This document shows positions 1 to 40,727 of a stretch of DNA of 40,727 bases, piece after piece. Position numbers and translations under genes: made by a program. The number at the start of each line of letters is the position of its first letter. Position 1 is the stretch's first letter. The stretch is taken from positions 1-40,727 of the forward strand of contig CANRAI010000002.1 of the NCBI GenBank assembly GCA_947628555.1, written 5' to 3'. The notes under the pieces were generated by a model. That model was not told the DNA's origin. It saw only the letters and a list, made by a program, of their open reading frames with translations, and ran no database searches. The DNA is from an uncultured Clostridia bacterium (GTDB taxonomy: Bacteria; Bacillota; Clostridia; Christensenellales; Borkfalkiaceae).

Positions 1-890
1 CGCTTGTAATGCTTGACGCGCACGCCGACGAAGTAGGTTTTATGGTGCAGGCAATCAAGCCGGACGGCACCCTCCGTTTTATCCCTTTGGGAAGCTGGAA
101 CGAAAAGGCGCTGCCTTCTTCCAAAGTTCAGCTATATAACGCGGACGGCGCTGCCGTTTCGGGCGTAATTGCGGCTATGTCCCCCCATATGATGACGGCG
201 GAACAGCGCAATGCGCCCGTAAGCTATGATAATCTTACTATCGATATCGGCGCGATGAGCGCGGAAGAGGCGGAAAAAATGGGCGCAAAAGTAGGTATGC
301 CCGTAGTTCCCTTTTCGCAGTTCGAATACTGTAACGGCATTATGTTCGGCAAGGCGTTTGACGACAGGTTAGGCGTGGCAATCGTTCTGGAATTGTTGAG
401 AAAACTGAAAAACGAGAAGTTGGACGTGGATATCGTCGGCGTTATTTCTTCGCAGGAAGAGGTCGGCGACAGGGGGATTGAGGCGGTAACGCACAACGTT
501 AAAGCGGACGCGGCTATCTGCTTCGAGGGCTGCCCCGCCGACGACGTATCCGCTCCCCCGTATATGATTCAGGATAAGTTGAAGGGCGGCGTAATGATAC
601 GCCATATGGATTCCAGCGTAATATGCACGCCCCGCTTTGTGGCGTTCTCCGAAAAGGTCGCGAACGAAAAGGGAATTAAGGTGCAATTTGCAGTAAGAAG
701 GGGCGGCGGAAATAACGGCGCGCATCTGGTGCTAGCAAACGGCGGCACGCCCGTGATAGTCGCGGGCGTGCCCGTAAGATATATCCACACGTTCCACAGC
801 GTTGCGGTTATGGAGGACGTAACCGCCAATATCGATTTGGGCGTTGCGCTCTGCAAGGGTCTGAACGAAAAGACAATAAAGGGCTTTTAA
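1..890 (+). CDS. M42 family metallopeptidase (glutamyl aminopeptidase/endoglucanase-like), 5' end outside window
   Basis: The frame is open to the window edge (L-V-M-L-D-A-H-A-D-E-V-G-F-M-V). The HADEVGFMV, DDRLG and SSQEEVGDRG motifs are typical of M42 peptidases. Confidence 0.9.
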   Translation, partial: LVMLDAHADEVGFMVQAIKPDGTLRFIPLGSWNEKALPSSKVQLYNADGAAVSGVIAAMSPHMMTAEQRNAPVSYDNLTIDIGAMSAEEAEKMGAKVGMPVVPFSQFEYCNGIMFGKAFDDRLGVAIVLELLRKLKNEKLDVDIVGVISSQEEVGDRGIEAVTHNVKADAAICFEGCPADDVSAPPYMIQDKLKGGVMIRHMDSSVICTPRFVAFSEKVANEKGIKVQFAVRRGGGNNGAHLVLANGGTPVIVAGVPVRYIHTFHSVAVMEDVTANIDLGVALCKGLNEKTIKGF

Positions 891-916
891 ATAAATTTTA
901 CTTCAATGTGATAGGA

Positions 917-949
917 AAAGCGGCGCGCAAAGAACTTGCGCGCCGCTTT
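917..949. terminator. Bidirectional hairpin terminator between the convergent peptidase and mnmA genes
   Basis: AAAGCGGCGCGCAA-AGAAC-TTGCGCGCCGCTTT, a 14-bp stem flanked by A and T runs. Confidence 0.8.
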
Positions 950-992
950 AAAAATAAATAAATACATATATTAAATTTTAAAATAGCGGGCG

Positions 993-1198
993 GGTGTGTT
1001 TTAATATATAACTTCCGTTATAACGCCGCCGCCTCGTCGCCGCAAACTTTGGCTTTATGCCGTTTCTTCGCGTAAACGGCAAATTTGCCACGTTGCGGCT
1101 CCTCTTCCCAAAAATTTCGCTATGCTGCAATTTTCGGGAGCCCTATGCCTCGGCGGCGGTGTGTTTTAATATATAACTTCCGTTATAACGCCGCCGCC
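993..1198. repeat. 41-bp direct repeat (993-1033 and 1158-1198) flanking a 124-bp structured insert
   Basis: GGTGTGTTTTAATATATAACTTCCGTTATAACGCCGCCGCC occurs twice, 165 bp apart. The second copy is the 3' end of mnmA. Confidence 0.9.
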
Positions 1199-2242
1199 GA
1201 GGCAGGCGGTTTCGTCGTAAAAAACCGCATATTGCCCCTCGGTTACGGCGCGCTGTTTTTCTTCAAACTCCACAAGCGCCCCGTCGCCTTCAAGCGTAAC
1301 CGTTACTTCTTGTTCGGGCTGGCGGTAGCGGAATTTAGCGTTCACAAACTGCGTACGTATGGGGGTATAGCCTATCCAGTTCAGATTTTTTACTCTGCAC
1401 GCGCGCGAAAAAAGCGGAGTTTCGTCTCCGTGCGAAACATAAAGTACGTTATTAGTCAAATCCTTTTTCACCACGAACCAGCGCCCGTCCTCGCCGCGCC
1501 TGCCGCCCAAATCCAGCCCCTTGCGCTGCCCGAGGGTGTAGTACATCAGCCCGATATGCTCGCCCACGTTTTCGCCGTCCAAAGTCATAATCTTCCCAGG
1601 CTGCGCGGGCAGATAGTTTTGCAAAAATTTGCGGAAGTTCCGCTCCCCGATGAAGCAAATCCCCGTTGAATCCTTTTTCTGCGCGGTGGAAAGATTGAGG
1701 ACGTCCGCAATTTTCCGCACTTCGGACTTGTCAATGTCGGCAAGCGGAAACAATACGTTTTCAAGCTGTTCCTCGCGCACCTGGTTCAAAAAATATGTTT
1801 GGTCTTTCGCCGCGTCCTTAGCTTTTAAAAGCCGCGTTTTGTCGGGTAAGTGTTCGATTTTACAGTAATGCCCCGTAGCAACGAAATCCGCGCCCATATT
1901 CTTCGCGTATTCGCGGAAGGGCCCAAATTTTATCTCACGGTTGCACAAAACGTCGGGATTCGGAGTGCGCCCCGCCGCATATTCGTCGAGAAAATATTTA
2001 AATACTCTTTCTCGGTATTCCCCGGCGAAATTCACGCTATAATAGGGGATATTAAGGGCGGAGCAAACCCGCGCGACGTCTAAAAAATCTTTGTCGGAAT
2101 TGCATGCGCCAGAGGGGTCGGATTCCTCCCAGTTCATCATAAAAAGACCTATTACGTTGTAGCCCTGTTTCTTTAAAAGATATGCGGCGACGGAAGAGTC
2201 CACACCGCCGCTCATACCCATAACCACGGTTTTCGGCGACAT
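1166..2242 (-). CDS. mnmA: tRNA-specific 2-thiouridylase MnmA; start assigned at MSPKTVVMGMSGGVDSSVAA
   Basis: SGGVDSS PP-loop motif, PNPDVLCNREIKF, ATGHY, KDQTYFL and STGICFIGER motifs. The longer ORF start at 2350 would run through the tRNA gene and its promoter. Confidence 0.95.
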   Translation of the reverse strand: MSPKTVVMGMSGGVDSSVAAYLLKKQGYNVIGLFMMNWEESDPSGACNSDKDFLDVARVCSALNIPYYSVNFAGEYRERVFKYFLDEYAAGRTPNPDVLCNREIKFGPFREYAKNMGADFVATGHYCKIEHLPDKTRLLKAKDAAKDQTYFLNQVREEQLENVLFPLADIDKSEVRKIADVLNLSTAQKKDSTGICFIGERNFRKFLQNYLPAQPGKIMTLDGENVGEHIGLMYYTLGQRKGLDLGGRRGEDGRWFVVKKDLTNNVLYVSHGDETPLFSRACRVKNLNWIGYTPIRTQFVNAKFRYRQPEQEVTVTLEGDGALVEFEEKQRAVTEGQYAVFYDETACLGGGVITEVIY

Positions 2243-2292
2243 ATTTATTGCTAATTCTCCTTCAAAACGATTATAACATATTGAAATTAGGT

Positions 2293-2320
2293 TTGCAATT
2301 ATTTTGTTTTGTGTTATAAT
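2293..2320 (+). promoter_or_regulatory. Candidate promoter for the tRNA-Arg gene
   Basis: TTGCAA (2293-2298), N16, TATAAT (2315-2320). Confidence 0.6.
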
Positions 2321-2346
2321 GGATTTGGAATTTGATAGCTTTTTTC

Positions 2347-2422
2347 GCACTCGTAGTCTAATTGGATAAAACAGTGGCCTCCGACGCCGCCATTGTGGGT
2401 TCGAGCCCCGCCGGGTGCACCA
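2347..2422 (+). tRNA. tRNA-Arg, anticodon CCG, with encoded CCA
   Basis: Acceptor GCACTCG/CGGGTGC, anticodon arm GTGGC-CTCCGAC-GCCGC, T arm GTGGG-TTCGAGC-CCCGC, 3' ACCA. The D stem has one C-A mismatch. Confidence 0.88.
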
Positions 2423-2458
2423 GCCCCGCCTCGCCCTTACAAAAGGGCGAGGCGGGGC
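2423..2458 (+). terminator. Strong hairpin immediately after the tRNA CCA
   Basis: GCCCCGCCTCGCCCTT-ACAA-AAGGGCGAGGCGGGGC, a perfect 16-bp stem. Only a weak T tract follows. Confidence 0.75.
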
Positions 2459-2557
2459 TGTTATTAGGGAATCGGGGCGGGCGAGAGGGTGGAAACGCGA
2501 GCGGGAGCGAGCGGTTTGCGCTGATTAGCTCGTAATAGTATTGTCTGATATGCAAAC

Positions 2558-2662
2558 TGAACAGCGCTGTGTGCTGTTCAGTGGGGCGCGCCTTAGGCGG
2601 CGCGCCCCGCCGGGTGTGCCAGCGACAGCAAAACAGCCTTCGTAAGACGGGGGCTGTTTTGC
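2558..2662. other. Cluster of three further perfect hairpins downstream of tRNA-Arg
   Basis: TGAACAGC/GCTGTTCA (2558-2580); GGGGCGCGCC/GGCGCGCCCC (2583-2608); GCAAAACAGCC/GGCTGTTTTGC (about 2628-2662). Confidence 0.7.
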
Positions 2663-2863
2663 GTCTATTATGCGCATTTTGGTATAGAGGGGTGGTAAAA
2701 ATCATAAGCGTTGGTTACGGTCGGCATAAAATAATATATAAATGCACATATATAAAGCATTTTGAAATAGGGGAAGTTAAAAAAAAGATAAAACGGAAGG
2801 CTTAAATTTTTTACCGGTAAAATATGAGTAAAATTTAACCAAAATATTTATAGCTTTCAATAG

Positions 2864-2994
2864 TTGACACGGCGTTATAAAAGTGATAGAATATACATAG
2901 CTATCAGTGTCGGGTTGCGCCGAAAGGCTGTATTTTACGACAAAGTTTGCGGGGAAACGCCCCCAAAAACCAAAAAAATTCAGCCGCGGCGGCT
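2864..2994 (+). promoter_or_regulatory. Leader unit copy 1: promoter plus structured RNA
   Basis: TTGACA (2864-2869)-N17-TAGAAT (2887-2892). Then helix TGTCG/CGACA (2908-2912/2938-2942), GCC-GAAA-GGC hairpin, GTTT..GGGG-AAACG-CCCC..AAAC nested helix, and AGCCG-CGG-CGGCT hairpin (2982-2994). Confidence 0.75.
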
Positions 2995-3065
2995 ATTTGT
3001 GCATACACTATAAAAGAACGTTTACATTGATTTATAAAATTTTGAAATATTGTTCGTTCAAATGG

Positions 3066-3196
3066 TTGACAGGGCATTATAATAGTGATAGAATATATAC
3101 AATTATCCGTATATAGTCACGCCGAAGGGCTGTATTTTTTGACAAGGTTTGCGGGGAAACGCCCCAAAAACCAAAAAAAATTCAGCCGCGGCGGCT
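3066..3196 (+). promoter_or_regulatory. Leader unit copy 2: promoter plus structured RNA
   Basis: TTGACA (3066-3071)-N17-TAGAAT (3089-3094). Then GTCA/TGAC (3116-3119/3140-3143), GCC-GAAG-GGC, GGTTT..GGGG-AAACG-CCCC..AAACC, and AGCCG-CGG-CGGCT (3184-3196). Confidence 0.75.
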
Positions 3197-3309
3197 ATTT
3201 GTTGCATATTACAATATATTAAAACGTTTATTTGATTTTATATAATTTTTTTTATCCAAAAAATGTATAAAAGAATAAAATCAAAAAAAATTCATTGATG
3301 AGGTGAAGT

Positions 3310-6300
3310 ATGAAGATTTGTAGGAAGCTGCTCATTGCATTGCTTTCAACGCTTTGTATAAGCGTTGGAATAGCAGGCATTGCCGCGTGCCACCCTGGCG
3401 ACGACGGCGAGCACACAGACCCGATCGGCGACGAGTATAAAGCCGTCTACAACGTCTATAAAGAGGCGGCTGGCGAAGAAGCCAAGTCCCTCGAAGACTG
3501 GTATGCCGATATCTCCGCGGATATCCAGGCAGTAGGCGAAACCGTAAGCTCGATCGACACGTTGGAATACGACAGCAAGCAATACATAAAAGTAACTTTC
3601 GAAAACGAAAAGTTATATCTCGAACCCCTTGTCGAGGGGGGCGAGCTTGTCGAGTACTCCAATTTTACGCTTAACGTAAAGGACGAGGAGGGCACACAGC
3701 TTACGACTGCCACGCGCGCATACTTAGATATATTCAGCGTCGCGGACGGTCAAAATACAACGCTTTCCACCCTTGCAACCAACGCGTATGGCAGGGTGGA
3801 GTTGTATATACCCGTGCAGACCCCGGCCGTAACCTATTACGTTCAGGTCGATGAACAATCTGCCGAAACGTACGGCATACCTTTGGGTTACGAGCCTGAG
3901 CTTGTCTCCAACGGCGGTTCTCACACCGTAGATGTAACTCTGTACACCCCGGTAACGTACACGATTTCCATTAACGACCACGCGGCAGTAGAGCGCGAGT
4001 ACACAGGCATAAAAGTAAGTCTGCGCTATACTGACGCGGGCAAGGAAGATATAACGGTAGCTTCGGGCGAGTTCGGCGCTGAGGGCGAGGATTTATCGCT
4101 CACGCTTACCCTTCATTCTGGAAGCGGCTACAAAGTTTATGTTGACAACGAAAATCTTCCCGAAAGCTTTGCGCCCGTGGACCCCGTTGAGGCCGACCTT
4201 GAAAAGATGTCCACCACTCTCGAGCTGTATGTCACTAAAAACTACGCCGAGGACGTAATGGAGACCTATTCCGATCCCGTTGAGCAGGAGACACCTTTCG
4301 TCAACGATGTTGAGCTTATAACCTTGCCGGACGCTGCGGCTGAGGTAGAGCTTAAACACGTCGAAGAGGGCGACACCTATACTTATAACAACAAACAGGT
4401 ATTCGTTGCACTCAAATACGTAAGCGCGCTCATAGGCGAAAAGTCCATTTCCCAACTCAACGAAGAGCAGGATGAAAACGACGTATATAAATTTACTTAT
4501 GAAGTGCGCACTAACGATGAGTTAAACCAGTGGACGAGGCACGTTTTTCACGACATGATTGTCGCGTACGCAGAAAAAGCAGACGAAAACGGCTTGTACC
4601 CCCTCAACACCGACTTGTATAAGTTTATTGAGGCTGCGGCAGAATACGAATGGTTTGACCTCGGCGAAAATAACGACAACGCAAGGATTCTTCTTCCCCT
4701 TGTAGTATATAGCGACGACAGGCTTGTACTCGGCTACGAAACGGGCATAAAGACGACAAAACCGGGCAACGTTTACTTTAAGCAGGGCGACCTCGGCGAG
4801 TACGAGAAAATAACCACCGGCTATTACAGGCTCGAAGTAGAGGGAGCAAAGGCGCCCAATTCATATTATTTTACGGGCTCTAGTACAACTGTCGCCTACG
4901 GTTATGTAGAAGACCTTTCGTGCAAATATAAAGGGGTTAACACCTTACGTCGCTATTTCAGATTCTATGAAGAATCAACCGACCCCGATCAGACCCCCAA
5001 AAAGTACGTTACATATATTCAGCTGTTCGAGGGTCAGGAATATATCTATCTGACCACGGGATATACCAGCACGGGATTTACCAACATAAAGCTTACCAAG
5101 CTCGACGTTAAAAACGATAACGACAAGCTGTTGTGGTATACAAATAATAGTAGTGACTCGTTCTATTCAGAGACAAATTTGTGGTCGGACGATATCAGTG
5201 CGGAAACCCTTACGCAATCGCAGCTTCTTTCCACGCCCAATAAAGCGCCCTATGAGAAGGAATATAAAGTTCTCGTATATCCCTATCAATATGTGTCACT
5301 GTCATGGAATGTCGGAGCGGGAACGTCCGCCCAAAGGGCCAATAACTTCTTACAGGCGGCATATCTGTTGGATTTTTCCAACCCGAACTTGACATATACT
5401 ATATCGGTTGAAAATAGTAAAGATGCAAGTGGTGAAGAAAAGTTAGGCAAAGTAACCCGTTGGGCTCCGACACAATATCCTACTAATGAAAACCCGTCCA
5501 GTCCTTGGGGCTATTGGAAATTCGACGCGTATTTAAGCGGCACCGTCGCAGACGGCGTATCAGGCACCAGTACTTTTAAGACTGACTATGTGGCTGTACC
5601 GCTCAGCACCGGCGCAACCAGCAGCTTGAATTCTAAGTTGCCTTTCATCGCGTTCTACCACGGCGGCACCCAAATCGAAGAAGTAACCATAAAGATTAAG
5701 GCGACACCTACAACGACCACCCTATTCTACGACCCGGGCGAGGGCGAAGGCAAGGAGTATTCTGATACGCCTAACACAGCGGCACATACCGTGCTCGACT
5801 TCGACGTACCCGAGCTTAGATATTATTACAAAGGCCATGTCTTTGCGGAATGGAAATATATCGACCCCAAAACAAGTGAGGAAAAAACCATTAAACCCGG
5901 CGAGCAGATAAAGGATACTGGCGGGTATAATAACTACTTCCTTGTAGCGCAATGGGAGGAAGAACGTGCTAATGAAATAGCGGGCAAGCTCGGCATAGGA
6001 GAAGACGGTAAGATTACAAACTTCGTCTTAGACGGCAACGCATATTCAAGTACGGCAATTGGGTTTGCCGAAGGCGTTACCGTGGGCGCATACAAACTTA
6101 CGGCAGAACTCAAAGCCCCGTTTGACGACCTGTACGCCGATTTCCTCGGAGTAGATACTCTGTTCATAAAGGATAAGTCCGTTACGGATAAAAACGTATA
6201 TGTGGCATATCTCAATATTACCGACGTTTCCGAAAAACTTGCATTCCCCACGTACGGTGCGGTGTATAAGGAGCAGAAGGTTGAAATAACTTCGCTCATC

Positions 6301-9300
6301 ATGGAAAAGTTCGATGTTACCCTTGCCGTAGATACGGCTGCGTTCGTACCCGTAAACGCCTATACGACAAAAGAAGGGGCAACGCTTTACAAGGTAAGCC
6401 TCGGCACAATCCCCCAGACCGAAGGCAGTTACAAAATAACTCTCGACTTCGGCACAGAGGGCTTCGATTACCAAGTTAAGGTATTCACCGAAAGCGTCGA
6501 AAAGGATTTCGGCAAAAACCTTACGGGCAATATCGAAATCAATTCTACCGATAAAAACCTTTGGATAATGGGCAACGCCCCGCTATATTTCTCTGACGCT
6601 ATCGTCTCGATTAAGTTGGAGCGCGGCTACCGCATACACTTTGACCTCGACCTTAAAAATAACCCCGACGTCGAGCAAGCGGGCGGAGCAAGCTTAAAAG
6701 CTCCCGCTCCCTACATCGATAAAGTTCCGGGCACGCCGTTCTCCTTCTATGCGAACGCTTCCGCAACCGGCTACACGCTGTGGCGCTGGGAATACAAGAT
6801 AAAGGGCGAAACAAAGAAAGTCTTTTACGGCGAACAGTTCGACATCCCCGCAGGCGAATACGACATTTTGATGACTGCGGTATGGAAAAAGTCCAATGAT
6901 GTAATTTATACACCTGGGACCGGCGCTTGTGTCACCTCGGACCAAGAACTTAACGAAACTAACGGAGCTAAGTTCAGAATAGATACCAAGGGCAGCGATA
7001 CAGAAGATGCCATAACGAGTATAAAATTCACGGTGGCTAATTTCATCGCTACAACAAACTATACGTTATACATGGATTTAGGCACGTCGAAATATAATGG
7101 CATATTCGAATTCACCGGCAGCCCGAGTGTTGGAAATGCTATCTATCAATTTGCGGCTATGCACAGCGATACATTGAGTACGGACGGCCATAATATATTC
7201 GTAGGTTTCTTCTTTGCGGCAGGTAATTTAACGCATACTAAGGGACTCACTATTAATTTTACGCTTGAAAACTACAATAAGGCGAGAGCGTTCGACGACG
7301 TTGAAAAGATAGAAGGCACTGCGTGGTTTGTGCAGAAAGGCAATTCCGCAATAACCCTTAAAGAGGGCGAAAAGAACGGATCCGCAGTTGCGTTAACCGT
7401 ATCCAGCTCTGCTAATAACGCTTACCTGCTCAACTTCGACAGTAAGCTTCTGAGTGGAGCGAAGTTCACTCTCCATGCAAAGTACAATGGCTCGGCTTAC
7501 TATACCATAACAACGCCTCAGCTTTCTGTATATACGTCCGCAACCAGTCATACAGAGACAGAAATGACGGCGGTTGACGGCAAGACAAACGAGTGGACTG
7601 TTGAAATCACCGTCAACGCAATGTCAACTACTTCTTTCAGTCTGTTAAGGACGTCGCTTACAAAGGCGGAGGACGCAGCAGTCACAGGCAAAGCGCAAGT
7701 AGCCGCGATAGACGTATGGCTTGAAAATAAAACGACCCCCGAAGAGGCGGCTAAACAGCTTTCGCCTGACGCGCCTCTACAGGTTGAAGTAAGCAAAACG
7801 CAGCCGGCTACGGTAACGCTTTCCAATAAGGTAGAGAAGAACACATATTACTATGTATGGGCCACATTCGAAGGCGCTGCTCCCGAGGCGGCAATAACGG
7901 TTAAAACCAGCTCCGGCAAAACCCTCGACAAAACCAATAATTTTAAGTTAAGGTATATTTCATTTACCACCAACACAATAACGGTAAGCACTGAATCCGA
8001 ACAGTCTATAAAGCTTACTCTGCATATAGCCGAGTTCAAAGACGAATATTTATGCTATGACAATCAGACAGACGATGGTAGAAACGACTTCACCTTGCCC
8101 GCGAACAAGGGCGAAGTTGACATATACCCGATGTCCGACTTCGGTACAAGTACAACTGCAGCAAAGCGCTACACAATGACGTTTACGTTCCCCGATGGTA
8201 AGGCGCACGATAGCACCGTTATTAAATTCGTTGACCGCAACGGCGTAACCTACACGTTCGATAAGAGTAACAACTGGACAGCCGGCAACATTCATGTAAT
8301 AAACACCAGTCACGGCAAATATTATATGTGGTGCGAGTCGGGCGAAGAGGTAAAAGTTCACGCAACCCTAACGTTAAGTACATCGGTATTTGTAGGCAGC
8401 ACAAGCAGCAACAGCCCCACAATAGAGCTTTCGTCGTCGGTTAAAGAGGTAAAGGGCTACTTTGCGGTAACTAGCGGCGCGCTCGTGCTTGATGGTTCGC
8501 GTGCGTTTAAATTTACGCTTACCCCCACGCAAAGCGATACCACGTCGGCCAACCTGCTGACCATAACCTATAACGGCGACAAGGTGGCTAACTTCGCTCT
8601 TTCGGCTGATCAAAAGTGCTACGAAGCCCTACTGCTTGGCGTAACAAGCGACGCATTTGTAATCAAATACACGGGCAGCAGCGAATTCAGTGCAAAAGCG
8701 AGCGCGGAATATTCGCAGGAAATCTATATTGCCAATAAAACCCCGTCGATATTAGAGAATGAGGCGACAAAGACCGAATTCTTTGCGGCAAACGCAACCA
8801 GCGGAAAGCGCTATATTAAAGTCACGCTGCACGGCGGCACCAAAGATGCGCCTACCTCATTCGATTTCTCGAAGGCTACCGTAACTTTCACGGCATGCGG
8901 CGGCGCATCTGGTAATGAGTCGTTGACTATAACAGGCTTTACAAAGCAGGGCGATAGCAATAATTACGTTGCTTACGCGCTTGCCTTCTGCGGCACCAGC
9001 GACACGAACAAATACTTCAAGATTGCGCTAGGCGGAGTTACGTTAAACACCAAGTATGTTGCGCAGTTTGATAGCTACTATTATGCTGAGATAGGGTCTT
9101 CAATTTGGGGCAGATTCCAATATTTGGGCCAGGGCGAAGACAATGATGAAGTATATTTGAAGCCCGACGGAGAGATTTTAAAGACGGGTAGCAAGTATAT
9201 GCTTATGGTGCCCGAACGCGCAGCCAATTCTTCAATTTCCGTAAAAGACACCTTTACATACACGATAACCTCGGGCGTAAAGGAAACCTCGGTTGTCTTA

Positions 9301-10125
9301 AACAAGGACAACAACTATCAGTCGGAAGTAACCCTTACGGGCGACTTGATAAGAATTGTCTTTGGGGGACACGAAAGCAAGACAAATCTTGACACATATT
9401 TCTACATGGTTGAAAAAACCAAACTTGATGAAGTGGCAGAGTTGGATAAACTCGGCAGCGATGTGTCGATAAATATAATCGGCGGCAGAATTCCCAGGAC
9501 GGTAAAGGTGACTGCCGATCTCGTAGCGGGCACGCCGTACCAGGTGCTTTTACGCCAGACGGGTTCTGGTTTAAAGGGGAGTTTGACCTATCAAGGCGTA
9601 ACTTACGATTTAACCTATAATAATGGTCCCACACTGCTGCTCAGCAAGGACGATACGTTTATAGTAACTTTCTATAAAGATAATAGTGCTCCTACTGCTA
9701 TAGGCAACGCAATAAAGATGCAGATTAAGGCGTCCACTGTGCACCCTACTGAATTGACAACGGAAGATCTTTCCGGAAAAACTCTTAGCCTTACCGCCGA
9801 TAGCACCCAATTTGCCACTAAAATCTCTTATATTATGCTTCCCGAAGATTTTGACCTCGCTAAGCAATATAAGGTGACCTTAACCACCACGGGCGTTACA
9901 TCAGGCAGGCTGTGGAGCGCAACAGTTTACTTCGGAAGTTATTTAAGTGCCAATATTCGTGTAGATGAGGTAGAAACTACTGCTAATGATAAAAACGTGA
10001 CCGTTACACAGGATGCTGTTAAATTCAGTTCACGGCTTATTCCCATAAGCTATTATCGCTTGAGTAGTAACTACGGCACAACCAATTTATCGGTTACGGT
10101 CAAGATAGAGGAAGCAAAAGCCTGA
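3310..10125 (+). CDS. Giant secreted lipoprotein / surface protein (2271 aa) with InlB-type (Listeria-Bacteroides) repeat-like segments
   Basis: Lipoprotein signal MKICRKLLIALLSTLCISVGIAGIAAC|HPGDDG; long Thr/Ser-rich beta-type repeats; segments such as FYDPGEGEG...GHVFAEWKY...YNNYFLVAQWEEE. Start preceded by GAGGTG-type RBS. Confidence 0.88.
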   Translation: MKICRKLLIALLSTLCISVGIAGIAACHPGDDGEHTDPIGDEYKAVYNVYKEAAGEEAKSLEDWYADISADIQAVGETVSSIDTLEYDSKQYIKVTFENEKLYLEPLVEGGELVEYSNFTLNVKDEEGTQLTTATRAYLDIFSVADGQNTTLSTLATNAYGRVELYIPVQTPAVTYYVQVDEQSAETYGIPLGYEPELVSNGGSHTVDVTLYTPVTYTISINDHAAVEREYTGIKVSLRYTDAGKEDITVASGEFGAEGEDLSLTLTLHSGSGYKVYVDNENLPESFAPVDPVEADLEKMSTTLELYVTKNYAEDVMETYSDPVEQETPFVNDVELITLPDAAAEVELKHVEEGDTYTYNNKQVFVALKYVSALIGEKSISQLNEEQDENDVYKFTYEVRTNDELNQWTRHVFHDMIVAYAEKADENGLYPLNTDLYKFIEAAAEYEWFDLGENNDNARILLPLVVYSDDRLVLGYETGIKTTKPGNVYFKQGDLGEYEKITTGYYRLEVEGAKAPNSYYFTGSSTTVAYGYVEDLSCKYKGVNTLRRYFRFYEESTDPDQTPKKYVTYIQLFEGQEYIYLTTGYTSTGFTNIKLTKLDVKNDNDKLLWYTNNSSDSFYSETNLWSDDISAETLTQSQLLSTPNKAPYEKEYKVLVYPYQYVSLSWNVGAGTSAQRANNFLQAAYLLDFSNPNLTYTISVENSKDASGEEKLGKVTRWAPTQYPTNENPSSPWGYWKFDAYLSGTVADGVSGTSTFKTDYVAVPLSTGATSSLNSKLPFIAFYHGGTQIEEVTIKIKATPTTTTLFYDPGEGEGKEYSDTPNTAAHTVLDFDVPELRYYYKGHVFAEWKYIDPKTSEEKTIKPGEQIKDTGGYNNYFLVAQWEEERANEIAGKLGIGEDGKITNFVLDGNAYSSTAIGFAEGVTVGAYKLTAELKAPFDDLYADFLGVDTLFIKDKSVTDKNVYVAYLNITDVSEKLAFPTYGAVYKEQKVEITSLIMEKFDVTLAVDTAAFVPVNAYTTKEGATLYKVSLGTIPQTEGSYKITLDFGTEGFDYQVKVFTESVEKDFGKNLTGNIEINSTDKNLWIMGNAPLYFSDAIVSIKLERGYRIHFDLDLKNNPDVEQAGGASLKAPAPYIDKVPGTPFSFYANASATGYTLWRWEYKIKGETKKVFYGEQFDIPAGEYDILMTAVWKKSNDVIYTPGTGACVTSDQELNETNGAKFRIDTKGSDTEDAITSIKFTVANFIATTNYTLYMDLGTSKYNGIFEFTGSPSVGNAIYQFAAMHSDTLSTDGHNIFVGFFFAAGNLTHTKGLTINFTLENYNKARAFDDVEKIEGTAWFVQKGNSAITLKEGEKNGSAVALTVSSSANNAYLLNFDSKLLSGAKFTLHAKYNGSAYYTITTPQLSVYTSATSHTETEMTAVDGKTNEWTVEITVNAMSTTSFSLLRTSLTKAEDAAVTGKAQVAAIDVWLENKTTPEEAAKQLSPDAPLQVEVSKTQPATVTLSNKVEKNTYYYVWATFEGAAPEAAITVKTSSGKTLDKTNNFKLRYISFTTNTITVSTESEQSIKLTLHIAEFKDEYLCYDNQTDDGRNDFTLPANKGEVDIYPMSDFGTSTTAAKRYTMTFTFPDGKAHDSTVIKFVDRNGVTYTFDKSNNWTAGNIHVINTSHGKYYMWCESGEEVKVHATLTLSTSVFVGSTSSNSPTIELSSSVKEVKGYFAVTSGALVLDGSRAFKFTLTPTQSDTTSANLLTITYNGDKVANFALSADQKCYEALLLGVTSDAFVIKYTGSSEFSAKASAEYSQEIYIANKTPSILENEATKTEFFAANATSGKRYIKVTLHGGTKDAPTSFDFSKATVTFTACGGASGNESLTITGFTKQGDSNNYVAYALAFCGTSDTNKYFKIALGGVTLNTKYVAQFDSYYYAEIGSSIWGRFQYLGQGEDNDEVYLKPDGEILKTGSKYMLMVPERAANSSISVKDTFTYTITSGVKETSVVLNKDNNYQSEVTLTGDLIRIVFGGHESKTNLDTYFYMVEKTKLDEVAELDKLGSDVSINIIGGRIPRTVKVTADLVAGTPYQVLLRQTGSGLKGSLTYQGVTYDLTYNNGPTLLLSKDDTFIVTFYKDNSAPTAIGNAIKMQIKASTVHPTELTTEDLSGKTLSLTADSTQFATKISYIMLPEDFDLAKQYKVTLTTTGVTSGRLWSATVYFGSYLSANIRVDEVETTANDKNVTVTQDAVKFSSRLIPISYYRLSSNYGTTNLSVTVKIEEAKA

Positions 10126-10150
10126 TAACGGCAAAATTTTAAATAAGCTC

Positions 10151-10175
10151 CTCCCCGCCCGAAAAGGGCGGGGAG
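10151..10175 (+). terminator. GC-rich hairpin between the giant lipoprotein gene and the next gene (possible partial terminator)
   Basis: CTCCCCGCCC-GAAAA-GGGCGGGGAG, a 10-bp perfect stem with no clear T tract. Confidence 0.5.
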
Positions 10176-10203
10176 AGACGCTATCGTTTTCAAGAGGTGT
10201 AAA

Positions 10204-11346
10204 ATGAGGAAATTTTTTATAGTACTACTCATTTCAATAGCCGCTGCGTGTTGTATGGCCGCGCTTTCGGCGTGCGCAAGTGAAGAGCACGTTTGGAGCG
10301 AGGAGTGGAAGCACAACACCGTGATGCACTGGCACGAGTGCACCAACGCCGGCTGTAACGAGCGGTCAGCCCAAGCAAGCCACGATGGCTTTTGGGAGCT
10401 GACCGATAGAATCGTGCATGAAACTTGCCTTGAACGCGGCTGGGGCGTATATACTTGCACGGTCTGCGGGCAGACCAAGGAAGATATTATCCCCGACGAC
10501 GGCGGACACCACTTCGACGGCGCAACGTGGCATATAACTCCCGAAAAACACTGGCGTTATTGCACGGGCTGGGGCTGTAACGTGGTAGAAGAGTCAACGC
10601 ACGCCGACGACGATACTACGGTTCAAAAGACTATCAAAACGAGTATTAGGATGTATGACGACACAGTAATCGGGTTTTATTGCCCCGATTGCAACTATCT
10701 CTTTCATACCGAAGCAATACATTCAAAATATATGCCCGCTTCTTTCGACGTAATACTCACCGCGCAGAGCAGCAGTTATCCGTTTATCCCCGCCAAGGGA
10801 GAGCTTGAAGAGGGGGTAGATGCCGAATACAGCTTTCTCCAAAATCAAAAATGTGATTTTGTGTTTTTGAACGTCAAAAACGATAAGGGCGAAGCGCTTA
10901 GCCTCACAACAAACTACCAACACAACGAACTCAGGCATGAGGACATCACCGGACTTGTTGGGCAAAATCCCGACCAAAAGGCGGGCTTTATCGTCAGGTG
11001 TAACGGTACAGAAATAAGCAACTCGTGGGGCGTTCAATCAAGCAAGCTTAATACGGGTATTAAATGCGATAGCATCAGCGACGGACATGGCTCGTCGTAC
11101 TATGTAAAAACACTTAAGATGGTGAGTTTGGGCGACTATGTTGTAACTTTTGGCTACTACGCCATAGATACAGAACTTTCCGAAAACTTTTTATATACGG
11201 TAAAATTCCACGTTCTGGACCAATTTGACTATAACAATGCAAAAAAAGATTCGGGCTTGAAATCCGCTGCGCCGTCGGCGATTTGCTTAGCGCAGAATTT
11301 AGACGGTGTGGACTTATATCTGCCCGTTGAAAAACATGAGTGGTAA
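10204..11346 (+). CDS. Cys/His-motif lipoprotein of unknown function
   Basis: Lipobox ALSAC. Motifs HWHECTNAGC...H, YTCTVCGQ, HWRYCTGWGC...H and FYCPDCNYLFH. RBS AGAGGTG upstream. Confidence 0.8.
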   Translation: MRKFFIVLLISIAAACCMAALSACASEEHVWSEEWKHNTVMHWHECTNAGCNERSAQASHDGFWELTDRIVHETCLERGWGVYTCTVCGQTKEDIIPDDGGHHFDGATWHITPEKHWRYCTGWGCNVVEESTHADDDTTVQKTIKTSIRMYDDTVIGFYCPDCNYLFHTEAIHSKYMPASFDVILTAQSSSYPFIPAKGELEEGVDAEYSFLQNQKCDFVFLNVKNDKGEALSLTTNYQHNELRHEDITGLVGQNPDQKAGFIVRCNGTEISNSWGVQSSKLNTGIKCDSISDGHGSSYYVKTLKMVSLGDYVVTFGYYAIDTELSENFLYTVKFHVLDQFDYNNAKKDSGLKSAAPSAICLAQNLDGVDLYLPVEKHEW

Positions 11347-11349
11347 AAT

Positions 11350-12900
11350 ATGCACGAAAATTTTAAAAAACTTAAAACGAAATATGTTTTACGCGCCCTT
11401 ATTGCGGCGTTGATAATCGGCGCGGAGTGCGCGGGGATAGCTGTTGCCGTAACGCTGCTTGCGGTATTGCTTAGCGACGTATCTTTCGCCACGCTTTGGT
11501 ACGTGCTTATAGCCGTTGGGGCGGCAGTTTGCGCTACGGGAATAGCGTTTTTATGCCTATATCCCCGCGATAAAAAATTAGCCAAACGGCTCGACAATCA
11601 GTATTCACTTGAAGAGCGCACGCAAACCGCGCTTTCCTTTGTGGAAAGCAGGGGAGTGATATACGATTTACAGCGAAGCGACACCGACAGGAGACTTTCC
11701 GCATTACCCAAATCTTCGTGGGGCAAGTCGGCGGCACAGGCGGCCAAACAATTTTGGCAGGTAATCGTGCTTGCCGTGCTTGCCGTGGCTTTGATAGTTT
11801 CGTCAGTGTGCGTTATGGCTAAAAAGACGGCGGACGCCCAGGCAGCAGACCCCGAAAGAATACCTTTTTCGGTCTCCGACTTCCAGATTGTGGCTGTGCG
11901 CGAGCTTATAAACGATGTAAAAAATTCTGCCTTGCAAGAGAATATAAAGACGGCTTCGGTAGAAAAATTAGAGGATTTGGTGGAGGCGCTTCCCGAAGTT
12001 CCCAGCGTGGGTGCAATGCAACGGGCGGTGTACGGCGCGATTGACGAAGTGAACGGGATTATCTTGCCCGTCTGCACTTACCGTCCGTTTTCGGTGACCC
12101 TCGGCATGGCGGAACTGCCCTATTTTGTGCGCGTTCTGCGCCGCGGCGCCGAAGTGTATAAGGACGTGGATTTCACCGAAAATTCGGCGGTGGAAAAGTT
12201 CAGAATGGAAAGAATCGACCTCGTTATGGAGAAGGTTGATTTTTCGCTGGGACAGTTTGTAAAATTCCTCAGCGGGGTAACGGTGGAGCAGGGGCTTAAA
12301 GACAAACTTACCGAGCTTGCGGGCAACATAAGCTATGCGCTTGCAAGCTCGGAGTTAGACGAAAACGACCCCTTGCGCATCGTTGTAAAAGATTTCGGCA
12401 CGGCGGTTACGGGCCTTGTGGAGCTTGTAAACGAAGCCGAACCCAACGATGAAGAGGTTCAGTCGGAGATAAACGGGCAGTTTAATTCCTTTGCCGAAGA
12501 ATTTACCTTGCCGCTTTCCGATCAGGCGTACAGCCTTGCCGTAAACAGGCACGTCAATTTAAAACTGAGAAATATATTCGGTTTGGAAGAGCGGGAAGAA
12601 GATACCGATCCCGATTTTACAGACGGGTATGAAGTTAACCCCGAAGGCGGCGATAACGGCCCCTCGGACAGCGGCGGTGGCGAGTCGCAAGGAGGCGGCT
12701 ACGGCACGGGCGACAACGAATTTGGCAGCAAAGACCTCGTATATGACCCCGACAGCGGAACTTACGTCCAGTACGGCGACATTTTGGCGCGGTATTACGC
12801 CGTTATGCAGGAATATCTGAGAAACGGCAATTTAACCGATGAGCAAAAGGCGCAGGCAAGGTCGTATTTCGATATACTTTTCAACGGATTTAAAAATTAA
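11350..12900 (+). CDS. Multi-TM membrane protein with extended Gly/Ser/Asp-rich C-terminal region, in the MoxR operon
   Basis: Two N-terminal TM segments (RALIAALIIGAECAGIAVAVTLLAVLL; WYVLIAVGAAVCATGIAFLCLY) and one near aa 135-155; starts 3 bp after the previous stop. Confidence 0.8.
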   Translation: MHENFKKLKTKYVLRALIAALIIGAECAGIAVAVTLLAVLLSDVSFATLWYVLIAVGAAVCATGIAFLCLYPRDKKLAKRLDNQYSLEERTQTALSFVESRGVIYDLQRSDTDRRLSALPKSSWGKSAAQAAKQFWQVIVLAVLAVALIVSSVCVMAKKTADAQAADPERIPFSVSDFQIVAVRELINDVKNSALQENIKTASVEKLEDLVEALPEVPSVGAMQRAVYGAIDEVNGIILPVCTYRPFSVTLGMAELPYFVRVLRRGAEVYKDVDFTENSAVEKFRMERIDLVMEKVDFSLGQFVKFLSGVTVEQGLKDKLTELAGNISYALASSELDENDPLRIVVKDFGTAVTGLVELVNEAEPNDEEVQSEINGQFNSFAEEFTLPLSDQAYSLAVNRHVNLKLRNIFGLEEREEDTDPDFTDGYEVNPEGGDNGPSDSGGGESQGGGYGTGDNEFGSKDLVYDPDSGTYVQYGDILARYYAVMQEYLRNGNLTDEQKAQARSYFDILFNGFKN

Positions 12901-12926
12901 TAATGCTAATAAAGTGTGAGGATGAA

Positions 12927-14051
12927 ATGAAAAAATTCAAGAAAAACAATCAAGCGACAGAAGAAGCGGAGGAAGTAAAGGTAGAGCAGGCGGAGGAAAA
13001 AGAAGAGACCGCCGAAGTTTCAGTTACAACCGAAGCTGCGGTAACAGGCGTGGAGACGGAGGACGTGCCGGATGAAAACGCGCCCGAGAAGGTCAAGCAG
13101 TTCAGCGTATCCATAAGTAAGATAAAAGCTGAGCTTGCGAAAGACGTAGTAGGCATGGAGGACGTAATAGACAGCGTAATCTGCGCGATAATTGCGGGCG
13201 GCAACGTGCTGTTGGAGGGCGTGCCGGGCGTAGGCAAGACAAGACTTGTCCGTTCGTTGGGCAAGACGTTGAGTTTGCCGTTCTCGAGGATACAGTTCAC
13301 GCCCGACTTAATGCCTTCGGACGTAACGGGCACGAACATAATCGAGCAGGACGAGAAGGGAAAGATGAGTATGGTATTCCGCCGCGGACCCATATTCGCC
13401 AACCTTGTGCTTGCGGACGAAATCAACCGTGCAACGCCCAAAACCCAGTCGGCGATGCTGGAAGTAATGCAGGAGCATAAGGTAACGGCGGCAAAGACAA
13501 CATATACGCTGGAAGAGCCGTTCTTCGTATTGGCAACGCAGAACCCGATAGAGCAAGACGGAACATATCCCTTGCCCGAAGCGCAGATAGACAGGTTTAT
13601 GTTTAAGCTGCTGGTTGGCTTCCCCAAAAAGGGAGAGATTGCAGACATAGTAAATATGACGCAGATAACCATGGACGAGACAGCGGAGGCGGTAATAGAC
13701 GGTAAGACGATAATGGAGATGCGCGAGCTGTCCAAGACCGTGCCTGTGCTTAACGAAGTTTTGGATTTTACTGTAAAACTCGTATCAAACACCCACCCCG
13801 AGATTGAGGATTCGCCTGCCACGGCAAAGAAGTACGTGCGCTACGGCGCTTCTCCGCGAGCGGCTCAGGCGCTGATAACGTGCGCAAAGGTCAGGGCGTT
13901 AATGCACGGCAGGTTCAACGTATCGTATAACGATATAAAGGCGTTGGCGTATCCCGTACTTAGGCACAGGGTAAAGCTCAACTATAACGCTGTGAACGAT
14001 AAGTTGAGCGTAGATGATGTAATAAAGCAACTTATAAGCGAGACTAAATAA
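12927..14051 (+). CDS. MoxR family AAA+ ATPase
   Basis: Walker A GVPGVGKT, Walker B LVLADEINRATPKTQSAMLEVMQE, ATQNPIEQDGTYPLPEAQIDRFMF. Start assigned at MKKFKKNN after GTGAGGATG. Confidence 0.95.
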   Translation: MKKFKKNNQATEEAEEVKVEQAEEKEETAEVSVTTEAAVTGVETEDVPDENAPEKVKQFSVSISKIKAELAKDVVGMEDVIDSVICAIIAGGNVLLEGVPGVGKTRLVRSLGKTLSLPFSRIQFTPDLMPSDVTGTNIIEQDEKGKMSMVFRRGPIFANLVLADEINRATPKTQSAMLEVMQEHKVTAAKTTYTLEEPFFVLATQNPIEQDGTYPLPEAQIDRFMFKLLVGFPKKGEIADIVNMTQITMDETAEAVIDGKTIMEMRELSKTVPVLNEVLDFTVKLVSNTHPEIEDSPATAKKYVRYGASPRAAQALITCAKVRALMHGRFNVSYNDIKALAYPVLRHRVKLNYNAVNDKLSVDDVIKQLISETK

Positions 14052-14056
14052 GATAA

Positions 14057-14941
14057 ATGAGTGAAATAATAGTGGACGAAGCGTTTTTGCAACAGTTGGA
14101 ACTGTTGCAAACGCTGCTGAAAAATAACGTTGCGGGCAGATACGGCGGCAACCACCAAAGCAAGACGTACGGTTCCTCGTGCGAGTTTGCGGACTACCGC
14201 GACTATATACCCGGCGACGATATAACCAAAATCGATTGGAACGCCTTTGCCCGCTTTGAAAAGCTATATTTAAAGCTGTATTTAGACGAGCGGCAGGTGC
14301 ACACGCGGATATATATAGACGCCAGCCGCTCCATGGCTTACGGCAAGGGCAAAAAGGACGCGCAGGCAATACGAATAGCCGCCGCCTTAGCCTATCTGTC
14401 CGTGTGCGAAATGGATAGGGTGTCCATATACGCTCTCCATGGCGACAAAGTGGAGGAGGTAATTCCGCCCATGCTCGGCAAGGATAGTTATCTCGACAAC
14501 ATCGGCAAGCTCAACGACATAGAGTTTGACGGCGACTGCCGTATCTCCGACGCAATAGCTTATTCCGAAGTAGGCTACGGGGACGGCATGAGCATTATAA
14601 TTTCCGATTTCCTTACGGATAACGATTATTTTGCCGCGCTGGACAGATTTTCCGGCAAAAAGCGGGATTTGGTCTGCGTGCAGGTGCTCGCCGAAGAGGA
14701 ATTGCGCCCCAAGGCGCGCGGTAAGATGCATTTTTACGACAGCGAAGATTCCGAAAGATTTTACCGCAAAAACATAAATAAGGAGATAATCCGCGCCTAT
14801 TCGCTCGCGCTTGAATACGCCACGGGTAGGCTGCGCGATGGCTGTTTTTCGCGCGGGGGCAGTTATGTGCTCGTCTCCTCCGCGGATAAGCTATCCGACA
14901 TCATATTTGATAAATTTGTGGCAGTGGGGGTGATTAAGTGA
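14057..14941 (+). CDS. DUF58 domain-containing protein
   Basis: YGSSCEFADYRDYIPGDDITKIDWNAFARFEKLYLKLYLDERQ and IYIDASRSM are typical of DUF58 proteins adjacent to MoxR. Confidence 0.92.
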   Translation: MSEIIVDEAFLQQLELLQTLLKNNVAGRYGGNHQSKTYGSSCEFADYRDYIPGDDITKIDWNAFARFEKLYLKLYLDERQVHTRIYIDASRSMAYGKGKKDAQAIRIAAALAYLSVCEMDRVSIYALHGDKVEEVIPPMLGKDSYLDNIGKLNDIEFDGDCRISDAIAYSEVGYGDGMSIIISDFLTDNDYFAALDRFSGKKRDLVCVQVLAEEELRPKARGKMHFYDSEDSERFYRKNINKEIIRAYSLALEYATGRLRDGCFSRGGSYVLVSSADKLSDIIFDKFVAVGVIK

Positions 14942-16827
14942 ACCTCATATACGTGCTCGGATTGCTGGCTTTGCTGGCAATTCCGATCATAATCTTTATA
15001 TATATCATAAAAAACAAATATACCGAGCAGACTATTTCGTCAACATATCTCTGGACGTTGAGCGAAAAGTTTATAAGAAAGCGCATTCCCATAAACAGGT
15101 TAGTGGGAATACTCAGCCTTATATTGCAGATAATCGCTGTGGTTTTGCTTGCATTGCTGCTTGCGCACCCCATGCTCGTAATTCCCCATTCGGCAAGTGC
15201 ATATTGTTTTGTTTTAGACGGCTCGGGCAGTATGAACTTTGAATTGAATGGTAAAACCCGCTTTGAAGTGGGCAAGGAGATGATAAGCGATATCATTTCG
15301 GAAGCCACCGATGGCAGTACCTATACGCTGATTTTCTGCGGCAGTACCACCGATACAATCTACAAGGACATAGCCGATAAGGACAGTGCGTTGAAGAGCC
15401 TTGCTTCCCTGAAAACGGCGGACACGACCCCCGATTTTCTGGATATAATCACTGCCACGCAGGAGTATTTTGACGGCAACCACGCCGCAAACACCTATCT
15501 TGTGACCGACGTGGACTACGGTTTGACAAAAAACGTCAAGCTTCTTAACGTTGCCAAAGGCTACGAAAACGTCCAAAACTATTCGCTTTTCGACGTGGAT
15601 TATACCATGCTGGGAACGCAGGCCGTAGTCAGTGGCAAAGCCGTATCCTACGGCAGCGCGGCGCAGATAAAGGTAGAGATATTCTTCTGCGGTGATAACG
15701 GGATATATTTTAAGGGCGGCGAACAGATGTTAGCGCTCGAAGAGGGCGGCATGGGCGAGTTTTCGGTAACTTGCGACGTGGGCAATTTCAGTGCGGTGAA
15801 AGTAGTCATAGCCGACGAGGACAACCTTGCCCCCGACAACGAGGTTATTTTGTACAACGCCACTTACGAGAGAATAGGCAATACTCTGCTTGTCTCCGAC
15901 AATTCCTTTTTCGCGCTCGCCTCGCTGACTGCGGCGGGTAACGATAAGGTGGACGTGGTTACCACAAAACAGTACGAGGAATTGGCACTTTCGGGCTATG
16001 GGCTGTATATTTTTGATTCCTACACTCCCGGAACGTTGCCTTACGATGGCGCGGTATGGTTTATAAACCCCCGCGGCTCTACTGCGGGCGCGGGATTTAC
16101 ATACCAGACCGATATGACTTCTACCTTTTCAAACAAGCTTTCTGCGAATTTTTCAAGGAGTTCGGATACTTCGTCGCTGTTATATAGGATTGTGGACGGT
16201 GTAAGCACGACTTCATTTGAGCTGGGAAGTTACGTCAGGTGCGGAATAACGGGTGAATTTACCACCGTGGCAACGTGCGGAAGCGACCCGATTGCCTTTG
16301 TGGGCAGTAACGAATACGGCAACCGCGAGGCGGTTTTGGCGTTTTCGCTTAATTCCTCCGGCGCATTTACCCTTTCGGCGAACTGCGTGACGCTGTTTTC
16401 AAATATTCTTAAATATATGTTCCCCCCAGTAGTGGAAAAAACAAGCTATACGTGTGGGGATATATTGCCGATAAACATAATTTCGGGCTGCGCCACCATG
16501 CGCATATATACGCCGGGCGGCGAAGAAGTTTATTTGAACACCGCTTCGGTGGTGAGCGAATACAAGCTTACCCAGGCAGGGACTTACCGCATAGTAATGC
16601 TTATGAGCAACGGCACCGAGGAGAGAGTGTACAACGTTTACGCAAATCTTCCCCAAAGCGAGCGCATACCCAACCCCGCGGACATAGAGTTCGTCGTGGA
16701 AGGGCTGGCTTCCGATTCCAAGTTCGATGGGTATTACGACAATCTATTTATAATATTTATTATTCTTGCCGTATTTTTTGCGGCAGATTACGGAGTGTAT
16801 TGTTATGAACAGTATCAGCTTCGATAA
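14938..16827 (+). CDS. BatA-like membrane protein with vWA domain
   Basis: N-terminal TM, FIRKRIPINR, MIDAS motif VLDGSGSM, C-terminal TM. ATG/stop overlap with the previous gene. Confidence 0.85.
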   Translation: MNLIYVLGLLALLAIPIIIFIYIIKNKYTEQTISSTYLWTLSEKFIRKRIPINRLVGILSLILQIIAVVLLALLLAHPMLVIPHSASAYCFVLDGSGSMNFELNGKTRFEVGKEMISDIISEATDGSTYTLIFCGSTTDTIYKDIADKDSALKSLASLKTADTTPDFLDIITATQEYFDGNHAANTYLVTDVDYGLTKNVKLLNVAKGYENVQNYSLFDVDYTMLGTQAVVSGKAVSYGSAAQIKVEIFFCGDNGIYFKGGEQMLALEEGGMGEFSVTCDVGNFSAVKVVIADEDNLAPDNEVILYNATYERIGNTLLVSDNSFFALASLTAAGNDKVDVVTTKQYEELALSGYGLYIFDSYTPGTLPYDGAVWFINPRGSTAGAGFTYQTDMTSTFSNKLSANFSRSSDTSSLLYRIVDGVSTTSFELGSYVRCGITGEFTTVATCGSDPIAFVGSNEYGNREAVLAFSLNSSGAFTLSANCVTLFSNILKYMFPPVVEKTSYTCGDILPINIISGCATMRIYTPGGEEVYLNTASVVSEYKLTQAGTYRIVMLMSNGTEERVYNVYANLPQSERIPNPADIEFVVEGLASDSKFDGYYDNLFIIFIILAVFFAADYGVYCYEQYQLR

Positions 16828-19561
16828 CCCTTGGTATCTGTTGATAGCCGTTCCCCTCGTTGTTCTGTTTACCGTCCCGTTTATCGTGGCGATAAGAAAG
16901 ACCAACGTAAACGGGCACAACGTTGCTTCGCAGGTGCTTCACATTTTAATAGCGATTATAATAGCCTTTGCAGCGGCGGGCACATCCTTTGACACCATGC
17001 TCACCGAAACAAACGTATACGTTGTAGCCGACGTATCCTATTCGGCGAACAAAAATCTCGACGCCATAGATGGCTACATAAAGAATCTCGATTTGCCCGC
17101 ACATAGCAAGCTCGGCGTAGTTTGCTTCGGCAAGGACTGCGAAATTCTGTGCAATATGGGCGATCCCGATAAGTTCCATACGGTAAAAGATTCCACCGTG
17201 GACGACAGCGAGACCAATATTTGCGAAGCGTTGGAGTTTACTGGCGGGCTGTTTAAGGACGATGTTATTAAGCGCATAGTGCTTATAACCGATGGCAAAG
17301 CCACGGACACGAGCGACGACTACGCGATGGCCCGCGCTGTAGAGGGGCTGGAAGCCCAAGGCGTGAAGGTGGACGCGATTTATCTCAACGATAATATCTC
17401 CGCCGACGCAAAAGAGGTGCAGATATCTTCCGTCCAATATGCCAAAAGCGTCTTCTCCAACCGCAACGAAAAGGCGGCAGTATCGGTGCGCTCAACGTAC
17501 GATACGCGCGCGATAATGACCTTGAAGTGCAATGAAGATATCGAGTCGCAGAGGGCGGTAGAACTCAAAAAGGGCATAAACTATATCGATTTCGACCTCG
17601 ACACTTCCCAAGAGGGCGAAAAGGACTACGAGGTGACCGTCTCGGCGGACGACGACATCTGCGACTATAACAACGTATATAAGTTTACGCAGCAGGTAAC
17701 TTCGGTAATGAAGGTTATGGTGGTCACGGGCGACTACGATGAGGGGCTGAGCGTAGTGGATTACTACGGCGACGACGTGGCAATAGATATATACGATTTC
17801 AGTTCGTCTCCCAATAAGCAGCCGATAGATTCGGAAAAATATCCCAACGTCAATCTGTATTCCAACCGTAGTCTTCCTACCTCGCTTGGCGATTTGAATC
17901 TATACGACGAATTTGTGATCTCCGAGGTAACGCTCGGCAGGATAACGGGCGCTTCGATGTTTGTTTCCAGTTTAAACGCCGCAGTATCTAAATTCGGCAA
18001 GACCTTGCTCACTTTCGGCAATATACGTAGCGAAGCAACTTCGCTCGGCAATATGCTGCCCGTAAATTTCGGCGACGATAATTCCACGCCCAAGCTTTAT
18101 ACTCTCATAATAGACTCTTCGAGAAGTATGGAGGATTTAAAACACCTTCAATTGGCAAAACAGCTTGCTGTGCGGCTTTTGGACCTGTTGAATGAGAATG
18201 ACGAGATATGCCTTATAACCTTCAACGGCACGGCGCGTATGATTCAGCCGCCCACACCGTTTAGTAGGGGCACGAGAAACTCTATAATAGCAAATATAAA
18301 CGGCCTTGAATACACCCAAGGCACTATAATAGGCGCGGGCTTAAAGATGTGTTACGACTTTGTAAACGATTTGGAATACAGCGCCAAACAGGTAATGCTT
18401 ATTACCGACGGTCTGGACTATCTTGCAAGCTCGGCTCCCGAACCCCGTGGACTTGCGCGGACCATGTACAACGCGGGCATAGTAACCTCGGTTTTCGACG
18501 TCGGTAGGCAGGGCGATACGAGCACGGGAGCCAACAACAACCCCACTAATGCCTTTGCAAAAAGCCTTTTGATAGGAATAGCTTCGGCGGGCGGCGGAAA
18601 GTACTTCTATTCCAAAAGCGCCTCGGAGCTCAATGAGGTAACCTTCGGCGATATAAAGGAGCTCACCAATGATCCGGTTAACGAAAAGCAAGCCGAGGTT
18701 TCCGTTTTAAGGCGTGTGGACAATACGCTTGCGGGGCTTGACTCGGTAACTTTCCCGTCGGTAAACGGATATGTATATACAAGAATCAAACCGGCGGCAA
18801 CCACCGTGCTGGCTATAAACCACGTAACGGAAGAGGATACCGACCCGACCCGCATTCCTCTGTACGCATATTGGAAATATGGAAACGGAATAGTTGCATC
18901 GTTTACAAGCCGCATCGGAAATGCATGGCTTGACAACTGGAGGGCGGCAGACATAGATTCCGTGTTTATGTCCAACGTCGTCAAGGATATTTCCCCCAAA
19001 GAAAAGATAGATAAGCCGTATATCATAGATGTGAAAAAAGACGGCGCGCAGTTTGAAATTTCGGCTACGCCGGGCACAGCAGTCACTTCAGCCGAAGTCA
19101 GCGCGCACATATTTACCCCCGACGGCGACAGCTTTTTCAAAGTTATGAACTATACGCGCGAGAAGGGGAAGTATATTTGCAGGTTCGATGGCGTTGGCGC
19201 AGGTTCGTACAAGATTGAGATAAACTATAATTTAGGGCAACGGCGATACAGCTCCGAAGAGGTGTATCACTATTCCTATTCGGACGAGTACGACAGCTTT
19301 GCGATATTCAACCCCGCGCCGCTTTACAAGGCGCTGAACGGCAAGGGCGAAGTTAGCCTTGATGGCAAGCTATCGCTTAAAAACGACGATGAAAACGTGG
19401 ATCTGCACAAGGTGGATATGACTATCCCTCTGTTAGCTGTTGCGGCGGCGTTGTATGTTGTGGATATTGCCGTGAGAAAGTTGAAGTGGGACGATATCAA
19501 GAGTTTCTTCGGACTTTTCAGAAAATCCGATAAAAAGTCTGCGGGAGGAAAAGCGGTATGA
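16805..19561 (+). CDS. Large membrane vWA protein (two vWA-like domains)
   Basis: FDNPWYLLIAVPLVVLF N-terminal TM; MIDAS-like VADVSYSAN and LIIDSSRSME; start chosen at MNSISFDNPW, 23 bp inside the previous gene. Confidence 0.85.
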   Translation: MNSISFDNPWYLLIAVPLVVLFTVPFIVAIRKTNVNGHNVASQVLHILIAIIIAFAAAGTSFDTMLTETNVYVVADVSYSANKNLDAIDGYIKNLDLPAHSKLGVVCFGKDCEILCNMGDPDKFHTVKDSTVDDSETNICEALEFTGGLFKDDVIKRIVLITDGKATDTSDDYAMARAVEGLEAQGVKVDAIYLNDNISADAKEVQISSVQYAKSVFSNRNEKAAVSVRSTYDTRAIMTLKCNEDIESQRAVELKKGINYIDFDLDTSQEGEKDYEVTVSADDDICDYNNVYKFTQQVTSVMKVMVVTGDYDEGLSVVDYYGDDVAIDIYDFSSSPNKQPIDSEKYPNVNLYSNRSLPTSLGDLNLYDEFVISEVTLGRITGASMFVSSLNAAVSKFGKTLLTFGNIRSEATSLGNMLPVNFGDDNSTPKLYTLIIDSSRSMEDLKHLQLAKQLAVRLLDLLNENDEICLITFNGTARMIQPPTPFSRGTRNSIIANINGLEYTQGTIIGAGLKMCYDFVNDLEYSAKQVMLITDGLDYLASSAPEPRGLARTMYNAGIVTSVFDVGRQGDTSTGANNNPTNAFAKSLLIGIASAGGGKYFYSKSASELNEVTFGDIKELTNDPVNEKQAEVSVLRRVDNTLAGLDSVTFPSVNGYVYTRIKPAATTVLAINHVTEEDTDPTRIPLYAYWKYGNGIVASFTSRIGNAWLDNWRAADIDSVFMSNVVKDISPKEKIDKPYIIDVKKDGAQFEISATPGTAVTSAEVSAHIFTPDGDSFFKVMNYTREKGKYICRFDGVGAGSYKIEINYNLGQRRYSSEEVYHYSYSDEYDSFAIFNPAPLYKALNGKGEVSLDGKLSLKNDDENVDLHKVDMTIPLLAVAAALYVVDIAVRKLKWDDIKSFFGLFRKSDKKSAGGKAV

Positions 19562-20949
19562 AAAAACTTTTGATTTTTCTGTTGGCGCTTATTATGTCTC
19601 TCTGCTTTGCCGCAGGTTGCGGTCCGGGCAAAACGAACTCCGGTCCCTCGGGAAACGAGGGGTCGGGCGGAGGCGGCTCTGAATGGCCTGGCGGAGGAGG
19701 CTCCGAAGGCCCTGGCGGAGGCGGCTCCGAATGGCCCGGCGGAGGCGGCTCGGAAACGAACAATGTGTTCGTCGTATCATTGAGAGCCGACGGCTTAGCC
19801 TATAATCCAAGCATAGATATGAGCGCGCTTTTGACGTCTGCCGATGGTTCGGATACGCGCACCGTGCAATTCAAAAACGGCAAGGCTTCGGTCGCTGACC
19901 TGGACGGCGAATACAACGTTACGCTGACCAGTTTGCCTTTGGGATATTCATATAACCCCAACATATATTCGATAGGTAACGAAAACAAGTCTGTCACGGT
20001 GGACTTGGTAAGTTGCCTCAACGTCAGCGTGGCAGGGAGTGAGCCTTCGGTTACTAACTCTATGACGCTGTCGGTGAATAAGACCTACCGCGCCACGTTT
20101 AAATCTGCCGAAGACAAGGTATGGTTTATCATGCCTGCGTGCGGGTTGGAGACCATGTGCGATATTTACGCCGACAATGTTTTGCCCAAGCTTACGGGCT
20201 ACACCGCAAACGCGGCAAGCGGATATATAAATTACGATGGCGCAAAGGATATCACGGGCGGAGGAAAAAGCGGAGCTTATACGAAGAATATAAAATTTAC
20301 GGTAGAGGACGAATACAGCAATCTGAACTACTTTATTATGCAGGCGACTACGCAGAACGGCATTTACCCCGTAACGGTGGATTTTAAACTTACCAATATG
20401 GATGGGGGCGGTGGAACCCAAGGCGAGGTTACGCCCGGTCCTACCGTGCAGGATATGAGCCTTTTGAAGAGAATTCAGCCCGTAGGCGATTTTACCTATA
20501 ACTACAGAGACCCTACGCTGAGCACACGTCTTCTTTGCGATGGGTCGAGGTTCAAGCTCTTCGCGCGCGATATACAGGATTCGACCGGTCAGTTCGGCGA
20601 CGGATATTATCACCGCTATTATGAGGAGACCGATACTTACGGCGCAATTTTGTTCGCAAAAATCACCAAGCCTTGCGAGATCCTCGACATACCGCTTACA
20701 GACCCGATGATGACCGTTCACGATGGGAAGTACGACTATACACAGCTTATAGCGACCTACGGCAAATACTGCAATGACGACGGCGCGCACCCCGTGACCG
20801 AAGAGTTGAAGATGGTTTTACAGGGTCATGCCGTGAACCAGAGGTACTTTAAGGACGGCGAAGGTTGGGCGGAGACAAACGATAGGAAAATAAGGCTTCA
20901 AGCGGCCGAAGATGACCAGTGGCTGTTCTGTTGCGGATTTTATGTCTAA
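19558..20949 (+). CDS. Lipoprotein with (GGGGSE[WG]P)n spacer, last gene of the MoxR operon
   Basis: Signal MKKLLIFLLALIMSLCFAAGC|GPGK; overlaps the previous stop by 4 bp (ATGA). Confidence 0.85.
   Translation: MKKLLIFLLALIMSLCFAAGCGPGKTNSGPSGNEGSGGGGSEWPGGGGSEGPGGGGSEWPGGGGSETNNVFVVSLRADGLAYNPSIDMSALLTSADGSDTRTVQFKNGKASVADLDGEYNVTLTSLPLGYSYNPNIYSIGNENKSVTVDLVSCLNVSVAGSEPSVTNSMTLSVNKTYRATFKSAEDKVWFIMPACGLETMCDIYADNVLPKLTGYTANAASGYINYDGAKDITGGGKSGAYTKNIKFTVEDEYSNLNYFIMQATTQNGIYPVTVDFKLTNMDGGGGTQGEVTPGPTVQDMSLLKRIQPVGDFTYNYRDPTLSTRLLCDGSRFKLFARDIQDSTGQFGDGYYHRYYEETDTYGAILFAKITKPCEILDIPLTDPMMTVHDGKYDYTQLIATYGKYCNDDGAHPVTEELKMVLQGHAVNQRYFKDGEGWAETNDRKIRLQAAEDDQWLFCCGFYV
19666..19755 (+). repeat. 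24-bp in-frame coding tandem repeat, about 3.75 copies
   Basis: GGCGGAGGCGGCTCNGAATGGCCY-like unit starting at 19666, 19690, 19714 and 19738. Confidence 0.93.
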
Positions 20950-20983
20950 AATAAGCGCAGATTTTGTTAGCACAATGATAAGA

Positions 20984-21018
20984 AAAAAGCCGGGAGTCCA
21001 GAGGACTTTCGGCTTTTT
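20984..21018. terminator. Terminator at the end of the MoxR operon
   Basis: AAAAAGCCGGGAGTCC-AGA-GGACTTTCGGCTTTTT, a 16-bp stem including G.U pairs, with A/T tracts on both sides. Confidence 0.85.
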
Positions 21019-21076
21019 GTATTCGTTACTATCTTTTTAAAGCGGCGCGTTGCCTTTCGGTAGCCCGCCGCTTGTT

Positions 21077-22564
21077 TTATAATCTTATGTATTTCGCAAA
21101 AATTTCGTCTAATTCAATTATATGTTTTTGATTATTATCGCCTTTGAGCAAGTCGTATATTTTCAGGATTTTTTCTTTATCCGTTTGTGACACCGCTTGC
21201 ATATCTAAAACCATAGCATTATTCAAATCGTTTGGTTCGAATTTATCCAATCCCTCGCCGTATTCTCTTTTGTGCCGTTTCAAAATTTCACGGGCGGCGG
21301 GGGTAATCAGATAGCAGTAAAAGATATTTATATAATCTTCCGTGACGTTGCCGTTAAAATATAACCCGTGAAAGGCAGTTAAATTTTTGGCTTTCGCCTC
21401 GTTTCTGATTATTTTCAGTTTGCCGCGGTTGAAAACGGAAATAAGAATGGGGGCGGAATCTTTCTTTTCCAATGAATACCAGGGCTTTCTGTGGGACGTA
21501 AGATAGGTCTTATCGTACCCGCGGCTATTCCCGTAAGCGATATAATCGAAATCTCCCTTTGAAAGCGCTTTTGTGCCGTCAAATAAAAACATTTTTTTGT
21601 TTTTTTCCGCTAAACGCCGGAAAACTTCTTCGGTGAGAATACAGCAATCGAGATTTTGTGATTTTGTTACGCAGGGAACACATGCGATACGGCTTAAATT
21701 ATGCGCTTTTATTTTTTCTTCGGATAAGACAAAGAAATCGTTGTTCCCTGTCGCTATACCCCGTTTAACCTTTGCTATTGAAGATAAACAAACCAAATTA
21801 TTGCATACATACGCGCGTTTTTCGTTATTGAAATAATTCAACCATTTTTCTTTGAAATCTATTTCGCAGATTGCAAGTCTTTTGGCGTTTTTAGGAAAAT
21901 CTTCCAGTTCGTCAAGGTCGTAAACATTGATAAAATCGATATAACCGTCATTGTTTTTTTCCAAACACAGTATGCAGGAGGTGGTTATGGCGCCATTAAA
22001 TAATTTTATCCGTGAATCGAATTTTATTATATGCTTGATGATTTTCAAGTCGAGCAAATATTTTTTTACAGTTTCGCCGTATCCCGTATTCAGAAATTCA
22101 TAAGGAAGAATGTAACAGCATCTGCCATTTGTTTTAAGCTCGTTTACGCTTTTAATTAAAAAATATACGCAAAGATTGCTGTAACCGCTTAAAGATATAC
22201 CATAATTTTCTTTAAACAGCTTATTGTAATATTTTCTTTTCGGTATTTGCTGGAATTTGTTGTAGGGCGGATTGCAAATAATTGCTCCGAATTTTTCATC
22301 GATAACGCTGTCCAGATAGTCCTGATTCTTTAAATTGAAATCAAAATGACAGTTTTCCGAAAGGTTTTTACAAGTTTGTTTATCTATTTCAAAGGCTGTA
22401 ATTCTTAAATTCGGTCTGCGTTTTTTCCCTGCAAGCAAAAAAACTCCCAAACCCGCCGCGGGGTCTAAGATGTCGTCTCCCTTTTCACCCAAAACCCAGT
22501 TTATCATAAAATCTGCAACGGGACGCGGGGTATAAAATTGACCTAAAAGGTTTTTTTCTTTCAT
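21077..22564 (-). CDS. N6-adenine DNA methyltransferase of a type II restriction-modification system
   Basis: GQFYTPRPVADFMINWVL, DPAAGLGVFL (SAM-binding) and ICNPPYNKF (NPPY catalytic motif). Confidence 0.92.
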   Translation of the reverse strand: MKEKNLLGQFYTPRPVADFMINWVLGEKGDDILDPAAGLGVFLLAGKKRRPNLRITAFEIDKQTCKNLSENCHFDFNLKNQDYLDSVIDEKFGAIICNPPYNKFQQIPKRKYYNKLFKENYGISLSGYSNLCVYFLIKSVNELKTNGRCCYILPYEFLNTGYGETVKKYLLDLKIIKHIIKFDSRIKLFNGAITTSCILCLEKNNDGYIDFINVYDLDELEDFPKNAKRLAICEIDFKEKWLNYFNNEKRAYVCNNLVCLSSIAKVKRGIATGNNDFFVLSEEKIKAHNLSRIACVPCVTKSQNLDCCILTEEVFRRLAEKNKKMFLFDGTKALSKGDFDYIAYGNSRGYDKTYLTSHRKPWYSLEKKDSAPILISVFNRGKLKIIRNEAKAKNLTAFHGLYFNGNVTEDYINIFYCYLITPAAREILKRHKREYGEGLDKFEPNDLNNAMVLDMQAVSQTDKEKILKIYDLLKGDNNQKHIIELDEIFAKYIRL

Positions 22565-23649
22565 TCTATGCTAAATCCGAATAATTCTTCGAAGCCCTTT
22601 GTATTTATTTGTACAATGCTTTTTTCAAAGGTGACGTAAAACAATAATCTTCCCCGTCCAAGCTCTTTCATTTTGCTTTTATGCTCGGGCAGAGAAACTT
22701 TTTGCAGAATATTTTTCCCTTTGTCGGGTTTGATTTTTATCGTCGTTTTATTTTGGTTTTTAACGTCGCTTTCTATGAAATAATCCCTGCCTTCCGCTTC
22801 TTCATCGCACAGCAAGGTTAAAATTTCTTCATATGAAATTCCGTACGCCTTGTCGAAAAACATCTGCAAATAATAGTGGGGCACGTTATACCTTTTTACC
22901 CAATTATAGACTACCTTTAAATCCTCGACTTTGGGAGTAATGCTTAAAAATTTCCTTGTCTGGATTTTCGTCAAATATAGTTTCAATTCTTTGAGTAGCG
23001 AAGATAATTGGGACAATTCCTGCGAACTTTTCCAGGAAGGAGTACGATAGGAAACTACGGAGATGTTGTCCTTATCCAATGCGGAAATTATTTTATGCAG
23101 CTCGGGATTTTTTTTCAGAAGCAATTCGGAAAAATTATTTATAATGCTTGCTTTTAAATCAAAAATTTTTTTAAATAAAAAGGATTCTTCGCCTTGCATA
23201 TAAGCATTATATTTATCGTATAAAAAGGAACTTGACCTTATTTCGATGCCGCACTTTGCTTTCGGCACCAGCAAATCCAATTCTTCTTGCGATAAACGGC
23301 AAATATTATATGTATCGTAAGGGAAATCTTTTTTATTGAAAATCAATACGTCGGGACGCTTGCCTATCGCGTCGAGCTCGTTCTGATAGTTTCGGTAAAA
23401 TTCGGCAAAGCCTGTTTCGCCGGCTATTATATCGTCGTCCCGCCCGTATTTTACGGCAATATAATTTTTCGAAAAATCGTTAATGCCCTTAATAAAAGTT
23501 TTTTCCGCCCAATCGCCTTGTTCTTTGTTGGTTAAAAATTCGGAAGAAACCTGCGTAGGCACGCCGTATTTTTCCCTTTCGACATTCAAATCCAATAATT
23601 CTCTGTTGACGTTTTTAATGACGCTTTCGATTTTTTCTATGTATTCCAT
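22561..23649 (-). CDS. Putative type II restriction endonuclease (possibly AccI-like)
   Basis: Sits directly upstream of the methyltransferase with a 4-bp ATGA overlap. KRPDVLIFNKK...CGIEIRSSSF resembles a PD-(D/E)xK-type core. The AccI resemblance is from memory and untested. Confidence 0.7.
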   Translation of the reverse strand: MEYIEKIESVIKNVNRELLDLNVEREKYGVPTQVSSEFLTNKEQGDWAEKTFIKGINDFSKNYIAVKYGRDDDIIAGETGFAEFYRNYQNELDAIGKRPDVLIFNKKDFPYDTYNICRLSQEELDLLVPKAKCGIEIRSSSFLYDKYNAYMQGEESFLFKKIFDLKASIINNFSELLLKKNPELHKIISALDKDNISVVSYRTPSWKSSQELSQLSSLLKELKLYLTKIQTRKFLSITPKVEDLKVVYNWVKRYNVPHYYLQMFFDKAYGISYEEILTLLCDEEAEGRDYFIESDVKNQNKTTIKIKPDKGKNILQKVSLPEHKSKMKELGRGRLLFYVTFEKSIVQINTKGFEELFGFSIE

Positions 23650-23809
23650 ACTTAAACCTCGCAGGCTAAATTATTATAACATAAAAAAGCAGGTTATGTA
23701 AAAATTTTTTTAAAATTGACGGATATTTGCAACTTAAAAATCATTTGCTGCGATTTTCGTGTTATAATATCCTGCGGTAAAAGTTATAATACTTTGTGAG
23801 GTAACTGAA

Positions 23810-26440
23810 TTGAATTATTATTCCGATAAAACCGAAGAAGTTTTATCCGCGCTGGAAACGTCGGGGAGCGGGCTTTCCGAAGAACAGGCGGCGGAACGGC
23901 TTTTAAAATACGGCAAGAACGCCATACAAGGCAAAAAGCGCAGACCGCTTATAGTGCGGTTTTTCGCGCAATTTGCGGACGCCATGATTTTGGTGCTGCT
24001 TGCCGCTGCGGGCGTTTCGGCGGGTTTTGCCATTTACGGCGCAATAGCTCACGGAGAGCCGCTGACGGAGCTGATTGACAGCGTGATAATTCTCGTTATC
24101 GTAATAATTAATGCAGTAATCGGCTGCGTGCAGGAGAGCAAAGCCGAAAACGCGCTTGACGCCCTGCGGGAGAAAAACAAGCCCTTTGTAAAGGTAATAC
24201 GCGGCGGAGAGCTTAAATCGGTTCCCGCCGAAAATCTTACCGTGGGGGACGTGGTTGCGTTGGAAGCGGGCGACGTTGTTCCCGCCGATATGCGGCTTAT
24301 TTCAACCGCTTCGCTTAAAATAGAGGAAGCGGCGCTGACGGGCGAATCCGTTCCGTCCGAAAAACACGCCGAAGCGGCGGTTGAGGAAGGCGCGGCGCTC
24401 GGCGACAGACAGAATATGGCATATATGGGCGGCACCGTCGCTTACGGCCGCGGAAAGGGTGCGGTTATCGCCGTGGGCATGGCTACGGAAATGGGAAAAA
24501 TCGCATACATGTTGCAAAATTCGAAGGAACAGCCCTCGCCCCTGAACAGGCAGCTTGCGCGCACCGCCAAAGTTCTTTCGTTTATTGTACTTGCGGTCGC
24601 GGCGGTGATTTTCGCCGTTTCTATGTTCCGCGACGCCTCGCAATGGAGCGAAGCGTTTATGACAAGCGTTGCGATAGCCGTGGCGGCGATACCCGAGGGA
24701 CTGCCCGCCGTGGTGACGATTGTCCTCGCCCTGGGCGTGCAAAGAATGTCCCGCCGCAACGCAATAGTCAAAAATCTGTCCTCTGTGGAAACGCTCGGCT
24801 GCTGCGAGGTGATATGTTCAGACAAAACGGGCACTCTCACCCTGAATAAAATGACGGTCAAGGACAGCTATTCGCCCTCAGGCGACGTGCGGATTTTAAA
24901 GGACATACTGTGTCTTTGCAACGATACCGCGGTCACTGCGGCGGGGCTTGCGGGCGACCCTACCGAAACAGCCCTTGTCGCATGGTCGTTCGGCGAAAAG
25001 GGCGAAGGTTACGCGGAGTTTTCGGAAAAAAACAAGCGTATAGGCGAATTGCCTTTCGACAGCGTAAGAAAGCTTATGACCACCGTAAACGAAAGGGCGG
25101 ACGGCGTATATTCATATACGAAAGGCGCGCCCGATATGCTTATAGCGCGGTGTTCGAAAATTTTGACGGCGGACGGCGTGCGTGAAATCACCGAAAAGGA
25201 TATAGAGGAAATTAACGGCGCAAACGCGGAAATGGCGGGTAAAGCCCTGCGCGTGCTTGCGGCGGCGTATGCCGAGGGGAATACGCTTAAAGAGCAAAAT
25301 CTGATATTCGCGGGGCTTGCGGGAATGATAGACCCGCCCCGTCCCGAAGTAAAAGCGGCTGTCGAAAAGTGCCGCGCCGCAGGAATGAAGCCCCTTATGA
25401 TTACGGGCGACCATCTTGAAACGGCGCGCGCGATAGCGGCGGAGCTGGGAATTTTAAAGGAAGGCGATTTGTGCGCAACGGGCGTGCAGCTTGATAAGAT
25501 TTCCGACGAAGAGCTTTCACGCGATATTGAAAAGTATTCGGTATTCGCCCGCGTGAGTCCGGAAAACAAGATAAGGATAGTAAAGGCGTTTAAGGCGCGC
25601 GGCAAGGTCACGGCGATGACGGGCGACGGAGTAAACGACGCGCCGTCCATAAAGGAAGCGGACATAGGCATAGGTATGGGCATTACGGGCACGCAGGTTT
25701 CCAAGGAAGCTTCCGACATGGTGCTTGCGGACGACAACTTCGCCACAATCGTCGATGCGGTGGAAGAAGGGCGTAAGATATTTTCGAACATAACCAAAGC
25801 GATACAGTTTTTGCTTTCCGCAAACATAGCCGAAGTTTTATGCCTTTTTATAGCCACGGTAATCCTCGGAGAACAGTTTCTCACCCCGGTGATGATTTTA
25901 TGGGTCAACCTTATAACCGATTCCTTCCCTGCGCTGTCCCTCGGCGCCGAGGAAGCGGAACACGACGTAATGAGCCTTCCGCCGCGCAAAAGCGGGCGTT
26001 CGCTGTTCGCGGGCGCAATGGGGCGGGATATACTTTTTCAGGGCGCTTTGCAGACGGCGCTTGTGCTTACCTCATATCTTTTGGGCGAGCACGTTCTGGA
26101 TACGTCCGTCCACGCCGTCTCGATGACCATGGCGTTCGTAAGCCTGTGCTTTATCCAGCTTTTCCACTCATTTAACCTGCGTTCGCAGAAAAACAGCGTG
26201 CTCAATAAAAAAATCTTTTCCAATAAATATCTCGATTTGTCTCTGCTGCTCGGCGTAATTCTGACCGTAGCGGTAGTGGCTGTTCCCGCGTTTAACGGAA
26301 TTTTCCGCACCGCGCCCCTCAATCTTTACGAATGGCTTACGGCTGTCGGCGTTGCGCTTGCCATAGTGCCGCTGGTGGAAACCGAAAAGCTGTTTGTAAA
26401 GCTTTTTACAAGGAAAAAGAAAAAATCCGTTGACGCTTAA
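23810..26440 (+). CDS. Cation-translocating P-type ATPase (Ca2+-ATPase/PMCA-like); TTG start
   Basis: CSDKTGTLTLNKMTV, TGESVP, MITGDHLETA, MTGDGVNDAPSIKEADIGI. TTG at 23810 after GTGAGGTAAC. Confidence 0.95.
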   Translation: MNYYSDKTEEVLSALETSGSGLSEEQAAERLLKYGKNAIQGKKRRPLIVRFFAQFADAMILVLLAAAGVSAGFAIYGAIAHGEPLTELIDSVIILVIVIINAVIGCVQESKAENALDALREKNKPFVKVIRGGELKSVPAENLTVGDVVALEAGDVVPADMRLISTASLKIEEAALTGESVPSEKHAEAAVEEGAALGDRQNMAYMGGTVAYGRGKGAVIAVGMATEMGKIAYMLQNSKEQPSPLNRQLARTAKVLSFIVLAVAAVIFAVSMFRDASQWSEAFMTSVAIAVAAIPEGLPAVVTIVLALGVQRMSRRNAIVKNLSSVETLGCCEVICSDKTGTLTLNKMTVKDSYSPSGDVRILKDILCLCNDTAVTAAGLAGDPTETALVAWSFGEKGEGYAEFSEKNKRIGELPFDSVRKLMTTVNERADGVYSYTKGAPDMLIARCSKILTADGVREITEKDIEEINGANAEMAGKALRVLAAAYAEGNTLKEQNLIFAGLAGMIDPPRPEVKAAVEKCRAAGMKPLMITGDHLETARAIAAELGILKEGDLCATGVQLDKISDEELSRDIEKYSVFARVSPENKIRIVKAFKARGKVTAMTGDGVNDAPSIKEADIGIGMGITGTQVSKEASDMVLADDNFATIVDAVEEGRKIFSNITKAIQFLLSANIAEVLCLFIATVILGEQFLTPVMILWVNLITDSFPALSLGAEEAEHDVMSLPPRKSGRSLFAGAMGRDILFQGALQTALVLTSYLLGEHVLDTSVHAVSMTMAFVSLCFIQLFHSFNLRSQKNSVLNKKIFSNKYLDLSLLLGVILTVAVVAVPAFNGIFRTAPLNLYEWLTAVGVALAIVPLVETEKLFVKLFTRKKKKSVDA

Positions 26441-26720
26441 ATGCGATTCGGAAAAAATATCGCATACGTATTATTGATTTTTTACATGATATATTATATA
26501 ATCTTAAAGTAACTATATATCTTTTGCGCAGTGGCGAAGTACGCTTTTTGCCCGGCGCGTTTTTTGTTAAACAATCGGTGATTGCCCGTGGGAATTTAAT
26601 TTGAATTTTTTTACACGTTTGGTTGCCAAGCCCGATGAATTTGCAGGATGCCCGAAGAACAGCCTGTGTGACAAATTAAGAATTTACGTTAAAAAACCTT
26701 TACATTAAAGAGAAAAAATT

Positions 26721-29141
26721 ATGCTTCGAATCAAAAACGTCACAAAAAATTATACGGTCGCCAAAGAATTGCAGGTGCGCGCTTTGGACAACTTTTCTTT
26801 GAACTTCCGCAAAAGCGAATTTGTGGCGGTGCTCGGACCGTCGGGCTGCGGCAAAACCACGTTTCTCAATATCATAGGCGGGCTGGACAACTTCGGGGAC
26901 GGCGACGTGCTTGTCGGCGGGAGGAGCATAAAGAATTTCCGCGGGCGGGATATGGACGAATACCGCAACCGTTCCGTTGGTTTCGTTTTTCAGGGATATA
27001 ACCTTGTGCCCAATCTCAATGTTTTGGGCAACGTTACTTTGGCCCTTTCCCTGCAAGGCGTTCCCAAAAGGGAAAGGGAGGAAAAAGCCCGTGCGGCGCT
27101 TAAAAAAGTAGGGCTGGAAGGACAAATGAAAAAGCATCCCAACCAGCTTTCGGGCGGACAGATGCAGAGGGTGGCCATTGCCCGAGCGATTGTCAACGAC
27201 CCCGAAATAATTCTTGCCGACGAGCCGACGGGCGCTTTGGACAGCGAAACGGGAGAAGTCATAGCCGAACTTCTGAAAGAGCTTTCCAGAGACAGGCTTG
27301 TAATAATTGTCACCCATAACGGCGACCTTGCCCGCAGGTACGCCACGCGCATTGTAAATCTTTTGGACGGCAGGCTTGTAAGCGACACCGACCCCTACAC
27401 GGACGGCGAAGCGGAGCGCGAAGAAGCGGTTCTTTCGGAAAGCGCCGCTGCGGGCCGTACTTCGCCCGCGGAGGAAGCGGGCGTGCCCTCTAAAAATAAA
27501 AGCAAGCTGAAAATGCCGCTGAAAATGGCGCTGGGTATATCTGTGAACAGTATGCTTTCCAAAAAATGGCGGGTATTCTGGACAAGTTTCGCGGGAAGCA
27601 TAGGTATTTTCGGCATAGCCATAGTGCTTGCCATAAGCATAGGCATGGGCAACTACGTCAACGCCATGCAGACGGAAGCCGTGGGCGACAGCGCCATAAG
27701 GCTGGGAGAAACGGCTTACAGCCTGAACAGAATACTGAGCATTATGGAAGAAGAGGGCGGGAACAACAACACGCCCTATCCCGACATAGACGGAGTAATC
27801 CCCTACCAGCGCGAAAGTTTCTCCTCTAAAAGTACCCTTACGGACGAATTTATCGAGTACATCCGCAATGTAAACGGCGAATGGGTAAAATCCATAAATT
27901 ATACTTACAGCGTGCAGATGCACGTTTTGGAAAAGAACGGGGATTCATACGAGCCGAGGGAAAGCTGGTCGGGCGTTGCGCGCCAGATGATTGAAGAGGA
28001 CGAACTGATAGAGGATAACTACGACGTTCTGTATAAATCGGAAAGTTCGGAAACGGGCTATCCGAAGAAATTTAGTGAAGTTTCTCTGGTTGTGGATAAA
28101 TTCAACCGTATCAGCCCTTCCACGCTTGTTGCGCTGGGAATTTCCTTTACCGGCAAAGACGGTTCGTACAGGCAAGTGCCTTTTACGGAGATAGCGGACA
28201 GGGAATATACTTTCGTTTTAAACGACGGCTGGTATATCCCCCGCGGGAACGGCACTTTCAGGACGGCTGCCGCGGCGGATTACGCAAATATCTCCCCCGT
28301 GAACACTTTTCAGGTGAAAATCGTCAGCATACTCCGCGTTAAAAACAACGATTCCACACTTTGGCTGGATTCGGGCATAGCGTATCTTCCCGAACTTTCG
28401 GGATTTCTTGTCCGGAACGCAAGGGAATCGGAAGTGGGCAGGGCGCAGCTTGCCTCCAAGGACAGAAACGTGCTTACGGGCGAAGAATTTAAACCCTCCG
28501 TCCCCGGTTCGGAGGAGAACGAACGGTTGCAGAAGGATTCTCTGTACGTAAACGCGCTTAAAGCCGTAGGCGCTTTCACCGTGCCTACCAGCGTGCAGAT
28601 ATATCCCACCGATCTCGCGGCAAAACGGAGTATCGCCGCATATATCGACGCGTGGAACGACGTCCACCCCGACGGCACCGTGGATTACCTCGACCTGACG
28701 AATCTTGCGCTTACTACCCTTTCTAACTTCATAGACGTGGTAACGTATATCCTCGTCGCGTTTTCGGCTGTCGCGCTGATAGTGTCGTCCGTTATGATAA
28801 GCGTAACGACATATACTTCTGTGGTGGAACGCACCAAGGAAATAGGTATTCTCAGAAGCCTCGGCGCGCGAAAAATTGATATATCCGGAATATTCAACGG
28901 CGAATCCGCTATTGTGGGAGGACTTGCCGGATTTATGGGCGTGGCTTTCGCGCTTATCGCGGGCGTGGTGATAAACGCGCTTCTCCGTTCAGTGTTGGGC
29001 GTAAGCGGGCTAGTCGCGTTTAATTGGCAGATAATTGTCGGGATGTTCTTCTTGTCGGTAGCGCTCACTTTGCTCGCGGGGCTTGTACCCGCCGTGATAG
29101 CCGCCAACAAAAACCCTGTATCCTGCCTGCGTTCCGAATAA
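26721..29141 (+). CDS. MacB-like ABC transporter, fused ATP-binding and FtsX-type permease
   Basis: Walker [13 protein letters not shown], signature [14 protein letters not shown], Walker [14 protein letters not shown]-terminal FtsX-like TM block with [19 protein letters not shown]. Confidence 0.94.
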
Positions 29142-29164
29142 GAGGTTTAAAATATTTTTACCGT

Positions 29165-29187
29165 TAAAGACGCCCGAAAGGGCGTTT
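29165..29187 (+). terminator. Terminator after the ABC transporter gene
   Basis: ACGCCC-GAAA-GGGCGT followed by TTTTCGCTTT. Confidence 0.7.
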
Positions 29188-29223
29188 TCGCTTTATATTT
29201 TTTGCGAAAGTCCGTAAAAATTC

Positions 29224-29252
29224 TTTACAAATCAGATAAATTCTGTTAAAAT
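29224..29252 (+). promoter_or_regulatory. Promoter of the rpsB-tsf operon
   Basis: TTTACA (29224-29229)-N17-TAAAAT (29247-29252). Confidence 0.7.
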
Positions 29253-29374
29253 GACAGGGCTGTAAAAAATTCACACTCGCGGGGCGGGCACTCCGTGGCG
29301 GTAAATTCTTTTCAATGCCGCATATAAGTGCCGCAAAAGCCGCGCCCGCGGGGAGGTTAAACGGAGGAATTAAA

Positions 29375-30154
29375 ATGGCAGTAATCACAATGAAACAACT
29401 GCTCGAAGCGGGCGTACACTTCGGGCACCAGACGAGAAAATGGAATCCCAAAATGGACAAATACATCTATGCGTCCAGAAACGACATTCACATTATCGAC
29501 TTGCAGCTTACGGTTGACCTTATCGAGGAAGCTTATAAGTTCGTGTGCGAATCGGTCAAGGAAGGCAAAACCGTTCTTTTCGTCGGCACGAAGAAGCAGG
29601 CGCAGGACGCCATAAAGGAAGAGGCTGAGCGCTGCGGCATGTACTATGTAAATTCCCGCTGGCTGGGCGGCACTTTGACCAACTTCAAGACCATTCGTTC
29701 GCGCATAGACAGAATGGTTAAAATCGAAAAAATGGAAGCAAACGGCGAATTCGACCTTCTTCCCAAAAAGGAAGTCGCAAAGCTCAAAGACGAATTCGAA
29801 AAGCTTCAAACCAACCTCGGCGGAATCAGGGAAATGAACAAGCTGCCCGGCGTTATGTTCGTGGTTGACCCCCATAACGAGGACATTGCGGTAGCCGAAG
29901 CGCGTAAACTGAATATACCCATCGTCGCAATCACGGATACGAACTGCGACCCCGACCTCATAGACTACGTGATTCCCGGCAACGACGACGCTATTCGCGC
30001 CGTAAAGCTTATTTCGTCGGTAATCGCAAACGCCGTAATCGAAGCTAACCAAGGCGAAACTCCCGTCCTTCCCGTCGAGGAAGACGACTGCGAGCCCGTT
30101 TCCATAGAGGAAGTAGTTGCCGCGGATGAAATCCCCGCCGACAACGAGGACTGA
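29375..30154 (+). CDS. rpsB: 30S ribosomal protein S2
   Basis: [53 protein letters not shown]. The upstream ATG at 29315 is not needed. Confidence 0.98.
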
Positions 30155-30192
30155 AAAAAAGAAAAAATTCAGCAGAATAAGGAGATATAATT

Positions 30193-31095
30193 ATGTCATT
30201 CACGGCAAAGGACGTAGCAGCCCTGCGCGATAAGAGCGGCGCGGGTATGCTCGATTGCAAAAAGGCGCTTACCGACGCCGACGGCGATATGGAAAAAGCT
30301 GCCGAGCTCCTTCGCGAGCGCGGAATAGCAAAAGCTGTAAAGAAAGAAGGCAGAATAGCTGCGGAAGGCGTAGTGGGCGCATTCGTATGCGAAAAATGTA
30401 ATACGGGCGTTCTTCTTGAAATCAACTGCGAGAGCGACTTCGTTTCCCGCGGAGAAAAATTCCACGGCATAGTTGACGAAGTGGCAAAAGTAATAGCAAA
30501 GAACAAGCCCGCCGATATCGAGGCTTTGAACGCCTGCACGCTGGACGGCGTGACCGTAAAGGATTATATTGTAAACCAAACCGCGGTCATAGGCGAAAAA
30601 ATTTCCATACGCCGTTTCGTTATTTACGAAAATGCCGGCAAAATCGAAACTTATATCCATATGGGCGGCAAGGTAGGCGTTATGGTTGACGCCGCCGACT
30701 TCACCGCGGGCGCTGAGGAAACTTTACACGACGTAGCCCTTCAAATCGCCGCGTCCAGACCCCTTTATATCACCCGCGAGGAAGTTCCCGCGGAAGTGCT
30801 TGCAAAGGAAAAGGAAATCATGCTCGTCCAGATGCAGAACGACCCCAAGAACGCCAATAAGCCCCAGAACATTCTCGAAAAGATAGTGGAAGGCAAGCTG
30901 GGCAAGTTCTATGAGGAAAACTGCCTTATGGAGCAGCCTTTCGTAAAGGACGATTCGATGAAAGTCGGGCAGGTTATCGGCAAGAAGTTTAAAGTTGCGC
31001 GCTTCGTCCGTTTCGAAATGGGCGAGGGGCTGGAAAAGAAGAACGAGAATTTGCAGGACGAAGTCGCAAAGCAAATCGAGTCCATGAAAAAGTAA
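30193..31095 (+). CDS. tsf: Translation elongation factor Ts
   Basis: MSFTAKDVAALRDKSGAGMLDCKKAL, INCESDFVSR. Confidence 0.98.
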   Translation: MSFTAKDVAALRDKSGAGMLDCKKALTDADGDMEKAAELLRERGIAKAVKKEGRIAAEGVVGAFVCEKCNTGVLLEINCESDFVSRGEKFHGIVDEVAKVIAKNKPADIEALNACTLDGVTVKDYIVNQTAVIGEKISIRRFVIYENAGKIETYIHMGGKVGVMVDAADFTAGAEETLHDVALQIAASRPLYITREEVPAEVLAKEKEIMLVQMQNDPKNANKPQNILEKIVEGKLGKFYEENCLMEQPFVKDDSMKVGQVIGKKFKVARFVRFEMGEGLEKKNENLQDEVAKQIESMKK

Positions 31096-31103
31096 GTAAA
31101 AAC

Positions 31104-31139
31104 AAAAAAACGGCGAAGCTATGGCTTCGCCGTTTTTTT
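31104..31139. terminator. Strong terminator after tsf
   Basis: AAAAAAACGGCGAAGC-TATG-GCTTCGCCGTTTTTTT. Confidence 0.92.
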
Positions 31140-31173
31140 ATGCCGCCGCGCGGCAAAATTTTTTAAAGATTTT

Positions 31174-31389
31174 TCAAAAAATGTCCAAATCGAAAAGATA
31201 ATCCGCCGAAATGTCCAACATTTTGCAAAGCGTGATTATCTGCAAATAGTTTAATTCAAAAATCCCGTTTTCAAAGCGGCTGTACTGTTGCTGGGTCATC
31301 AGCATTTTTTTAGCGACTTGCGTTTGGGTGTACCCTGCGGCACGCCTTGCCTCTTTTAACCGTTCGCCCACTTGTTTTTTTATATCCAT
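31174..31389 (-). CDS. XRE-family helix-turn-helix regulator (71 aa)
   Basis: VGERLKEARRAAGYTQTQVAKKMLMTQQQYSRFENG. Confidence 0.92.
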   Translation of the reverse strand: MDIKKQVGERLKEARRAAGYTQTQVAKKMLMTQQQYSRFENGIFELNYLQIITLCKMLDISADYLFDLDIF

Positions 31390-31424
31390 ATTTTAATTTT
31401 GTGCACTTTACATCACTTTAATGC

Positions 31425-31453
31425 TTGACATACATCATAAAATGATGTAAAAT
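31425..31453 (+). promoter_or_regulatory. Promoter with an embedded palindromic operator
   Basis: TTGACA (31425-31430), 17-nt spacer (31431-31447), TAAAAT (31448-31453). Perfect 8-bp inverted repeat TACATCAT-AAA-ATGATGTA at 31431-31449. Confidence 0.8.
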
Positions 31454-31480
31454 ATGTTTATAAAAATCGAGGATATACAG

Positions 31481-32080
31481 ATGAAAACTAAAAATGTTTT
31501 AATGCAAATATTTGTTTTAACTCCACTTACTTTATTGCATTCAGTTATAGGCATGGAGATATTATTATTTATTTTATCTTTTGCGGGTATAGAAATAGGA
31601 GGCTGGGAGTCGGGAATTTTCGTTTTGGATAGTTATGGTTCGCCATCTGAAAATTTTTTTGTTTACCCACTCATTGCTATTGCGATTTTTGTTGGAATCA
31701 GCAAATTAATAATAGAGTTAAAAGGTCATGAAACGCAATATAGCTATTGGGACAGCGAATTTGAATTTGAGGGTGAATATGACGAGGCAAGTCATAAAAT
31801 AAAAAACTTTAAACAAGTAAAAGGGGGCTGGTCAATGGCGACAAGGTGGGGAATTGTACTTATGGTTATGATAATCAGTCCTGCTACATTTTTATTGCAA
31901 TTAATATCATTGATTTTTATGATAATTAGTTTTTTTAGCAAACACATCTTATCATTTTATGGCGCAGTTCCTTATGAATGTTGTAGATTGCCCAAGATGC
32001 AAAAAATAATACATTTTTTGTTTGGTTTTGTTATAGTAACAAAGAAACAAAGATCAATAATATTGAAGAAGAAAAATTAA
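31481..32080 (+). CDS. Multi-TM membrane protein of unknown function
   Basis: Start at MKTKNVLMQIF after a GAGGATATACAG RBS. At least three or four hydrophobic segments. Confidence 0.75.
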   Translation: MKTKNVLMQIFVLTPLTLLHSVIGMEILLFILSFAGIEIGGWESGIFVLDSYGSPSENFFVYPLIAIAIFVGISKLIIELKGHETQYSYWDSEFEFEGEYDEASHKIKNFKQVKGGWSMATRWGIVLMVMIISPATFLLQLISLIFMIISFFSKHILSFYGAVPYECCRLPKMQKIIHFLFGFVIVTKKQRSIILKKKN

Positions 32081-32124
32081 AATAAAATCAATATTTTATT
32101 ATTTTTGAAAACAAGGAGAAAATA

Positions 32125-32556
32125 ATGTTCGGGAAAATCAATCTAAAAAAAGCGCATAAAACCATTAAAAAAGTGTTCGAAAGAGTAGGTTTGAGATGTG
32201 AAATCGAGACCGAAGCCAAGCACGTCATTGGCTCGGTTGACGACGTCACGATAGATAGAGAAAATTGTTCCGTGTTTATGATTATAGTTTATAGGGATGG
32301 GAGTTGTTTCATCAGCGCATGCTATGGGCATATGGAAAAAACCGAAATAAATCTTTTGGCGTTGTAGAATTTCAATTCTAAATCTTTGGGTTGGCGCGCA
32401 TATATAAACAATGAAGGGAATTTGAATTTCGACCTTGATTGTTTCAATGTAAATCCGTCAAAACTTAAACGTTTCCTGCGGTCGAATTTTGACGGGTTCA
32501 TTGACGGAGATACAGAGAAGTATTATCATCAATTGTGTCAAGCTTGCACAAAATAA
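32125..32556 (+). pseudogene. YbjN-like small protein gene interrupted by an in-frame TAG (32365-32367); conceptual 143-residue product
   Basis: The frame stays open after the TAG: ...INLLAL*NFNSKSLGWRAYINNEGNLNFDLDCFNVNPSKLKRFLRSNFDGFIDGDTEKYYHQLCQACTK*, ending TAA 32554-32556. RBS AAGGAG upstream of ATG 32125. The YbjN resemblance is by eye. Confidence 0.7.
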
Positions 32557-32588
32557 AGGCTATGATAAAATTTAATTAAATGATTAGA

Positions 32589-32617
32589 GCGGCGCGGGCA
32601 TAGATTGCCCGCGCCGC
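32589..32617. terminator. GC-rich hairpin at the right edge of the islet
   Basis: GCGGCGCGGGCA-TAGAT-TGCCCGCGCCGC, followed by AGATTTT. Confidence 0.65.
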
Positions 32618-32662
32618 AGATTTTAAGGAGAGTACTTTTTTTTCCTAAATAAAGGAAAATCA

Positions 32663-32691
32663 TTGAAATTTACGGCGGGATATGTTATAAT
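32663..32691 (+). promoter_or_regulatory. Promoter for the pyrH-frr-uppS-cdsA genes
   Basis: TTGAAA (32663-32668)-N17-TATAAT (32686-32691). Confidence 0.75.
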
Positions 32692-32718
32692 GTATAAAGC
32701 GAACTTTAAGGAGATTCT

Positions 32719-33429
32719 ATGACGCCTAAATACAAGAGAGTGCTTATCAAACTTTCGGGAGAGGCGCTTGCGGGCAAACAGGGTCACGGACTTGACGAAA
32801 GCGTTATTTCCGTCGTAGTCGAACAGATTAAAACCGTTCACGATTTGGGTGTGGAAGTTGCCCTTGTCATAGGCGGCGGAAATTTTTGGCGCGGCAGACA
32901 GGGCAAACAGATGGACCGCACCACCGCTGACCATATGGGTATGCTTGCGACGGTTATGAACTCGCTTGCTATGATGGACGCTTTGGAACAGCGCGGTATT
33001 CCCACCCGCGTGCAGACGGCGCTTATAATGACTTCCGTCGCCGAACCGTATATCCTTAGAAAAGCCATTCACCACTTTGAAAAGAAAAGGGTGGTTATAA
33101 TGGCTTGCGGCACGGGCAATCCCTATTGCTCGACGGACACTGCGGCGGCGCAACGCGCCTGTGAAATTCAGGCGGACGTACTTATGATGGCAAAAAACAT
33201 AGACGGAATTTACGACAGCGACCCCAAGCTTAATCCCGCCGCCAAAAAGTACGACCATATAAATTATCTCGACGTAATCAAAAACGGCATAAAGGCGATG
33301 GATTCTACCGCCGCGACGATGTGTATGGAAAACAACATCCCCGTCATAGCCTTCGGCTTGGAGGAAAAAAATTCCATTGTCCGCGTGGTTTGCGGCGAGC
33401 AGTTGGGCACGATAATCGACAATAATTGA
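32719..33429 (+). CDS. pyrH: UMP kinase
   Basis: YKRVLIKLSGEALAG, VIGGGNFWRG, CGTGNPYCSTDTAAAQRA. Confidence 0.97.
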   Translation: MTPKYKRVLIKLSGEALAGKQGHGLDESVISVVVEQIKTVHDLGVEVALVIGGGNFWRGRQGKQMDRTTADHMGMLATVMNSLAMMDALEQRGIPTRVQTALIMTSVAEPYILRKAIHHFEKKRVVIMACGTGNPYCSTDTAAAQRACEIQADVLMMAKNIDGIYDSDPKLNPAAKKYDHINYLDVIKNGIKAMDSTAATMCMENNIPVIAFGLEEKNSIVRVVCGEQLGTIIDNN

Positions 33430-33498
33430 ATACATATGCTGGTTTTACCGCTTTTTAAGCGGCAAAGAGTATAAAATTCATAAAAGGAGCGAATTAAA

Positions 33499-34065
33499 AT
33501 GATAGAGCAGGTAGAGGAAATTTTGCTTACCCTCGACGACAAGCTTACTAAGACGTTGAACGTATTGAAAGACGATTTTGCAAGCATACGCGCGGGCCGC
33601 GCGAATCCGCACATTCTCGACAAGGTGACGGTTGACTATTACGGCGTTCCCACGCCCATTCCGCAGACTTCGAACATTTCCGTGCAGGAAGGGCGCTGCC
33701 TTGTCGTTTCGCCGTGGGACGCGTCCCTTCTGAAAAATATCGAAAAGGCGATACTTGTGGCGAATATAGGCATCACGCCGACAAACGACGGCAAGATGAT
33801 AAGGCTCGTTTTCCCCCAGCTTACGGAGGAGAGAAGAAAAGAGCTTTCCAAACAGGTCAAAAAAATGGGCGAGGACGCAAAAGTCGCCCAGCGCAACGTC
33901 CGCCGCGACGCTATGGAAGCGCTTAAAAAATTAAAGAACGACAAGGTGATTTCCGAGGACGAATCGGCTTCCGCCGAAAAGGATATCGAAAAATACGTAT
34001 CCGACGGCATTTCCAAAATAGACGAAGCCGTAGCCGCCAAGGATAAGGAGATAATGACCGTTTAA
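33499..34065 (+). CDS. frr: Ribosome recycling factor
   Basis: RAGRANPHILDKVTVDYYGVPTPI; C-terminal KDKEIMTV. Confidence 0.97.
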   Translation: MIEQVEEILLTLDDKLTKTLNVLKDDFASIRAGRANPHILDKVTVDYYGVPTPIPQTSNISVQEGRCLVVSPWDASLLKNIEKAILVANIGITPTNDGKMIRLVFPQLTEERRKELSKQVKKMGEDAKVAQRNVRRDAMEALKKLKNDKVISEDESASAEKDIEKYVSDGISKIDEAVAAKDKEIMTV

Positions 34066-34766
34066 TGGTTGAAAATCCCGTAATCCCCCGCCACGTAGGT
34101 CTTATTATGGACGGCAACGGGCGTTGGGCAAAAAAAAGGCATAAGCCCAGAAATTTCGGGCACAGCGCAGGCATGGACGCAATGATAAAGCTTGCGGCTC
34201 ACGCCAAGGAGCTGGGCGTAAAATATCTTACGGTATATGCGCTTTCCACCGAAAATCTTAAAAACCGCCCGAAAGACGAACTTGACGGGCTGTTCGATTT
34301 GCTAAGAAAATATTTCTCCAAAAACATAAAAGAGTTGTACGCGAACGGCGCGGCGGTGAAGGTGATAGGCGATATTTCGCCCTTGCCCGGGGACGTTAAA
34401 ACTCTGCTTTCCGACGGAGAAAAAAATTCCCCGCAGAACGCGGAGTTCACGCTTACGTTCGCCATAAACTACGGCGCGCGCGGTGAAATCGTGCGCGCGG
34501 CCGAAAGGCTTGCTGCGGAAAGGCTCGCGAGCGCCGAAATTACCGAACAGAGGTTTTCGGAAAGCCTTGATACAGCCGGACTGCCCGACCCCGACCTTAT
34601 AATTCGCACGGGCGGCGAAATAAGGCTTTCCAACTTTTTGTTGTGGCAGGCGGCCTACGCCGAGTTATATTTTTCGCCCGTGCTTTTCCCCGATTTCGGC
34701 TGCGACGAATTAGATAAAGCGCTTGCGGATTTTTCAAAGCGGAACCGCAGGTTCGGCGGGGTTTGA
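34065..34766 (+). CDS. uppS: Isoprenyl transferase (undecaprenyl diphosphate synthase)
   Basis: PRHVGLIMDGNGRWAKKR, LTVYALSTENL, DLIIRTGGEIRLSNFLLWQAAYAE. TAATG overlap with frr. Confidence 0.95.
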   Translation: MVENPVIPRHVGLIMDGNGRWAKKRHKPRNFGHSAGMDAMIKLAAHAKELGVKYLTVYALSTENLKNRPKDELDGLFDLLRKYFSKNIKELYANGAAVKVIGDISPLPGDVKTLLSDGEKNSPQNAEFTLTFAINYGARGEIVRAAERLAAERLASAEITEQRFSESLDTAGLPDPDLIIRTGGEIRLSNFLLWQAAYAELYFSPVLFPDFGCDELDKALADFSKRNRRFGGV

Positions 34767-34836
34767 ATTTAATTTAAAACTAATTTAGCGCATACGTAGG
34801 CTGTTTTGCTTGCGTTGCGCAAACGGAGTAAACAAA

Positions 34837-35787
34837 ATGGAAGAAGTAACAAAGTCCTCGGAAGGGGGCAAAAATCTGAAACTGCGCGTTATAACCGCCG
34901 TATGCTATGTGGCGTGTTGGGTTGCGCTGTGCACGATGAAATGGATGTTGCCGAACAATTACGGGGCGCTCGGTTTCGACGCCGTGTTCTGCGCTATATC
35001 CATACTCGGAAGTTTGGAATTTCTTAACGCGATAGGCGGCACAACGCAGGCTCAGCGCATAATCACCGTGGCGTTCGCCGCCATAGTCGTGCCGTTGCAT
35101 GTCGCGGTACAGCTTACTATGCAGTCGGGTTTGTTTGCGGTTGTGTGCGCGTTCACCGTTTACGTAATGTTCCTTATGGCTTGCTCGGTGTTCGACCCTC
35201 ACCGGTCAACCGTGACGGGAACTATAAAATGCGTGTTCTGTATGCTTTATTGCGGCGTGCTTTCGTCGATAATGTCCGCCATAAACCACCTTTCGCAGAA
35301 TTCTATGGCGGCTATACTTATGCTTTTCCTTGCAACCGTATTTACGGACGCGGGCGCATGGTTGATAGGCACGGCGCTTAAAAGATTTATACCTCTGCGC
35401 CTATCCCCCAAGCTTTCGCCGAACAAGACGGTAGTAGGCGCGGTCGGCGGGCTTATCTGCGGTATTCTCGGCGGAATTGTCGCATACGTCCTCATTTATT
35501 ATCTGGGAGGATTGAACGGCGCAATCCAGTTTGTGGGATACAATAACGTTTATTTGACGTTTACAAGCAGTTCCATAACTCCCATCGCGGCGTTTATTCT
35601 CGTGGCGTTGGCAACTTCGGTTTTCGCGCAGATAGGCGACCTTTTCGAAAGCGCCATAAAACGCGAATGTGGGCTTAAAGATATGGGCAAACTTCTTCCG
35701 GGGCACGGCGGTATTCTCGACAGGTTCGACAGTATGCTGTATTGCTCCGTGGTAGTTCTTCTCGCCTTCGGCACAATAATAGTTTAA
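34837..35787 (+). CDS. cdsA: Phosphatidate cytidylyltransferase
   Basis: C-terminal FAQIGDLFESAIKRECGLKDMGKLLPGHGGILDRFDSML signature. The exact start is less certain than the family. Confidence 0.93.
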   Translation: MEEVTKSSEGGKNLKLRVITAVCYVACWVALCTMKWMLPNNYGALGFDAVFCAISILGSLEFLNAIGGTTQAQRIITVAFAAIVVPLHVAVQLTMQSGLFAVVCAFTVYVMFLMACSVFDPHRSTVTGTIKCVFCMLYCGVLSSIMSAINHLSQNSMAAILMLFLATVFTDAGAWLIGTALKRFIPLRLSPKLSPNKTVVGAVGGLICGILGGIVAYVLIYYLGGLNGAIQFVGYNNVYLTFTSSSITPIAAFILVALATSVFAQIGDLFESAIKRECGLKDMGKLLPGHGGILDRFDSMLYCSVVVLLAFGTIIV

Positions 35788-35823
35788 GCGGCGTCCGCGG
35801 GTAATTTCTCCGGACTATCGTAC

Positions 35824-35848
35824 GCCCCGCGCAGACCGTGGGGCTTTT
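35824..35848 (+). terminator. Terminator between cdsA and dxr
   Basis: GCCCCGCG-CAGAC-CGTGGGGC followed by TTTTG. Confidence 0.7.
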
Positions 35849-35883
35849 GTCATTAAAATAATACTTTACGGGTATAATATAAA

Positions 35884-36993
35884 ATGAAAAATATTGCGCT
35901 TATCGGCAGTACGGGCTCGATAGGACGGCAGGTACTGAACGCGGCGAGAAGCCGCCCCGACCTCTTTAAAATCGTCGGTCTTGTGGCGAACGTTCCGTCG
36001 GAGGAATACGAACGGCAGAAAGCCGAATTCAAGCCGGCTTATTCGGCACTCGCCTCCGTTGACGGAGAGGGGGCGGCGGAAGTTGCCGAGCTCGGCTGTG
36101 CCGACGTGATATTCAACGCCGCCGCCGGTTTCGCCGGTCTGGAATACAGCTTGCGCGCGGTCAAGGCGGGCAAAACTTTGGCGCTTGCAAACAAGGAGAC
36201 GTTGGTTTGCGGCGGCGAAATTATTATGCCCGAAGCCGAAGCGCGCGGGGTGGAAATAATTCCCGTTGACAGCGAACATTCGGCGATTTGGCAGTGCCTC
36301 GGTTTCAAAAGGCGCGCCGAGGTAAGGCGGCTTATAATTACGGCAAGCGGCGGACCGTTCAGGGGCTTTACGAAGGAACAGCTTAATAACGTCACGCCTG
36401 AGCAGGCGTTGAACCACCCTACCTGGAAGATGGGCAAAAAAATCACAATAGACAGCGCCACGCTCGTCAATAAGGGATATGAAGTGATAGAGGCGCATAT
36501 GCTGTACGGCACGCCCTATTCGTGCATACAGGCTGTTATCCAGCCGCAGAGCATGGTCCATTCCATGGTGGAGTTCGCGGACGGCGCAATTCTCGCGCAG
36601 CTTAGTTATCCCTCTATGGAGCTGCCAATACGGCTTGCGCTGACCTATCCCGAAAGAATTCCGTCCGCTGTCCCGCCGACAGACTTTTCAAAGCCTTTTT
36701 CGCTGGATTTCGAGCCGTTGGACGGCAAGAATTTTCCGCTTTACGCCCTTGCGCTGGAATGCGGTGAGGAAGGTGGGACGAAGCCATGCGTTTTAAACGC
36801 GGCGGACGAGGCGGCTGTCGGGGCGTTTCTTGCAAGACGTATCGCGTTTACCGACATTTTCACAGTCGTAGAACGCGTGGTGAACGCGTTTGGAAGACAG
36901 CCCGCCGAATCGTTCGGGCAGCTTAAAGAGATTGACGCGCTTGCGCGTAAAAAAGCGGAAGCGGAGATTTCTTGTATAGCCGAGTTAAAGTAA
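35884..36993 (+). CDS. dxr: 1-deoxy-D-xylulose 5-phosphate reductoisomerase
   Basis: MKNIALIGSTGSIGRQVL, ALANKETLVCGG, DSEHSAIWQCL, TASGGPFRG, WKMGKKITIDSATLVNKGYE. Confidence 0.97.
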   Translation: MKNIALIGSTGSIGRQVLNAARSRPDLFKIVGLVANVPSEEYERQKAEFKPAYSALASVDGEGAAEVAELGCADVIFNAAAGFAGLEYSLRAVKAGKTLALANKETLVCGGEIIMPEAEARGVEIIPVDSEHSAIWQCLGFKRRAEVRRLIITASGGPFRGFTKEQLNNVTPEQALNHPTWKMGKKITIDSATLVNKGYEVIEAHMLYGTPYSCIQAVIQPQSMVHSMVEFADGAILAQLSYPSMELPIRLALTYPERIPSAVPPTDFSKPFSLDFEPLDGKNFPLYALALECGEEGGTKPCVLNAADEAAVGAFLARRIAFTDIFTVVERVVNAFGRQPAESFGQLKEIDALARKKAEAEISCIAELK

Positions 36994-37027
36994 AAATCGG
37001 AGTTAATCCATTTTAAAGGAAATATAA

Positions 37028-38176
37028 TTGAGTACTTTTTCTTCCGTAATGTACACGATAGGCACGGTATTGCTTGCGATACTTATATTGCTGATTATGA
37101 TAACCGTGCACGAATTCGGGCATTACGCAGCCGGCAAGGCGTTAAAATTCAAGATAAACGAATTTGCCATAGGCTTCGGTCCGAAGCTGTTTAAGCGTAC
37201 GTCCAAAAAAACGGGCGAAGTGTTTTCCGTGCGCGCGCTGCCCCTCGGCGGGTTTTGCGCGTTCGAGGGCGAGGACGGCGAAAGCGAGGGCGTAAGCGAA
37301 AACGCGTTTACCAAAAAAGCGCCGTGGAAGCGTATAATCGTGCTTGTCGCAGGCCCTTTGATGAATTACCTGTTGGCGCTTCTGCTGATTATAATTTCAA
37401 TGTTTGCCTACGGGCAGATGATGTATAAAGTCGGTTCCGTCGCGCCCCCGCCCGATGACGGGGTCGTCGCCGAACAGTACGCGGAATATTCTTTCCGCGA
37501 GGACGACGTGATTTTAAAACTCGAAGGGAAAAACATTTTCCTTTCAACCGATTTGATATCGGCGGTTAAAGGTAAAAAACAGGGCGAAATCGTCACGGTA
37601 ACGGTTTTGAGAGAGAACGAAGTGCAGGATATCGAAATTATGCTGCACCGCGACTGCGACTTCCAGAGCATGACCGAAACAAGCAAACTGTGGTACGCGC
37701 TGGGCGTGGGCACTTACGACGTGACTTCGGGCGAAGGAGAGGAACAGACCGTAACGCGGTATTTCGATTTAAGCGCGGTAAGTTACCGCTTCGGATTTTT
37801 CACTACGTTGGGGCACGCGTTTCAATACAGTTTCCGAATAGCGGGCTCGATATTCAAAATTTTGGGCGAACTTCTGACGGGGCACATAGGTTTAAGTGCC
37901 ATGGGCGGACCTGTAACTACGATAAAACTTACAAGCCAGGTTGCCGCGCAGAACTTTCAAAGTTTCCTTGAAATTGCGGCGTATATAGGCGTGAATTTGG
38001 GAGTTTTCAATCTTTTGCCAATACCCGCGCTGGACGGCAGCAAGGTGGTTTTCTGTCTTATCGAGTGGATATTCCGAAAACCAGTGCCGCGCAAGATAGA
38101 GGCAGTAATCCACGCCGTGGGTTTCTTCCTGATTCTTGGTTTTGCGATTTTGGTGGATATCCTGCAATTCGTTTAG
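37028..38176 (+). CDS. rseP: RseP-like site-2 zinc metalloprotease; TTG start
   Basis: ITVHEFGHYAAGK (HExxH), PDZ region, NLLPIPALDGSKV. TTG at 37028 after AAAGGAAATATAA. Confidence 0.95.
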   Translation: MSTFSSVMYTIGTVLLAILILLIMITVHEFGHYAAGKALKFKINEFAIGFGPKLFKRTSKKTGEVFSVRALPLGGFCAFEGEDGESEGVSENAFTKKAPWKRIIVLVAGPLMNYLLALLLIIISMFAYGQMMYKVGSVAPPPDDGVVAEQYAEYSFREDDVILKLEGKNIFLSTDLISAVKGKKQGEIVTVTVLRENEVQDIEIMLHRDCDFQSMTETSKLWYALGVGTYDVTSGEGEEQTVTRYFDLSAVSYRFGFFTTLGHAFQYSFRIAGSIFKILGELLTGHIGLSAMGGPVTTIKLTSQVAAQNFQSFLEIAAYIGVNLGVFNLLPIPALDGSKVVFCLIEWIFRKPVPRKIEAVIHAVGFFLILGFAILVDILQFV

Positions 38177-38234
38177 CGATTTTTAATCTTTTTAGCTGGC
38201 TATTATGTCGCGGTTATTATAGAACATAATTATT

Positions 38235-38264
38235 ACCCGCTGCGTTTAACGCAGCGGGTCTTTT
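38235..38264 (+). terminator. Terminator after rseP
   Basis: ACCCGCTGCG-TTTAA-CGCAGCGGGT followed by CTTTTC. Confidence 0.85.
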
Positions 38265-38412
38265 CCGCTTTTGGTTAGAATTAGCAAAATAGGGTCGAAT
38301 CAGCAATGGAAATTCAGTTGCCTTGAATATTTAGAAAAAATGTATAATATTTTGTTTTTGAAGAAGATTTTAAATAGAATGTTTAGAAAATTATAAAATT
38401 TTGGATTATCAC

Positions 38413-38502
38413 TTGCGCAGTTATAAAATATGTGATATGATTTCTATATAAGGTGTATGCTCATTAAGTATGTTACAGAACGAGTCTGCACAAGCATACC
38501 TT
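38413..38502 (+). promoter_or_regulatory. Promoter plus 5'-proximal stem-loop upstream of the FN3-like lipoprotein
   Basis: TTGCGC (38413)-N17-TATGAT (38436-38441) with extended TGn. Leader stem AAGGT(GT)ATGCT...AGCATACCTT. Confidence 0.55.
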
Positions 38503-38531
38503 TGTAGTATTATTTGATAAAGGAGAAAGAA

Positions 38532-40034
38532 ATGAAAGTTTTTCACAGAAAGTTATTGATTTTGCTTTTAGGCGTAATCAGCGTAGTGTGTTTTGCGTTT
38601 GGATTGGCGGCTTGCAACCCCGGCGATTCGGGTGGTGGAAATGATAAAAAACTTGTAGCACCGGTAGTATCACTGACTCATGACGTAATCAGTTGGGAAG
38701 AGGTGGAAAATGCGGATAGTTATGAAATTTTCGAAGATGGCATAAGCGTTTCAAATCAAACGGAGTTGACTTACCGGATACCCGAAAAGGAAATGGGCGA
38801 ATATGTATATACCGTTAAGGCAAAATGCGATAAAGAAACTTATTTTGACAGCGATTTTTCAGAGGGAGTTACTTTTAATGTAGTGCGCCTTGCAAAGCCT
38901 GCATTAAGTTTAGAAGGTAAAGTTATTAGCTGGGGCGAGGTTGAAAATGCCGATAGTTATGAAATATATCAAAACGAAGTATGCGTTAACGCGACTCAGT
39001 TAAAGAAATACGATATAACCGAAAGTTATCCCGGTCTATATAATTATTATGTAAGGGCAGTCAGTGAAAATCATGCATTTGCAAAAAGCGAACCTTCGGA
39101 AATTAAAAAATATTCGGTGCCTTTGGTTGCTTCTATAAGCATACAAGCGGAAGAGGATTTTTCTGCAGAAAAGGTTTCAATAAATTTATCTGGCGAAAAT
39201 ATTCAGCCTATGGTTGAAATTTCAACAAAAGAAAATGAAATGTTCTCTTTGGTAGAATTCACCATAGCTTTGGATACGGGTGATTACGGAACCTATATTG
39301 CAAAGGCAGTTGAGTTACCCGAAGGCTATACTTCAACATGGGCACGCGTAACAAGTGATAATAATTTGGGCGAAATAACAATTTTGAAAACAGATAAGTA
39401 TGATGAGATTCAACTGGGCAATAGCACTATTACGGCCGGTACTTTTGATGATAAAACGCAAAAAGTTTTTATTGCCCCGGAATCAGCCAAATATTCTGTT
39501 AGAGTCGATGAAAAGGATGACCTTTCGATTTATATTGGTGATAATTTACTTGCAAGCGTTACCGACGGGTTAGAGGTAGGCATAATTGAGGCGGGCGAAG
39601 GCGAAACAATTTTGCTTAGTTTTTGTTCGGAGGAAGGCGGAGAATACTCTATTGAGCTAGTTAAGGGGGAGTTGCCGCAATATCTACGAATCGGTAGATT
39701 TTATACTAACCCTCAAGGCGACCCTGTATTTGAAAATTATAATTATATTTCAGGCTCTTGTACACGCTATATTAAAGTATCAGATATAGATGCGGGCGCG
39801 CAATATAAAATAATGTTCTTTACCGCCACTTTGGGAAATGGTAGCGTTAAGTTTACAATCGGAGATGAAAAATTTGAATTTTTTAGTGGAGTATCGGATC
39901 TTGTTTTGCCTTTATCAACTGCGAAAGAAATTGATGATAACGGGGTGAAGGTTAATGCAATAAAGATTGATATTGAGGTAAAGGGTGCTGCAACTGTTTC
40001 CTGTTGCATTTATGATTCCGCAGGGAATGGTTAA
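38532..40034 (+). CDS. Lipoprotein with two FN3-like repeats
   Basis: MKVFHRKLLILLLGVISVVCFAFGLAAC|NPGDSG; duplicated VISW[EG]EVENADSYEI[FY] blocks; AAAGGAG RBS. Confidence 0.85.
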   Translation: MKVFHRKLLILLLGVISVVCFAFGLAACNPGDSGGGNDKKLVAPVVSLTHDVISWEEVENADSYEIFEDGISVSNQTELTYRIPEKEMGEYVYTVKAKCDKETYFDSDFSEGVTFNVVRLAKPALSLEGKVISWGEVENADSYEIYQNEVCVNATQLKKYDITESYPGLYNYYVRAVSENHAFAKSEPSEIKKYSVPLVASISIQAEEDFSAEKVSINLSGENIQPMVEISTKENEMFSLVEFTIALDTGDYGTYIAKAVELPEGYTSTWARVTSDNNLGEITILKTDKYDEIQLGNSTITAGTFDDKTQKVFIAPESAKYSVRVDEKDDLSIYIGDNLLASVTDGLEVGIIEAGEGETILLSFCSEEGGEYSIELVKGELPQYLRIGRFYTNPQGDPVFENYNYISGSCTRYIKVSDIDAGAQYKIMFFTATLGNGSVKFTIGDEKFEFFSGVSDLVLPLSTAKEIDDNGVKVNAIKIDIEVKGAATVSCCIYDSAGNG

Positions 40035-40135
40035 GGTGAGGATTAATAGTATAGGTATTTCATAATTAGTTTTGCATAAACTGTATAAACAAACACTTAC
40101 GTGGAATTAAGAGTGTTTCAAAGTTTAGATAAAAG

Positions 40136-40173
40136 AATGGGTTCGGATAGTATCGGACTCATTTCTTTGTTTT
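40136..40173 (+). terminator. Candidate terminator after the FN3-like lipoprotein
   Basis: AATGGGTTCGG-ATAGTA-TCGGACTCATT (three G.U pairs) followed by TCTTTGTTTT. Confidence 0.6.
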
Positions 40174-40356
40174 GCAGGAGTTTCATTTATTTTGTATTAA
40201 ATCAACTGATATAAGACGACCCAATAGACGTAGGCCGAAGCCGCAAAATAGTAGGAAGGTAAAAAATTCCTAATCGGCATTAATTTTACAGGCTAATTAA
40301 AGGATAAACTTCCAAAAATTTAACACTGGATTTTGATTTTTTATGCCGAAAAAACA

Positions 40357-40385
40357 TTGTGTTTTATAATTTTGTCTGTTATAAT
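40357..40385 (+). promoter_or_regulatory. Promoter upstream of the nuoE-like gene
   Basis: TTGTGT (40357-40362)-N17-TATAAT (40380-40385). Confidence 0.6.
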
Positions 40386-40422
40386 ATATTAGCATTAAAA
40401 TATTATTAAATCAGGAGTAATT

Positions 40423-40727
40423 ATGTCAGAGATTATTTTTGAGGGCACGCCCCAGCAGGCCGAAGCCTTGAAAAAATGCATTGACGGACACCGCGGAGAG
40501 AAGGGCGCGCTTATGCCCGTTTTGCAGGAAGCCCAGGCTATCTACGGCTACCTCCCCGTCGAGGTGCAGACGCAAATCGCCGAAGGGCTCGACCTGCCTC
40601 TCGCCGAAGTGTTCGGAGTTGCGACCTTCTATTCGCAATTTTCGTTGAAACCCAAGGGCAAACACAAAATCAGCGTTTGCCTCGGCACAGCTTGCTACGT
40701 TAAGGGCTCGGATAAAATTCTCGAAGC
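40423..40727 (+). CDS. NuoE-like NAD(P)H-dependent oxidoreductase / hydrogenase [2Fe-2S] subunit, truncated by the window end
   Basis: EAQAIYGYLPVEVQTQIAEGLDLPLAEVFGVATFYSQFSLKPKGKHKISVCLGTACYVKG; AGGAG RBS. Not in the supplied ORF track because it runs off the end. Confidence 0.93.
   Translation, partial: MSEIIFEGTPQQAEALKKCIDGHRGEKGALMPVLQEAQAIYGYLPVEVQTQIAEGLDLPLAEVFGVATFYSQFSLKPKGKHKISVCLGTACYVKGSDKILE

Follow-up and report, generated by a model that had tools for sequence, protein, structure and literature searches.

The gene of a giant lipoprotein in an uncultured Clostridia bacterium is preceded by two similar DNA units, each combining a promoter-like sequence with a segment capable of hairpin formation; this arrangement raises the question whether the units encode a functional structured RNA, as proposed in a first-pass annotation from an apparent compensatory base change between the copies, or merely descend from a local duplication with another role. 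The window analyzed comprises 40,727 nucleotides of one contig (C2) of a 124-contig genome of 1.14 Mb; 93 further genomes of the same genus served for comparison. As far as the evidence goes, the locus is an ordinary one: the duplication is real, the proposed covariation is wrong, the favored fold is a different one, and no relatives were detected in the collections searched. The reading preferred here, with an estimated probability of roughly 0.55, is a local, species-specific duplication of a sigma-A-type promoter and a hairpin leader that would set the expression of the lipoprotein-MoxR-DUF58-VWA operon.

Tandem duplication, promoter matches and putative downstream operon

Pairwise alignment of the two 202-bp units revealed a head-to-tail tandem duplication of approximately 202 bp (region 2830-3235; see Table 1), in agreement with the spacing annotated before. 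Its core (2859-3000 versus 3061-3202) comprises 142 bp that are aligned without gaps and are 85% identical; the outer parts of both units are alignable too, but diverged and rich in indels. The 22 differences among the 142 core positions indicate that the duplication is old and not an assembly echo. No further copies of the unit were present elsewhere in the same genome; a dispersed repeat or mobile element was rejected, as the genome contains only two copies.

Each unit possesses its own consensus promoter match. The annotated motif TTGACA-N17-TAGAAT was confirmed in both copies and is in both extended by a TGA before the −10 element; P1 and P2 are identical 11/12 matches and belong to just five sites of 11-12/12 in the 40.7-kb window. 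Judged by this agreement with the consensus, both look like strong sigma-A-type promoters.

The operon is located directly downstream of the duplication in the same direction, and the general arrangement described in the annotation (tandem promoter and predicted hairpin-forming leader upstream of a giant lipoprotein gene) is correct. N-terminal homologues of the lipoprotein (29-36% identity) occur in five genomes of the genus; in 5/5 of these, a homologue of the 380-aa gene is encoded on the same contig and strand as the lipoprotein, and the gene order is kept. The genes of the MoxR ATPase, DUF58, BatA/VWA and VWA proteins form one run (12903-19561) after the giant lipoprotein gene and two genes whose products match no Pfam family; together they make up a Bat-like operon headed, unusually, by a surface lipoprotein. 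Elsewhere in the window, a Type II restriction-modification pair is encoded on the minus strand (21077-23649; AccI-family endonuclease, 22561-23649; Eco57I-type N6-adenine methylase, 21077-22564).

Table 1. Coordinates of the duplicated units, their predicted elements and the downstream genes within the window.
Feature	Position	Strand	Basis and remarks
Duplication copy 1	2830-3031	+	pairwise alignment of units
Duplication copy 2	3032-3235	+	pairwise alignment of units
Promoter P1 (TTGACA-N17-TAGAAT, TGA before −10)	2864-2892	+	consensus match; predicted start ~2899
Promoter P2 (TTGACA-N17-TAGAAT, TGA before −10)	3066-3094	+	consensus match; predicted start ~3101
Start-site spacer of copy 1 (most diverged part)	2895-2917	+	52% identical to 3097-3119
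Rod-like hairpin, leader copy 1	2913-2994	+	MFE ~−28 kcal/mol; GC-matched rank top 2.3% window-wide
Rod-like hairpin, leader copy 2	3115-3196	+	MFE ~−34 kcal/mol, z −3.2; GC-matched rank top 0.2%
AU-rich inverted repeat between copy 2 and ribosome-binding site	3227-3289	+	inverted-repeat search, fold
Giant lipoprotein ORF, 2271 aa (MKICRKLL...GIAAC lipobox), first gene downstream	3310-10125	+	ORF; N-terminal homologues in five same-genus genomes
Further putative operon genes (380-aa and 516-aa unknowns, MoxR AAA, DUF58, BatA/VWA, VWA, 463-aa unknown)	10204-20949	+	ORFs, domain matches

Predicted fold and the proposed compensatory change

Energy minimization predicted the same single rod for both copies, composed of the helices CGCCG/CGGCG, GGCUG/CAGCC, UAUUUU/AAAAUU and GUUU/AAAC and the cap GGGG-AAACG-CCCC; it starts about 14-20 nt past the predicted transcription start. 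The helix set annotated before is not the favored fold: for the same segments, it reached −17.1/−20.3 kcal/mol (copy 1/copy 2) versus −29.1/−35.8 kcal/mol for the optimal rod, which is 12-15 kcal/mol more stable (as coded, the copy-1 structure lacks the GTTT/AAAC helix, and the gap is slightly overstated there). The GGGG-AAACG-CCCC and AGCCG-CGG-CGGCT hairpin sequences are, as noted in the annotation, retained in both copies; the rod pairs the AGCCG and CGGCT segments otherwise, and the last of the annotated hairpins and the rod are mutually exclusive. Compared with shuffled sequences, the rod of copy 2 is unusually stable (z −3.2), and that of copy 1 is no more stable than the shuffles (z −0.6); the GC-matched ranks given in Table 1 were computed over 80-nt windows across the whole window.

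The compensatory base change (GTCG/CGAC versus GTCA/TGAC) could not be upheld. The pairings in question join TGTCG (2908-2912) with CGACA (2938-2942) in copy 1 and GTCA (3116-3119) with TGAC (3140-3143) in copy 2. Of these, the right arms occupy homologous positions (CGAC at 2938 and TGAC at 3140, unit offset 79 in both copies); the left arms, by contrast, are non-homologous, being positioned at unit offsets 50 versus 55 of an ungapped alignment. In consequence, there is no base pair common by descent, and nothing was compensated. Helices of this kind also arise readily by chance: when the 23-nt spacer was shuffled, pairing of 4 bp or more with the right-arm block appeared in 55-58% of the shuffles of either copy, and for both copies in 32%. 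The second annotated helix (GTTT in copy 1 versus GGTTT in copy 2) differs by a one-sided change that is not compensatory. According to the comparison of 25 rod pairs between the copies, 24 were invariant, one showed a one-sided change and none a two-sided change. The related statement that the flanking sequence has diverged while pairing was kept holds only in part: the rod is 95% identical, and nearly all of its pairs are just unchanged. Caution is generally required in this respect, as “covariation” assigned by eye across two copies can arise from non-homologous arms.

Uneven divergence between the copies

Identity between the copies amounts to 95% in the rod, 89% in the promoter and 52% in the 23-nt start-site spacer. 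Fisher tests yielded P = 6e-6 for rod versus spacer and P = 0.002 for promoter versus spacer; these values are optimistic, as the sub-regions were picked after viewing the alignment, and the clustering of differences in 25-nt windows (P about 0.005) is the safer measure. Compared with the outer flanks, the rod stands out less (5' flank, P = 0.03; 3' flank, P = 0.12; indels uncounted). This uneven divergence is the strongest hint of selection acting to maintain promoter and rod; alternatively, gene conversion may have occurred, or the spacer may hold a local patch of mutations.

A duplication of the promoter only, relevant for promoter dosage or not at all, with an incidental hairpin whose similarity reflects common descent, is a possible if rather unlikely explanation. 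It is in line with the lack of homologues and of covariation, and with the presence of more stable GC-rich intergenic hairpins just upstream (2377-2670). Likewise, the conservation of the fold falls mostly within chance: among simulated random mutants with matched differences, the P values for fold preservation were 0.11, 0.63 and 0.22 in one direction and 0.002, 0.14 and 0.26 in the other, and between-copy preservation as modeled appears mostly no better than chance, so that any structural constraint is putative. However, an identity of 52% in the spacer versus 95% in the rod at the same age would be unexpected for incidental sequence, barring gene conversion or a mutation patch.

Termination signals

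The GC arms of the rod resemble the terminator stems of this genus, but only AUUUGUUG / AUUUGUGC come after. A good plus-strand U-tract was not found behind either rod, the tails (ATTTGTTG, ATTTGTGC) being poor; read-through into the operon is therefore expected. In a loose terminator scan, the 3' hairpin of unit 2 passed and the hairpin of unit 1 failed.

These data bear on the view that the units are a tandem sibling sRNA pair, i.e. independent genes with own promoters, a diverged 5' seed and a conserved structured body doubling as terminator. The promoter match in each unit, the diverged 5' end of ~23 nt leading into a conserved structured body (similar to OmrA/OmrB and PrrF1/PrrF2; PMC4211561) and the passing unit-2 hairpin are consistent with such a pair; the lack of a proper plus-strand U-tract, the failing unit-1 hairpin, the position directly ahead of a gene on the same strand and the absence of any copy elsewhere in the genus or family genomes searched render it improbable. 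Doubtful to a like degree is the broader proposal of an unrecognized leader or tandem sRNA pair that evolves rapidly, keeps a conserved rod scaffold behind diverged 5' seeds and controls the surface lipoprotein-VWA operon.

Search for RNA families and relatives

Among the Rfam 15 covariance models, only tRNA (2347-2419) matched in the window at or above the gathering score, and a search of 2780-3320 in E-value mode gave sub-threshold chance matches only; the annotated failure to assign the units to a known riboswitch class thus holds, and no other known RNA family matches them. The covariance model R1, applied with stricter Infernal filters to 94 same-genus and 301 family-level genomes, detected no homologue (the sole matches, in G021:C150 and G000:C35, were read as chance). 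With filters off, R1 revealed nothing convincing in the five orthologous loci; the best match (L034, 272-336) is apparently a terminator-like hairpin followed by a U run. BLAST against 201 relatives yielded, outside the window's own genome, only matches of 18-45 nt, and those inspected appeared to be coding sequence, terminators or low-complexity DNA. No homologue was found by BLAST of phages and plasmids; an exact 20-mer pattern was absent from viral contigs and had one match among GTDB genomes, in a Microbacteriaceae MAG of a distant lineage. Recurrence of the unit upstream of surface-protein genes, which the annotation had named as potential support, was not observed in the genus, the family, the orthologous operons or the same genome. 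As far as can be seen from these comparisons, the unit appears specific to one species.

Each of the five orthologous operons has one evident promoter (a TTGAC/TTGCA-type promoter-like site near the gene), and their leaders are unrelated. Since all five detected operons are devoid of the rod, it is not essential to the operon. Two of them (genomes G035 and G053; L035 3121-3264, minus strand, and L036 1333-1471, plus strand) share another structured leader, GGCGGCUUA..UAAGCCGUC followed by GGUUUU..GGAA..UUCC..AAAGC, that has no Rfam match. It was rejected as a distant relative of the unit: the two-sequence model R2 recovers those two genomes and not the window; no other convincing copy was found with R2 in the genus, with weak matches only in G058 and G087.

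A new class of ligand-sensing riboswitch or other cis-regulatory RNA is highly improbable. The stable fold of copy 2 and the lack of an Rfam match would be compatible with it; a sequence detected in a single genome does not, however, point to a new class by lacking a known family. The lack of homologues that could reveal covariation, the simple rod in place of a junction, the lack of a conserved unpaired core, the presence of two promoters instead of one leader with two aptamers and the loss of the compensatory pair argue against a riboswitch, for which there is no positive evidence. A tandem type I toxin-antitoxin-like pair (minus-strand peptide frames with the plus-strand RNA as antisense antitoxin) is extremely improbable: a minus-strand 34-codon frame (copy 2, 3103-3207; a like frame in copy 1, 2904-3006; related peptides) stays open in both copies and stops at nearly the same point, but neither start is preceded by a Shine-Dalgarno sequence. 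In copy 1, an ATG is missing from the homologous position, so that only a GTG or an ATG far upstream could serve as start; roughly one residue in three differs, with silent changes not clearly in excess, and the frames are probably due to chance. Coding on the plus strand was rejected as well: in copy 2, a TAG stands ahead of the open frame common to both units, which is left there without a usable start.

As to the matched tRNA, the 3' end of tRNA-Arg(CCG) (2402-2424) is repeated 199 bp downstream (2601-2623; 87% over 23 nt) amid very stable hairpins (2530-2670); this repeat would be either the remnant of a duplicated tRNA or the scar of an old integration. An mnmA-like ORF (1166-2422, minus strand; GTG start at 2350) overlaps with the tRNA-Arg (2347-2422) by a few bases; because of this overlap, the start of the longest ORF is probably placed too far upstream.

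Proposed function and comparison with known systems

According to the preferred reading of a promoter-leader duplication, a head-to-tail event at the front of the operon would have doubled a strong promoter along with the initial ~100 nt of the RNA made from it. Each promoter would start a transcript, the leader of which would fold into one long rod after ~15-20 unpaired nt. The doubled promoter most likely sets the transcription level of the operon, and the rod most likely works in cis, as a structural element at the 5' end of the long mRNA: as stability hairpin and/or as leaky, terminator-like attenuator. Given the poor tails, leaky attenuation or 5' mRNA protection would be likelier than full termination. 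We infer the transcription starts, the co-transcription of the operon and any effect of the rod from these features. Provided that the rod is indeed under constraint, the locus would illustrate on a small scale how the duplication of a promoter with its leader tunes a surface-protein operon of an uncultured lineage, and how quickly such leaders are replaced among the species of a genus.

Tandem riboswitches, e.g. the glycine riboswitch, carry a pair of aptamers in a leader transcribed from a single promoter. The present locus resembles them in that one 5' region holds two similar structured units, and differs by an own promoter match in each unit, the lack of an Rfam match and of covariation, and the simple rod. 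Tandem sibling sRNAs have been reviewed for PrrF1/PrrF2, OmrA/OmrB and AbcR1/AbcR2; siblings such as OmrA/OmrB and PrrF1/PrrF2 have shared and private segments, and read-through across both tandem units can occur, as in PrrH (PMC4211561). The units described here are likewise duplicated head to tail, partly diverged and each equipped with a promoter match; unlike the sibling sRNAs, they are without convincing intrinsic terminator and without conservation in related species, and are located directly upstream of an operon on the same strand. In Firmicutes, stem-loops in the 5' UTR stabilize or tune long mRNAs. The hairpin of the present locus deviates from these in being duplicated together with its promoter, and any effect on half-life is putative; it would resemble them in forming, close to the predicted start of a long operon transcript, a hairpin whose stability stands out against shuffled sequences in copy 2 only.
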